Below the pieces are notes generated by a model that saw nothing but the letters and a program-made list of their open reading frames with translations, was not told the DNA's origin and did no database searches. Below, piece by piece: positions 1 to 64,000 of a DNA stretch of 64,000 nucleotides; positions within the stretch are counted from its first letter, which is position 1; each line of letters starts with the position of its first letter. The translations under genes and the position numbers were made by a program. The DNA comes from Prochlorococcus sp. AG-355-N18 (lineage in GTDB: Bacteria; Cyanobacteriota; Cyanobacteriia; PCC-6307; Cyanobiaceae). The DNA is taken from contig QCEG01000007.1 in the NCBI GenBank assembly GCA_003278535.1, positions 1-64,000 on the forward strand. The letters run 5' to 3'.

Positions 1-1
1 A

Positions 2-2443
2 CTTTATATGGGTGGTGGTCCATATGCGAAAAGTGGAAATCCAACTCTTATGAATGAAAATGGAGTAAAAGAAAAATTAGGTGTTGCGCCAGAAAGAGTA
101 GTTGATCTTAAAGCCCTAACTGGTGATAGTTCTGATAATATTCCAGGTATTAAAGGGGTAGGTCCAAAAACTGCAATTAATCTACTAAAAGAGAACGACA
201 CGCTTGATGGAATCTATCAGGCTTTGGACAAGATTCTACAAAATAACGATAAAAAATATAAAGGATTCATCAAAGGTTCAGTTATAGAAAAGCTAAGAAA
301 CGATAAACATAATGCTTTTCTTTCAAGGGATTTAGCAAAAATAAATACTGAGGTGCCTTTAATTTTAAGTAACGGTTATGAATTAAAAAATATAAATCAA
401 GAACTACTTTCAGAGTCACTGAAAAAATTAGAATTATCGACACTACTTAGACAAATTAATATTTTCAATTCAACTTTTAGTAAAGGTGGTTTTGACAAAA
501 ATAATGTAGCTAAAGAGGAGGAGAAAGATCCAAAAGTCTCCAGTGAAAATGAATTAGAAAATAGTGAAAATAAAATACCTAAAATCAACGTAACTGTTGT
601 AAATGATTTCGAATTACTTGATAAATTAATCCAAAGACTAGATAAGACCAATCAAATAGTTTCTTTAGATACAGAGACCAATAGTTTAAATCCAATCGAT
701 GCGGAACTTGTTGGGATAGGACTATGTCTTGGAGAAGAAACTGATGATTTATTTTATATACCTCTTGGTCATAAAACAAAAAAAGAGACCCCCAGTCAAT
801 TATCGATTGAGGATGTTTTCTCAAAACTAATGACTTGGATAGAAGATCCAAAAAAAGAAAAGGCACTTCAAAATTCTAAATTTGACAGACAAATATTTTT
901 TAATCACGGACTTGATCTTAAAGGCGTAACCTTTGACACCTTGTTAGCAGACTATATTCTAAATAATCAGGAGAAGCATGGTTTAAGTGAAATTAGTTAT
1001 AGATTATTTGGATTTAAGCCCCCTTCATTTAAAGAAACAGTTGGGAAAAATAAAGACTTTTCATTTGTTGAAATTAATGAAGCAAGTATTTACTGCGGTT
1101 ATGATGTATTTCTAACTTTTAAGATTGTCAAAATTTTTAAAGAAAGATTTTCAAAGGGAAAAGATGAATTAATCAAATTGTTCGAAGAAATCGAGCTCCC
1201 TTTAGAGCCGGTATTGTCTCAAATGGAAATGAATGGTATAACCATCGATATTCCTTATTTAGATAAACTCTCAAAAGAACTTAAAAGTACCTTAGAAGAT
1301 ATTGAAAGTAAAGTTTATGAATTAGCAGAAGAAAATTTTAATCTATCTTCACCAAAACAACTTGGTGAGATCTTATTTGAAAAATTAAATTTGGATAAAA
1401 AGAAATCACGCAAAACAAAAACAGGATGGAGTACAGATGCAGTGGTTCTTGAGAGATTAGTCGACGAGCATGAAATAATCCAACATTTAATAAAACATAG
1501 AACTCTCAGCAAATTACTTAGTACTTATATTGATGCTCTTCCAAATCTTATTAACGAAAAGACAGGAAGAGTTCATACAAACTTTAATCAAGCTGCTACA
1601 GCGACTGGAAGACTAAGTAGTAGCAATCCAAATCTTCAAAATATTCCGGTTAGGACTGAATTTAGTAGGAGAATCAGAAAAGCATTCTTGCCTGAAAAAA
1701 ATTGGAAACTTTTATCAGCTGATTATTCTCAGATCGAATTAAGAATACTTGCTCACTTAGCGGATGAAGAAATACTAATAAATGCATTTCATAAAAATGA
1801 TGACATTCATTCTTTGACTGCAAGATTAATTTTTGAGAAAGAAGAAATTTCCTCTGATGAGAGGAGAGTCGGGAAAACAATAAATTTCGGAGTTATCTAT
1901 GGTATGGGAATAAAAAAGTTTGCCCGTTCTACAGGAGTAAGTACTCCAGAGGCAAAAGAATTCCTAATAAAATACAAAGAAAGATATTCAAAAATTTTCA
2001 AATTTCTTGAACTTCAAGAAAGGCTTGCCTTGTCAAAAGGTTATGTAAAAACAATTTTTGGTAGAAAGAGAGAATTTAAGTTTGATAAAAATGGTCTAGG
2101 AAGACTAATAGGGAAAGATCCTTATGAAATTGACCTGCAATCAGCAAGAAGAGCTGGCATGGAAGCACAGTCACTAAGAGCCGCAGCCAATGCCCCAATT
2201 CAGGGTTCAAGTGCGGATATTATTAAAATTGCAATGGTTCAACTAAATAAAAAATTCATAGAAATGAATGTTCCAGCAAAAATGCTTTTACAAGTACATG
2301 ATGAATTATTGTTTGAAGTTGAACCGGATTCTTTGGAAATTACGACGAAATTAGTAAAGAAGACTATGGAAGATTGTGTAAAATTAAATGTGCCTCTTTT
2401 AGTTGATATTGGAATTGGAGACAATTGGATGGAGACAAAATAA
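2..2443 (+). CDS. polA: DNA polymerase I, 5' truncated by window edge (5' nuclease, 3'-5' exonuclease and polymerase domains)
   Basis: ORF open to left edge; DTET exonuclease motif, SADYSQIELRILAHL and QVHDELLFEV polymerase motifs. Confidence 0.97.
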   Translation, partial: LYMGGGPYAKSGNPTLMNENGVKEKLGVAPERVVDLKALTGDSSDNIPGIKGVGPKTAINLLKENDTLDGIYQALDKILQNNDKKYKGFIKGSVIEKLRNDKHNAFLSRDLAKINTEVPLILSNGYELKNINQELLSESLKKLELSTLLRQINIFNSTFSKGGFDKNNVAKEEEKDPKVSSENELENSENKIPKINVTVVNDFELLDKLIQRLDKTNQIVSLDTETNSLNPIDAELVGIGLCLGEETDDLFYIPLGHKTKKETPSQLSIEDVFSKLMTWIEDPKKEKALQNSKFDRQIFFNHGLDLKGVTFDTLLADYILNNQEKHGLSEISYRLFGFKPPSFKETVGKNKDFSFVEINEASIYCGYDVFLTFKIVKIFKERFSKGKDELIKLFEEIELPLEPVLSQMEMNGITIDIPYLDKLSKELKSTLEDIESKVYELAEENFNLSSPKQLGEILFEKLNLDKKKSRKTKTGWSTDAVVLERLVDEHEIIQHLIKHRTLSKLLSTYIDALPNLINEKTGRVHTNFNQAATATGRLSSSNPNLQNIPVRTEFSRRIRKAFLPEKNWKLLSADYSQIELRILAHLADEEILINAFHKNDDIHSLTARLIFEKEEISSDERRVGKTINFGVIYGMGIKKFARSTGVSTPEAKEFLIKYKERYSKIFKFLELQERLALSKGYVKTIFGRKREFKFDKNGLGRLIGKDPYEIDLQSARRAGMEAQSLRAAANAPIQGSSADIIKIAMVQLNKKFIEMNVPAKMLLQVHDELLFEVEPDSLEITTKLVKKTMEDCVKLNVPLLVDIGIGDNWMETK

Positions 2444-2467
2444 AACTTATGAAATACTTAGTTTAAG

Positions 2468-3937
2468 ATGATCAAACTTTTTAATACTTTAAGCAAAAAA
2501 GTTGAGGTTTTTAAGCCTATTGATGATGTAGTAAAAATTTATTGTTGTGGGGTAACTGTTTATGATTTATGTCATCTTGGTCATGCCAGAAGTTATATAG
2601 CTTGGGATGTATTGAGAAGATTTTTAATTTATAGTGATTTCAAAGTGAAGTATGTTCAAAATTTTACAGATATTGATGACAAGATCTTAAAAAGAGCGAA
2701 AGAAGAAAGCAGTTCAATGAAGGAAGTATCTGAAAAAAATATTATTGAATTTCATAAAGATATGGATTCTTTAGGGATAATGCGACCGGATAGTATGCCA
2801 AGAGCAACTAATCATATATGCAATATCTGCTCCTTCATAACAATCCTCGAGGACAAAGGTTATGCATACTCTAGAGATGGGGATGTTTATTATTCTGTTT
2901 TTAAAAATAAAAATTATGGAAAGCTAAGTAATCAAAATATACAAGAACAAAATATCAATCAGCAAGGAAGAATGGCTAATGAGGAAAATAGTAAAAAACT
3001 TAATCCGCAAGATTTTGCACTATGGAAAAAAGCCAAAGATGATGAACCATTTTTTGATTCGCCATGGGGTAAAGGTAGACCAGGATGGCATATTGAATGT
3101 TCGGCGATGGTTAAAGATGAATTAGGAGATACTATTGATATCCATTTAGGTGGTTCTGATTTGATTTTTCCTCATCATGAGAATGAAATCGCCCAATCTG
3201 AAGCGGCCAATGGCAAAAAGCTTGCAAACTATTGGTTACACAATGGGATGGTCAATGTAAATGGACAAAAGATGAGTAAATCCCTTAAAAATTTTAAAAC
3301 TATCAGAGAGCTAATTAAGTCAGGTATAAGCCCTATGACTTTGCGATATTTTGTTATGACTGTGAATTATAGAAAACCACTCGATTTTACTGAAGAAGCT
3401 TTAAGGAGTGCTTCAGAAGCTTGGAAAAACATTAATGCAGCCCTTTCTTTTATGGACCTTACAAAAGGTGCTTTTAGATCTATTGAAAAAAATGAATCTC
3501 TCGAAGAAGAATATAAAGAAAAAATAAATTTTGAAATATCTCAAAAAAAGCTAAAATTTTCTGAGGCTCTGGGAAATGACCTTAATACAGCTGGCGCTAT
3601 TGCAATTATTTACGATTTGGCGAAACCATTAAAAAACTTTTTAAACCAATTTCAAAGGGTTGAAGGTTTTAAAATAGACCTAAATGAAAAATTCTTTCTA
3701 CTTGAGAATTTTAAAACTCTTGAAAAATTGACCGAGGTACTTGGTCTTAAAAAAGAGGTTTTAGTAAAAGAAAGTAAAATAAAAGAAGATGAAATATCAT
3801 CGCTTATTGATGAAAGATTGAAAGCAAAAATGGAAAAGAATTATGCGAAGGCTGATGAAATCAGGAATTTGTTAAAAGAAAAAGGTATTGAACTTATTGA
3901 TCAATCAAAGGAAATAACAACATGGATAAGGGTCTAA
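2468..3937 (+). CDS. cysS: Cysteinyl-tRNA synthetase
   Basis: CGVTVYDLCHLGHARSY and KMSKSLKNF motifs; full length. Confidence 0.97.
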   Translation: MIKLFNTLSKKVEVFKPIDDVVKIYCCGVTVYDLCHLGHARSYIAWDVLRRFLIYSDFKVKYVQNFTDIDDKILKRAKEESSSMKEVSEKNIIEFHKDMDSLGIMRPDSMPRATNHICNICSFITILEDKGYAYSRDGDVYYSVFKNKNYGKLSNQNIQEQNINQQGRMANEENSKKLNPQDFALWKKAKDDEPFFDSPWGKGRPGWHIECSAMVKDELGDTIDIHLGGSDLIFPHHENEIAQSEAANGKKLANYWLHNGMVNVNGQKMSKSLKNFKTIRELIKSGISPMTLRYFVMTVNYRKPLDFTEEALRSASEAWKNINAALSFMDLTKGAFRSIEKNESLEEEYKEKINFEISQKKLKFSEALGNDLNTAGAIAIIYDLAKPLKNFLNQFQRVEGFKIDLNEKFFLLENFKTLEKLTEVLGLKKEVLVKESKIKEDEISSLIDERLKAKMEKNYAKADEIRNLLKEKGIELIDQSKEITTWIRV

Positions 3938-4019
3938 ATTTTAAGAAAAAAACCAATTTGAAATTTTTGTTTTTTAAATACACCTTTAAATGGGAAGATA
4001 TTAGAAATTTCAGAGAAAA

Positions 4020-5249
4020 TTGAAATACATTACTGTTCTTGGTTCTACTGGTTCAATAGGGACTCAAACTCTCGAAATAGCTAGTGAACAGCCTGATAAG
4101 TTTAAAGCCGTAGCTCTTTCTGCAGGAAGAAATATTAATTTATTAACTAAACAAGTTAAAACACATAAACCAGAAGTAGTTGCAATTGAGGATGAAAGTC
4201 TTGTAGAAGATTTAAAAGATAATATTAATAACTTAGATTTGGATGATGCTCCCTTGGTTTTAGGTGGAAGGCAGGGGATTAACGTAGTTGCAGCATGGGA
4301 TAAGGCAGATACTGTTGTAACAGGGATAGTAGGCTGTGCAGGCTTAATTCCAACAATGTCAGCAATTAATGCGGGGAAAAATATTGCACTTGCTAACAAA
4401 GAAACTTTAATTGCGGCAGGCCCAATTGTTATTCCTGCATTAAAGAAAAATAATAGTAGGCTTTTACCTGCTGATTCAGAACACTCTGCTATCTTTCAAT
4501 GTTTACAAGGATTACCTAATTATGAAAATGCAGATTTTTCAACAGGAGAGATGCCTAAAGGTTTAAAAGCCATACACTTAACAGCTTCTGGTGGTGCTTT
4601 CAGAGATTGGGCCGTTGAGGATTTAAAGCATGTCACAGTGGAAGATGCGACTTCACATCCTAATTGGGATATGGGTAAAAAAATAACTGTAGATTCTGCA
4701 ACCCTTATGAATAAAGGATTAGAAGTTATAGAAGCTCATTATTTATTTGGGACCTCTTACGAAAATATCGAAATAGTTATCCACCCTCAAAGTATTATTC
4801 ATTCAATGATTGAGATGGAAGATTCTTCAGTTTTAGCTCAATTAGGTTGGCCAGATATGAAACTACCCATTTTATATGCGATGAGTTGGCCCGAAAGATT
4901 TAAAACAAATTGGAAAAGATTAAACCTAAGTGAAATTGGAAAATTAACTTTTAAAGAGCCAGACGAGTTTAAATATCCATGCATGGGACTTGCCTATGCT
5001 GCAGGAAAATCTTCTGGGACTATGCCTGCAGTCTTAAATGCTTCTAATGAAATGGCTGTTGAACAATTCCTCAAAGAAAAAATTTCTTTTCAAGAAATTC
5101 CAACATTTATAAGTAAAGCTTGTGAATCACATATGGAGAATTTGAATTTGAGTCCCGAATTGGAGGATATTCTTGAAGTAGACAATTGGGCCAGACTTTT
5201 TGTTAAGCAAGAAATTAAAAAAGGGAAAAAATACGTAAGTATTGGATAA
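4020..5249 (+). CDS. dxr: 1-deoxy-D-xylulose 5-phosphate reductoisomerase (TTG start)
   Basis: [18 protein letters not shown]-terminus, [14 protein letters not shown], full-length family match. Confidence 0.97.
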
Positions 5250-5251
5250 AA

Positions 5252-5596
5252 GTGAATATAAAAAAACATCTTCTACTATGCGCAACACCCACAAAACAGA
5301 AATGCTTTAAGAGCAATGAAGGTCAAAAAGCATGGGAATGCCTGAAAAAGACTTTAAAAAAATTTGAGAATGATCCCTCTACAAAAAACGTTCATATATT
5401 AAGATCAAAAGCTGACTGTTTAAAGATATGTAAGAACGGCCCAATTCTTCTTATTTGGCCTGATGGTATTTGGTATGAGAAAGTTTCTCCAGAAAAAATT
5501 TCTGAAATTTTTACCTCACATATTATTAACGGTAAGCCAATAGAAAAATGGATTTTCAAAAAAACACCATTTTTAAATAGTCCTAGATATTCATAA
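5252..5596 (+). CDS. Thioredoxin-like [2Fe-2S] ferredoxin family protein (GTG start)
   Basis: HLLLCATPTKQKCFKSNEG...CLKICKNGPILLIWPDGIWY pattern. Confidence 0.8.
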   Translation: MNIKKHLLLCATPTKQKCFKSNEGQKAWECLKKTLKKFENDPSTKNVHILRSKADCLKICKNGPILLIWPDGIWYEKVSPEKISEIFTSHIINGKPIEKWIFKKTPFLNSPRYS

Positions 5597-6671
5597 ACCA
5601 GTTCTTTACGACTTCGTCTGACCAGCAGCCATTAATCGAATGAAAACCATTATGACCTCCTTTTTCAGTTATAAAAATAGTGAATTTATCAATAGATTCT
5701 TTTCTTAAATTCAAAGTATCCCTATATGGAACCCAGGGATCATCCTTGGCATGAATAAAAAGCATTGGAGGTAACTTTTTTATTGAGTTTTGGATTCTAA
5801 ATATTGGAGAAGCTTTAATATAATAATCCTCTAAAGAATTAAATCCCCAACTAGGAGCTGTAAATTTCTGATCAAATTCTCTTATACTTTTTAAATTTCT
5901 AATTTTGATTCTTAATTTCGCGTTATCAAGGAGTTTGCCTTCATCATTAAATCCCTCCCATAACTGATTTTTTAAGCGGTGAAGTAACCATTTTTGGTAG
6001 ATAGAATTTCTAGGTTTTTCAATACAGAGACTGCATGAAGATAAATCTAAAGGGGTACTCACGCAGGCAAGGCCATCTAAAAGTTTTTCTTCTTTGCTTT
6101 CATCGTAATCTAGGCAGGCATTTAAAAGAATTGTTCCGCCTAAAGATAATCCAACGCCGTAAATTGGAAGATTATTATTCCTTTTCATAAGATCTTTGAA
6201 CTCTAAATTAATTAATTTTTTAAAATAATTAATTGCTGAAATAACATCGCTGGAGCATCTAGCACAATAATTTCCTTTAGCTAAATATCTCGCAGATCCA
6301 GATCCTCTTAGATTTAATTTAAGAACTCCAAAACCATTATTTGCTAATTTCCTAGAGATCCTTCTTAAACCAAACCGTTTAGTTGATCCCCCTAAACCAT
6401 GTGTAACTATTACAAAACCCCTAAGTGAGTTTAAGTTTTCAGGTAATTCTAAAAACCCTAGAAGATAATCAAATTCAAATTTTTTAGAAAGAATTTTATT
6501 AATAGGAAAGAATATTTTTTTATTTTTTTTTGATTTGCCAAAATCAATAACAAAAGTATCTCTCAAAGTTTGTAAATCGCCACCTATCCAAGGTAAGACT
6601 TCTCTAAATGGCTTATTTTTTAAGTAATCTGAAAAACTAATAGATATACTATTATTTCTCCCCAACTCCAA
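5583..6671 (-). CDS. Alpha/beta hydrolase (YheT-like)
   Basis: VIVTHGLGGSTKR, YGVGLSLGGTILLN nucleophile elbow. Confidence 0.8.
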   Translation of the reverse strand: MELGRNNSISISFSDYLKNKPFREVLPWIGGDLQTLRDTFVIDFGKSKKNKKIFFPINKILSKKFEFDYLLGFLELPENLNSLRGFVIVTHGLGGSTKRFGLRRISRKLANNGFGVLKLNLRGSGSARYLAKGNYCARCSSDVISAINYFKKLINLEFKDLMKRNNNLPIYGVGLSLGGTILLNACLDYDESKEEKLLDGLACVSTPLDLSSCSLCIEKPRNSIYQKWLLHRLKNQLWEGFNDEGKLLDNAKLRIKIRNLKSIREFDQKFTAPSWGFNSLEDYYIKASPIFRIQNSIKKLPPMLFIHAKDDPWVPYRDTLNLRKESIDKFTIFITEKGGHNGFHSINGCWSDEVVKNWFMNI

Positions 6672-8091
6672 GATCCTTTAATTCTCCAATCAAATCATTA
6701 AGTACCTTTTTTGCATCACCAAATACCATAGAGGTATTTGGCAGATCAAATAAGTCATTTTTTATTCCAGAGTAACCTGCACTCATACCACGTTTAATTA
6801 CAAATACTGTTCTTGCTTCCTGCACATCAAGAACTGGCATGCCATATAAAGGAGAAGAGCTATCATTTTTAGCTTGAGGATTAACCACATCATTTGCTCC
6901 TAAAACTAAAACAACATCCGTTGCTGGAAAATCAGGATTTACAACATCCATCTCTTTAAGTTGTTCGTAAGGAACATCTGCTTCTGCTAAAAGTACATTC
7001 ATATGTCCAGGCATCCTCCCTGCTACAGGATGAATTGCGTAAACAACTTCAATACCATTTTGCTCTAGTTTTTTTGTCACTTCCCTTAAGGTATGTTGAG
7101 CTTGAGCTACCGCTAGACCATAACCAGGAACAATAATTACCTTGTTGGCTGCCTCTAAAGTCAATGCACATTCTTCAACACTGCAAGAAGTTATATTTGT
7201 ATATTCTCCTGAACCAGAAGAGGCAGTACTTTGTGCAGATAAAGATCCTCCAAAAAGAACTGAGACCAATGATCTATTCATACCCTTGCACATTACCTGA
7301 GTAAGTATTAGACCTGCTGCTCCAACCATTGCTCCTGCTACTATCAAAAGCTGACTATCTACAACGAAACCTGCTGCTGCTGCCGCAATCCCTGAATAGC
7401 TATTTAATAAAGATATAACGACTGGCATATCAGCTCCACCAATTGGCAAAGTAACTCCAATACCTAATAAAGAAGAAACTATAACTAAAAGCCAAATAGA
7501 ACTTGTATTACCGTTTATCAAATCAAAAAAGGCTATCAAAGAAGCAACTGCAAAAACAATATTTACAAAATGTCTAACTTTACTCTGAGTCCATCCAGGA
7601 GTTGACAACCAACCCTGTAACTTTGCCATCGCCACAATTGAACCTGTAAAAGTTATGGCACCAACGAATATAGAAACAGATATTGAAACTTCGTTAATCA
7701 GTGACTTAAAAAAATCAAAATTTTCTTGGCCACCAGATATAGGGAAAATAGCTACTCCTAAGGCCACTAAAAGTGATGACATTCCTCCACAACCATTGAA
7801 CAATGCCACTGTTTCAGGCATGGAGGTCATAGGTACTTTTTTTGCAAGAATTGCTCCGAATAAACTACCTATGATTGTTCCAATTATTATCCAAATCCAA
7901 GACTGAATAGCAATTTCAGAAGTGCCTAAATAATAAGAAAGTAATCCTACTGCTGATAGCGACATTGCAAATGCAGCTAATCTATTGGCATCCCTTGCTG
8001 ATTTTACTTTTGACAATCCTTTTATTCCCAAAGCCAGTAAAAGTACTGCTAGAAGATCAATAACGAATTTTATGATTACAGGTAGATTCAT
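6652..8091 (-). CDS. pntB: NAD(P) transhydrogenase subunit beta
   Basis: VIIVPGYGLAVAQAQH and AGRMPGHMNVLLAEA motifs; multiple TM segments. Confidence 0.96.
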   Translation of the reverse strand: MNLPVIIKFVIDLLAVLLLALGIKGLSKVKSARDANRLAAFAMSLSAVGLLSYYLGTSEIAIQSWIWIIIGTIIGSLFGAILAKKVPMTSMPETVALFNGCGGMSSLLVALGVAIFPISGGQENFDFFKSLINEVSISVSIFVGAITFTGSIVAMAKLQGWLSTPGWTQSKVRHFVNIVFAVASLIAFFDLINGNTSSIWLLVIVSSLLGIGVTLPIGGADMPVVISLLNSYSGIAAAAAGFVVDSQLLIVAGAMVGAAGLILTQVMCKGMNRSLVSVLFGGSLSAQSTASSGSGEYTNITSCSVEECALTLEAANKVIIVPGYGLAVAQAQHTLREVTKKLEQNGIEVVYAIHPVAGRMPGHMNVLLAEADVPYEQLKEMDVVNPDFPATDVVLVLGANDVVNPQAKNDSSSPLYGMPVLDVQEARTVFVIKRGMSAGYSGIKNDLFDLPNTSMVFGDAKKVLNDLIGELKDLGVGEK

Positions 8092-8099
8092 GTTAAAAA

Positions 8100-8393
8100 T
8101 TACTTCTTATTTGATGGTTTACGACTAAACATCGCGAGCATTCGATCGGTTACAAAGAAACCGCCTACAACGTTGAAAAGAGCAAATCCGAGAGAAACTG
8201 AACCAATGATTAAAAGTGGTACGTTACCTTCTGCTTTTACAATTAAAGTCAAGGCTGCAAGCATTGTTATTCCTGAAATTGCATTTGCTCCGCTCATTAG
8301 AGGTGTGTGAAGAGTGGGAGGAACTTTTCCAATTAACTCGAGGCCTAGTAAACTTCCTAGTAAAAGAACCCAAAGAAGACTTATAAAAGACAT
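8100..8393 (-). CDS. pntA2: NAD(P) transhydrogenase subunit alpha, membrane part
   Basis: VPPTLHTPLMSGANAISGI; operon context. Confidence 0.93.
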   Translation of the reverse strand: MSFISLLWVLLLGSLLGLELIGKVPPTLHTPLMSGANAISGITMLAALTLIVKAEGNVPLLIIGSVSLGFALFNVVGGFFVTDRMLAMFSRKPSNKK

Positions 8394-8405
8394 AATTTTA
8401 AAACC

Positions 8406-9557
8406 TCAATTTTCAAAAACTTTATTTTGAAGAACAACTCCTTCATCGCTTAATAAACATCCAGAAATGAGTTCATCCTCTTTATCTAATTTAATTACAC
8501 CATCTTTTATAAATGGTGTAATCAAAGATGTTAAGTTCTTAGCATAAAGTGAACTTGCATCATAAGGAACTGAAGAGGGTAATTCGCCCGCACCTATAAG
8601 TTTTACCCCATCTTTGATAATAGTTTCATTAGATTTTGTTCCTTCGCAGTTCCCTCCCTGAGAAACTGCTAAATCAATAACTACTGCACCAGGCCTCATT
8701 TTTTCAATCATTGGAGAGTCTATTAAAACAGGGGCCTTTTTACCAAGAACTTGCGCAGTACAAATAGCAACATCAGCTTCAGATAAATATTTAGTTAAAG
8801 TTGCCTTCTGTTTTGAGAGGAATTGGGGTGTTACAGCTTTTGCATAACCTCCTGCCTCTCCCGGCTTTTCCTCAACTTCAGGAAGTTCTATAAATCTTGC
8901 TCCGAGGGACTCTACTTGTTCTTTAACAGCAGGTCTAATATCAGATACAAATACTATTGCTCCAAGTCTTTTCGCCGTAGCAACTGCCTGCAATCCTGCA
9001 ACGCCTCCACCAAGAACCACCACTTTTGCAGGTTGGACTGTCCCTGCTGCAGTCATAAGCATTGGGAAATATCTATCTAACTCACTTGCAGCCAAAAGAA
9101 CTGCTTTATATCCAGCAATATTGGCCTGTGAAGAAAGAACATCAGAAGATTGAGCTCTACTAATCCTCGGAAGCAACTCTAGTGATAAAGCCGAAATCTT
9201 TTTACTATTTATAATCCTAAGAAGCTCCTTATTACCATATGGGTTAAGAAGACCAAGAAGAACAGCACCTTTCTTTAACTTAGTTAAATTATCCTCAGAT
9301 GGAGTTTGAACACAAAATATTAAATCAGCTTCACCCCAAATTTTTTGATCTAAGTTGTTTATTATTGTTCCGCCCGATTCTTCATATGATAAGTCACTAA
9401 ATCCTGATAATTTTCCTGCTGAACTTTCAATATAAACATCACATCCAAGGCTTTTTAATTTCTTTACCGCTTCTGGTGTGGCTGAAACTCTCCTTTCACC
9501 AGAGCTTGTTTCAGAAGGAATAAGTATCTTTGTCAATTTATTTATTTTTTTAAACAT
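8406..9557 (-). CDS. pntA1: NAD(P) transhydrogenase subunit alpha, soluble part
   Basis: ErrVSATPEAVKKLKSLG, VVLGGGVAGLQAVATAKRLGA. Confidence 0.95.
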   Translation of the reverse strand: MFKKINKLTKILIPSETSSGERRVSATPEAVKKLKSLGCDVYIESSAGKLSGFSDLSYEESGGTIINNLDQKIWGEADLIFCVQTPSEDNLTKLKKGAVLLGLLNPYGNKELLRIINSKKISALSLELLPRISRAQSSDVLSSQANIAGYKAVLLAASELDRYFPMLMTAAGTVQPAKVVVLGGGVAGLQAVATAKRLGAIVFVSDIRPAVKEQVESLGARFIELPEVEEKPGEAGGYAKAVTPQFLSKQKATLTKYLSEADVAICTAQVLGKKAPVLIDSPMIEKMRPGAVVIDLAVSQGGNCEGTKSNETIIKDGVKLIGAGELPSSVPYDASSLYAKNLTSLITPFIKDGVIKLDKEDELISGCLLSDEGVVLQNKVFEN

Positions 9558-9674
9558 ACTAAATATAAATTGAAGAAAGTCAAAAGTCTTGGGTTTTTGT
9601 TAAAAATATATTTTATGTATTTTCTTTTCTATAAAAAATAGCTATCTAGAATATATAGGTACTAAATAATCCTA

Positions 9675-10253
9675 ATGAGTATAAAAGCAATCGAATGTCC
9701 TGATGGAGTATGTCACAGTCATCATGGTGGTCATGCTGTTCCAAGGCAAGCTATGCAGAAAAACCTAGAAAAGCATGGTAAAGACTGGTGCGAGAAATTA
9801 GCAGAGAGAATTTATGAAATGTCAGTTGATACTTATTCACAGACAGTCATGCCCAGTCTACACTCGGCAGGTTGGCAAAGAAGACATTTAGATTGGGAAT
9901 TTAAGCTGACAGAAAATGATTCTGAACCCGATGAAGCTCTTGTTGAAGGAATTATTAATGCCACAGAAAGCTTTCTAAGGAGTAGTGAGGTGCACCGATT
10001 ATTTATTCAGGAATTAGTCCAGGGCACATTTGAAGAAGCAAATGACAAAAAAATAATTTCTAAAGCAATAAAATCTATCATTGAAGAAGAAATTGTTTGC
10101 TCACTAAGAGAAAAGAAAGAAACTCTTTTAAAGAAAATATCCGCAAAATTAATATCAGAAGAAAAAGTTAGCGAGGAACTTGCAATAAATTCAGCTAAAG
10201 AGGGTTTTGAGGAAGTTGAAAGGCTACTTGCAAATCATAGCGAGGCCGTTTAA
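9675..10253 (+). CDS. Conserved cyanobacterial hypothetical protein
   Basis: 192-aa ORF with normal codon usage; N-terminal His/Cys-rich stretch. Confidence 0.75.
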   Translation: MSIKAIECPDGVCHSHHGGHAVPRQAMQKNLEKHGKDWCEKLAERIYEMSVDTYSQTVMPSLHSAGWQRRHLDWEFKLTENDSEPDEALVEGIINATESFLRSSEVHRLFIQELVQGTFEEANDKKIISKAIKSIIEEEIVCSLREKKETLLKKISAKLISEEKVSEELAINSAKEGFEEVERLLANHSEAV

Positions 10254-10374
10254 CCCTAATTCTTTATATTTTCTTTATATTGCTTTAAAAAATTGGCTCA
10301 AATATAAATTAAAGATTAAATTATTGTTTGGAAGTACAAAGTTGTAACTTATTAGACAATACATAAGTTCTCTG

Positions 10375-10632
10375 ATGTGTTTATCTATATACAACTTAAA
10401 ACTTTCAATGGACAATTTCATTAGAAAAAGAATCGACATAGCGACTTGTTGGGCAACCAATAGAATTTCTGCAATGGATACTTTAGAAAGGTATGAAGAC
10501 AGTTATGCAATCGCAGAAGAATTTAGAGAGTGGATACTACATATTGGAGAAAAGAACGAAAATTTAAAAGATTCTGTTTTAAACTTCCCAAAGGAATTAA
10601 AAGAGTTATTAGACCAAAAAGTTAACGATTGA
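10375..10632 (+). CDS. Hypothetical protein (start codon uncertain)
   Basis: 85-aa ORF in an intergenic gap; ATG at 10408 also possible. Confidence 0.5.
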   Translation: MCLSIYNLKLSMDNFIRKRIDIATCWATNRISAMDTLERYEDSYAIAEEFREWILHIGEKNENLKDSVLNFPKELKELLDQKVND

Positions 10633-10711
10633 GTAATAAATCTATCGAGTGAAATCCGCCCTACATTATTTGGTTTAGTTTATTATTATTAATATTGAAA
10701 TTAGCAAATAA

Positions 10712-12088
10712 ATGGAAAATAAAGAGAAGATTACAAAAGTAGAAAATGTTGTAATTATAGGTTCGGGACCTGCAGGTTACACAGCTGCAATATATGCCGC
10801 ACGAGCAAATCTTCAACCATTACTTGTAACAGGATTTAATTCTGGTGGAATTCCTGGTGGGCAATTAATGACTACAACATTTGTTGAAAATTATCCTGGT
10901 TTCCCAGATGGAGTACTGGGTCCTGAATTGATGGATCTAATGAAGGCTCAAGCAGAAAAATGGGGTACTAATTTATACGAAAGTGATGTTGTCTCAATAA
11001 ATACTGATTCACACCCATTTGAATTAAAAACTTTAGAAGGGACTATAAAAACTAACTCAATTATTATTGCAACTGGAGCAAGTGCTAATAGATTAGACGT
11101 GATCAATGAAGATAAATTTTGGAGTAAAGGAATAAGTGCTTGTGCAATCTGTGATGGAGCAACTCCACAATTCAGAGATGAAGAACTAGCTGTTATAGGA
11201 GGAGGCGACTCTGCATGTGAAGAAGCCGCATACCTCACGAAGTATGGCAGCAAGGTGCATTTAATTGTTAGATCAGAAAAATTAAGGGCTAGCGCTGCAA
11301 TGGTAGACAGAGTAAAAGCTAATCCAAAGATAGAAATTCATTGGAACACAAAAGTTGATAAAGCTGATGGTTCTGAATGGCTTGAGAGAATAGAAACTAT
11401 TAACTCTCAAGAAGGTAAAGGGGAGATCAATATAAAAGGTCTTTTTTACGCGATAGGTCACACACCAAATACGAAGTTTTTGGGCAACAAAATTGACTTA
11501 GATAATAAGGGATATATTGCTTGTAAATCAGGAAGACCAGAAACATCTATCGAAGGCATCTTCGCAGCAGGTGATGTTGTTGATTCTGAGTGGAGACAAG
11601 GAGTTACCGCTGCAGGAACTGGTTGCATGGCTGCATTAGCTACCGAGAGGTGGCTAGCCGAGAAAAACTTAGCAAAAACTATAGTTAGAGAAACACCCGA
11701 ACCAGAAAAAAAACTTAATTCATCAGATTTTAATGAAGAAGAAGTTAATGAAGATACTTTCGATACAAATTCTGAATGGCAAAAAGGCAGTTATGCATTA
11801 AGGAAACTTTATCACGAGAGTAAAAAACCTATCTTAGTAATTTTTAGTTCTCCAAGTTGCGGCCCATGTCATGTTTTGAAACCTCAGTTAAAAAGGGTAA
11901 TTAAGGAACTTGATGGTGCAGTTCTTGGCGTTGAAATAGATATTGATAAAGATCAAGATATTGCAAAACAAGCTGGTATCAACGGCACACCAACAGTTCA
12001 ACTTTTTAAAGAAAAATTATTAAAAAAACAATGGCAAGGGGTTAAGCAAAGAAGTGAGTTTAAAGAAGCGATAAAAAATATTATCTAA
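10712..12088 (+). CDS. trxB: Thioredoxin reductase fused to C-terminal thioredoxin domain
   Basis: GSGPAGYTAAIYAARANL, CAICDG redox motif, C-terminal SPSCGPCHVLKPQL thioredoxin active site. Confidence 0.93.
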   Translation: MENKEKITKVENVVIIGSGPAGYTAAIYAARANLQPLLVTGFNSGGIPGGQLMTTTFVENYPGFPDGVLGPELMDLMKAQAEKWGTNLYESDVVSINTDSHPFELKTLEGTIKTNSIIIATGASANRLDVINEDKFWSKGISACAICDGATPQFRDEELAVIGGGDSACEEAAYLTKYGSKVHLIVRSEKLRASAAMVDRVKANPKIEIHWNTKVDKADGSEWLERIETINSQEGKGEINIKGLFYAIGHTPNTKFLGNKIDLDNKGYIACKSGRPETSIEGIFAAGDVVDSEWRQGVTAAGTGCMAALATERWLAEKNLAKTIVRETPEPEKKLNSSDFNEEEVNEDTFDTNSEWQKGSYALRKLYHESKKPILVIFSSPSCGPCHVLKPQLKRVIKELDGAVLGVEIDIDKDQDIAKQAGINGTPTVQLFKEKLLKKQWQGVKQRSEFKEAIKNII

Positions 12089-12097
12089 AGTATCTTT

Positions 12098-12364
12098 TTA
12101 TTTATTATTTCTCTTGGGATTATTCTTATTAGAAGTAGGTCTTGCACCGCCTGCATTCCTCTCTCTATAAGTTATCCTCCCTCTAGAAAGATCATAAGGA
12201 CTTATCTCAACTAACACTTTGTCTCCAGCTAATAATTTAATTCTAAATTTAGTCAATTTACCTGCAGCTCTACATAAACATTGATGTCCTTCAGGTTGTT
12301 CTAAGGTAACCAAATAAAATCCATTCCCCTGCTCTTTTTCTATTACACCTGAAGTTTCAATCAT
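12098..12364 (-). CDS. infA: Translation initiation factor IF-1-like protein
   Basis: EKEQGNGFYLVTLEQPEGHQCLCRAAGKLTKFRIKLLAGDKVLVEISPYDLSRGRITYR S1/IF-1 fold. Confidence 0.85.
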   Translation of the reverse strand: MIETSGVIEKEQGNGFYLVTLEQPEGHQCLCRAAGKLTKFRIKLLAGDKVLVEISPYDLSRGRITYRERNAGGARPTSNKNNPKRNNK

Positions 12365-12456
12365 TAATTAATCTTTTACTAAGTACATATTATCAGAAAA
12401 AGATTGGCCAAAATTGATTTAAAAAAAATTACATATGAAAAAATATGCAATTCAAT

Positions 12457-12669
12457 TCAAATTGAAAATTTAATTTCATTAATTATTTGAAGTTGTCCAT
12501 AGTAAAAATTTGCTTTCGCAATTTTTTCAGAATCTTCTAATTGATCAAAAAAAACAAACCCAAGGCTTTCCCATAATGATGATCCGCAAACATTATTCAA
12601 TTCATTTTTTGCTTCTTTTGCAAAATTATCTAGTTTTCGTTCAAGGTTTTTAGACTTAGAAACAGACAT
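12457..12669 (-). CDS. Conserved hypothetical small protein
   Basis: 70-aa ORF in intergenic gap. Confidence 0.55.
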   Translation of the reverse strand: MSVSKSKNLERKLDNFAKEAKNELNNVCGSSLWESLGFVFFDQLEDSEKIAKANFYYGQLQIINEIKFSI

Positions 12670-12725
12670 AGGTCAAAAATATTTTATATAGTACAAATAT
12701 ACTATTTGATTCTAAAATTGCAATA

Positions 12726-13688
12726 TCAAAAAGGTAACCTCTTTTTTTCTTCAATATTAAGATCTGCTTCCATTTCCCTTAATCTTTTAAGTATTTGTTG
12801 GTAGTACTCCTTTATATAACTCTCTAGTGAGGTCATATCTTCTTTTTTAAGTTCCAATATTTCGTAAGTTTTGCTCATGTCAGCATCTAATGATTCACCA
12901 CTACTTGTTACTTCAGCGAAAGCCAATCGCTCAGCAACATTAAGAGAATCTTGGAAAAAGGAAACTACTTTTTGAGTGACACTAATAAGGAAGGGCGAAA
13001 CTCTAAAAATTTTCGCCTTTTTTTCACTAAATTTTTCACATAAAGATATGACTTCGTTTGAATCCCATGCTTTGGGACCTACTAATGGCAATGATATTCT
13101 GTGAGTTTTTGGATTATTTACTGCTGCTACAACAACTTTCGCCATATCTTGAGTATTCATATAAGAAATTTTAGTGGGAGTCCCACTCATCCATACTGCT
13201 TGACTATCCAAGATTGGGATAGCGAATTGACCAATAACCCCTTGCATGAAAGCTGCACATTTGAAAATTGTATAGTCTAAATCAGATTTTTCAAGAAGTT
13301 TTTCGGTACAAAATTTAACATCCATTAAAGGAACATTTCTAAACTTTTCTGTGAGAAGGATAGAGAGGAATATCACCCTTTTTACATTTAAAGATTCACA
13401 AGCATTAAATAAGTTAAGTTTTCCATCCCAATCTATTTCATAAATACTTTTAGGATCATCTGGCCTACTAGTCGCTGCATCAATAACTACTTCAATATCT
13501 TGCAATGCATATTCAATATCAGAAGAATTTAATAAATTACCTTTGGTTAGTTCGCACCCCCATTCTTGTAAAAAGGAGGCTTTTCGAGGGTTTCTTACAA
13601 AGCATCTTACTTCATGCCCGTCTTCTATAGCTTGCTTTGCTATTTGTCTACCAAGTGTCCCTGTTGCTCCTACTAAAAGAATCTTCAT
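12726..13688 (-). CDS. ycf39: NAD(P)-binding SDR-type protein, Ycf39-like
   Basis: MKILLVGATGTLGRQIAKQAIEDGHEVRCFVRNP; Ycf39 family pattern. Confidence 0.88.
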   Translation of the reverse strand: MKILLVGATGTLGRQIAKQAIEDGHEVRCFVRNPRKASFLQEWGCELTKGNLLNSSDIEYALQDIEVVIDAATSRPDDPKSIYEIDWDGKLNLFNACESLNVKRVIFLSILLTEKFRNVPLMDVKFCTEKLLEKSDLDYTIFKCAAFMQGVIGQFAIPILDSQAVWMSGTPTKISYMNTQDMAKVVVAAVNNPKTHRISLPLVGPKAWDSNEVISLCEKFSEKKAKIFRVSPFLISVTQKVVSFFQDSLNVAERLAFAEVTSSGESLDADMSKTYEILELKKEDMTSLESYIKEYYQQILKRLREMEADLNIEEKKRLPF

Positions 13689-13745
13689 ATTTAAGATTTA
13701 CTTAACCTGTAGACCATAACTCAAATTGTAATGTATTCGTGAGAA

Positions 13746-13844
13746 TCAATCTCCCTGAAACTTTAACAACAAAGCACCGCCAACCAATCCTATAGGTATT
13801 AGTATCCAAAAAACTGCTGCAATACTAAAAATTTCTTTAGCCAT
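13746..13844 (-). CDS. petM: Cytochrome b6-f complex subunit PetM (32 aa, absent from ORF track)
   Basis: Hand translation of minus strand: [32 protein letters not shown]. Confidence 0.9.
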
Positions 13845-13938
13845 AGTAAAATTTAATGATTACTATAATCTACATTCAATATACATTTATTTGTTAAAAA
13901 AGTAGATAATGCAAATATCTTGAAAATTTTTTAAGTAT

Positions 13939-14880
13939 ATGAATAATAATTTCAAAGAAAATATAAACTTTCCTAATTACTGGATTTGGAATGGTTTTAA
14001 AATTTGTTGGAGTGTTGCAGGCGAAGATAATAAAGTTCCAATTATCTTTCTCCATGGATTTGGCGCTAGTCGAAAACATTGGAGAAATAATTTAGAATAT
14101 TTTGCGGAAAGGAATTGCGCCTCATATTCTTTAGATTTAATAGGATTTGGGGACTCAGATCAACCTGGGATTAGACAAATTGGGAAACTAGATAATGAGA
14201 TTTGGTCTAATCAAGTGAAAGACTTTATTGCTCAGGTTATAAGACCAAAGAATTCTGGGAAAGTAATTCTTATTGGCAATTCCCTTGGATCACTAGTTGC
14301 TTTAACATGTGCTGTTAATTTAGAAGATCAGATTGCAAAAGTCATTGCATCCCCTCTGCCAGATCAAATTCAAGAGAAAGAAAAATCGAAAACAAAAAAA
14401 CCATCATTCAAGAAATTACAGGATAATTTCATAAGAATATTTTTTATATTTTTTCCTTTGGAGATTATTTTATTTTTAATAACCAAATTAGGTGTTATAA
14501 AACTGGGACTAAATTCTGCCTATTTCAAAAAAGATAATATTGATCGCGAATTAATAGATTTGGTAACAAAACCAGTTCTAAGGAGTACTTCAGCTAGATC
14601 ATTAAGAGCTATGTGTATTGGAATGTCTTCAAGAGATGAAAAATTTCAAGCTCCTTATCTTTTAGGAAAACTGAGCGCCTCAAAAAAAGTTCCTTTTTTA
14701 TTGATTTGGGGAGAAAAAGATAATTTCATACCTTTGTTTGTTGGTAAAAAGATTGCAAATTTCCATAGATGGGTAAAATTAAAAATAGTATCCAATTCAG
14801 GGCATTGTATCCATGATGAAGATCCTTCAGTATTCAATAGAATTTCTTATGAATGGATTAGAGATTTAAAAACCTTTTAA
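13939..14880 (+). CDS. Alpha/beta hydrolase
   Basis: PIIFLHGFGASRKHWRNN, LIGNSLGSLVAL. Confidence 0.85.
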   Translation: MNNNFKENINFPNYWIWNGFKICWSVAGEDNKVPIIFLHGFGASRKHWRNNLEYFAERNCASYSLDLIGFGDSDQPGIRQIGKLDNEIWSNQVKDFIAQVIRPKNSGKVILIGNSLGSLVALTCAVNLEDQIAKVIASPLPDQIQEKEKSKTKKPSFKKLQDNFIRIFFIFFPLEIILFLITKLGVIKLGLNSAYFKKDNIDRELIDLVTKPVLRSTSARSLRAMCIGMSSRDEKFQAPYLLGKLSASKKVPFLLIWGEKDNFIPLFVGKKIANFHRWVKLKIVSNSGHCIHDEDPSVFNRISYEWIRDLKTF

Positions 14881-14883
14881 AAT

Positions 14884-15408
14884 ATGAAACATACATTATC
14901 AGTTCTTGTAGAAGATGAATCTGGAGCCTTGAGTAGAATCTCAGGTCTCTTCGCTAGAAGGGGATTCAACATAGACAGCCTTGCAGTAGGACCTGCAGAA
15001 TCTAAAGGGATTTCAAGGTTAACAATGGTAGTAGAGGGTGATGATGAAACTCTTCAACAAATGACTAAGCAACTTAATAAGTTATTTAATGTACTGGGAG
15101 TTGTAGATTTTACTAATCTCGCAGCTGTTGAAAGGGAATTGATGTTACTAAAAGTTTCATCGAAAGAAGATACTAGGAGTAATATCCTTGATATAGTACA
15201 GATTTTCCGTGCAAAAGTTGTTGATGTATCAGATATGGCCTTAACCCTCGAGGTAGTTGGAGACCCTGGGAAGTTAGTTGCTCTAGAGAAATTACTCGAG
15301 CCATACGGCATCCTTGAAATAGCGAGGACTGGTAAGGTAGCTCTTAAACGCTCTTCAGGAGTTAATACAGAAATGTTGAAAATAAATAAATATTCTCTAG
15401 AAATTTAA
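14884..15408 (+). CDS. ilvH: Acetolactate synthase small subunit
   Basis: [39 protein letters not shown] domain. Confidence 0.96.
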
Positions 15409-16028
15409 TTAGATATCTGGACTACTTTAATGTAGTCTTCTTTATTGATTTTTTCTAGTACGTCTAATCCTTTAAAAATCTTTCCAAAAATCGAATATCT
15501 TCCATCTAGTTCTGGGATCTTACTAGTCACAAAAAAAAATTCAGTTGATGAAGAATTATTCTTACCGCTCTTAACCATAGCGATTGATCCACTCTCAAAA
15601 GTATTAACTAAATTTTCTGTTTCACTAGGATTTTTTATTTGATAGTTATATCTTGGTTTTATTTCTTCTTTGAATTTTATTTCTAAAGGTATTAGTGGAC
15701 TTGTCTTATTGAGGTTTTGTTTTCGTTCGACATAAGATTCATTTTCTGGATTAACACCACCATGTATAAAACTTATTTGGGGATAATTTATTATTTTATA
15801 AAATTTTTGATTTACATAAATATTATTTTCTATGTTTTCCAGAAAGTTTGATACTGTTACTGGACTATCTTTTCCAAATAATTTAACCTCAAAATCTCCT
15901 TTTGAAGTTTTAAATTTTACTATTTTATTAGACTGAATACAACTAAAATTAAGTTTTTGGCAGTAATAATTTGAATCAATCTTATTTTTATAACTACAAG
16001 CTTGAACCAAAAACAAAACCTGTATCAA
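15405..16028 (-). CDS. Cyclophilin-type peptidyl-prolyl cis-trans isomerase
   Basis: [60 protein letters not shown]. Confidence 0.9.
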
Positions 16029-16057
16029 AGATAATGTTTTTAAAAAATATTTTCTTT

Positions 16058-16615
16058 TTATTTTAGGCCCTCCAAATTAACATCTAAAAATTTAGCTAGA
16101 CGAGCTCCTTCTTCTTCAACTTGAAGCAGTGGTTTAAGTTCACCTGCGCCGCTTAAAGGGAGAGGTTTTTTCCTACCTTTTAATACCAAAGCAATTCTTC
16201 TCCTAGGATTAAATCCCTCACTTATATCCAACTTAACAGATTTAATTTCATCGAATTTTAATTTAACTTCAACATCTTTAAATAATCCTTTTCTTTTTAT
16301 TTCTATAGATTTTGATGATTTATCAAAATAATTACTTCCTGAACCAAAGTTTATGTAAACCAGATACCACAAGTAAAAATTTAATAAATTAGCTATTACT
16401 CCGTATGCTCCCATTATTATTCCTTGAGGGATAAATAACAAAGTTGAAGGATTACCTAAAGGTAATAAATCCATTCCTGTATAGCTAGATATAGAGGCCA
16501 AAAGAAAACCAATACCTCCTATAGTTAACATTCCTCCAATAATATAATTTGAAATTTTTCTTGATCCACCAATTTTTTGTTCGATTTTATCGAAAGATGT
16601 AAGGTCTGAATTCAT
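16058..16615 (-). CDS. ycf4: Photosystem I assembly protein Ycf4
   Basis: GSRKISNYIIGGMLTIGGIGFLLASISSY, QGIIMGAYG. Confidence 0.94.
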   Translation of the reverse strand: MNSDLTSFDKIEQKIGGSRKISNYIIGGMLTIGGIGFLLASISSYTGMDLLPLGNPSTLLFIPQGIIMGAYGVIANLLNFYLWYLVYINFGSGSNYFDKSSKSIEIKRKGLFKDVEVKLKFDEIKSVKLDISEGFNPRRRIALVLKGRKKPLPLSGAGELKPLLQVEEEGARLAKFLDVNLEGLK

Positions 16616-16796
16616 TTTTATTTTTTTTAGGGCCTAATTCAGATAATTTAACAAACTAAGGTAGTATTCTTACCTAATTTTTAATAAAAAAGTCAGGAAA
16701 GCTTTACAAGGCATTTCAGATATACAAATATTTCCCCACATTACTCTCAATCTTTGTTACAGTCACTGCGTATCCCGAAGCTAAAAACGATTTCTC

Positions 16797-17873
16797 ATGA
16801 CGATCGCAGTTGGTAGCGCCCCACAAAGAGGATGGTTTGATATCCTCGATGATTGGTTGAAGCGCGACCGCTTTGTATTTATTGGTTGGTCCGGATTACT
16901 CCTACTTCCTTGTGCATATCTTGCTATAGGTGGTTGGTTCGTCGGAACAACATTTGTTACCTCTTGGTACACACATGGAGTTGCAAGCTCATACCTTGAA
17001 GGTTGTAACTTTTTAACAGCAGCTGTAAGCACCCCTGGTGATGCCATGGGACACAGTCTTCTATTTTTATGGGGTCCTGAAGCCCAAGGTAGCTTCGTAA
17101 GATGGCTACAACTTGGTGGACTTTGGAACTTCGTTGCATTACATGGAGTATTTGGCCTAATTGGTTTTATGCTTCGTCAGTTTGAAATTGCTGGCCTTGT
17201 TGGCATTAGACCATACAACGCTTTAGCATTCTCAGCAGTAATTGCAGTATTTACAAGTATTTTCCTTATTTACCCTTTAGGACAGCATAGTTGGTTCTTC
17301 GCACCTTCATTCGGTGTTGCAGCAATCTTCCGTTACATTCTGTTCATTCAAGGTTTTCACAATATTACTTTAAATCCATTCCACATGATGGGTGTTGCTG
17401 GAATTCTTGGTGGTGCTCTACTTTGCGCTATTCATGGAGCTACAGTACAAAACACATTGTATGAAGATACAAGTATCTATACAGATGGTAAGGTTCAAAG
17501 TTCAACATTTAGAGCTTTTGATCCAACTCAAGAAGAAGAAACTTATTCAATGATTACAGCAAATAGATTCTGGAGCCAAATCTTCGGTATTGCTTTCTCA
17601 AACAAGCGTTTCTTACATTTCTTGATGCTATTTGTACCTGTTATGGGTATGTGGACATCTTCAATTGGTATTGTAGGCTTAGCACTAAACTTAAGAGCTT
17701 ATGATTTCGTAAGCCAAGAAATCCGTGCGGCAGAAGATCCAGAATTTGAAACTTTCTATACAAAAAATATACTTTTGAACGAAGGTATGCGAGCATGGAT
17801 GTCTTCTGTGGATCAACCACACGAAAACTTTGTATTCCCTGAGGAGGTTCTTCCACGTGGAAACGCCCTTTAA
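16797..17873 (+). CDS. psbD: Photosystem II D2 protein
   Basis: Full-length D2 sequence. Confidence 0.99.
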
Positions 17874-19239
17874 TAATCTATTAAGAGCTCCAAACCAAAG
17901 TATTGAGGAAACTGGTTATGCCTGGTATGTAGGCAACGCTAGATTAATCAATTTATCTGGACGTTTATTGGGAGCTCACATTGCTCACTCTGGACTAATA
18001 GTCTTTTGGGCGGGAGCAATGATGCTCTTTGAGGTTAATCATTTTACTTTTGATAAACCAATGTGGGAGCAAGGTTTAATCTGTATGCCACACGTTGCGA
18101 TGTTTGGCTATGGAATAGGCCCAGGTGGTGAAGTTACTGATATCATGCCTTTCTTTCAAGCAGGCGTGGTTCACTTGATAGCTTCCGCTGTACTTGGTTT
18201 TGGTGGTATTTACCATTCATTAGCAGGTCCAGAAAAACTTGAAGAAGATTTTCCATTTTTCTCAACCGATTGGAGAGATAAAAATCAAATGACAAATATC
18301 CTCGGATATCATTTGATTGTTCTAGGTGTAGGTGCACTAGCATGGTCAGTAAACTGGTGTTTTATTGGCGGTGCATATGACACATGGGCACCAGGTGGTG
18401 GTGAAGTCAGACTTGTAAATCCAACCTTAGATCCAAGAGTTATTCTTGGTTATCTATTCAGATCTCCATGGGGAGGAGCTGGTTCAATAATCGGTGTAAA
18501 CTCCATTGAAGATATTGTTGGTGGACATGTTTACGTGGGTATTACTGCAATTATTGGAGGAATATTCCATATCTTTACCAAACCTTTTGGATGGGCAAGA
18601 AGAGCTTTTATCTGGAATGGTGAAGGACTATTAAGTTATGCACTTGGTGGAATTTGTGTAGCAAGTTTTATTGCTTCAACTTTCATCTGGTTTAACAACA
18701 CTGCTTACCCTTCAGAGTTTTATGGCCCAACAAATGCTGAAGCTTCACAAGCTCAAAGCTTTACTTTCCTAGTGAGAGACCAAAGAATTGGAGCTAATGT
18801 AGGTTCAACAATGGGACCAACAGGTCTAGGTAAGTATCTCATGAGATCTCCTACTGGTGAAATTATATTTGGTGGTGAAACAATGAGATTTTGGGATTTC
18901 AGAGGTCCATGGTTAGAGCCTTTAAGAGGTCCTAACGGATTGAGCCTTGAGAAAATCCAGAATGATATTCAGCCTTGGCAGGTAAGAAGAGCTGCTGAAT
19001 ATATGACTCATGCTCCTAACGCTTCTATCAACTCTGTTGGTGGAATCATCACAGAGCCTAATGCTGTTAACTTCGTTAACTTAAGACAATGGTTAGCTGC
19101 AGCTCAATTCTTCCTAGGATGGTTTACATTCATTGGTCACCTTTGGCATGCTGGACGTGCTAGAGCAGCCGCTGCTGGTTTCGAAAAAGGAATCGACAGA
19201 AAGAGTGAGCCAGCTCTAGAAATGCCTGATTTAGATTAA
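17857..19239 (+). CDS. psbC: Photosystem II CP43 protein; GTG start within psbD 3' end
   Basis: [32 protein letters not shown]-like gaggagg at 17841; 17-nt overlap with psbD. Confidence 0.98.
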
Positions 19240-19261
19240 TTTCTATCTAAATTTTAAAAAG

Positions 19262-19288
19262 CCCTATCTTTAGATAGGGTTTTTTTTT
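19262..19288 (+). terminator. Rho-independent terminator after psbDC
   Basis: CCCTATCT-tt-AGATAGGG followed by T-run. Confidence 0.85.
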
Positions 19289-19299
19289 GCTCAATTTTA

Positions 19300-19911
19300 T
19301 TATCTATATAAATTTTCTCTGAGCCATGGCAGGCTTAAACCCATCACATTACTGAAACAACCTTCTATTTTTTCTATATATTTACCGCCTATCCCCTCTA
19401 AGGCAAATCCTCCGGCGCAATATAAAGGTTCATTTGTATCTACATAACTCTTGATTTCCCAATCTTCCAAATTAGAAAAATAAACTCTTGAACTTACTGT
19501 TTTTTTTATTATTTCAGTTATTTTAAAATTTTTGGAATTTGAATCAAAATTCCCAATTATTAGAGTGTGACCAGTATGTAAAAATCCAAATTCTCCAGAC
19601 ATTTTTTTCCATCTAATAAATGCTTCCTCTTTGTTAAATGGTTTTCCATAAGCTTCCCCTTTAAATTCAAAAATTGAATCGCACCCTAGTATTTCCAAAG
19701 GACCATAATTAAATTCTTCGGGCAATGATATGTTTTGAAGATTTTCAGATAAACTATTAGCCTTTTGAAAAGATAATTCCAAAGCTAAATTAAATATATT
19801 CTTTTCTTGAATAGTAGTTTCATCAAATTCACTTGGTATTTGGATAAATTCGATTTGAAAATTTTCTAGTAATTTCTTTCTAGATTGAGAAGCAGAGGCT
19901 AGAATTAACAC
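19300..19911 (-). CDS. maf: Maf-like nucleotide pyrophosphatase
   Basis: [30 protein letters not shown]. Confidence 0.93.
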
Positions 19912-19977
19912 AAATTTTTTATCAAATTATAATTCAATTTAATAATTAATAAATTTTAAAATTAATATAAATTACTA

Positions 19978-21507
19978 ATGGAGTTAGAAGCAAAATTACA
20001 TGAAATAAGGAAACCAATAATGGTCCTAGGCACTTCCAGTGGAGCAGGGAAATCGTTAACGGTTACTGCTATTTGCAGGATTCTTAAAAATTTAGGAGAA
20101 GAACCAATACCTTTTAAAGGACAAAATATGAGTAACAACGCTTGGGTTGATTGGGAAGGGGGAGAGATGGCATATTCACAAGCACTGCAAGCTTTTGCTT
20201 GTGGTATTAATCCCTCTGCAGAGATGAATCCCATTTTATTGAAACCACAAGGAAACTCAATAAGCGAAGTGATTCACCTTGGCAGAAGCATAGGGACCAC
20301 AACCGCACAAAATTACTATGAAGATTGGTTTATTCCAGGCTGGGAAGTAATTAAAAAAAGTTTAAAGTCTATTTACGAACGGAATCCAAATTGCCGTTTA
20401 ATTATCGAAGGGGCTGGAAGTCCGGTAGAGATGAATTTGATTCATCGAGATCTGACTAATTTAAGAGTTGCTAAATATTTAAATGCAAATTGCATTTTGG
20501 TTACTGATATTGAAAGGGGAGGCGTATTTGCACAAATAATTGGGACTCTTGAATTAATGAAGCCAGAAGAAAAGAAGCTTATTAAGGGAATTATTATAAA
20601 TAGATTCAGAGGAGACCTTTCATTATTTGAAGATGGGAAAAAATGGATAGAGAATAAGACTCAAATCCCAGTTATTGGAATCATTCCATGGTTAAATGAT
20701 TCATTTCCCCCAGAGGATTCTTTAGATTTAATAGAAAAAAAATCACTTTCTAAAAATCCTGAAATCAAAGTTGGAATTATAAAATTACCATCTATTAGTA
20801 ACTTCTCGGATTTTGATCCACTAGAAAATGAAGAAACAATTTTAATTGAATGGATTAGAAAATCACAAAACCTAAGTAAGTATGACTTTATTATTCTGCC
20901 GGGCAGTAAACAAACGATTAAAGATCAAATATTTCTTGAAAATTCTGGCTTATCTCAGGATATAAGGGATTATTCAAATAACAAAGGAAATATTATTGGA
21001 ATATGTGGAGGTTTACAAATGTTAGGAAATACGCTTGAAGATCCTTATTTTAAAGAAGGTTCCAAAAATTATTCTGAACAAAAAATTAAAGGTATTGGAT
21101 TATTACCATTAAAAACGACTTTCTTTAAAAAAAAATTAACACGTCAAATCAACTCTAAATCTATATGGCCATGCAAATCAGAAATTAATGGGTTTGAAAT
21201 TCATAATGGTCAAACTGTATTAGATGACATTCAAAGTTCATTAAAAATTAATCCTATTTTTAATGATTTAGATCTTGGTTGGTACAAAGAAAATAATAAA
21301 GGCGGAACTATTGCAGGAACATACATTCATGGGATCTTTGAAAATGACTTTTGGAGAGTGCAATATATTAATTTAATAAGGAAAAGTAAAAATCTACCAA
21401 TGTTAAATAAAAAATCAATATCTTATAAAGATAAAAGACAATCGATTATTGATAATCTTGCGAATGAATTCCGCAAACATCTAAATCTCAAATCATTTTT
21501 AAGTTGA
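19978..21507 (+). CDS. cobQ: Cobyric acid synthase
   Basis: IMVLGTSSGAGKSLTVTAICRIL, PFKGQNMSNNAWV, GICGGLQMLG. Confidence 0.97.
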   Translation: MELEAKLHEIRKPIMVLGTSSGAGKSLTVTAICRILKNLGEEPIPFKGQNMSNNAWVDWEGGEMAYSQALQAFACGINPSAEMNPILLKPQGNSISEVIHLGRSIGTTTAQNYYEDWFIPGWEVIKKSLKSIYERNPNCRLIIEGAGSPVEMNLIHRDLTNLRVAKYLNANCILVTDIERGGVFAQIIGTLELMKPEEKKLIKGIIINRFRGDLSLFEDGKKWIENKTQIPVIGIIPWLNDSFPPEDSLDLIEKKSLSKNPEIKVGIIKLPSISNFSDFDPLENEETILIEWIRKSQNLSKYDFIILPGSKQTIKDQIFLENSGLSQDIRDYSNNKGNIIGICGGLQMLGNTLEDPYFKEGSKNYSEQKIKGIGLLPLKTTFFKKKLTRQINSKSIWPCKSEINGFEIHNGQTVLDDIQSSLKINPIFNDLDLGWYKENNKGGTIAGTYIHGIFENDFWRVQYINLIRKSKNLPMLNKKSISYKDKRQSIIDNLANEFRKHLNLKSFLS

Positions 21508-21758
21508 AAGAAGCAAAAAATATAAAAGTAATATGGCCAAACAATAAAGAAACATTTGTTTCAGATGGTGATGACTGGTTTTCTTCTGCTGAGAAAGCAG
21601 GTTTAGAAATCCCTACTGGATGCCTCACAGGAAGTTGTGGAGCCTGTGAAATTGATGTAGATGGTGAAACGGTAAGGGCTTGTATAAGTGAAATTAAAAA
21701 TAATAAAAAATGTACTTTGCAGGTTTCTTTAACTACAGACCCCTTTTGGGAAATATAA
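21504..21758 (+). CDS. [2Fe-2S] ferredoxin
   Basis: PTGCLTGSCGACEIDVDGETVRAC cluster motif. Confidence 0.9.
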   Translation: MKEAKNIKVIWPNNKETFVSDGDDWFSSAEKAGLEIPTGCLTGSCGACEIDVDGETVRACISEIKNNKKCTLQVSLTTDPFWEI

Positions 21759-21804
21759 ATTTTACTAAACATCATTAATTACTAGATAAAGGAAATAATT
21801 TTAA

Positions 21805-22407
21805 TTAAATTAAGAATAAAAAACACCCTGCAATAAATCCACTTAAATGCCCTAATAAACTTACACCTGGCAAAAAAGAGAAAATCAAACCTATAAGGCA
21901 TATTGTCTTTGACATTTTTTGAACTTTTTTATTGGACTTAAAACCAATTTCTTTACCTAAAAAATATTTCTTTCCATAAAAAGAAGTTAATAATATGAAT
22001 CCAAATAAAGCATAAATTATTCCACTAAATCCTAAAGCGGCATAATTCAGATAGATATTAAAATACGATAAAATCTTTTCGTAAAACCAGATAATAAAAA
22101 AATTTAAAAAAGAACAACTTAAAATAAATTTCAAATAAAAAAATCTGTTTTTGTTTCCAAGTCTCATTAAAAAATATCTTGTAATGATTATTCCACCGAG
22201 ATTGCTTAATAAATGATTTAAATCTGCATGAATTAGGATTGATGTAAAAATCCTATAAGGTTGATCACTAATTAATTTTGGTACAAAGTAAAAATATTCT
22301 TTATCAATAACTCCAATTAAATCTGTAAGTATAAAAACTGAAATTAAAAGAGATGCGCTTAGGATGTATTGCCAATCATATTTAGATATTGAATTATTAG
22401 TTGCCAT
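21805..22407 (-). CDS. Rhomboid-like membrane protein
   Basis: HADLNHLLSNLGGI, ALGFSGIIYALFGF, GHLSGFIAG. Confidence 0.75.
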   Translation of the reverse strand: MATNNSISKYDWQYILSASLLISVFILTDLIGVIDKEYFYFVPKLISDQPYRIFTSILIHADLNHLLSNLGGIIITRYFLMRLGNKNRFFYLKFILSCSFLNFFIIWFYEKILSYFNIYLNYAALGFSGIIYALFGFILLTSFYGKKYFLGKEIGFKSNKKVQKMSKTICLIGLIFSFLPGVSLLGHLSGFIAGCFLFLI

Positions 22408-22499
22408 ATTTTCTTTAGTTTTATACTAAAAGAATATCTGCTTACTTATAGAAGTACATAACCTCAAAAGTTTTTTAATGTCTTGAATTTATATTACCT

Positions 22500-22658
22500 T
22501 TAGTAAACTTTGCAATGAGAACTTGTTGGGTGATCTATGCACTCTTTCTCCCAATAATCTTGTCTTGAATCTTTTGGCAGTTGATAATTAAAATCATGCA
22601 TTCTCCAAATATCTGAAGTCGCATTTCTAAGGGCAGTGAATGGAGTGGTGAGTCTCAT
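22500..22658 (-). CDS. Small conserved hypothetical protein (52 aa)
   Basis: Hand translation: MRLTTPFTALRNATSDIWRMHDFNYQLPKDSRQDYWEKECIDHPTSSHCKVY; upstream aggaggttt SD on minus strand. Confidence 0.65.
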   Translation of the reverse strand: MRLTTPFTALRNATSDIWRMHDFNYQLPKDSRQDYWEKECIDHPTSSHCKVY

Positions 22659-22734
22659 AAAACCTCCTATATCTCTACTCCTTAATTATCCTCTTATTCA
22701 TATGAAATTAATAGAGTATTAATACCCGAGTATT

Positions 22735-22870
22735 AGTGCTTTGCGGTTGTCGCTACTATCTTTTCTAATTAAGTAGGAGTAGAAATAATTCAGGAGTCAA
22801 AAGCACTTCATCGACTTTGTGGACAGCGAGGTGCATAAGACTCGAAGAGGGCAAATAAATGCCCTCTTAT
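22735..22870 (+). ncRNA. Candidate small structured RNA ending in a terminator
   Basis: Non-coding gap; long-range complement AGTGCTTT(22735-22742)/AAAGCACT(22800-22807); terminator stem at 3' end. Confidence 0.35.
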
Positions 22871-22876
22871 TTTATT
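22846..22876 (+). terminator. Rho-independent terminator
   Basis: AGAGGGC(22846-22852)-aaataaat-GCCCTCT(22861-22867) then tattttatta. Confidence 0.7.
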
Positions 22877-22902
22877 ATTGGGACTTCCAGAAACGATAAA
22901 TT

Positions 22903-22920
22903 AACGGAGAGGGTGAAATT
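22903..22920 (+). repeat. att-like repeat 1 (aacggagagggtgaaatt), distal copy
   Basis: Identical 18-mer at 28693; first 13 nt identical to 35633-35645 at tRNA-Ser 3' end. Confidence 0.8.
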
Positions 22921-22932
22921 CACTTTCAAAAT

Positions 22933-22983
22933 ACATAGGCAGATACTGGAATATATAGGACTTATGTTTGAGAGATATTGGAC
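22933..22983 (+). repeat. 10-bp-phased ATANNGGA-like repeats, left end of element A
   Basis: ACATAGG 22933, ATACTGG 22943, ATATAGG 22953; further ATATTGG at 22975. Confidence 0.65.
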
Positions 22984-22987
22984 ATAT

Positions 22988-23009
22988 CCACCAACACATC
23001 CACCAACAC
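22988..23009 (+). repeat. Iterons CCACCAACAC x2, 12-bp period, left end of element A
   Basis: Exact copies at 22988-22997 and 23000-23009. Confidence 0.8.
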
Positions 23010-23193
23010 CAAAAACTTGCAGATACTGGACGATTCTGTACTGAAAATTTAAACAATATCCTCTACCTGCTTTAACTTTGCCATTCGCGAATTTAGGTGG
23101 CAAACATATTTGTTATAAATTTGAATTAAGTTTTCTTAAAAGATTATGCATAAAAAATATGACATGTCATATTGAAATCCCAATCATTTTTTT

Positions 23194-23700
23194 ATGAAAC
23201 TGGATACTAAATTGAAAAAAATGATTAATTATTTAAATATTGCTTTGCAATGTAAGAGTGATGAAGAAAAAATTCAATTTTATGCTGATTATCAAGATGC
23301 TTTTTATTTAGGCGAAAGTGATGAAGGAGAACTATATCAAAATACATTTTCGGAATTTATCGGGAATCAAAATTTCAATAAAGAAGAATGTGATGAATTT
23401 TTTGACTATAAAGAATTAATGGATAGTGGTAATTATTATCCAGATGATGAAAAATATTTAAAATATCTAGAAAAAAAATATCTTGTATTAATGAATAATT
23501 TTAAAATTTATGCTTTTAATATATGTGTGCTTAATAGATTGCCAGATGATATTCAATATATTAAGGAATTGATTAATGAATATAAGCATCCAGAATATGA
23601 ACAAAATCGTGATAAAAGATTAAAACCTTGGATGCCAATAAAACCAAAATTAAAAGATACAACAAAAGGTGGTGAAATTAAAATTTCAAAAATTTATTGA
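23194..23700 (+). CDS. Hypothetical protein of element A
   Basis: 168-aa ORF, acidic, coding-like; no family recognised. Confidence 0.65.
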   Translation: MKLDTKLKKMINYLNIALQCKSDEEKIQFYADYQDAFYLGESDEGELYQNTFSEFIGNQNFNKEECDEFFDYKELMDSGNYYPDDEKYLKYLEKKYLVLMNNFKIYAFNICVLNRLPDDIQYIKELINEYKHPEYEQNRDKRLKPWMPIKPKLKDTTKGGEIKISKIY

Positions 23701-23707
23701 TAAAACA

Positions 23708-24133
23708 ATGGATAATTCAAAAGAAAAAGTAGTTCCTATACACAAGAACAAAGAACCAAAGATTGATTCTACAGGATTCTTTATCAAACAACTAGAAACT
23801 TTTCCTTCATTAGAAAGAGATGTTCTTCAATTAAGTTTAGGTTTAGGGGAACCTTTTGAGATTCTCCATACAACCGATGAAATAGCAGAAATATTAAATG
23901 AGTCAAAAGAAGTAATAGAGAAAAACTTAGCAACAGGTATGAAAAGAATGAGAGATATTTGTGCCCAAGAAAAGTTAAGGCAGGAAAATGAAGATGCTTA
24001 TAACGAGATCAGATTACAGATGCACAATAGAGTAATTAAAAAACTTCGTTCACTCAAGGAAGAATGGAAACTAGATAATATCAGTCAGGTAACAGAAAGA
24101 ATTATGCTTGCTTTTTTTAAAAATGATATTTGA
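23708..24133 (+). CDS. Sigma-70 region-4-like / HTH protein
   Basis: ETFPSLERDVLQLSLGLGEPFEILHTTDEIAEILNESKEVIEKNLATGMKRMRDI resembles sigma region 4; ATG at 23708 preferred over ORF-track start 23669. Confidence 0.6.
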   Translation: MDNSKEKVVPIHKNKEPKIDSTGFFIKQLETFPSLERDVLQLSLGLGEPFEILHTTDEIAEILNESKEVIEKNLATGMKRMRDICAQEKLRQENEDAYNEIRLQMHNRVIKKLRSLKEEWKLDNISQVTERIMLAFFKNDI

Positions 24134-24162
24134 GACAGAAATACCGTGTCTATCTAAACCTA

Positions 24163-25935
24163 ATGAATAACAAAGACGATTTACTTAAAAACTATATTGA
24201 ATCTCAAAAGAGACAAAAAGCGATTTTAGAAGAGACAAAAAAAAGACGTTTAAAAAATAAAAATAATGTAGAACAGACAAAAAAAATTTTTCAAGATACC
24301 AATGATGAAATCAAAACAGCATCTGAATTTTTCATTCTTGCAGAAAAAGATTATGGAAACAGCAATTTTAAAGGAGCAATTACTTTTTTAACTAAAGCAA
24401 TAGAAATAGATCCTATAGTCGCTAATTATTATCTCAGACGTGGGTTAGCAAAAGTTGAACTCATAGATAATCAAGAGACAACTGATTATCTCGTGAATGA
24501 ATTCGGCAAAGATCCTGAATTATCAAAATCTTTTAAAAAAGATCTTGAAAATTATAGATTTCTAACTTTGAAGAATCGAGAATTCATCTCTGATAAAAAT
24601 TTAGATTATCAAAGTGCTATTAATGATTACAATAAAGCATTAGAAATTAATCCTAAATTTGAAAATGCATTTTTCCTTCGTGGATGTTTAAAAGAAAAAC
24701 TAAAGGATTATCAAAGTGCTATTGATGATTACGATAAAGCGTTAGAAATTAATCCTAAATTTGGAAATGCATTCTGCCATCGTGGATGGTGCAAATGTTA
24801 CTTAAGTGATTTCGATGGAGCAATAACTGATTACACCAAGGCGATAGAAAATCCCAAGGATGAATACCGTGCCAAGAATCAATTTATATATGTAGATCGT
24901 GGTAAAACAAAATTTATATTAAAAGATTATGAAGGTGCTATTGATGATTACAATAAAGCAATAGAAATGGAACCTGAATTTGCAGATGCATTGAATCTTC
25001 GTGGTAGAGCAAAATTCATATTAAAAAATTATCAAGGTGCTATTGATGATTACGATAAAGCAATAGAAATTAGACTGGATGATCTTGATGAGTCTGATGA
25101 TTTTTATATCTGTAGAGCGATTGCAAAAGAAAAATTAGGAGATTATGAAGGTGCTATTGATGATTGCAATAAAGGGTTAGAAATTGATCCAAATAATGAT
25201 CTTTATTCTTCCTTTCGGGCAGATGTAAAAAGAAAAACTATCAAATTAGAAAAAAATAAGGGAAAGGATCAAAATCTTGTAAAGCAAAATCAAGGGTTAA
25301 AGAATATTAAAAAAGTTAAAGGTAAATATTTAGCAGTAGTGAATGACAAACTAAGTAAAAAATATAGTCAAAATGAAATTGCAATTGCTTGTGGTTATTT
25401 TGAGATTAAAAATAAAATTAAAATTCCCTTAGTTCAGGAATATCTTGAAGAATCTTTTAATAATAAGGGAGAACTATTGCAACTTAAAAGTAATTATTCC
25501 ACTGATGACTATTATCTCAAATACATAGAGTTAGATATTTTTAAAGGGCGTTTGTGTGAACATGATGAGGATCATGGAGGGATACTTTATGTTCCAAAAA
25601 GAATTGTTGAAAATGCTAGTGATTGGGATTATCAAAATGCAGATCTTGAAAATTTTGATATTGAATATGTAGAGAATGAAGAAGGTTTAGAAGATTTTGA
25701 ATCCAATATTTCTGAAAAATATACAGAGGATCAAATAAAAGAATTAGATATGGAAAAGGAATTTTTAGAATTTCATGGTTTTTGTGAACCAATGATGTTT
25801 ACTCATGTTTCTTTAATGCATTATGTTGACCATAATTTAAAAACTAATTACGAAGAGTATTTTGAACGTGAAGATATTGCTGAAGCGTATGGCATAAGAT
25901 ATCAAGATATCCATGAAAAATCATTTTTTGCTTAG
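24163..25935 (+). CDS. Tetratricopeptide repeat protein with unassigned C-terminal domain
   Basis: Multiple DYQGAIDDYDKAIEI repeats; C-terminal ~190 aa not recognised; ATG at 24163. Confidence 0.8.
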   Translation: MNNKDDLLKNYIESQKRQKAILEETKKRRLKNKNNVEQTKKIFQDTNDEIKTASEFFILAEKDYGNSNFKGAITFLTKAIEIDPIVANYYLRRGLAKVELIDNQETTDYLVNEFGKDPELSKSFKKDLENYRFLTLKNREFISDKNLDYQSAINDYNKALEINPKFENAFFLRGCLKEKLKDYQSAIDDYDKALEINPKFGNAFCHRGWCKCYLSDFDGAITDYTKAIENPKDEYRAKNQFIYVDRGKTKFILKDYEGAIDDYNKAIEMEPEFADALNLRGRAKFILKNYQGAIDDYDKAIEIRLDDLDESDDFYICRAIAKEKLGDYEGAIDDCNKGLEIDPNNDLYSSFRADVKRKTIKLEKNKGKDQNLVKQNQGLKNIKKVKGKYLAVVNDKLSKKYSQNEIAIACGYFEIKNKIKIPLVQEYLEESFNNKGELLQLKSNYSTDDYYLKYIELDIFKGRLCEHDEDHGGILYVPKRIVENASDWDYQNADLENFDIEYVENEEGLEDFESNISEKYTEDQIKELDMEKEFLEFHGFCEPMMFTHVSLMHYVDHNLKTNYEEYFEREDIAEAYGIRYQDIHEKSFFA

Positions 25936-25990
25936 TTACTATTCAAAGTTTATTTTTTAGATTTGATTTAAGATTATAAAAAAAGTTTCT

Positions 25991-26131
25991 GTGAAAAATT
26001 ATCTGATTTCAGGTTTAGTGGATGAATATAGAATCAAAACAAATTTGTTTGCTATTTCTCCTAATCATGCAATAAAGGTCTTTCAACAAAAATATCCAAA
26101 AGCAGTAGATATATATGTGATACAAAATTAA
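25991..26131 (+). CDS. Small hypothetical protein (46 aa, GTG start)
   Basis: Hand translation: VKNYLISGLVDEYRIKTNLFAISPNHAIKVFQQKYPKAVDIYVIQN. Confidence 0.4.
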   Translation: MKNYLISGLVDEYRIKTNLFAISPNHAIKVFQQKYPKAVDIYVIQN

Positions 26132-26232
26132 TTTAAAGGTAAATAATTTTTTCTGATAATAAATTTCTTCAAGAAACTTAATTTGCATTCTCTTCAGAGT
26201 TCGCTTATATAAGTTTCCATCGAAAATTTTAT

Positions 26233-27156
26233 ATGAGGAATTCCAAAGAAAAACAATTAAAACTTAAAGGCATTCGTTTAAGAAAAGATTCAGAGGATAT
26301 GAAGAATTTAGCGAGCATAATGCCCACTACTTTTGAAAATATAGAAAAAAGTTCATTAGGAAAATATTCAACAGGTGTCCCTGTAAGTTTTTATGACTTA
26401 GATGCAATGACACAAGGTCTGCAAAGGGGTTCATTAGTTGTTGTTGCTGGTCGACCTTCAATGGGAAAAACATCTTTTGCAATGAATCTTGCACAAAATG
26501 TTGCCAAGACAAATAAATTACCAGTTTGTTATTTCAGTTTGGAACAAAGTAGAGAACAAATGAGTTACAGATTTCTCTCTATGCAACTTGGTATTGAAAC
26601 AGGGAGATTGAGAACTGGAAGACTTCATCAAGATGAATGGGGTTTGATTGGTAGAGAGATGAAAGACCTTTCAGAGGTTCCCATATATATGTGTGATAAA
26701 GGTTCAATTAAAGTCAAAGAGATTTTTTCAAAATGTAGGAAAATTAAAGAAAAGCAAGGACTAGGAGAACTTGGATTAATAATTGTTGACTATATACAAA
26801 TGATGGATGGTCCAAATAAAAAGTCTAGAGATAAAGAGTTATCTAAAATTGTCCTTGATCTTAAAGAAATGGCAAAAGCACTAGATGTACCTGTCGTGCT
26901 TATGTCACAACTTTCTAGAGATATTGAAAAGAGAAAAAATTTTCGTCCAATGTTATGCGACTTAAGGGAAACTCAAGGATTAGAAGCACATGCAGATGTC
27001 GTAATTATGCTTTATAGAGATGAGTTTTATCATCCAGACACTGAAGAAAGAGGTATAGCAGAATTAATAGTTACAAAACACCGAAATGGTCCTGTTGGGA
27101 CAGTTAAGTTGCTTTTTGAACCGCAATTCACAAGATATAGAAATCTTGCTGCTTAA
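26233..27156 (+). CDS. DnaB-like replicative helicase core (C-terminal RecA-fold domain only)
   Basis: GSLVVVAGRPSMGKTSFAMNLA Walker A, LIIVDYIQMM Walker B, VVLMSQLSRDIEKR, LRETQGLEAHADVVIMLYR; no DnaB N-terminal domain. Confidence 0.88.
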   Translation: MRNSKEKQLKLKGIRLRKDSEDMKNLASIMPTTFENIEKSSLGKYSTGVPVSFYDLDAMTQGLQRGSLVVVAGRPSMGKTSFAMNLAQNVAKTNKLPVCYFSLEQSREQMSYRFLSMQLGIETGRLRTGRLHQDEWGLIGREMKDLSEVPIYMCDKGSIKVKEIFSKCRKIKEKQGLGELGLIIVDYIQMMDGPNKKSRDKELSKIVLDLKEMAKALDVPVVLMSQLSRDIEKRKNFRPMLCDLRETQGLEAHADVVIMLYRDEFYHPDTEERGIAELIVTKHRNGPVGTVKLLFEPQFTRYRNLAA

Positions 27157-27265
27157 CTGTTTTTTTTTATGAATTAATCCTTAATTAATAAGTTTTTGTA
27201 GACTTTCTTAAAAGCATATTTAAAATATTAAATACTTAATTAATTAGACAATACTTTTAGATTAG

Positions 27266-28204
27266 ATGACAAATATTGATATATCTGAAGAGAACAAAGA
27301 TAAGTTTTACCAATGCATTCTTGATGCTTGCCCTAAAAAAAGTGTCAAAAATTATAAGGGTGCGATTGAAGATTATACAAAAGCAATAGAAATTGATCCT
27401 AGTAATGCTTTAGGTTATCGCGAGCGTGGAGATGCAAAGTTTGAATTAAAAGATTATCAAGGTGCTATTGATGACTACACAAAGGCAATAGAAATAGATG
27501 GCAGTTTTTTTTATACTTCATTAAAGAAGAGGGACAATTATTATTCATTACGAGGAGGGGCAAAAGAAAAACTAGAAGATTATCAAGGTGCTATTGATGA
27601 CTACTCAATTGCATTAAAAGAAGAGGAGGACTGTGAGATCTTTGCTATGGTTTTAGAGTGTCGTGGTAGGGCAAAAGAAAAACTAGAAGATTATCAAGGT
27701 GCTATTGATGATTATTCAAAGTTTATAGAAATAGATTTTTATTCGTCTTTAAAATCAAGTGGCGGGGCAAAAGAAAAACTAGAAGATTATCAAGGTGCTA
27801 TTGATGATTATTCAAAGATAATAGAAATGGAACCTGATTGTGGACAAGCATTCTATCTGCGCGGCAAAGTAAAATTTAAATTAGAAGATTATCAAGGTGC
27901 TATTGATGACTACACAAAGGCAATAGAAATTCTTGATTTTGACTTTTTTTTTAAGAGTCGTGCAGATGCAAAACAAAAATTAAAAGATTATCAAGGTGCT
28001 ATTGATGACTATACAAAGGCAATAGAGATTCGTGATGATGACTTTTATCATGAGACTTGTAGAGATACAAAACAAGTATTAGAAGAATATCACTACCAAC
28101 TTTCTACAGTTAAGAAGCAATTAAAAGACAATAAAGGTGCGGATAAGGATAATAAAAATGCAGAAATACTGAAGAAAATACAAGAGGAAAAGCAATCGCA
28201 ATGA
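27266..28204 (+). CDS. Tetratricopeptide repeat protein
   Basis: About seven near-identical DYQGAIDDY(T/S)KAIEI repeats. Confidence 0.85.
   Translation: MTNIDISEENKDKFYQCILDACPKKSVKNYKGAIEDYTKAIEIDPSNALGYRERGDAKFELKDYQGAIDDYTKAIEIDGSFFYTSLKKRDNYYSLRGGAKEKLEDYQGAIDDYSIALKEEEDCEIFAMVLECRGRAKEKLEDYQGAIDDYSKFIEIDFYSSLKSSGGAKEKLEDYQGAIDDYSKIIEMEPDCGQAFYLRGKVKFKLEDYQGAIDDYTKAIEILDFDFFFKSRADAKQKLKDYQGAIDDYTKAIEIRDDDFYHETCRDTKQVLEEYHYQLSTVKKQLKDNKGADKDNKNAEILKKIQEEKQSQ
27558..27807 (+). repeat. Exact 43-nt intragenic direct repeat, 3 copies
   Basis: gggcaaaagaaaaactagaagattatcaaggtgctattgatga at 27558, 27669 and 27765. Confidence 0.85.
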
Positions 28205-28431
28205 AAGAAGAAATAGATTGGAAAAAGGAATTACTTGAGAGTGGAAGATTTAACGATCAATTTTCCAAAGGTCTTTTAGAAAATGGTGCAAAGAATTTCA
28301 TGCAAGGAATCTATCTTGGATATATGTACTCCAGATGGAGAAAAATAAGAGGATTAGATAAAGATGATCCAGTAGAAAATACAGGTCAAATGCAAGCATC
28401 TTTTAAAGATTTTGAGAAGAAAATCAAATAA
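28201..28431 (+). CDS. Hypothetical protein (76 aa)
   Basis: ORF overlaps the TPR gene stop codon by 4 nt, suggesting translational coupling. Confidence 0.55.
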   Translation: MKEEIDWKKELLESGRFNDQFSKGLLENGAKNFMQGIYLGYMYSRWRKIRGLDKDDPVENTGQMQASFKDFEKKIK

Positions 28432-28435
28432 AGAT

Positions 28436-28480
28436 GATACCTAATTCACTTCAGAAGAATCTGAACCAACTCATTATTAA
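28436..28480 (+). pseudogene. Remnant of terminal small ORF homologous to 35386-35430
   Basis: Reads DT*FTSEESEPTHY* versus DTYFPPEESEPPHY* in element B. Confidence 0.65.
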
Positions 28481-28498
28481 CAAGCGATCTTGAGGAAT

Positions 28499-28584
28499 CC
28501 ACCAACACATACTTCGTCCATCAAATATCCACCAACACATCAAAAAATATCCACCAACACATCCACCAACACATCCACCAACAC
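28499..28584 (+). repeat. Iterons CCACCAACAC x5, right end of element A
   Basis: Exact copies starting 28499, 28529, 28551, 28563, 28575 (spacing 30/22/12/12). Confidence 0.85.
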
Positions 28585-28594
28585 ATTCAGGCAT

Positions 28595-28623
28595 ATACTG
28601 GTAAATATTGGACTATATAGGAC
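28595..28623 (+). repeat. 10-bp-phased ATANNGG x3, right end of element A
   Basis: ATACTGG 28595, ATATTGGAC 28605, ATATAGGAC 28615. Confidence 0.7.
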
Positions 28624-28692
28624 AAGAAACTTCTTTAAAATCCGATTTTGACTACATTATTGCCCACATAGCACTTTACAGGAAGATAATTA

Positions 28693-28710
28693 AACGGAGA
28701 GGGTGAAATT
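28693..28710 (+). repeat. att-like repeat 2 (aacggagagggtgaaatt), junction copy
   Basis: Identical to 22903-22920. Confidence 0.8.
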
Positions 28711-28722
28711 ACATCTCATTCT

Positions 28723-28749
28723 ATAACGGAAGATAGAGAACCATATAGG
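28723..28749 (+). repeat. 10-bp-phased ATANNGGA-like repeats, left end of element B
   Basis: ATAACGGA 28723, ATAGAGAA 28733 (weak), ATATAGGA 28743; same offsets from att core as in element A. Confidence 0.6.
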
Positions 28750-28777
28750 AAGCATTTTTAGGGCAATCCATATTTAT

Positions 28778-28799
28778 CCCCCACTACACCCCCCACTAC
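28778..28799 (+). repeat. Iterons CCCCCACTAC x2, 12-bp period, left end of element B
   Basis: Copies at 28778-28787 and 28790-28799. Confidence 0.75.
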
Positions 28800-28821
28800 C
28801 ATTTTGGTATCTGCAGGGAAG

Positions 28822-28839
28822 ATATAGGACGATATAGGA
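28822..28839 (+). repeat. Two ATATAGGA repeats, 10-bp period
   Basis: gATATAGGAcgATATAGGA. Confidence 0.6.
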
Positions 28840-28927
28840 AGTTCAAAAAAGTAGTGAGTTTGCGATCCAGTGAAAGTTAATGATGAAGAAATCCAAGGTT
28901 ATCTTTTTTTAGAAATCATCTACTAAT

Positions 28928-29122
28928 TTATTCTTCATCATCTTCAGGATGATGAGGATCTGGATGAGGAGGTATCGCAGCATTATATTCTGCAGAAGTC
29001 GCATCTCCTGTCATCATTTTTGTAATCCATCCTCTGTGCCAAACTTCTAGTTCATCCCTCTGCCAAGGTTCTAAGTCGGGATACATTTCTGCTAATTCTT
29101 CAGAAGTTTTTGGTGGTTGCAT
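28928..29122 (-). CDS. Small acidic hypothetical protein (64 aa)
   Basis: ORF antisense to hsd operon; acidic C-terminus PDPHHPEDDEE. Confidence 0.5.
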   Translation of the reverse strand: MQPPKTSEELAEMYPDLEPWQRDELEVWHRGWITKMMTGDATSAEYNAAIPPHPDPHHPEDDEE

Positions 29123-29129
29123 AATTTCT

Positions 29130-29324
29130 CTAAAAATCTACCTCAATTGGTATTTCTAAAATTGGATTCTTTATGCCATTTTTTTTAGCGGTTTTCTTCA
29201 TGACTTCATAATCATGTTTGCATTCTTCGTAAAATTTCTTTTCTTCTTCTGTAGCATCTTTATTTAATTTTTTGCCTGTGGTCGCACGCATTAATAACTC
29301 TTGGGATCTTTTATTAGTAATCAT
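29130..29324 (-). CDS. Small hypothetical protein (64 aa)
   Basis: ORF directly upstream of the preceding small ORF, same strand. Confidence 0.5.
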   Translation of the reverse strand: MITNKRSQELLMRATTGKKLNKDATEEEKKFYEECKHDYEVMKKTAKKNGIKNPILEIPIEVDF

Positions 29325-29429
29325 GATTTATCTCTGTTAATTAGAAAAATAACAAATCTCATGTCATAAAGTCAGCATTGAATCAAACAAAATAAAAACT
29401 AGGTATAAAATAAGAGAAATTATTTTTTA

Positions 29430-31010
29430 TTGGTCATTCCTAAAAAGAAAGAAGATACTCCAAAAGATTTCAAAGCAGTTCTATGGGCAAGTGCAGATAA
29501 ACTACGTGCTCAAATGGATGCTGCTGAATATAAGCATTTAGTTCTAGGGATGATATTTCTGAAATATATTTCTGATACTTTTATCGAGCAACAGAAAAAA
29601 GTTTTAGAAATGGTAAGTAATCCTGATTCAGATTATTACCTTGGAGATGATCCAAAAGATCATCAAGAAGCATTAGAAGATAGAGATTATTACACACAAG
29701 CAAATGTATTCTGGGTACCTCAAGATGCTCGATGGGAATCACTTAGAGATAAAGCACCACAACCTGAAATCGGACAACTTATTGATAAAGCATTAGTAGC
29801 GATTGAGAATGAAAACCCAACTCTTCGAGGAAAGTTAGATAAACGATTTGGTGCTGCCCAATTGGAACCTGGACGAATGGGCGAATTAGTAAATTTGATT
29901 TCAACAATTGGTTTTGGTGAAGGCGAAAAAGCAGGTGACGTATTAGGTGAGGTATATGAATATTTCTTAGGTCAATTTGCAAGTGCTGAAGGCAAAAAAG
30001 GAGGACAGTTCTATACTCCTGCTCATGTAGTAAAAACTCTTGTTGCTGTTTTATCTCCAGATAAAGGTCGTGTTTATGATCCTTGTTGTGGATCAGGTGG
30101 AATGTTTGTGCAGAGTGAGAGATTTATTGAAAAACAAGGTGGAAGAAAAGATGATATTTCGATTTATGGACAAGAAAGTAATCCGACTACTTGGCGATTA
30201 GCAGCAATGAACTTAGCAATTCGAGGATTCGCTAGCGATCTAGGTAAAGAACCAGCAGATACTTTTGCAAGAGATCAACATCCTGATCAAAAATTTGATT
30301 ACATACTTGCTAATCCACCTTTCAATATTTCTGACTGGGGTGGCGAAAAATATGATGGTGATGTTCGTTGGGCATACGGAAGACCACCTTCAGGAAATGC
30401 AAACTATGCATGGTTACAACATATGCTTTGGAAGTTAAGACCAGGGGGGCAAGCAGGGGTTGTTCTTGCAAATGGATCAATGAGTTCCAATACAAGTAAC
30501 GAAGGAAATATTCGAGAAGAGATGATTAGAAAAGATGTAGTTGAAGTTATGGTTGCCTTGCCTGGACAATTATTTTTGAATACTCAGATTCCTGTTTGCT
30601 TATGGTTTTTGACTAACGATAAAACTCAAAGAGGAAGAGATCGAATAGGAGAAACTTTGTTCATTGATGCCAGTCAAATGGGGACAATGAAAAATCGTGT
30701 TGAGAGAGTTCTTACTAATGAAGATATTTCTAAAATTTCTGATACAGTTAAATCTTGGCGTAATGATCATGAGTATGAAGATATTGCAGGATTTTGCTAT
30801 AAAGCAAAGTTTGAAGAGATTGAAAAAAATGGTTTCGTTCTAACTCCAGGAAGATATGTTGGTGCTCCTGTAGAAGAGGATGATGGTGAACCCTTTGATG
30901 AGAAGATGAAAAGACTTACTGCTTTACTCAAAGAGCAGCAAGAAGAAGGAGCAAAATTAGATCAAGAAATTGCTGAAAATTTGAAGAGGATTGGTTTTGA
31001 ATTCAAATAA
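29430..31010 (+). CDS. hsdM: Type I restriction-modification system, methyltransferase (M) subunit (TTG start)
   Basis: [17 protein letters not shown] motif, [21 protein letters not shown] motif, [13 protein letters not shown]. Confidence 0.96.
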
Positions 31011-32187
31011 AAAACAAAAAAAATTATTAGGGGATTTTTGTTCATTCAAATATGGTAAAACAATTCGCAAATCAGAGATTGCTTTTGAAGGTTTATATCC
31101 TGTCTTTAGTGGTTACCAAATTGTTGGTTATCTAGATTCATTTATTTATAACGAACCTCAACTTTTAGTTGTGTGTAGGGGAGTTGGAGGAACTGGTGAT
31201 ATAAAAATTTCTCCATCCCAATGTTCTATCACTAACCTTAGTATTATTATCTCAGCAAATAAGGAAGTTGATAAAAAATATCTTTACTGGGTATTGAGGA
31301 ATTCAGATACTCATTCAATGAGAACAGGTTCTGCTCAACCTCAAATTACAATAACTGATTTAGAGAGATTTCCAGTAGAAATACAAGAATCACTTGCCTA
31401 TCAAAAAGCAATCGCTCACATTCTAGGCACACTTGATGAAAAGATTGAAGTCAATCGAAAAAACAATGAAACTCTTGAAGAAATTGCAAAAGCACTTTTC
31501 AAATCATGGTTTATTGATTTCGATCCTGTCAGAGCAAAAGCAGAAGGTTGCGCAACTGGATTACCTGATGAGATTAGTGATTTATTTCCAGATTCATTTG
31601 AGGACTCTGAACTGGGTAAGATCCCAAGTGGATGGAAAATACAATCATTAGGATCTATTTCTAAAATATTCGCGGGTAAACGACCAATATCTAGATCAGA
31701 AACAAAAACAAGTTTTGCAAAATATCCTCTTTATGGAGGAGCAGGACCAATGGGATTTACAAATGAAGTTCTCATAAATGAAACTAAAATTATTACTACT
31801 GGAAGAGTTGGAACACTTGGAAAGTTTTTTAGAATAAAAATTCCAACATGGATTTCAGATAATGCATTGATTCTTGAACCATCTGATCTTTTTTATAATT
31901 TTTGTTTTTATAGATTATTGAATTTTGATATTACTATTTTCAATAGAGGAAGTACTCAACCTTTGATTACACAAAGTGATTTGAAAACAATTGAAATGAT
32001 TTCTGCTGATGAAAAAATTCATAAAGTATTTGAAAGATTATGTTCAGATTTATTTGAGAAATTTGAAATCAATCAAAATGAATCTAATACTCTTGAAAAT
32101 ATTAGAGATTGCCTTCTCCCAAAACTAATTTCAGGGGAACTAAAAATTCCTGATGCTGAGAAAATAATTGAGGAAGTAGGAATATGA
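30991..32187 (+). CDS. hsdS: Type I restriction-modification system, specificity (S) subunit
   Basis: Two variable target-recognition regions with conserved central ([39 protein letters not shown]) and C-terminal ([10 protein letters not shown]) regions. Confidence 0.95.
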
Positions 32188-35100
32188 TATCGATTCTTTC
32201 GGAAGAAGATTTAGAAAATATTTCTGTTGAATGGTTCAAAGAAATTGGTTATGAATTTGCTCATGGACCAGATATTGCTCCAGATTCAACGTCTCCAGAA
32301 AGAGATGATTTTAGAAAAGTTATTTTTGAAAATCGCCTTCGATCTGCACTCATAAAAAATAATCCCAAAGTGCCAACTAGAACAATTGATTCTGCAGTTC
32401 TTCAATTATCAAATCCAAATATTCCTGGATTACTTGCTTCCAATCGTCAATTTCATAGGTGGATAACAACTGGTCTTCCAATCTCATACATGCAAGGTAA
32501 TCAAGAAATTGGAATCCGATTAAAAGTTATTGACTTCGATAATGCTGATAATAATGATTGGTTAGTTGTAAATCAATTAGCAGTTCATGGATCAAAAAAT
32601 AGAAGACCTGATCTAGTTGTTTACTTAAATGGTCTCCCTATTTCTGTCATTGAACTCAAAAATCCCGCTGATGAAAAAACTGATATTTGGGATGCCTTCA
32701 ACCAATTACAAACTTACAAGAATAATATTCCAGATTTATTTACTCCTAATGTTCTCCTTGTAATAAGTGATGGAACCTATGCAAAGGTGGGATCTCTTTC
32801 TGCGAATGAAGAAAGATTTCAGCAATGGAGAGTTATTGAAAAAGAACAAGACTTAGATCCACTTGGAAAGTTCAAACAATTAGAAACTTTAGTTAGAGGT
32901 TTATTTGATAAAAAAAGATTATTAGATTTCATACGGTCATTCTGTGTATTTGAAGAGGAAGGAGAAATTATCAAAAAGATTGCTGCTTATCATCAATTCC
33001 ATGCAGTAAATACAGCAGTTGAAAGAGTCATAGAGGCAAGTAAACCAGATGGAGATCGTAAAGGTGGAGTTGTTTGGCATACCCAAGGTGCAGGAAAAAG
33101 TATCGAAATGGCATGTCTTGCTGGGAAATTACTAACTGATAAAAGACTTCAAAATCCAACATTAGTTTTAGTGACTGATAGACAAGATTTAGATGGTCAA
33201 TTGTTTGGCGTTTTTGCAGGATCTGGAGATTTATTAGGGGAACAACCTAAACAGGCAGAGTCGAGAAAAGATCTTAGGGAACTATTAGATAACAGACCAA
33301 GCGGTGGAATTATATTTACTACTATTCAAAAATTTGCAACTGAAAAGGATGAAGAATTTTTCCCAACTTTGACTGATAGAAAAAATATTGTAGTGATTTG
33401 CGACGAGGCACATCGTACTCAATATGGTTTCAAAGGAAGAATAGATTCAAAGACAGGAGAAGTGAAATATGGATTAGCAAAAGGTCTGAGGGATGCTCTT
33501 CCTAATGCAACCTTCTTAGCATTTACAGGGACTCCAATTTCTCAAAATGATCGAGATACACAAGCAGTATTTGGTCATTACGTATCTGTTTATGACATTC
33601 AGCAAGCAGTAGATGATGGGGCAACAGTTCCAATCTATTACGAATCAAGATTGGCAAAATTAGATATCAAAACAAGTGCTCTTCCAATAATTGATAGTAA
33701 AGTGGATGACATTTTTGAAGATGAAGATGACATCCCTTCTACAGAAAAAGAAAAAGGAAGATGGGCAGCATTAGAAGCACTTGTGGGGGCAGAACCTCGC
33801 CTAAAACAAATTGCCAAAGATTTAGTTGCTCATTATGAACAAAGATCAAAAACTCAACCTGGAAAAGCATTGATAGTTGGCATGAGTAGAGAAATTTGTG
33901 CTCGATTATATAACGAACTTATTGAACTAAAACCTGATTGGCATGATGAAGATCATATGAAAGGTTCTGTGAAAGTTGTAATGACAGCATCAGCATCTGA
34001 ATCTCAACTTCTCCAACCTCATCAAACAAGTAAACAACAAAAAAAAGATTTAGAAAATAGATTCAAAGATCCATATGATCCTCTCAAAATTGTTCTTGTA
34101 AGAGATATGTGGTTAACAGGTTTTGATGCACCTTGCTTGGCAACTATGTACGTTGATAAACCTATGAAAGGAGCAAATCTTGCTCAGGCAATTGCAAGAG
34201 TGAATAGAGTTTTCAAAGATAAACCAGGCGGTTTGATTGTCGATTACATTGGCATTGCACCACAACTCAAAGAGGCACTTGCCACATATACTGCTTCAAA
34301 AGGAAAAGGAAAACCTACTCTGGATACAAGTGAAGCAGTTCGCATTCTTATTGAACAAATTCAAATAGCAAAAGATCTCTTGCATCCAGTTGAGTGGAAT
34401 CACTTTAAAGAGAAAGGAAAAGCATTTGAAATTATTCCTAATTGCCTAGATCATATTCTTGAAATAGAAGATGGGAAGCAAAGATATTGCGATACAGTTC
34501 TAAAAATTACAAAGGCATTTGCACTCTGCGGAACAACAGACAAAGCAATTGAACTTAGTCCAGAAATTGCATTTCTTCAAGCAATGAGAGCAATGCTGGT
34601 AAAAGGAACTATTAGTGGTAAAACACCCAGAGAAGGTTATGGTTTTCAACTGCAACAATTATTATCTGAGTCATTAGTTTCCGAGGGCGTAACTGATGTA
34701 TTCAAAGTCGCGGGTCTAAAGAATCCAGATATAAGTATCATGTCAGATGAATTTTTATCAGAAGTAAGTAAGATCCCTCAAAAAAATTTAGCAGTTGAGT
34801 TGCTTCAAAAACTATTGAACGATGAAGTGAAAAGTAAATTCAGAACAAATGTAGTCAAACAAAAAAACTTTAGTGAAATGCTTTCAGCATCATTGAATAA
34901 ATATAAAAACAGAGCAATAGAAGCAGCACAAGTTATAGAGGAACTCATAGCAATGGCAAAAAAATTCCGAGAAGATTTAGAACGTGGAATTACATTAGGT
35001 TTATCTCCTGCAGAACAATCTTTCTATGATGCTCTAGCAGATAATCCCTCTGCACATGAACTAATGAAAGAAGAAGTTCTTGCAAATATGGCAAAAGAAC

Positions 35101-35288
35101 TTGCAGAAATTATGAGAAAAGATGCAAATATTGATTGGCAGTATAAGGAAAATGTTCGAGCAAAACTGAGACTCAAAATCAAAACACTTTTGAAGAGACA
35201 TAAGTATCCCCCTGATGAACAAATTACTGCAGTTGAGACTGTTTTACAGCAAGCAGAAACTCTTGGAGAAGAATTAGTAGCGAGTTAG
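32184..35288 (+). CDS. hsdR: Type I restriction-modification system, restriction (R) subunit
   Basis: GVVWHTQGAGKSIEMACLAGKLL, VICDEAHRTQYG, FLAFTGTPI helicase motifs; N-terminal nuclease region ISVIELKNP. Confidence 0.96.
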   Translation: MISILSEEDLENISVEWFKEIGYEFAHGPDIAPDSTSPERDDFRKVIFENRLRSALIKNNPKVPTRTIDSAVLQLSNPNIPGLLASNRQFHRWITTGLPISYMQGNQEIGIRLKVIDFDNADNNDWLVVNQLAVHGSKNRRPDLVVYLNGLPISVIELKNPADEKTDIWDAFNQLQTYKNNIPDLFTPNVLLVISDGTYAKVGSLSANEERFQQWRVIEKEQDLDPLGKFKQLETLVRGLFDKKRLLDFIRSFCVFEEEGEIIKKIAAYHQFHAVNTAVERVIEASKPDGDRKGGVVWHTQGAGKSIEMACLAGKLLTDKRLQNPTLVLVTDRQDLDGQLFGVFAGSGDLLGEQPKQAESRKDLRELLDNRPSGGIIFTTIQKFATEKDEEFFPTLTDRKNIVVICDEAHRTQYGFKGRIDSKTGEVKYGLAKGLRDALPNATFLAFTGTPISQNDRDTQAVFGHYVSVYDIQQAVDDGATVPIYYESRLAKLDIKTSALPIIDSKVDDIFEDEDDIPSTEKEKGRWAALEALVGAEPRLKQIAKDLVAHYEQRSKTQPGKALIVGMSREICARLYNELIELKPDWHDEDHMKGSVKVVMTASASESQLLQPHQTSKQQKKDLENRFKDPYDPLKIVLVRDMWLTGFDAPCLATMYVDKPMKGANLAQAIARVNRVFKDKPGGLIVDYIGIAPQLKEALATYTASKGKGKPTLDTSEAVRILIEQIQIAKDLLHPVEWNHFKEKGKAFEIIPNCLDHILEIEDGKQRYCDTVLKITKAFALCGTTDKAIELSPEIAFLQAMRAMLVKGTISGKTPREGYGFQLQQLLSESLVSEGVTDVFKVAGLKNPDISIMSDEFLSEVSKIPQKNLAVELLQKLLNDEVKSKFRTNVVKQKNFSEMLSASLNKYKNRAIEAAQVIEELIAMAKKFREDLERGITLGLSPAEQSFYDALADNPSAHELMKEEVLANMAKELAEIMRKDANIDWQYKENVRAKLRLKIKTLLKRHKYPPDEQITAVETVLQQAETLGEELVAS

Positions 35289-35301
35289 TTTTTATTGACC
35301 A

Positions 35302-35430
35302 ATGGAAAAGGAACCCAATTACGATAATGATGGATTAGACCCTTTAGAAGAATATTTCAGAAAGAAGAAAAAAGATAATGATGAGGATACCTATTTTCCT
35401 CCAGAAGAATCTGAACCACCTCATTATTAG
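35302..35430 (+). CDS. Terminal small acidic ORF of element B (42 aa)
   Basis: Hand translation: MEKEPNYDNDGLDPLEEYFRKKKKDNDEDTYFPPEESEPPHY; C-terminus homologous to remnant in element A. Confidence 0.45.
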   Translation: MEKEPNYDNDGLDPLEEYFRKKKKDNDEDTYFPPEESEPPHY

Positions 35431-35448
35431 CAATGGATCTCAAGAAAT

Positions 35449-35522
35449 CCCACACTACAAAACTTTGACTACTTAATATCCCCCACTACACACAATTTAC
35501 CCCACACTACACCCCACACTAC
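35449..35522 (+). repeat. Iterons CCCACACTAC/CCCCCACTAC x4, right end of element B
   Basis: 35449-35458, 35480-35489, 35501-35510, 35513-35522; spacing matches element A right end within 1 bp. Confidence 0.8.
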
Positions 35523-35549
35523 GAATAGATCTACAATCAAAAGTAGGGG

Positions 35550-35596
35550 TCTATATGAAACTCTAAACACCAGTATGTGCCTATAAAATCCCGTAA
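35550..35596 (-). repeat. Inverted 10-bp-phased repeats related to ATANNGG, adjacent to tRNA-Ser
   Basis: tCTATAT 35550, aCTCTAA 35560, CCAGTAT 35570, CCTATAA 35580, CCCGTAA 35590. Confidence 0.45.
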
Positions 35597-35616
35597 AAAA
35601 GACCCATACGGGTCTA
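35594..35616 (-). terminator. Rho-independent terminator downstream of tRNA-Ser
   Basis: Minus strand: AGACCCGTATGGGTCT followed by TTTTTT. Confidence 0.75.
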
Positions 35617-35634
35617 CAAGGGAACTCTAAAAAA

Positions 35635-35719
35635 CGGAGAGGGTGGGATTCGAACCCACGAATAGTTACCTATTAAACGATTTCGAGTCGTTCGCTTTCG
35701 ACCACTCAGCCACCTCTCC
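35635..35719 (-). tRNA. tRNA-Ser (anticodon CGA), CCA not encoded
   Basis: GGAGAGGTGGCTGAGTGGTCGAAAGCG...ACTCGAAAT...GGGTTCGAATCCCACCCTCTCC; 7-bp acceptor stem, long variable arm, discriminator G. Confidence 0.97.
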
Positions 35720-35773
35720 CATATTTAAAATATAAATTAAAAAATTTATACTAAAAATATATTTAGATTTTTG

Positions 35774-36802
35774 TTAATTCCAACCAGTTTCTTTCATTAT
35801 TTCTATTGCCTTACTATTGAATTTGCCAATTTCTTTTATAGTCACATTATCTGGAGTGAAATCTCCAAATTTACTAACAATTCTATTTTGACTTGATTCC
35901 TTTAAAGGGTGCTCATAAGTTTTATTAGCTAAACCTTGACTACCTTCACTAGAAGCTAAATATTCAAGAAGTTTAATAGCCTCAGTCTTGTTTTCTGCAT
36001 ATTTATATACGCCCCCAGCAGTTATATTTACATGCGCAGGATTGGGTATTATTAATTTTATTTTTTCTGCTAAAGAAGCATCTCTTGGGCCTTTAACTCC
36101 ATCAAGCATCCTTGCGACATAATAATGATTAACGATTCCAATACCGCACGTTCCCTGCCCTACAGCTCTTATTAATGAAGAATCTCCAGAAAAATAGGGA
36201 GTGGAGACATTTGATATCAAACCCTTAAGCCAAATTTTTGTTTGGCCAACGCCTTTCTTTGCTATTTGATTAGAAACCAAAGATTGATTATAAGGACTTT
36301 TTCTATTTCTTAGACATACTTTTCCTTTAAAAGAAGGATTGGTTAGATCCTCAAAATTTTTGATTTTTGTAATATCCACAATATCCGGATTTGTGATGAT
36401 TACTCTTAATCGCCTAGTAAGGCCAAACCATTTATTTCTAGGATCTCTTAAATTATTTGGAACACTATTTTCTAGAATATTTGAATTAATTTTTTGAAAT
36501 AAATTTGCCTTTGATGCATTTTCAATTCTTGCTGCATCAACAAGAATTACTAAATCAGCCTGAGAATTTTTACCCTCTCTTTTTAAGCGCTCAATTATAG
36601 CTTTTCCATCTGTTTCTATATATCTAACTTTGATGCCAGTTTGTTCTTGAAATTTTTGATAAACCTCTTTATCTGTATTGTAATGTCTACCAGAAAATAA
36701 CCTAACCTCTTTCTCTGCAGAATTTACAGGTTGATTATTTAGAAGTAGCGATAATGTCACTGAAGTAAAAAATAGCTTTTTTAAATAATTCTTTAATTTC
36801 AT
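35774..36802 (-). CDS. futA: Fe(III) ABC transporter substrate-binding protein
   Basis: EKEVRLFSGRHYNTDKEVYQKFQEQTGIKVRYIETDG; IdiA/FutA family. Confidence 0.93.
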   Translation of the reverse strand: MKLKNYLKKLFFTSVTLSLLLNNQPVNSAEKEVRLFSGRHYNTDKEVYQKFQEQTGIKVRYIETDGKAIIERLKREGKNSQADLVILVDAARIENASKANLFQKINSNILENSVPNNLRDPRNKWFGLTRRLRVIITNPDIVDITKIKNFEDLTNPSFKGKVCLRNRKSPYNQSLVSNQIAKKGVGQTKIWLKGLISNVSTPYFSGDSSLIRAVGQGTCGIGIVNHYYVARMLDGVKGPRDASLAEKIKLIIPNPAHVNITAGGVYKYAENKTEAIKLLEYLASSEGSQGLANKTYEHPLKESSQNRIVSKFGDFTPDNVTIKEIGKFNSKAIEIMKETGWN

Positions 36803-36934
36803 TTATTAAAATTGTTATTTTTGTTACCTTACAACAAAAATTTGGTATAAATAATCCAAAAATAAAAAATCACTTTGTCATGTATATTTCTTTACCTTAG
36901 GAAATAACATTCTGATACTTTCGAGATATAAATC

Positions 36935-37804
36935 TTACTTTACTAAGGGAAAGCCCATGCGTTCCCTCTCTAGTATCCATGAAGACGCGACTTCTCTAGC
37001 TAACTTTCTGATTTTTTCTATATACTGGGCACGATCAGTTACTGATATTACGCCTCTAGCATCAAGCAAATTAAAGCTATGACTACACTTTAAAACATAA
37101 TCAAGCGCGGGGTAAGTTAGCTTCTTTTCAATTAATGAATTTGCTTCATCTTGATATATCTCAAATAATTTTCTGAGATTTTCAGGATTTGATTCAGAGA
37201 AATTATATGAACATTGACCTTTTTCAAATTGAAGCCAAATATCGCTGTATTTCAGATCTTTATTCCAATTTAAGTCCCAGATACTTTCTTTATCCTGCAA
37301 AAACATTGCAATTCTCTCTAAACCGTATGTAATTTCAATTGGTATTGGTTGACAATCAACTCCCCCGCATTGTTGAAAATAAGTGAATTGAGTAACTTCC
37401 ATTCCGTCTAGCCATACTTCCCAACCTACGCCCCAAGCTCCAAGAGTTGGCGACTCCCAATTATCTTCTACAAATCTTATGTCATGATTTTTAGCCTCTA
37501 TTCCAAGAGATTCCAGAGATTTCAAATATTTTTCTTGGATCCCATCTGGGGAAGGCTTAATTATTACTTGATATTGAAAATAATGTTGTGCACGATTAGG
37601 GTTATCACCAAATCTTCCGTCTGTGGGTCTTCTACATGGCTCAGCATATGCAACAGACCAAGGTTCGGGTCCAATTGCCCTCAAAAAAGTATGAGGACTC
37701 ATTGTACCAGCACCCTTTTCAGTATCATATGGCTGCATAATTAAACAACCCTCTTTGGACCAAAAATTATTTAAATTTTGAATTATATCCTGAAAAAACA
37801 TCAA
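36935..37804 (-). CDS. glyQ: Glycyl-tRNA synthetase alpha subunit
   Basis: [36 protein letters not shown]. Confidence 0.97.
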
Positions 37805-37956
37805 ATTTTAAGAAGTTTAGAATTTAGATCAATGCCATTAAACATAATAACAAAACTTAAAACAAAAAATATTTTTAACTCTAATTTCTGAGAAGCATTA
37901 TCTGGTATTTGGATAGCATAAAACTTAATCCAATATAAACATAAATTAGAAATTAA

Positions 37957-38343
37957 TCATGAAAAAAAATCTAATGGCAAAGGTCCAAAAGTATTAGATT
38001 CTTCTGCATCTTCATCATATTGGCAAGTTATTAAAATTCCTTCTCCCAGACCATTCTCAGATCTAACAAAAACATTACCAGTTTTTTGGTTGCCTTTTAA
38101 AAAAACATATCCATCAGCATGAAGCGAATCTAAATTACCAAATTTTATTGAGGAATATTTATTAGAAATTGATTTCAGTGCTTCAATAGCTTTGGTATCA
38201 GAAGCTGCCATTATTCCTATTGTTATCCAATCGGCATTATAAATATTAGTTTCTAATTCTATTAATAGTTTTTTTTCTTGACTACTGCTTAAATGAGGAG
38301 CAGTTCTAAGACTGTTTAAATCAGCTAATTTATTTATTTCCAT
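37957..38343 (-). CDS. DUF1824-like cyanobacterial protein
   Basis: Family pattern YVFLKGNQKTGNVFVRSENGLGEGILITCQ. Confidence 0.7.
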   Translation of the reverse strand: MEINKLADLNSLRTAPHLSSSQEKKLLIELETNIYNADWITIGIMAASDTKAIEALKSISNKYSSIKFGNLDSLHADGYVFLKGNQKTGNVFVRSENGLGEGILITCQYDEDAEESNTFGPLPLDFFS

Positions 38344-38370
38344 TAAATTAGTACCTAAAATAATAAATTA

Positions 38371-38703
38371 TTAACCAAAGGTTCTTCCATTCCAAGCCCA
38401 TAATGAAGCGGGCACATCCTCGAAAGAAATATAAATTTTATCTATTGGAATTCCAATTTTTTCATAAACAAAATTAGATATTTGCTTTGCCATCTCTGAA
38501 GGATTTAAAGAGCCTATCGACTTAATTTCTAAAAAACAACAAGGTCTTTCATCATCAAAATACATTTCTAAATTATCATCTAACTTAGCCATAACAAATC
38601 TTTTTGATTTATTTGTTAAAGACGCGACTAATATTGAAATTTCTTCAAGTAATTTCTTCTTATTCTCTATTTTTGCTGAAGTAGAAACATTAATATAAGG
38701 CAT
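38371..38703 (-). CDS. Macrophage migration inhibitory factor-like tautomerase
   Basis: MPYINVSTSAKIENKKKLLEEIS; C-terminal WAWNGRTFG. Confidence 0.85.
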   Translation of the reverse strand: MPYINVSTSAKIENKKKLLEEISILVASLTNKSKRFVMAKLDDNLEMYFDDERPCCFLEIKSIGSLNPSEMAKQISNFVYEKIGIPIDKIYISFEDVPASLWAWNGRTFG

Positions 38704-38705
38704 AT

Positions 38706-38876
38706 TTATGCAGCTAAATTATCTTTTTGAAAATCATTTTGTAGATTAAAAGTTTTATTTTTTAAAACTTTTTTTGATGAAAGATATGCCATATCGTATT
38801 GACTTATTCCGTTTTTATAGGGATTGAAAAGGGCATTTTTAGATCTACTTTTTTTGCTCCTTTTGAATTCAATCAT
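38706..38876 (-). CDS. Small hypothetical protein (56 aa)
   Basis: Hand translation: MIEFKRSKKSRSKNALFNPYKNGISQYDMAYLSSKKVLKNKTFNLQNDFQKDNLAA. Confidence 0.45.
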   Translation of the reverse strand: MIEFKRSKKSRSKNALFNPYKNGISQYDMAYLSSKKVLKNKTFNLQNDFQKDNLAA

Positions 38877-39028
38877 TTTTACAAAATTATTAATTATTAA
38901 TTTAACTTTTTTTTAATAGATGTCTAGCTTTTTTAAAAATCTTTAATTAATTAAATGCAAAATATATTTCTGAATCACAATATGAATAACTATTTATTAA
39001 ATTTGAATTAGATCACTTAATAATCGTT

Positions 39029-39667
39029 TTGGAAGTTCTAAATAATTATCAAAGAAAAAAACTTGATGAGAGCAATGATGAAGAATTTTATTCTGACCCA
39101 AAATTTGTTTATCATTTAGATGCGAACTTCAGGCAATATCTATCAAATGTTTATAAAAAAGAAATTTCAGACAATTCAACTGTCCTAGATTTAATGTCCA
39201 GCTGGGATAGTTACTTACCTCAAGAGAAAAAATATAAAAAAGTTATTGGGCATGGATTAAACAAACAAGAACTTGAGAAAAATAAAATTTTTGATACTTA
39301 TTGGATACAAAATTTCAATTTAAATCAAGAAATTCCTTTAGGTAATGAAAGTGTTGATTTCTGTTTAATGGTCGCAGCTTGGCAATATTTACAATACCCA
39401 GAAAATTTATCTAGAGAAATCGTAAGAATTTTGAGTAATGATGGCAAGTTTATAATATCTTTTTCAAATAGAGCATTTTGGCATAAGGCTCCCAACATTT
39501 GGACTTCATCCACTGAAGAAGAGAGAATTAAATATGTAAGAAAAGTCTTAATATCAAACGGATTTAATGAGCCAAGAATAATTAAAAAGTTTAATGAACC
39601 AGTCCAAAATATCTTCAATTTTTTTAGTAAAGACCCATTTTATTGCTTGATTGCAAGTAAAAAGTAA
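39029..39667 (+). CDS. SAM-dependent methyltransferase-like protein
   Basis: NSTVLDLMSSWDSYLP; ESVDFCLMVAAWQYLQYPENLSREIVRIL. Confidence 0.75.
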   Translation: MEVLNNYQRKKLDESNDEEFYSDPKFVYHLDANFRQYLSNVYKKEISDNSTVLDLMSSWDSYLPQEKKYKKVIGHGLNKQELEKNKIFDTYWIQNFNLNQEIPLGNESVDFCLMVAAWQYLQYPENLSREIVRILSNDGKFIISFSNRAFWHKAPNIWTSSTEEERIKYVRKVLISNGFNEPRIIKKFNEPVQNIFNFFSKDPFYCLIASKK

Positions 39668-39763
39668 ATAACACCTTTACTGCATTTCAGATAAAGCTTT
39701 GAACAAAGATCTATAGCCATACTTTTAAATTTTTACTAATATTGGATAGATAAAATTAAAAAT

Positions 39764-40009
39764 ATGGGCTCTAAAAGAGAAAAATATCCTGAAAAATGCC
39801 CTTGGGATCTAGGACCTAATCAACACTTAGCTAAAGAAGAAAACTGGACTTTAAGATTAGGTGAAGCAAACGTATGTTTTAGCAAAAACAAATTAGACAA
39901 TAATTATTTTCATGTAATTAGTAATGAAAATGAAGAACAAATTTTAGCCTTCAGAGCAAGACTTCTTTATCAAAAACTACTTGATAAAGGATTTAGATTG
40001 GTTGAATAA
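39764..40009 (+). CDS. Conserved hypothetical protein
   Basis: 81-aa coding-like ORF. Confidence 0.6.
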   Translation: MGSKREKYPEKCPWDLGPNQHLAKEENWTLRLGEANVCFSKNKLDNNYFHVISNENEEQILAFRARLLYQKLLDKGFRLVE

Positions 40010-40013
40010 AAAC

Positions 40014-40667
40014 TTATTTCAATAAACTTAAATCCTCGAAAACAAACTTTTGTATTTCTTCTTCTTGATTTTGGTTTAAATATTTTATTGATCTCGAATT
40101 TAAAATCCAATAATCTTTTTTACCTATATTTATAAATTCATCTTTGTATTCAATTTTTTGAGAATTTGATTCTAGGGTTTTTGGATTAATTTGTTGACTA
40201 GTATATTTCTTACTAAGAAAACCAACTCCAGTATCAAAAAATTCCTCAACAAAAATCTCAATAATTGTTCCATGAATTTTTCTATAAACCATATTAATAC
40301 AATCATCTTTAACCCTATACTTATCTCCTTCATTTCTCCCAGAAACATTCATTTCAATCCCATTTTCAGAACTTTTAAGTAAATTAAAATTATTTTCTGA
40401 ATGAACTGAATTAAATTCTCTTTTTACCCTGTGAATACACACTTCAAACAATTGAGAAGCAATACTTTTCTTTATGTTTTCTTCATCTATATTTTTAATC
40501 TCAGGTTTAAAGTCTTCACCTAATAAGAACTCACCCTCATAAGAATTATCTTCAAATAAATAAGTACACTTGCCTTTATAGCCTTTGAAATCAGTATTCC
40601 ATGTATATCTTTTTTCATAAGCATTTTTAAAAATATCTTTGCAACTCTGTTCTTTTAAATTTTTCAT
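40014..40667 (-). CDS. Hypothetical protein
   Basis: 217-aa ORF. Confidence 0.65.
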   Translation of the reverse strand: MKNLKEQSCKDIFKNAYEKRYTWNTDFKGYKGKCTYLFEDNSYEGEFLLGEDFKPEIKNIDEENIKKSIASQLFEVCIHRVKREFNSVHSENNFNLLKSSENGIEMNVSGRNEGDKYRVKDDCINMVYRKIHGTIIEIFVEEFFDTGVGFLSKKYTSQQINPKTLESNSQKIEYKDEFINIGKKDYWILNSRSIKYLNQNQEEEIQKFVFEDLSLLK

Positions 40668-40771
40668 TATTTTTAAGATTTACAAGCAATCATACAAAAA
40701 GGCATCTCTAATTGGGATAGAAAGTTTTAATTTATTAAATTGACTATTTTTTTAGGTTTTTTGTCAAAAAT

Positions 40772-41296
40772 TTAAGCCAAAGAGGGGATTTCACCTTTAA
40801 GCTGAGAAGCCCATGCCTCAAGACGCGAATCGGTCAAATCAGATTCACTATCCTCATCAAGAGGTAATCCACAAAAGCTTTCCCCTATAACACTTTTAGA
40901 TTCATCAAATGTATAAGAAGATTTATCTACGTAACCGACCATTTCAGCGCCTGCTTTTGTGAAGTAGCTATGAAGTTCTTCCATTGCATCACAATAATTT
41001 TCAGTATAGGTAGAAGAATCTCCTAAACCAAAAATTGCTACTTTTTTTCCTGATAAATTTAGTTTGCCTATATCTTCTAATATTGAATCCCACGAAGTTC
41101 CAGATCTCTCCTCGTCCGCTCCAGTATTCCAAGTTGGCAGGCCACAAATAATACCTTCAAGATTTTCAAATTCTGAAAGATCATCAACATCTGATACATC
41201 TTTTGGTGATTCTGCTGAAGGAATAAAGTTGTGAAGACGATCTGCGACATCTTCAGTTTTTCCAGTTGTAGTTGCGTAATAAATTCCTACTGTCAT
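40772..41296 (-). CDS. isiB: Flavodoxin
   Basis: MTVGIYYATTTGKTEDVADRLHNFI; IFGLGDSSTYTENYCDA. Confidence 0.95.
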   Translation of the reverse strand: MTVGIYYATTTGKTEDVADRLHNFIPSAESPKDVSDVDDLSEFENLEGIICGLPTWNTGADEERSGTSWDSILEDIGKLNLSGKKVAIFGLGDSSTYTENYCDAMEELHSYFTKAGAEMVGYVDKSSYTFDESKSVIGESFCGLPLDEDSESDLTDSRLEAWASQLKGEIPSLA

Positions 41297-41435
41297 AAAT
41301 TTAAATTGTTTTCTTTAAAATAATAGAAACAAACAAACGAAAAATTTCTCCAAAAAAGACTTTTTCAAGTTAAATTTTATACTAATAAAGGTAAGAAAAA
41401 GCTTTTAAAAATAATCTACTCAAAAATCTTTAAGC

Positions 41436-42173
41436 ATGAATAGTAAAACTTCTGATAACAATCTAAATAAAATCATTGATGAATACAAATTTAATGGGCA
41501 GAAAAAGTTCAAATTAATTATTTTATTTGGTTTATTAGGAGATTTTGATAGCTTTGAATATGCAATAAATTTGAAAAATTACATCAATAAGAATCAAGAT
41601 AAAAATTTAGATATTTTTGCAATTGCTATTGGGAACCAAAGTGGGAAAGATAAATTCTGTAAATTTACTGGCTTTAACAAAGAAAATTTAATAGTAGTTT
41701 CTGATAATCAAATCCATAATAATCTAAAAGCCTCAAGAGGATTAGATATTGGTTTAGGCGGTTGGATCAATATGCTTTTGATGTTATCAGGGATAAATTC
41801 CTTTAAAACTATTAAAGAAGTTATTAGAGGTTATACTGGCGACCGAAAAGCAAAGCAAATTTATTCAGAAGTTGACAAAATTGATGTATTAAAATTTTTA
41901 AAATTTTCAGGTAATTCTTTTAAAAAGGTTTTCGGGGATGGTTATTTAAGACCATTTGAATTGGCAACATTTAGACTAAATAATATGAATGAAATAATTC
42001 AAAATTGGAGTGATTATATTCTTAATGAAGAATACCTTCCTCAAAGAGGGGCTTCTTTTCTTTTGAATAATAACAATCAAATTATTTATAAATTTTTTTC
42101 AAACGATGTGCTTGGATATTCATCAAATATGAGGGATCCATTAGGATTTTTGACTAACTTAATTAAAGAATAG
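41436..42173 (+). CDS. AhpC/TSA-related protein
   Basis: Thioredoxin-like fold; RPFELATFRLNNM and GYSSNMRDPLGFL pattern. Confidence 0.6.
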   Translation: MNSKTSDNNLNKIIDEYKFNGQKKFKLIILFGLLGDFDSFEYAINLKNYINKNQDKNLDIFAIAIGNQSGKDKFCKFTGFNKENLIVVSDNQIHNNLKASRGLDIGLGGWINMLLMLSGINSFKTIKEVIRGYTGDRKAKQIYSEVDKIDVLKFLKFSGNSFKKVFGDGYLRPFELATFRLNNMNEIIQNWSDYILNEEYLPQRGASFLLNNNNQIIYKFFSNDVLGYSSNMRDPLGFLTNLIKE

Positions 42174-42189
42174 TTTTTAAAATATTTTT

Positions 42190-42447
42190 ATGAATGTAGA
42201 TATATTTGGATATTTTGCAGCGATTTTAACAACAGCAGCATTTCTACCTCAATTGATAAAAACTTTAAAAACAAAAAAGGCAGATGATGTTTCTTTGACA
42301 ACATTAATAATGTTTATTATCGGTGTTTTGTCTTGGATTATTTACGGTTATAAAATTTCGTCTACACCAATATTGATAGCAAATTTGATCACCCTGATCT
42401 TAAATTTATTGATATTAATCTCTAAAATATATTTTTCAAAAAACTAA
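42190..42447 (+). CDS. SemiSWEET / PQ-loop small transporter
   Basis: FGYFAAILTTAAFLPQLIKTLKTKKADDVSLTTLIMF. Confidence 0.85.
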   Translation: MNVDIFGYFAAILTTAAFLPQLIKTLKTKKADDVSLTTLIMFIIGVLSWIIYGYKISSTPILIANLITLILNLLILISKIYFSKN

Positions 42448-42531
42448 ATTGAGTAAATTTTTTTTTAAAAGTTATACCCTTTATATTTAATAATTAAATC
42501 TTGATTAAAATAGAACAAAAATTTACTGATC

Positions 42532-42756
42532 TTGAAAACTTCAAAATGCTGGGTTTGGTTTAAAGGAAGCCTTAACGATGGTGGTTATTGGAAAGAGGGG
42601 TTTACTTGTACTTTTGATGAGAAACCAGGAGTTTTAATAGAAAGTCCTGCTTACGTAACTTGTCGGGTCCCTTCATGGAGAGTTTTGACTAAAGAACCAG
42701 AAAATTTATATAAATCTCCTTTAATTCCTGAAAAAGCAATTTGGAAAATAATTTAA
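42532..42756 (+). CDS. Conserved hypothetical protein
   Basis: 74-aa ORF, coding-like. Confidence 0.6.
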   Translation: MKTSKCWVWFKGSLNDGGYWKEGFTCTFDEKPGVLIESPAYVTCRVPSWRVLTKEPENLYKSPLIPEKAIWKII

Positions 42757-42961
42757 TTTCTAAATGAATTAGAAAAAACTTTTTTACTGCACTATGGCGA
42801 GTTAATATTGCTTTAATAAATATTTAATTAATACCATCTACTCTCTTTTTATTAATATTATCCCTTTTTTATTCTTAGGTTTTCTTCTAGGAAAAAAGAA
42901 TCCAAAGATTTCAAAATATATAGCAAGACCTCTTATAAGATTTGGCATTCCATTAAGTGTA

Positions 42962-43756
42962 ATGGGTCTCTTATTAAAGGAAGGCATAGATATAAATCTA
43001 ATTAAAAGTGCATTTTTAGCATTCTCTGTAATTGGAATTTTAATAACTTTTATAAATATAATCCCAATATTTAAGAAGAGGCTTCCAAATTACACATTGC
43101 AGCTAGCAGGCCTAATAGGTAACACATCATTTCTTGGAATACCAATTGCGCTAGCTCTTCTACCTTCAACAACTATAAATTTCACTATTGGATTTGATTT
43201 AGGAACAACACTTTTCGCTTGGATATTTGGACCTTTTTTTCTTCAAGAAAAGGCTAAAAGCAATAACATCCCAAACATCAAAGGACTATTAAATGCATTG
43301 ATAAATAGTCCTGCTTCTAGAGGGATTATTGGAGTACTTCTTGCATATCTTTTTCAAATAGATGGAATTTTGGGCAATTATCTTTGGATTCCTGCAAGAA
43401 TAGTGATTGCTTTGGCAATAATAATTGTGGGAACAAGACTTGGAATAATCACAAATCAAAATGAGAGGATTTTGGATCTAAATGAGGAAATTAAATTTTC
43501 AATTATATTAAAATTATTTATTCTTCCCTGTATTATTTTTTTAATATGCAAATTCTTAGATTTTAACTACTATCAATCATCTGCAGTAATTCTTCAGGCA
43601 GCAACCCCAACGGCAATATCCACAATATTAATGGCAGAGGCTTATGTTGTGAAACAAAAAATAGCTTCAAAAATTCTTTTTACTACAACCTTAATTTCAA
43701 TAATTACAATTCCTCTATTAAAAATGTTTATGAATTTATTTAGTCAAAAAACTTAA
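42962..43756 (+). CDS. Auxin efflux carrier (AEC) family transporter; annotated start is probably internal
   Basis: In-frame upstream coding NIIPFLFLGFLLGKKNPKISKYIARPLIRFGIPLSV continues the family N-terminus. Confidence 0.75.
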   Translation: MGLLLKEGIDINLIKSAFLAFSVIGILITFINIIPIFKKRLPNYTLQLAGLIGNTSFLGIPIALALLPSTTINFTIGFDLGTTLFAWIFGPFFLQEKAKSNNIPNIKGLLNALINSPASRGIIGVLLAYLFQIDGILGNYLWIPARIVIALAIIIVGTRLGIITNQNERILDLNEEIKFSIILKLFILPCIIFLICKFLDFNYYQSSAVILQAATPTAISTILMAEAYVVKQKIASKILFTTTLISIITIPLLKMFMNLFSQKT

Positions 43757-43837
43757 ATGAAAGCTTTTTTTAGCATGATTAATGAATATTGTAAAGATTA
43801 TATCCTGATAACTAAATAATGTCTTAAGATTTAGGTT

Positions 43838-44089
43838 ATGAAGTCAGCAAACCCTGAAAATGAATATATCCCTTTAGATCTAAGGATTTCTGTGAGGAGG
43901 GATACTCTAAGGCTTATCTCAGAGATGGCTCAAGATATGGGAATAAGCATTAATGAAGTTTTTAGTTTTTTAGCCGAAGATTCTGTAATCGATCTAGAAT
44001 TGATGGAAGATTTAAATAAAATTGATATCCCTAGCAAGTGCAGCATTGATGATTTAAAAAATGCTCTTCTTAAAAAAAGACTTTTTTAA
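43838..44089 (+). CDS. Hypothetical protein, possible ribbon-helix-helix
   Basis: LRISVRRDTLRLISEMAQDMGISINEVFSF pattern. Confidence 0.55.
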   Translation: MKSANPENEYIPLDLRISVRRDTLRLISEMAQDMGISINEVFSFLAEDSVIDLELMEDLNKIDIPSKCSIDDLKNALLKKRLF

Positions 44090-45891
44090 AATTTTTCAAC
44101 TTTTCTATTTTCCCAGTCAGATTTGTAACCACTTTTAACTAAAAATCTCGAATACTCATTTAAATCACTTTTTTGAATTCGCCATAAATTATAAATTCCA
44201 AATTTGCCCAATTTTTGATGATTAATATTTGACCATTGTTGTCTTCGAGTAGAGTATTCATCTATCACGACCAAAAGAGATTTATATTCATAATCAGGTT
44301 GATCCTCAAAATTCTCTCTCCTATCTGTATTTAGCCTTTCTGACAGATTAATTAATCCCTCTTCAGTGTTTGGTTCATAAAAAACTATTTGTCTAGAATA
44401 ATAATGTAATGAAGGTTTTCTTATCCCGATCATTGCTAAAGTTTCCCTTCCCTCGCGAATATCTAAAATTAATTTTGAGATATTCCTTAAAGGTAATTGC
44501 CTTGAAGTATCTGCTAATTTTCTAATTGGAGACATCAAATAAGATTGTCCAATTAAAAGTAAAATTTGGAGATAAAGAAGGATATTCCTTGATTTTAGAG
44601 AAAATAAGATTATTGCAAAAAGGGTAAATGAAAGGAAGAACAATTTAGCTTTGAAAATAATCCCAAAGCTTTTAAGTTGGGATGCAAGATTAGGCATTTC
44701 GGGATCGTTTATTAAACTTAACCAATTATTTGAGAAAAAGAATGCCATTGAAACGCCAAACAAAATTAAGATATTAAAAAACCAAAAATATAAATAACTT
44801 TTACTTGAATTTTTTAAGCTTATAAAGCTATTACTTATTAAGATCGCCGCTGCTGGAATTGCTGGCAACCAATAGCTTGGTAGTTTCGTAGCAGAAATGC
44901 TAAAGAAAATTAAAACTGATATTAACCAACATAGAGAATAGGTATAAAGGCTCTCAGTGATATTGCAACTTTGTTTTGAATTTTTAAAGAAATCCCTACA
45001 AGATTTGAATATCCCGTGAAACAAAAAAGGCGTGAATGGTAATGAAGCTAATATCATTATGTAAATAAAAAACCAGAATGGTTCGGCATGATTATTTACA
45101 ACTGAGGTATATCTTTGAAAATTATGGTACCCAAAAAAATTATCCCAAAAAGGCTTTCCCTCTTTTATGAGTTCTAGTATGTACCACGGAACACTTATAA
45201 GTATTGTTACTAAAAAACCTTTCTTGGGGTTTATCTTACAGAGCAACGTTTTCCAATTCTTCTGACTAAACAAGAAAGATGTAATAGTCAATAATGCCAG
45301 AACAAATGCAACAGGTCCTTTAGTTAAAATTGCAAAACCTAAGAATACCCATGATGAAAAACATTGGTCATTATTTTCACTTGCCATTCTTCTCCAAAAC
45401 AAAAGGAGACTAATCCCCAAGGTTCCAGTAAAAAGGGCATCACTCACCGCAGTTCTACTCCAGATAATTATTAGTGGAGACAACGCAAAGCCTAATGATG
45501 CAACTATTGGAGTAAGGAATTGCCTATCACCCTTCTGTGGCCAACAAAACAAAGTATCGCCAATCATCAACATTAAAAATAAGGATCCCAAAGCTGAAGG
45601 GAGCCTTGCGGAGAGAGTCCCGAAACTATCCCAAATCTCGTTTTTCGGTAATGAGTAAAAAAAACCCATTAGCCAATATATCAGTGGAGGCTTATCAAAA
45701 CGGAATATTCCATTTACTTTTGGAGTTAACCAATCACCAGATTCACTCATTGCTCTTGCTGCAGCGGCAAATAAAGGAGGAGTTTCGTCTACCAATCCTG
45801 TAGTACCTAAACCTAAGATGAATATAATGATCCCGCAAACTAAAACTATCAATAAGGTTATAAGCCTTTTTTTTGAGTTAAGAAGAATCAT
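44086..45891 (-). CDS. ArnT/PMT-like glycosyltransferase family 39 membrane protein
   Basis: GLVDETPPLFAAAARAM, FRFDKPPLIYWLMG; many TM segments. Confidence 0.88.
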   Translation of the reverse strand: MILLNSKKRLITLLIVLVCGIIIFILGLGTTGLVDETPPLFAAAARAMSESGDWLTPKVNGIFRFDKPPLIYWLMGFFYSLPKNEIWDSFGTLSARLPSALGSLFLMLMIGDTLFCWPQKGDRQFLTPIVASLGFALSPLIIIWSRTAVSDALFTGTLGISLLLFWRRMASENNDQCFSSWVFLGFAILTKGPVAFVLALLTITSFLFSQKNWKTLLCKINPKKGFLVTILISVPWYILELIKEGKPFWDNFFGYHNFQRYTSVVNNHAEPFWFFIYIMILASLPFTPFLFHGIFKSCRDFFKNSKQSCNITESLYTYSLCWLISVLIFFSISATKLPSYWLPAIPAAAILISNSFISLKNSSKSYLYFWFFNILILFGVSMAFFFSNNWLSLINDPEMPNLASQLKSFGIIFKAKLFFLSFTLFAIILFSLKSRNILLYLQILLLIGQSYLMSPIRKLADTSRQLPLRNISKLILDIREGRETLAMIGIRKPSLHYYSRQIVFYEPNTEEGLINLSERLNTDRRENFEDQPDYEYKSLLVVIDEYSTRRQQWSNINHQKLGKFGIYNLWRIQKSDLNEYSRFLVKSGYKSDWENRKVEKF

Positions 45892-45897
45892 TTAATA

Positions 45898-46974
45898 TTA
45901 TTTATATTCATGCATTACCTTATTAAGCCAGTTCACAACCTTGTTAGCAAATATATCTGCGGAGGCATTTTTTTCTACCCATTCTCTACATTTCTGACGC
46001 TTTATTTTTTCAATAATCTCCACATAAGAAAGCATATTTTTTTTGTCATCAGGATCAGCAAGATAACCTGTTTGGCCATGCTGAATAATTTCACTAGGAC
46101 CTCCCCTTTTATAGGCTACAACAGGCACCCCACAGGCTAAAGCTTCAACAATAACGTTCCCATATGCCTCATTCCATTTCGGTGTATTTAGCAAACCTCT
46201 GCATTTACCAAGTTCTTTTTGTAATTCATCGGTTGATAAAAACCCCATCCAATCTATAGCTCCTTGAGGGAATGATTTTTCTATCTTTAAGGCATACGTC
46301 TCATCTTCTATAAATCCCCAAACTTTTAATTTTTCGCCAAGTTGATTTGCTACATAAACTGCATCCTCCAAACCTTTTTCAGGAGCCACTCTTCCAACCC
46401 ATGCCAAGGGTCCCTTAACTGAATCTTGAAAAATATAATTATCTAAATTAAACCCATTCCCAATAATTATTGGTTTTTTTATGAATGGATAATCATTAGC
46501 TTGCATTTTCGAATGAAAAGCAAAATTATTTGGATATCTTGCATATACCTTAGAGATTAAATTACTAATTACTAAACTTTCAGAACCCATACTAATAATA
46601 TGCGCAATGGGTATCTCTAAATTTAGAGTCATCCAGATAGGCAACCAATCATAAGACATGTTCAACAACACATCTGAATGTTTAGCGATATTCAATCCCT
46701 TTTCAAGCATTCCTGCTAAAAGAGAATTGTCTGGGATACTCACGGGAGAATTATAATTTTGATGCTGCCAACTAACTTGATCTTCCCCTTCAACTAAATG
46801 TAATTTTGCTTTTAAATTCCTTTCTTGTAACTTAGAATTTTTTGGAGCTACCACCTCTACAGAATGACCTAAAGAAATTAAACCTGAAACTAAAGAATTT
46901 AAAGTTAATTCAACTCCACCACCCTTACCACTCCCTAAGAACCCTATTGGAGTACTAATCAAAACTATTCGCAT
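45898..46974 (-). CDS. Glycosyltransferase family 4/group 1
   Basis: GKGGGVELTLNSLVSGLISLGH; NEAYGNVIVEALACGVPVVAYKRGGPSEI. Confidence 0.92.
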   Translation of the reverse strand: MRIVLISTPIGFLGSGKGGGVELTLNSLVSGLISLGHSVEVVAPKNSKLQERNLKAKLHLVEGEDQVSWQHQNYNSPVSIPDNSLLAGMLEKGLNIAKHSDVLLNMSYDWLPIWMTLNLEIPIAHIISMGSESLVISNLISKVYARYPNNFAFHSKMQANDYPFIKKPIIIGNGFNLDNYIFQDSVKGPLAWVGRVAPEKGLEDAVYVANQLGEKLKVWGFIEDETYALKIEKSFPQGAIDWMGFLSTDELQKELGKCRGLLNTPKWNEAYGNVIVEALACGVPVVAYKRGGPSEIIQHGQTGYLADPDDKKNMLSYVEIIEKIKRQKCREWVEKNASADIFANKVVNWLNKVMHEYK

Positions 46975-47003
46975 TATTAGACTTTATTACAAAAAGAAAC
47001 TAA

Positions 47004-47945
47004 TTAAATAGTAGTGTCAGAAAATTTATTTTCCCATAAACTCTTTCGCTGGCTAACAAAAAATACTGAGATAAGAACAAACACCACTCCTATCCACTGC
47101 ACAATAGTGAGCCTTTCATCTAACCAAACACCTCCACTGAGGAGGGCAAATACAGGTGTTAAAAATGCAAGAGTGCTAAATCCAGTTATTTCTTTATTAT
47201 TAGCAAAGTAGAAAAACAATCCATACGCTATTGCTCCTCCAAAAATACTTGAAAATGACATAAGTCCCCAATCAAATATTGACCAATCTGGAATTATTGT
47301 GAAATTTGATTTTAAGCAGTGTTTAATAATTAAGGGCACACTCCCTAAAACCATATGCCATCCTGTAACTGCCACTGGATCACTTTTTGTACAAGTGAAT
47401 CTAATTAAAATTGTTCCTAATGCCATAGTGAGAGAAGCTGCAAGCATCCAAAGTTCCCCAAAGTTAAAAGCAACATCATTTATAGACTTATCAGACATTA
47501 ACCACCAATTCCCTAAAAATTCTTGTGGAACTCCTAAAAATACTATTCCTCCCAAGCCAAAAAGTAGTCCTAACCATCCTATTGGATTAATTAAATTCCC
47601 AAAAATTGCCCTCGCTAAAATAGCTACCAAAAGCGGTTGAGAATCAATTAAGACAGAACCTAAACCTGCTCCAGTTTTTTCAATACCATAAGTTAAAAAC
47701 AACTGAAAAAAAGTGGCATCTACAATCGTAAAAACCAAAAACCACTTCAAATCGCACTTATAAATTTTTAAATCTCTTTTGAACAAATATGTTGTTATTA
47801 GAACAAGAATCCCTGCAGGAAGTAATCTTAAAGAAGCTACAAACTCTGGACCAGCACTTGATACTAAAGGAGTCATGGCCGCCATTGAAGTACCCCAAAG
47901 TGCAAAAGGGAGTATCATTAAAAACCAATTTAGGATTGAATTCAT
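47004..47945 (-). CDS. EamA/DMT family transporter
   Basis: Repeated TM EamA pattern WGTSMAAMTPLV...SQPLLVAILA. Confidence 0.88.
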   Translation of the reverse strand: MNSILNWFLMILPFALWGTSMAAMTPLVSSAGPEFVASLRLLPAGILVLITTYLFKRDLKIYKCDLKWFLVFTIVDATFFQLFLTYGIEKTGAGLGSVLIDSQPLLVAILARAIFGNLINPIGWLGLLFGLGGIVFLGVPQEFLGNWWLMSDKSINDVAFNFGELWMLAASLTMALGTILIRFTCTKSDPVAVTGWHMVLGSVPLIIKHCLKSNFTIIPDWSIFDWGLMSFSSIFGGAIAYGLFFYFANNKEITGFSTLAFLTPVFALLSGGVWLDERLTIVQWIGVVFVLISVFFVSQRKSLWENKFSDTTI

Positions 47946-47997
47946 TAGGTCTGCTGATAGTCTTTTTAAAGTAGTTTTATGAATTTACCTTAAAAGA

Positions 47998-48807
47998 ATG
48001 ATTTGGCCTTTTAGACGAAAGTCAAAAAAAAGATTAGCTCGTTTAGTAATTGATGAGCCTATTACAAGTTCAACAAGAGTTTCGGTCCTTAAAGCTCTTA
48101 AACAAATTGAGGATAGAGAATTTCCTGCTTTAATCGTGAGAATTGATTCTCCAGGGGGTACGGTTGGGGATAGCCAAGAAATATACTCTGCTATTAAAAG
48201 ACTAAAAGATAAAGGATGTAAAGTCATTGCTAGTTTCGGAAACATCTCTGCATCAGGAGGTGTTTACATTGGTGTTGCATCTGATAAAATAGTTGCCAAT
48301 CCAGGCACAATTACAGGATCTATTGGAGTAATTATAAGAGGAAATAATTTATCTGAATTATTAGATAAAATCGGCATTAAATTTGAGACTGTGAAAAGCG
48401 GTGTCTTTAAAGACATACTTTCTCCAGATAAACCTCTAAGTGAGGAAGGTAGAGGTCTACTCCAAGGGCTTATAGATGAAAGTTACAAACAATTTACTGA
48501 AGCTGTTGCTGAAGGAAGGAATTTACCTGTTGAAGAAGTTAGAAAATTTGCTGATGGAAGAATTTTCACTGGAACACAAGCACTCGAACTTGGTCTTGTT
48601 GACAAGGTTGGAGATGAATTTGTTGCAAGGGAACTAGCTGCAGAAATGGTTAATATTGATCCTAAAATTCAGCCTTTGACATTTGGGAAGAAGAAGAAAA
48701 AAATACTTGGACTAATTCCTGGAAGTAGAATGATTGAGAAAATTATCAATAATATCTTTTTTGAGATTGACTCATCTAATAAAGTACTTTGGTTATACAA
48801 GCCTTAA
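47998..48807 (+). CDS. sppA: Signal peptide peptidase SppA
   Basis: LIVRIDSPGGTVGDSQEIYSAIKRLK, SASGGVYIGVASDKIVANPGTITGSIG. Confidence 0.94.
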   Translation: MIWPFRRKSKKRLARLVIDEPITSSTRVSVLKALKQIEDREFPALIVRIDSPGGTVGDSQEIYSAIKRLKDKGCKVIASFGNISASGGVYIGVASDKIVANPGTITGSIGVIIRGNNLSELLDKIGIKFETVKSGVFKDILSPDKPLSEEGRGLLQGLIDESYKQFTEAVAEGRNLPVEEVRKFADGRIFTGTQALELGLVDKVGDEFVARELAAEMVNIDPKIQPLTFGKKKKKILGLIPGSRMIEKIINNIFFEIDSSNKVLWLYKP

Positions 48808-48828
48808 ATCAACATATTTTATGAAAAA

Positions 48829-49200
48829 ATGAAAGATAATTATAAAATTACATTTATTCGTGGAGCTACAACAGCATCTGGGAATTCTGTTAGCGAAATA
48901 GAAGTAGCTGTAGTGGAATTAATTGATGAATTAATTTCACGAAACAATCTAATTAAGACGAACATATTAGCCATTACATTCACAGCGACAAAAGATTTAA
49001 ATGCATGTTTCCCAGCTTCAATTGCAAGGAAATTTAATGGACTTGATTCAGTAGCCTTTATAGACTGCCAACAGATGTGCGTATCTAATGATGTTGATTT
49101 TTGTATAAGAATAATGGCTCAAGTTTTATTGCCACCAAATTATGCAATAAAGCATCCTTATTTGAGAGGCGCTGCAAAATTAAGGATAGATAGATGTTAA
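48829..49200 (+). CDS. aroH: Chorismate mutase, AroH type
   Basis: IRGATTASGNSVSEIEVAVVELI; FTATKDLNACFPA. Confidence 0.92.
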   Translation: MKDNYKITFIRGATTASGNSVSEIEVAVVELIDELISRNNLIKTNILAITFTATKDLNACFPASIARKFNGLDSVAFIDCQQMCVSNDVDFCIRIMAQVLLPPNYAIKHPYLRGAAKLRIDRC

Positions 49201-49268
49201 CCTTAGTGAAAATAATTTCCGCTTAAAATTTAATAGAACGAACCAACTTTTAAAATTCCATTCCCTCA

Positions 49269-49847
49269 ATGTTTAAAATCACAAAGAAACTTACTTTAAA
49301 CTTTAAAGTTTTAAGATTTTTTATTATCCCCACAATTTTAGTTTCAACTCCTTTTTTTAATAAAATCCAAGATGCTAAAGCGGGGTTGGAATTTCAGTGG
49401 GGGCAAGACTCTAATTTTAGACAATTAAAGTGGTTTCAAAAACAAGATAAAAGGAAATTTAGAAATACAATTTATTTTTTCTTGAGGCCATCTGATAGAA
49501 GAACTGATCTCTTAAAAATTAATCTAGCAATCCCTAAAACCTTCAAATCCACTCTAAATAATGAAAAAATTAGTTTTTGTAAAGTAAAAATAGGTGGCTT
49601 TGAGGGTAGAACTAAATGTTTAGAAGACATTCCAGCTGATTTCGAAATCAAAACTGATGAATCAGGCTTGCGATCACTAGATATTTACCCCTACAGCCCA
49701 ATTCCCTCTAACAAAGATAGTTATGCAATTGTCTTTAAAATCTTTAATCCCAAAAAATCAGGTTTATATCAATTTCATTCATTTGGGCAACCTGAAGGGA
49801 AATCTTTTTCAAGTTATTTAGGAAGCTGGACTATAGTGATCGATTAA
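49269..49847 (+). CDS. DUF2808 family exported protein
   Basis: Signal-peptide-like N-terminus; FYLRPSDRR.DLLKINLAIPKTF pattern. Confidence 0.75.
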   Translation: MFKITKKLTLNFKVLRFFIIPTILVSTPFFNKIQDAKAGLEFQWGQDSNFRQLKWFQKQDKRKFRNTIYFFLRPSDRRTDLLKINLAIPKTFKSTLNNEKISFCKVKIGGFEGRTKCLEDIPADFEIKTDESGLRSLDIYPYSPIPSNKDSYAIVFKIFNPKKSGLYQFHSFGQPEGKSFSSYLGSWTIVID

Positions 49848-49877
49848 ATGATAAATTAAATAAGGACTATTAAACAA

Positions 49878-50015
49878 ATGACTAAAAGAACTTTTGGCGG
49901 AACATCAAGAAAAAGAAAGCGTGTATCTGGTTTTAGAGTAAGAATGCGTTCTCACACAGGTAGAAGAGTTATTAAAAGCAGAAGACAAAAAGGTAGAGAG
50001 AGAATAGCTGTATAA
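49878..50015 (+). CDS. rpmH: Ribosomal protein L34
   Basis: Hand translation: [45 protein letters not shown]. Confidence 0.97.
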
Positions 50016-50027
50016 ATTCTAAATTAA

Positions 50028-50414
50028 ATGGCTTTACCCAAGGATATGCGTTTAAAAGGTCACAGGACCTTTAATTATATTCACAAAAATTCCATAACAT
50101 ATCATGGGAAATTAATGACATTTAAAGTTGCAAAATCTAATCCAGCAATACTCTTAAACCATAAAATCACTAATATCTCAAACAATTTTAGGGTTGCAAT
50201 TGCTATCAGCAAAAAAGTTTCAAAAAAAGCTGTAGAAAGAAATAAATTAAGAAGAATCCTACAAGAGTGGTTATTAAAAAACATTCAAAAAATTAATAAC
50301 CACAAACCTTATTGGTTACTTGTTAACCTTAAATTTGGGGATTTCTGCAATGATAAAAGTAGACTTTTGGAGGAATTTCAAATCTTAATGTTCAAATCTC
50401 ATCTAATCAAATGA
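50028..50414 (+). CDS. rnpA: Ribonuclease P protein component
   Basis: RVAIAISKKVSKKAVERNKLRRILQEW; follows rpmH. Confidence 0.95.
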   Translation: MALPKDMRLKGHRTFNYIHKNSITYHGKLMTFKVAKSNPAILLNHKITNISNNFRVAIAISKKVSKKAVERNKLRRILQEWLLKNIQKINNHKPYWLLVNLKFGDFCNDKSRLLEEFQILMFKSHLIK

Positions 50415-50824
50415 TTAACATGAATGAAGAAACCTTTTATGAAGGTGGACCTGCTAAAAGTGATTTAATAATAAATCTACCAGCGGGAATAACTATACTT
50501 GGTTTGCCATTTACCTTTGCCGCATTAGTTAGAGCACTGTGGTTGAGATATAAAATTACAAACAAAAGGATTACAATTGATGGCGGCTGGTTTGGTAAAA
50601 ACAAAACACAAGTCTCATTAAGTAACATTGAAGAAATCAGATCTATTCCAAGGGGATTCGGTTCATATGGTGACATGGTCCTTATCCTTAACGATGGATC
50701 AAAGGTTGAAATGAAATCATTACCTTTATTCAGAGAGAAGCAAAAATTTATTGAAGAAAATATAAATAAAAGATCACAAATACCAAATCTCAACGAGGTA
50801 GAAGGATTTGCAACTAAATCCTAA
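50411..50824 (+). CDS. PH-domain (YdbS-like) membrane protein
   Basis: RYKITNKRITIDGGWFGKNKTQVSLSNIEEIRSIPRG; rnpA-yidC context. Confidence 0.8.
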   Translation: MINMNEETFYEGGPAKSDLIINLPAGITILGLPFTFAALVRALWLRYKITNKRITIDGGWFGKNKTQVSLSNIEEIRSIPRGFGSYGDMVLILNDGSKVEMKSLPLFREKQKFIEENINKRSQIPNLNEVEGFATKS

Positions 50825-50896
50825 AAAAATTAATTACAAAAATCTTTTTTTCCTGTAAAATAAAATGTCTAGTAAAATTACACTCTCTTTAATATC

Positions 50897-52039
50897 GTGA
50901 TAGGGTTCATTTCTGAAAAACTACTTATCCCGATTCTAGATTTTTTCTACGGTTTAGTCCCAAGTTATGGTTTAGCGATTGTTGCATTGACAGTCGTAAT
51001 TAGAATTGCACTTTTTCCTCTAAGCGCTGGTTCCATTAGAAGCGCAAGAAGGATGAAGATTGCCCAACCAGTAATGCAAAAAAGGCAAGCGGAAATAAAA
51101 TCTAAGTTTTCAGGTGATCCAAAGAAACAGCAAGAAGAACTTGGAAAATTAATGAATGAATTTGGCAGTCCCCTCGCAGGTTGCCTTCCTTTAATTGTAC
51201 AAATGCCTGTGCTATTTGCATTGTTTGCAACCCTAAGAGGCTCTCCATTCGCTGATGTCCCCTACAACATAAATCTCAAGGTGGTCCCACAAGATCAAGT
51301 AGCAGCCATTGATCCAAAACCATATAAATCACCTCGACACTCTATATTTATTACAGAAAAATCACATTTTCCTGTAATAGCGACTATCCCCAGTGGAACA
51401 AAATTGGGAACGGAAGAATCCATAAAAGTAAATCTACAAACAACAAATGGGAATAGCTATTCGGATGTTTTATCTAAATACGAAAACGGATCTAAATTTC
51501 TCCCCACCTGGAAGGTTTCTAAAGGATCCGAAAATCTTAAAGTTTCCCAAGACGGTACGGTAACAGCAATCAAACCTGGTGATGCAACAATCGAGGCGAA
51601 AATCCCTGGTCTAGCTGCTAAAAGTGGTTTTTTATTTATTAAAGCTCTTGGTCAAGTTGGTTTTTATGTAGATGGGGCAATTAATTGGGATATTGCTGCA
51701 CTAGTAGGTGCCTTTGGACTAACCTTACTTCTCTCTCAAGTTTTATCAAGTCAGGGGATGCCTGCGAATCCACAGCAATCAACAGCAAATAAGATTACAC
51801 CAGTAATGATAACTGGAATGTTTCTGTTTTTCCCACTACCAGCTGGAGTCTTGCTCTACATGGTTGTTGCAAATATTTTCCAGGCACTTCAGACTTTTCT
51901 ACTCAATAAAGAAGCTCTTCCCGAGAATCTACAGAAAATCTTGGATCAACAATTATTAGCAAAAAATGAAGTAATAACAACTTCAGCTTCAACTATCTCA
52001 GATAAAAGATTACCTTTCGAACCTAACAGTAAAAAATAG
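50897..52039 (+). CDS. yidC: Membrane protein insertase YidC
   Basis: [40 protein letters not shown]. Confidence 0.96.
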
Positions 52040-52054
52040 TCTTAATCTTAAATA

Positions 52055-53521
52055 ATGAATTCTTGGTGTAGAAATTTAGAATTACTTATAAAATCAAGAA
52101 CCTCATTAATTTGGATTAGGACTAAAGAAGAGGAAAGATTAGAAAAATTAGTTAATTTTTCTTGTGAAAGACTAAACATAAAAAGATTCGCTTCCTGGGA
52201 TTGCGTTAGCGGTATAAAAGGATTAATAAATGAAGAAGGTAAATTTTCTAACAATCCATTAGGGGTGCTTAATTGGCTAAAAGGACTAAATTCTGAAGTT
52301 TCAACAGTTTTATTAGTTAAAGATTTTCATAAATTTTATGATGATCCATCTATTAATAGAACTATAAAAGAACTATCCTCAACACTTAAAAAAACTAGTC
52401 ATAATTTAATTATTAGTTCTCATTTATTTCCATCATCGGAAGAGTTGGATGAATTAATGGCAATTGTAAATTTACCTTTACCTGATCAAAGAGAATTGAA
52501 AAATCTAATAAAACAAATTGCTATCAATACCAATTCAAATTTAGAGGAACAAGACTTAAACGAACTTTCTATAGCTTCAAGCGGACTTACCGAAATAAAA
52601 GTAAAGCAAGTCACCGCAAAGGCCCTTGCTCAAAGAGGGAAAATAAGTAAAGAAGATATTAAAGATATTCTTGAAGAGAAAAAACAAGTAATCGCCAGAA
52701 GTGAAATTTTAGAATTTTTCGATACCAAATCAAGTCAAGAGGATATTGGGGGTTTAAATGTTTTAAAAGTTTGGCTTAATCAAAGATATAAGGCCTTTTC
52801 TAAAGAAGCTAGAGACTATGGATTACCTATTCCAAAGGGAGTCTTACTCGTTGGAGCTCAAGGAACAGGGAAATCGCTAACCGCAAAATCAATTTCTAAG
52901 AGTTGGTCGATGCCTCTGCTTAGGTTAGATGTTGGAAGACTATTTTCTAGCCTTGTTGGTTCAAGCGAGGCAAGAACAAGAGAAGCAATATTAAGAGCTG
53001 AGGCCATGTCTCCTTGTATCCTTTGGATCGATGAGATTGACAAGGGATTTGGTGGCGATGCTAGAAGTGATGGAGGAACAAGTCAAAGGGTTTTGGCAAG
53101 TTTGTTAACTTGGATGGCTGAAAAAGAATCCGCCGTATTTGTCATAGCTACAGCTAATGCTATAGATAAGCTTCCTGCTGAATTATTAAGAAAAGGTAGA
53201 TTTGATGAAATATTTTTCCTTGATTTACCGAATTCTGAAGAAAGATTAAGTATTCTGGATTTGCATTTAAAAAAAAGAAGACCTAATTACAGTTTTCCTC
53301 TTTCCACTATCCTCGATAGAACAGATGGATTCTCAGGAGCAGAACTTGAACAAGCAGTGATAGAGGGGATGCATATTTCATTCTCTGAAAATAGAGAACT
53401 CATGGAGAAAGATTTAATAAAAGCAGTTTCTGAATTAGTTCCCTTATCCAGAACAGCTAAGGAGCAAATTAATTTACTAAAAGAATGGTCGACTACTGGG
53501 CGTGCTCGATCCGCATCATAG
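52055..53521 (+). CDS. ycf46: AAA ATPase Ycf46
   Basis: GVLLVGAQGTGKSLTAKSISKSW; ILWIDEIDKGFGG. Confidence 0.94.
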   Translation: MNSWCRNLELLIKSRTSLIWIRTKEEERLEKLVNFSCERLNIKRFASWDCVSGIKGLINEEGKFSNNPLGVLNWLKGLNSEVSTVLLVKDFHKFYDDPSINRTIKELSSTLKKTSHNLIISSHLFPSSEELDELMAIVNLPLPDQRELKNLIKQIAINTNSNLEEQDLNELSIASSGLTEIKVKQVTAKALAQRGKISKEDIKDILEEKKQVIARSEILEFFDTKSSQEDIGGLNVLKVWLNQRYKAFSKEARDYGLPIPKGVLLVGAQGTGKSLTAKSISKSWSMPLLRLDVGRLFSSLVGSSEARTREAILRAEAMSPCILWIDEIDKGFGGDARSDGGTSQRVLASLLTWMAEKESAVFVIATANAIDKLPAELLRKGRFDEIFFLDLPNSEERLSILDLHLKKRRPNYSFPLSTILDRTDGFSGAELEQAVIEGMHISFSENRELMEKDLIKAVSELVPLSRTAKEQINLLKEWSTTGRARSAS

Positions 53522-53643
53522 CTAAAAAATATTATCTTTAAATACTCCGTAAGTTAGGAATCATGAATTTAGTTAATTTTTAGTCAAAAATCCCTAATAT
53601 TGAATTTAGATTAACTATTTTAATTAAGGTATAAAAAAAAATA

Positions 53644-54921
53644 GTGTTAGATCAAAAATTAATAAGAGAAAATCCAACTTCAGTTGAAGAAAGTTTATCC
53701 CTGAGAGGAAAAGTTTTTAATATTTCCCAAATACAAGAATTAACTCTTCAAAAAAAAGAAATTGATATAGAAATATCCAGTCTCCAATCTGAGAGTAAAA
53801 AATTAAGTAAATTGATCGGTCAAGAAATCAGCAAATCTAAAAACAATGATTCTCCAGAATTAAATAATTTAAAAATAAAAGGAAATGAATACAGAACAAA
53901 AATTTCAGAATTAGAAGAGAAAAAAAGAACCTTAGATAAAAATATACATAATGAAATTTGTAATTTACCAAATTTACCTAGCAAAGATGCCCCTATTGGG
54001 AAAGATGAAAGTCATAATGTCCAAGTAAAAACTTGGGGAGATCCGTTAGTATCAGAAAATCTCAAATCTCACTGGGAAATAGGCGAAAGTCTTAATCTTT
54101 TTGACTCTGTCAAATCAACTAAAATATCAAAAAGTCGTTTTATTACACTTATTGGAAATGGGGCCAGATTAGAGAGAGCATTAATAAATTTTATGCTCGA
54201 CATGCACACTAGTAATGGATATTTAGAGTTAATGCCTCCAGCTTTAGTGAATTCAGAAAGTCTTACCGGATCTGGTCAATTACCTAAATTTTCAAATGAA
54301 AGTTTTAAGTGTTCTAACGACGACCTATGGCTTTCTCCAACTGCTGAAGTTCCACTAACTGCTTTTCATAGAAATGATATTGTTGATTCAAAGCAATTAC
54401 CCCTTAAGTATGTTGCATATAGCCCATGTTTTAGGAGAGAAGCTGGTAGTTATGGAAGGGATACAAAAGGTTTAATAAGACTTCATCAATTTAATAAAGT
54501 TGAACTATATTGGTTTTGTGATCCAAGTAAATCTATTGAAGCTCATAAAAAGATCACCTTAGATGCAGAAAGTATTTTAAAAAAACTCAGTCTACCTTAC
54601 AGATTAGTTGATATTTGTACTGGAGACTTAGGTTTTTCTTCAAGCAGAACTTTTGATCTTGAAGTCTGGCTCCCAAGTAGTAAATGTTATAGAGAAATTT
54701 CAAGTTGTAGCAACTGTTTAGACTTTCAAGCTCGCAGATCATCAATAAGAGCAAAAATTGATAAAAAAAATACATATTTGCACACCTTAAATGGTAGTGG
54801 GCTTGCTATTGGAAGAACTATGGCTGCTATTCTTGAGAATGGCCAACAAACAGATGGGAGCGTGAAAATTCCAGATGCTCTAGTTCCATATTTTGGATCA
54901 AATATTTTAAAAACTGCCTAA
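53644..54921 (+). CDS. serS: Seryl-tRNA synthetase
   Basis: [43 protein letters not shown]-type motif 2. Confidence 0.97.
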
Positions 54922-54930
54922 TATATTTAA

Positions 54931-56010
54931 ATGAACGTTTTAACCTCAATTACAGTTCTGGGATTTCTCATTTTTTTTCATGAGATGGGACATTTTCTTG
55001 CGGCAATTTTGCAAGGTATCTATGTTGATGGATTTTCAATTGGTTTTGGACCATCAATAGTCCAGAAAAGATATAAAAACATAACCTATTCACTTAGAGC
55101 CTTTCCATTAGGGGGCTTTGTTTCCTTCCCTGATGAAGAAATTAATAATATTGACCCTAAAGATCCAAATCTTTTAAAAAATAGACCCGTTATTCAAAGA
55201 GTAATTGTAATTTCCGCTGGGGTATTTGCCAACTTAATTCTTGCCTATACTATTTTGATTGTAAATGTAACTACTATTGGAATTCCATTTGATCCCGAGC
55301 CTGGTATTTTAGTTTTAGCTACTCAGCCCGAGAAGGCTGCTTCTCTTGCTGGATTACAAGCTGGTGATAAAATCTTAAAAATTGAAAGCAAAACTTTAGG
55401 AGCTGGCGATCAAGCAGTTTCTGCTTTAGTAAAACAAATTCAAAATGCATCAGAGAGTCCAATTTCGATAACAATTGATAGAGATGGAGTTCTGAAAGAT
55501 TTAACTTTGATCCCAAAAAACATAGATGGGAAAGGTACAATAGGAGCTCAATTACAACCTAATATAAAAAAAGAGACTCAAAAGACAAAAAATATATTTG
55601 AACTTTTTGAATACACCAATAATGAATTTTCATCACTTTTGGTAAAAACAATACAAGGTTATAAAGGATTAATTACAAATTTCTCCTCAACAGCTCAACA
55701 ATTAAGTGGGCCCGTCAAAATCGTTGAAATTGGTGCTCAACTATCACAACAAGGAGGGACAGGGATATTATTATTTGCTGCGTTAATTTCCATTAATTTA
55801 GCAGTTCTCAATTCATTGCCTTTACCGCTATTGGATGGAGGGCAGCTTGTTTTCACTTTAATTGAGGGTTTTAGGGGGGAACCAGTCCCAGTTAAGATAC
55901 AAATGGTTGTTACTCAATCTAGTTTTTTTCTTTTGGTTGGACTTAGTGTTCTCCTTATTATTAGGGATACTAGTCAGCTTCTAATAGTACAAAGATTATT
56001 AAACCAATAA
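54931..56010 (+). CDS. rseP: RseP site-2 zinc metalloprotease
   Basis: FLIFFHEMGHFLAA HExxH motif, PDZ domain, NSLPLPLLDGGQL. Confidence 0.95.
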   Translation: MNVLTSITVLGFLIFFHEMGHFLAAILQGIYVDGFSIGFGPSIVQKRYKNITYSLRAFPLGGFVSFPDEEINNIDPKDPNLLKNRPVIQRVIVISAGVFANLILAYTILIVNVTTIGIPFDPEPGILVLATQPEKAASLAGLQAGDKILKIESKTLGAGDQAVSALVKQIQNASESPISITIDRDGVLKDLTLIPKNIDGKGTIGAQLQPNIKKETQKTKNIFELFEYTNNEFSSLLVKTIQGYKGLITNFSSTAQQLSGPVKIVEIGAQLSQQGGTGILLFAALISINLAVLNSLPLPLLDGGQLVFTLIEGFRGEPVPVKIQMVVTQSSFFLLVGLSVLLIIRDTSQLLIVQRLLNQ

Positions 56011-56073
56011 ATAAATTTTTAAAAGAGTTATTCAAGCTGTTAGTATAGTATGAAGTTTTTTAAATTTTGTTAA

Positions 56074-56376
56074 ATGGCTAAAAAGTCAATGATTGCTAGA
56101 GAGGTCAAACGCAAAAAGCTAGTTAAGAAATATGCTGCAAAAAGAAAATCACTATTAGATGAGTTTAATGCAGCAAAAGATCCTATGGAAAGATTAGAAA
56201 TTCATAGAAAGATCCAAGGTTTACCAAGGAACTCAGCTCCAACCAGAGTAAGAAATAGATGTTGGGCAACTGGCAAGCCAAGAGGAGTATATAGAGATTT
56301 TGGATTATGTAGAAACCAATTAAGACAAAGAGCTCATAATGGTGAATTGCCAGGTGTTGTAAAATCAAGTTGGTAA
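56074..56376 (+). CDS. rpsN: Ribosomal protein S14
   Basis: [50 protein letters not shown]. Confidence 0.97.
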
Positions 56377-56554
56377 TAAATTTTTTTTTTAAAATTGGAT
56401 TACCTAATTATTCTAAAATGAAGCTCTGATAAGCACTTGCAGATAATTCTAGTGTTTTACTCCAAAAATAAATTAAATCATATTTAAATAAATACTCAAT
56501 ATGTCCCTATTAAATGTAAGAATAAATTATGTATACGAATTCATAATTTAAAAA

Positions 56555-58720
56555 GTGGAAGGACAAAATAAGTCGATCACGTTTGACGGACGAGAGATAC
56601 GACTAACTACAGGACTATATGCTCCTCAGGCAAACGGATCAGTATTGATTGAATGTGGAGACACCTCCTTATTAGTTACTGCAACAAAAACTACAAAAAA
56701 AGAAGCTTCAGACTTTCTACCTCTAATTTGTGACTATGAGGAAAAACTATATGCTGCAGGCAGGATACCCGGTGGATTCATGAGAAGAGAGGGACGTCCA
56801 CCAGAGAGAGCCACATTAATAGCAAGATTAATTGATAGGCCTATGAGACCACTTTTCCCTAGTTGGATGAGAGATGAGATTCAAATTGTAGCTTCTTGTC
56901 TTTCTCTTGATGAAAGGGTGCCTGCAGATGTTCTTGCTGTGACTGGAGCATCAATAGCAACACTATTGGGAGAAATACCTTTCTACGGGCCAATGGCTGC
57001 TGTAAGAGTTGGACTGTTAGGAGATGATTTCATCCTAAATCCAAGTTACCGAGAAATAGAAAAGGGAGATCTTGATATTGTTGTCGCAGGGTCAAATGAA
57101 GGAATTGTAATGATTGAAGCTGGTGCAAACCAACTTTCTGAACAAGACACTATTGAGGCTATAGATTTCGGTTATGAAGCTGTCACCGAGTTAATTAAAT
57201 CTCAAGAAAACCTTCTCGAAGAACTTGGGATCAAGCAAGCAAAACCTGAAGATCCTGAGCAAGACAATGCACTAATAAATTATTTAGAGAAAAATTGCTC
57301 TAAGCCTATTGATTTAGTCTTAAAGAAATTTGATCAGTCAAAAGAAGAAAGAGATTTAGAACTTGAGAAAGTAAAAGCAGATGTTCAAAATAAAATAGAT
57401 TCTCTCAAGGATGATAATCAAGTGAAAATAATCACTACAGAAAATGATAAATTAATACATTCTGATTTTAAAAAATTAACCAAGAAATTAATGAGATCGC
57501 AAATCATTAATGATGGGAAAAGAGTTGATGGTAGAGATCTAGACGAAGTCAGAAAAATATCAGCTGCCGCAGGAATACTACCAAAAAGAGTTCATGGTTC
57601 AGCTTTATTCCAAAGAGGTTTAACTCAAGTATTATCAACAACCACACTTGGAACCCCCAGTGATGCACAAGAGATGGATGATCTAAACCCAAGCACTGAA
57701 AAAACTTACCTACATCACTACAACTTTCCTCCTTTTTCAGTAGGAGAAACCCGTCCAATGAGAACTCCTGGAAGGAGAGAAATTGGCCATGGAGCTTTAG
57801 CAGAAAGAGCTATAATTCCTGTCTTACCAGGTAAAGAAACTTTTCCATACGTACTCAGAGTAGTAAGCGAAGTTTTAAGTTCTAATGGATCTACATCAAT
57901 GGGATCTGTATGTGGTAGCACACTATCACTATTAGACGCTGGGGTTCCATTAAAAGCGCCCGTAAGCGGAACTGCAATGGGTTTAATTAAAGAAGGTAAA
58001 GAGATCAGAATCCTTACAGATATCCAAGGGATTGAAGATTTCCTTGGAGATATGGACTTCAAGGTTGCTGGCACAGAAAAAGGGATAACAGCATTGCAGA
58101 TGGATATGAAAATTACAGGATTACCGGTTTCTGTAATTTCTGATGCAATAAAAAAAGCTCGCCCAGCCAGATTGCATATTTTGGAAAAAATGCAAGAGGC
58201 AATTGATAAACCTCAAGATACATTATCTCCGCATGCACCAAGACTATTAAGCTTCAGAATAGATCCAGAACTAATAGGTACTGTTATTGGTCCTGGTGGA
58301 AGGACAATAAAGGGCATAACAGAAAGAACAAATACTAAGATAGATATAGAGGATGGAGGAATCGTTACAATCGCATCCCATGATGGAGCAGCGGCAGAAG
58401 AAGCGCAGAAGATAATAGAGGGTTTAACTAGAAAGGTTCACGAGGGAGAAATTTTCTCAGGAGTAGTTACCAGAATTATACCCATAGGGGCTTTTGTTGA
58501 AATACTCCCAGGGAAAGAAGGAATGGTTCATATATCACAGTTATCAGAGGCTAGAGTTGAGAGGGTAGAGGACGTAGTTAGGCAAGGTGATGAGGTAACA
58601 GTGAGAGTTCGAGAAATTGATAGTAGAGGTAGGATTAATTTAACCCTTAGAGGTGTTGGCCAAAATAATGGGATGTCCTATCCAGAACCAACACCAACTC
58701 CAGTAGCACCTCTTAATTAA
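56555..58720 (+). CDS. pnp: Polyribonucleotide nucleotidyltransferase
   Basis: Two RNase PH domains, KH ([15 protein letters not shown]) and S1 domains. Confidence 0.97.
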
Positions 58721-59625
58721 TCAAAAGCGTATAAATCGAATTTTCTTATAATTTGCATTATTTCAGTGCATATACTTTTATGAGAAAATTTGTCACTTGT
58801 AGCAACTATTATTCCTCCTTGCTCAAAATTTGAGCCACCATAGGATAATTGATCATTATTTAAATTGGTCATAGAACCGCCAGCAGTATTTAAGATAGCT
58901 TCTGGCGCAGCAAAGTCCCAGTCTTTAGGTGAACTTTTACCTGGTAGGCTCAAGCAAATATAAATATGACTCTCTCCTCTTAAAATTGAAGCAATTTTAC
59001 ACCCAATACTACCCATAACAATTTGATCTTTAAAGTTTAATTTTTCAATTACATTTTTTAGAGTTTGATTCCTATGATTTTTACTTGTAATAATGGTCAT
59101 CTCATGAATTCTCCTCTTATTTTGCGAAAGATTAGTTTTTAAGTAAGTTCCATCTCTAGATTCACACCAACTTTTTCTTCCATTAGAGATCCATAATTGA
59201 TTCTTCTCAGGGATAAGGACAACTCCAATTAATGGTTTTTTTTTATAATTCAATGCTAAATGCATTGCATAATTACCCGTTCCTTGAATAAAATCCTTTG
59301 TACCATCTAAAGGATCCAAAACCCAACACCAGTCAGATTTTGCTTCAAAATAATTTGACTCATCCTTTGCATTTTCTTCGCTTAAGATATCCCAACCAAT
59401 ATTCTTATAATTTTTCTTTATTCTATTTATGATTACCTCATTTACTTTTAAATCAGCAAGAGTTACAGGATCTTCAGAGATTTTGTTTTGAATAATGTTA
59501 GCTTTTTCTTCTGGATTTCTAATGAGATTAGAATAATAAATTAATATATCTGCCACTTCCCAGCTTAAAATCCTCAAATCACAGATAAGATTATTAATAT
59601 CTAAACCAAAAGGTAATTTAGTCAC
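58717..59625 (-). CDS. cysQ: Inositol monophosphatase/CysQ family 3'(2'),5'-bisphosphate nucleotidase
   Basis: [36 protein letters not shown]. Confidence 0.9.
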
Positions 59626-59629
59626 ATAA

Positions 59630-60493
59630 ATGAATATCGATTCTCTATTCTCTCATATAGACCAAAAACCTGAAAGCGGAATTTTATATATAGTAGGAAC
59701 TCCTATTGGAAATTTATATGATATTTCTTTAAGAGCTTTGAATACTCTAAAAAATGTTTCACTAGTTGCTTGCGAAGATACTAGACAGACACAAAAAATA
59801 ATGAATAAATACTCAATAAAAAATAATCTTATAAGTTTTAATATGCACAACTCAATTAAAAAAATCCCGATTATAATAAATCATCTCAAGAAAGGTAACT
59901 CGATTGCACTGGTAAGTGATGCTGGGATGCCAAGCATTTGCGATCCGGGAGAAAATCTTATTAGGGAAATAAAATCAAATAAATTAAAAGCTATTTGTAT
60001 CCCAGGCCCTTGCGCAGCTATAACCGCTTTAGTTTCTAGTGGGCTAGGATCTTCAACATTTATCTTTGAAGGTTTTCTACCAAAGAAACAAACTGAAAGA
60101 AACAAAATACTTTTTGATATCAGCAAAAATACTAAAACAACTATAGTTTATGAAGCACCCCATAGAATTAAAAAGCTTTTAAAAGAACTAAAATGTTTTT
60201 GCGGAGGTGATAGAGAAATTCAACTATATCGAGAATTAACCAAAAAGTTTGAAGAGCATATAGGCAGTAATATTAATGAAGTTATAGAGAATATAAAAGA
60301 TAAAGAAATTATGGGAGAAATAACAGTATTGATTGGAGGTTTAAACCATTCAAAAAATCAAGATATAAATCTAATAATTTTAAAGAATGAACTTAATGAA
60401 TTAATTAAAGCAGGTTTAAATTTATCATCAGCGTCTAAATACCTAGCAAAAAAGAATGGTATTCCAAAAAACAAAATTTATAATTTATATTAA
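59630..60493 (+). CDS. rsmI: 16S rRNA 2'-O-methyltransferase RsmI
   Basis: GILYIVGTPIGNLYDISLRAL; VACEDTRQTQKI; SDAGMPSICDPGE. Confidence 0.95.
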   Translation: MNIDSLFSHIDQKPESGILYIVGTPIGNLYDISLRALNTLKNVSLVACEDTRQTQKIMNKYSIKNNLISFNMHNSIKKIPIIINHLKKGNSIALVSDAGMPSICDPGENLIREIKSNKLKAICIPGPCAAITALVSSGLGSSTFIFEGFLPKKQTERNKILFDISKNTKTTIVYEAPHRIKKLLKELKCFCGGDREIQLYRELTKKFEEHIGSNINEVIENIKDKEIMGEITVLIGGLNHSKNQDINLIILKNELNELIKAGLNLSSASKYLAKKNGIPKNKIYNLY

Positions 60494-60516
60494 GGAATTA
60501 TTGTGTAATTTGGATT

Positions 60517-60747
60517 ATGTCTGAAGCTTTCAAAAAATTAATTTTTTCAATTACCTATAATTCTTGTTTGTTTTTATTATTGATTATTGGTATACAAAAT
60601 AGCTCAAGCAAAAGGAAGATTTATCTGTTTAATAATGAAAGTATTCCTTTACCAATAAGCTTTATAGTTGGAGTAAGTTTCATAACAGGTTCGATAACAG
60701 GAAGCGTTGTACCTATTTTATTTTATAAATATAAGGATGATAGTTAA
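60517..60747 (+). CDS. Small membrane protein, LapA-like
   Basis: 76 aa with two hydrophobic segments; SFIVGVSFITGSITGSVV. Confidence 0.55.
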   Translation: MSEAFKKLIFSITYNSCLFLLLIIGIQNSSSKRKIYLFNNESIPLPISFIVGVSFITGSITGSVVPILFYKYKDDS

Positions 60748-61469
60748 ATAGAAATCAAATTTTGAGCAGTAACTATTCTAGATATTCCACGTGAAATTAA
60801 TATCGGAGCAACAATTCTAAATACATTAGTATTAGTAACTTTAATTACTTTCTGATCTTTGTTACAAATACGCTTTGCGGTTTTTAAATCAAAATGAATT
60901 TCTATAGTTTTTCTTTTCAAATCATTTTGGGGTAAAAATTGCCATTCAGGATAATCTTTTAAATACTTAATTTCTAGTTCAATTTCTTTTTTGACAATTA
61001 AAAAAACCACATTAGGTAGCTTTATCTCTGAAAGAGGTATCGAAGAAATATCTTTCTGAGAAACATCTTCAAAGTCATGTTCCAAAGGGGTTATTTCTAT
61101 AAACGATTCAAAAGGATTAATTTTATCTTCATTTGATCTGTCTATTAATATTGAAGTATCAGCAGATTTATTTATTTTATTTTTCTCATTACTTAGTTGA
61201 TTATCAATTTCAAGCAATTTTTCATCTTTTGCATCAAATGTTGCATTAAATCTATTGAGAATTTCTTTATATTTTAATTCTCCAAGGCTTTTTTTTAAAT
61301 GTCTTATTATGGTCGTTTTAGTGCATTTAAACTTTTCAGATAAAAAATCAACCGATTGATTATCTAAAAAATTAATTTTTATTTCTTCTTTTTGATTGTC
61401 AGTAAGTCTTTTAGCCAAAAAAGGTAGTAAAATTTTTTTTATATTAGGAAAAATTTGAACATAATTCAA
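60744..61469 (-). CDS. HTH-containing hypothetical protein
   Basis: NQSVDFLSEKFKCTKTTIIRHLKKSLGE resembles HTH. Confidence 0.6.
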   Translation of the reverse strand: MNYVQIFPNIKKILLPFLAKRLTDNQKEEIKINFLDNQSVDFLSEKFKCTKTTIIRHLKKSLGELKYKEILNRFNATFDAKDEKLLEIDNQLSNEKNKINKSADTSILIDRSNEDKINPFESFIEITPLEHDFEDVSQKDISSIPLSEIKLPNVVFLIVKKEIELEIKYLKDYPEWQFLPQNDLKRKTIEIHFDLKTAKRICNKDQKVIKVTNTNVFRIVAPILISRGISRIVTAQNLISI

Positions 61470-61632
61470 TAATCAAATACTTTTAATTTCATGAAGTAAA
61501 TTAAATGGATTTTATTTTTTAAAGCATGATTTGGTTTAATTTTAATTGTAGAAAAAAATCTTTTATAAAATTATTTACAAAAGGGTTGTTATGTAAAAAA
61601 AATGTTAGGGATTAATTTTAAATTTTTCAAAT

Positions 61633-62907
61633 ATGAATAATTATTCATTAAAAAAGTTAGGAGGAATTTGTTTTTTCACAGGGGTTTTCTTTTTGCCAAG
61701 CACATTATTTGTCGGCGGATTACTTTTATTAATATCCGCCACAATAGGAACATTCATAAATAAAAGAGGATACTTTAATGATAATTGGAACAAATCTTTT
61801 TTTGTATGCAGTATATTAATTATCTTTAGCAGTTTAAAAAATTTCTTTTTTACAAATTCATTATTAACAAATGTATTTGATCCGAAATTAGCATTAATTG
61901 GCACACTTAATTGGCTGCCTTTTTTTTGGGTATTCTGGGGATTTCAACCTTTTCTTGATTCAACAGAAAAGAGAAAAAAGACTTCTATATTTTTAATTGC
62001 AGGAACATTCCCCTTAATAGTGAGCGGTTTTGGACAGTATTTTTTTAATTGGACAGGTCCATTAAAAATACTAAATGGATTAATTATTTGGTATCAACGC
62101 CCAATTGATACAAATGGTTTGACTGGACCATTTAATAATCAAAATTATGCCGGCAGTTGGTTTTCTCTTGTTTTCCCCTTTTGTGTAGCACTTTTATTAG
62201 AAAAAACAAAAAAACCACTAAATAAATTTATCTCACTCTTCTTTTTATTTACTATAGGCATAGCTGGTATCCTCACAAATTCCAGAAATGCATGGGCAAG
62301 TCTAATAAGTACGATCCCTTTAGTAGTAGGTATTAAAAGCTTATATTGGTATGTTCCATTGATTATTTCAATTACTATTATTATATTTATAACCGTTTTT
62401 CAAACATTATCAGGAGGTTTTCAAGATCTTTTAAGAGAATTAATTCCTGAAAAAATATGGCTTGAATTTGATGAAACAAGGATAAGTAATTTAGATATTA
62501 CAAGAATAGAGATTTTATTAAGTGCATATAGAATGAGTATTCTTAATCCAATATTTGGTTTGGGAGCAGGTTCCTTTCCCATAATCTTTGAACTTCAAAA
62601 GGGCTTATGGAGGGGACATCCTCATAATATTTTTTTAGAATTAGCAATTAGCTTTGGATATCCAGCTACCATCTTATTTTTATCCACAATTTTGATTTTA
62701 TTTATAAAATCTGCAAAAATTATATTTACCAAGAAACATCGCAATTTAAATTTTTTTGAGAGAGCTTGGTGGACATCTATCTTCCTCTTTTTTATGACTC
62801 AATTATTTGATGTTCAATATTTTGATGGAAGGATAAGTATTTTATGTTGGATAACATTATCTGGTTTAAAATTAATTTCAGAAGAAAATACAACCCAAAC
62901 TAACTAA
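61633..62907 (+). CDS. O-antigen ligase/polymerase-like membrane protein
   Basis: Many TM segments; TNSRNAWASLISTIPL, FGLGAGSFPIIFELQKGLWRGHPHNIFLELAISFG. Confidence 0.85.
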   Translation: MNNYSLKKLGGICFFTGVFFLPSTLFVGGLLLLISATIGTFINKRGYFNDNWNKSFFVCSILIIFSSLKNFFFTNSLLTNVFDPKLALIGTLNWLPFFWVFWGFQPFLDSTEKRKKTSIFLIAGTFPLIVSGFGQYFFNWTGPLKILNGLIIWYQRPIDTNGLTGPFNNQNYAGSWFSLVFPFCVALLLEKTKKPLNKFISLFFLFTIGIAGILTNSRNAWASLISTIPLVVGIKSLYWYVPLIISITIIIFITVFQTLSGGFQDLLRELIPEKIWLEFDETRISNLDITRIEILLSAYRMSILNPIFGLGAGSFPIIFELQKGLWRGHPHNIFLELAISFGYPATILFLSTILILFIKSAKIIFTKKHRNLNFFERAWWTSIFLFFMTQLFDVQYFDGRISILCWITLSGLKLISEENTTQTN

Positions 62908-62946
62908 CTTTTAAAAATGATAAAAATTTTATAAATTAAAATAACT

Positions 62947-64000
62947 ATGTTTAAAAATCTTTATCCCAGATATAAAAATACATTTAGATATTTTTTTATT
63001 TTTTTATTCGAGATATTTGGTCCATATCAAATCTTTAAATATATGATAAATAGAGATTTTAATTTACTAAAAAATCTAAGTAACTTATCATTATTAACAC
63101 TGATATCCGCATGGTTTTTTATTAGTTATTTGAAAGAAAGATATTCGAAAATCAATATCAACAATAATTTTAAAAATTATTTAATTAAACTTAATGATTT
63201 ATTTTTAGTAACTATTATAGTTTCAATATTTTTATTCAGTCTAAAAACAATCGGAATAGATCTTAATTTATATTCAAAAAATCTTCCTTTAATATTTTTG
63301 ATACTAATAATTATGTCTATGGCACAAGAAATAATTACAATAAACACTCTCCAATACATATCACCTCGAAAATGCAAAGAAGTATTTATTCTTGGTTCAG
63401 AGATGGATTTAATTGCAATTAAAAATATTCTTAAAAACTATAATTATTATGAAGAGATCATTTTCAAAGTTATTGATTCAAGCTTTTACCAAGATGTTCT
63501 TCCTGATCAACTAATAATTTCAAAAGAAAATCAATTAAATTTTAATGAATATAAGCTTCTAAAGAAATTTCTATTAAGCGGCGTTCAAATAACATCTAAA
63601 TATAAATGGTTTGAATATGAACTTAATTGCCTTCCAGTAGAGTTGTTAGATAAAGAAAATTTTCTAGACTCAAAACTTTTCCTAAATAATAGGGGTTTAG
63701 AGTTTAAATTAAAAAGGTTATTTGACATATTAGTTAGTCTATTATTATTGTTTTTTTCTTTACCATTAATTTTATTTTTCGGATCTCTAATTTGGCTTTT
63801 CGATAGAGGTCCTGTTTTTTATAAACAAGAAAGAGAAGGCTTATTTAGAAGAAAGTTTTTTGTTTATAAACTGCGATCTATGGTGGTTAATGCAGAAACA
63901 TCAGGTCCTCAATGGGCGGCTAAAAACGATAAAAGAATAACATTAATTGGAAATATTATAAGAAAAACAAGAATAGATGAATTACCTCAGCTGATTTCAG
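62947..64000 (+). CDS. Undecaprenyl-phosphate sugar transferase (WcaJ/CpsE-like), truncated by right edge
   Basis: Hand translation: [22 protein letters not shown]...GPVFYKQEREGLFRRKFFVYKLRSM...LPQLIS. Confidence 0.9.
   Translation, partial: MFKNLYPRYKNTFRYFFIFLFEIFGPYQIFKYMINRDFNLLKNLSNLSLLTLISAWFFISYLKERYSKININNNFKNYLIKLNDLFLVTIIVSIFLFSLKTIGIDLNLYSKNLPLIFLILIIMSMAQEIITINTLQYISPRKCKEVFILGSEMDLIAIKNILKNYNYYEEIIFKVIDSSFYQDVLPDQLIISKENQLNFNEYKLLKKFLLSGVQITSKYKWFEYELNCLPVELLDKENFLDSKLFLNNRGLEFKLKRLFDILVSLLLLFFSLPLILFFGSLIWLFDRGPVFYKQEREGLFRRKFFVYKLRSMVVNAETSGPQWAAKNDKRITLIGNIIRKTRIDELPQLIS

Follow-up and report, generated by a model that had tools for sequence, protein, structure and literature searches.

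Integrated elements of closely related kinds have been described in both marine cyanobacteria and other bacteria. The tRNA-flanked islands of Prochlorococcus are known as tycheposons (Hackl et al. 2023, Cell; via PMC10872708). As summarised in that source, they share with the locus described here a tRNA-flanked position in Prochlorococcus, variable cargo, satellite-like genes and mobilisation genes, for example a helicase. They differ from it in that the present elements carry no tyrosine recombinase of their own. CIMEs, known from ICE/IME accretion, likewise have attL/attR flanks, lack an integrase and stack in tandem at one site; unlike CIMEs, the present elements have no conjugation module or ICE partner, occur also in gene-free forms of ~200 bp, and reside in a marine cyanobacterium. 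The elements are of a known, tycheposon/CIME-like kind. In the open literature outside the original tycheposon paper, we found no description of phased arms in tycheposons.

In phage lambda, the arm sites P'1 to P'3 are adjacent. Short direct repeats outside the core and on both arms are common to lambda, Tn916 and ICEMlSym-R7A, the last of which requires five arm sites (PMC11963761), and to the repeats reported here, which keep fixed distances. The present repeats differ from these systems in their ATAYWGG consensus and in an L array lying only 13 bp from the core. The TorI excisionase recognises ~10-bp-phased triplets in attL (PMC2951348), and blocks of three phased attL sites are a feature that TorI and winged helix-turn-helix (wHTH) excisionase arrays share with this locus. 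Additionally, the integrases of T7-like cyanophages (P-SSP7, S-TIP37) target tRNA genes in marine picocyanobacteria, using tRNA-Leu, not tRNA-Ser (PMC8776855).

Anatomy of a tandem island at tRNA-Ser(CGA)

The window, that is, the whole 64,000-nt stretch of DNA analysed, belongs to a 1.66-Mb Prochlorococcus genome with 32% GC, assembled into 49 contigs. It contains a 12.7-kb island between a rhomboid-like gene and tRNA-Ser(CGA), composed of two tandem elements without an integrase (Table 1). Three copies of the core ACGGAGAGGGTG bound the island: att1, att2 and the 3' end of the tRNA gene at 35634. The 12-bp repeats are matched within each element: the two ends of element 1 share CCACCAACACAT, and those of element 2 share CCCCACTACAC. 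Cargo varies between genomes and here comprises DnaB-like, TPR and type I restriction-modification genes.

Table 1. Features of the island and its left neighbour, in window coordinates
Feature	Position	Strand	Remarks
Rhomboid-like gene	21805-22407	minus	left neighbour of island
att1 core ACGGAGAGGGTG + AAATT	22904..22920	+	attL of element 1; displaced tRNA-Ser 3' end; left flank of G255/G372 joins the tRNA directly here
Element 1 L-end trio ACATAGG / ATACTGG / ATATAGG	22933..22959	+	starts 22933, 22943, 22953; +13/+23/+33 from core end
Extra ATATTGG site	22975..22981	+	absent from first-pass annotation
Two CCACCAACAC repeats, 12 bp apart	22988..23009	+	element 1 L end
Distal L-end site GATACTGG-ACG-ATTCTGT	23022..23037	+	in relatives, pair ATAYTGG-N3-ATAYTGG
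Hypothetical protein, 168 aa	23194..23700	+	element 1 cargo; no family match
139-aa protein, weak sigma-70 region 4 / HTH similarity	23714..24133	+	relatives in G287, G320
TPR-repeat protein, 589 aa	24166..25935	+	element 1
DnaB C-terminal helicase domain protein, 307 aa	26233..27156	+	90-93% identical copies in G287, G320, G475
TPR-repeat protein, 312 aa	27266..28204	+	element 1
76-aa protein, phrog_16908 (function unassigned)	28201..28431	+	adjoins R end in 7 genomes (conserved)
Five CCACCAACAC repeats	28499..28586	+	element 1 R end
Element 1 R-end trio ATACTGG / ATATTGG / ATATAGG	28595..28621	+	starts 28595, 28605, 28615
att2 core	28694..28710	+	element 1 R end + core + element 2 L end
Element 2 L-end trio ATAACGG / ATAGAGA (weak) / ATATAGG	28723..28749	+	starts 28723, 28733, 28743; +13/+23/+33
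C-rich 12-bp repeats CCCCCACTACAC	28779..28802	+	element 2 L end; matching repeats at R end near tRNA
Distal L-end pair ATATAGG-ACG-ATATAGG	28822..28838	+	element 2; starts 28822, 28832
Type I restriction-modification: hsdM 29430-31010, hsdS 30991-32187, hsdR 32184-35288	29430..35288	+	element 2 cargo
tRNA-Ser(CGA), target gene	35635..35719	-	3' end forms the right-hand core of the island

The insertion is precise. In the relative G255, window positions 21793-22921 are contiguous with 35633-36781, with a 19-bp overlap at the core, and the same empty site, with the island flanks joined within the core, is found in G372. Because these flanks are contiguous at the core, all 12.7 kb of the island must have been inserted at the tRNA 3' end. 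The locus thus combines the hallmarks of a tRNA-integrated element, namely an intact tRNA 3' end, displaced copies of the core and a precise empty site in relatives. Immediately to the right of CGGAGAGGGTG, the sequence is GGGATT in the tRNA and GAAATT in the element L ends. Strand exchange is accordingly placed inside CGGAGAGGGTG, which is identical in tRNA and element and has the GGG/GAA difference as its right boundary. A few relatives depart from GAAATT, including G281 (AAAATT) and G346 (GGGATT).

Elements of ~200 bp without genes occur in G281 (a complete genome in one contig), G312 and G485. They retain both cores and both trios, and their L end runs almost directly into the R end, with the junction at a CCACCAACAC repeat. 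These mini-elements, which presumably arose by deletion between CCACCAACAC repeats, reveal which parts persist once all cargo is gone.

Phase and distance of the arrays

The first-pass annotation of the window had reported eleven phased 7-mers to the right of att1 and on both sides of att2. All eleven were checked against the window and lie where Table 1 lists them, and the offsets of 13, 23 and 33 bp are correct, since the cores end at 22920 and 28710. Of these sites, ACATAGG and ATAGAGA do not fit its title motif, ATANNGGA. Further sites of the same set at 22975 and 23023, as well as the 12-bp repeats (CCACCAACACAT) beside the arrays, had been overlooked.

ATA-rich 7-mers are common at 32% GC, and arrays of them could in principle reflect chance in AT-rich DNA. 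This explanation is exceedingly improbable: the excess of phased pairs over control speaks against it, and the conservation of the +13/+23/+33 phase in other genomes refutes it. The pattern ATANNGG-N3-ATANNGG occurs eight times in the 1.66-Mb source genome, four of them inside the island, and the backwards control does not occur at all; the four island pairs compare with an expectation of 0.014 (Poisson P about 2e-9). The tighter pattern ATAYWGG-N3-ATAYWGGA is confined to the island within its own genome, and across 266 genomes of the genus it was found 30 times versus 2 for the control.

Copies of att were collected with a motif-free probe, GGAGAGGRTGAAATT, scanned over 266 Prochlorococcus genomes. 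Outside the window, 27 copies were recovered, of which 24 are att copies and three (L102, L126 and L130, in coding DNA and judged by eye) resemble chance matches. A weight matrix built solely from the window sites and applied at a threshold of at least 5 bits was matched at +13, +23 and +33 in 19, 17 and 18 of the 27 non-window copies, respectively, and at any other offset in no more than two. The phase, whose absence beside other att sites of the family had been named in advance as evidence against the array reading, is therefore conserved. The L ends form nine classes that are <80% identical, and their self-similarity is 0.44 at lag 10 versus 0.17-0.32 at other lags. Column entropy differs only slightly between motif (0.81 bits) and spacer (0.98 bits) in the L ends, so shared descent accounts for part of the conservation.

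A second trio precedes the core on the opposite side, by 100, 90 and 80 bp. It was seen in 15 distinct R ends read beside the tRNA, with the 100-bp site frequently degenerate; no clear trio was seen at the R end of element 2. When the L-end pattern was scanned over 85,462 genomes, it matched 20 Prochlorococcus-type contigs and gave four unrelated chance matches. The strict triple of ATANNGG is too narrow for such a family-wide scan.

Putative arm-type sites and competing readings

Judging from these features, the phased ATAYWGG arrays are probably arm-type sites of a lambda-type tyrosine recombinase, placed on both att arms of integrase-less tRNA-Ser(CGA) elements. The first-pass annotation had likened them to arm-type or excisionase sites, a comparison borne out by the conserved phase and distance, by arrays flanking the core on both sides and by trios at other integrase islands. 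Integrase arm-type sites appear most likely and excisionase sites less likely, since the sites sit on both arms. The short distance of the L trio from the core, only 13 bp, speaks against the arm-site reading; lambda arm sites sit farther from the core.

That the trios instead serve a recombination directionality factor (excisionase), polymerising along the helix with one subunit per turn, is suggested by the L trio directly adjoining the core, by the binding of KplE1 TorI to three attL sites separated by 2 nt (PMC2951348) and by the head-to-tail filaments that wHTH factors build on DNA (PMC11963761). Unlike the TorI and wHTH arrays, the trios here occupy both sides of the core with an identical motif in identical orientation, and none of the genes of element 1 was recognised as excisionase-like. 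The binding of TorI to a block of three closely spaced attL sites (PMC2951348) leaves this rather unlikely reading some credence.

Further evidence comes from other islands in the genus, which encode integrases of one broad family. A strong lag-10 array lies just upstream of 6 of 14 integrases at other islands or loci, compared with 2 of 144 control genes (Fisher P 4e-6, with four related tRNA-Pro islands counted separately). Among the six arrays beside integrases, four are probably or partly homologous to one another. Repeats of GACTGCACGA lie between the tRNA-Pro(TGG) att and the integrase at L098, L180, L182 and L186, and at L096 three copies of TAAGTGTTTG lie about 55 bp past tRNA-Gly, again between att and integrase. 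Trio sequences at these other tRNA islands differ from ATAYWGG, and the 10-bp phase is kept; phased trios beside att are thus a recurrent feature of this integrase family, each class having its own sequence. Such recurrence beside att and integrase suggests that the arrays are sites of recombination proteins and favours the arm-type assignment.

A role as regulatory or replication sites, kept at the element ends by descent, would be in keeping with the adjoining 12-bp repeats, the DnaB-like helicase encoded by element 1 and the part of the conservation that is due to descent. It is nevertheless improbable: the distance is fixed relative to the core and not to any gene, the arrays survive in the gene-free mini-elements, and a promoter excess beside the L trio was not found.

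The circular form of an element would carry, in order, CCACCAACAC repeats, the R trio, 72 bp, the core ACGGAGAGGGTG/AAATT, 12 bp, the L trio, CCACCAACAC repeats and the distal pair. If the arrays are arm-type sites, each helical turn would hold one of three recombinase protomers, lined up along the same face of the DNA, and these would bridge to the core for strand exchange inside CGGAGAGGGTG. The recombinase would be supplied in trans by a helper integrase or, less surely, by a core-genome recombinase. We infer both which protein binds and that it bridges arm and core.

Candidate sources of the recombinase

Integrase profile A2 matched neither the window nor any of 34 island loci collected around ATAYWGG arms, many of them from draft genomes in which an integrase could lie on an unplaced contig. 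Matches to PF00589 in arm-bearing genomes fall outside these islands. As no scanned arm-bearing island contains an integrase, a protein acting in trans would be needed. No helper element was found in these loci, and viral scans were negative: in viral contigs, the L-end pattern gave a single GC-rich chance match (L131), the R-end and repeat patterns gave none, and the 139-aa protein had no relatives. Element 1 showed no DNA match to the phage collection. Integrases of other islands in the same genome (contigs C2, C11 and C17) have no phased ATAYWGG pairs adjoining them. T7-like cyanophage integrases were rejected as helpers because their target is tRNA-Leu.

The other candidate is a family-wide core tyrosine recombinase (386 aa) that might recognise the arms and mobilise the elements in trans. 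A tyrosine recombinase of 386-396 aa was present in all 18 genomes searched (one copy being cut at a contig end). It lies between frr/pyrH and hemH/ilvB, syntenic and 77-96% identical in 6/6 genomes, and residues R238, K265, R330, H353 and Y362 are invariant among six aligned orthologs. The protein has a PF00589 catalytic domain, and its full model matches the fold of XerA and Tn1549 Int. Residues 1-85 are modelled (pLDDT 88) as beta-beta-beta-alpha, the topology expected for an arm-binding domain. Conserved synteny, invariant catalytic residues and this N-terminal model speak for its involvement, as does the finding of no other tyrosine recombinase in several genomes that bear the arms, the complete genome G095 being one of them. 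Against it, no PDB structure matches the N-terminal model significantly, the ATANNGG pair is absent from the gene's own upstream gap, and the recombinase occurs in 68 of 71 family genomes and 35 of 37 genera, whereas the L-end pattern turned up in Prochlorococcus alone. Its range far exceeds that of the arms, which makes another role probable. Recognition of the arms and mobilisation in trans by this protein is thus unlikely, and it is doubtful that this picocyanobacterial core-gene product acts as a resident integrase that uses ATAYWGG arms to insert and excise, at tRNA-Ser(CGA), elements lacking an integrase and in some cases any gene at all.

The core, the two phased arm arrays and the 12-bp repeats together provide a cis code for a family of integrase-less elements in the most abundant photosynthetic organism. 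This code allows such islands and their ~200-bp remnants to be found from sequence alone, and it reduces the question of what moves integrase-less islands to a test of binding by two named candidate classes. Furthermore, the class-specific 10-bp trios at other tRNA islands suggest that arm arrays could pair orphan islands with integrases.

Repeats at the element ends and gene-free elements

Inside its arm arrays, each element carries 12-bp C-rich repeats at both ends, with the repeat unit CCACCAACACAT in element 1 and CCCCACTACAC in element 2. Elements of ~200 bp without genes were identified at tRNA-Ser(CGA) in three fetched loci, L048, L052 and L059 (genomes G281, G312 and G485, respectively), and consist only of an L end, a repeat and an R end.

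Coordinates of the features described
Feature	Sequence	Position
12-bp C-rich repeats	window	22988-23009; 28499-28586; 28779-28802; upstream of 35634
76-aa protein	window	28201-28431
Tyrosine recombinase, 386 aa	G000 contig C6 (= L133)	56842-57999 (= 5843-7000)
Decayed L-end copy	L060	609-709
Decayed L-end copy	L061	334-469
Decayed L-end copy	L063	672-766
Full tRNA-Ser(CGA) genes	L177 (G344)	203-287; 3001-3085
Four ATGTC copies	L097	1908-1950

Relics and tRNA duplication

Three loci carry a decayed copy of the L end on the opposite side of the rhomboid-like gene; it shares 74% identity with window 22.9-23.03 kb and is apparently an older att relic. In L177, an att copy lies between two full tRNA-Ser(CGA) genes; an entire tRNA copy therefore seems to have been duplicated inside the island.

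Candidate recombination proteins

The 76-aa protein, which directly adjoins the R end and is conserved there in seven other genomes, is a candidate accessory or excision factor. At a different tRNA gene, ATGTC copies spaced by 10, 10 and 11 bp are located between tRNA-Ser(TGA) and a tyrosine recombinase gene. Of 71 Cyanobiaceae genomes, 68 encode the 386-aa tyrosine recombinase, and its gene is a core gene whose synteny is maintained in all six genomes compared; a Xer-like housekeeping function is a candidate role.
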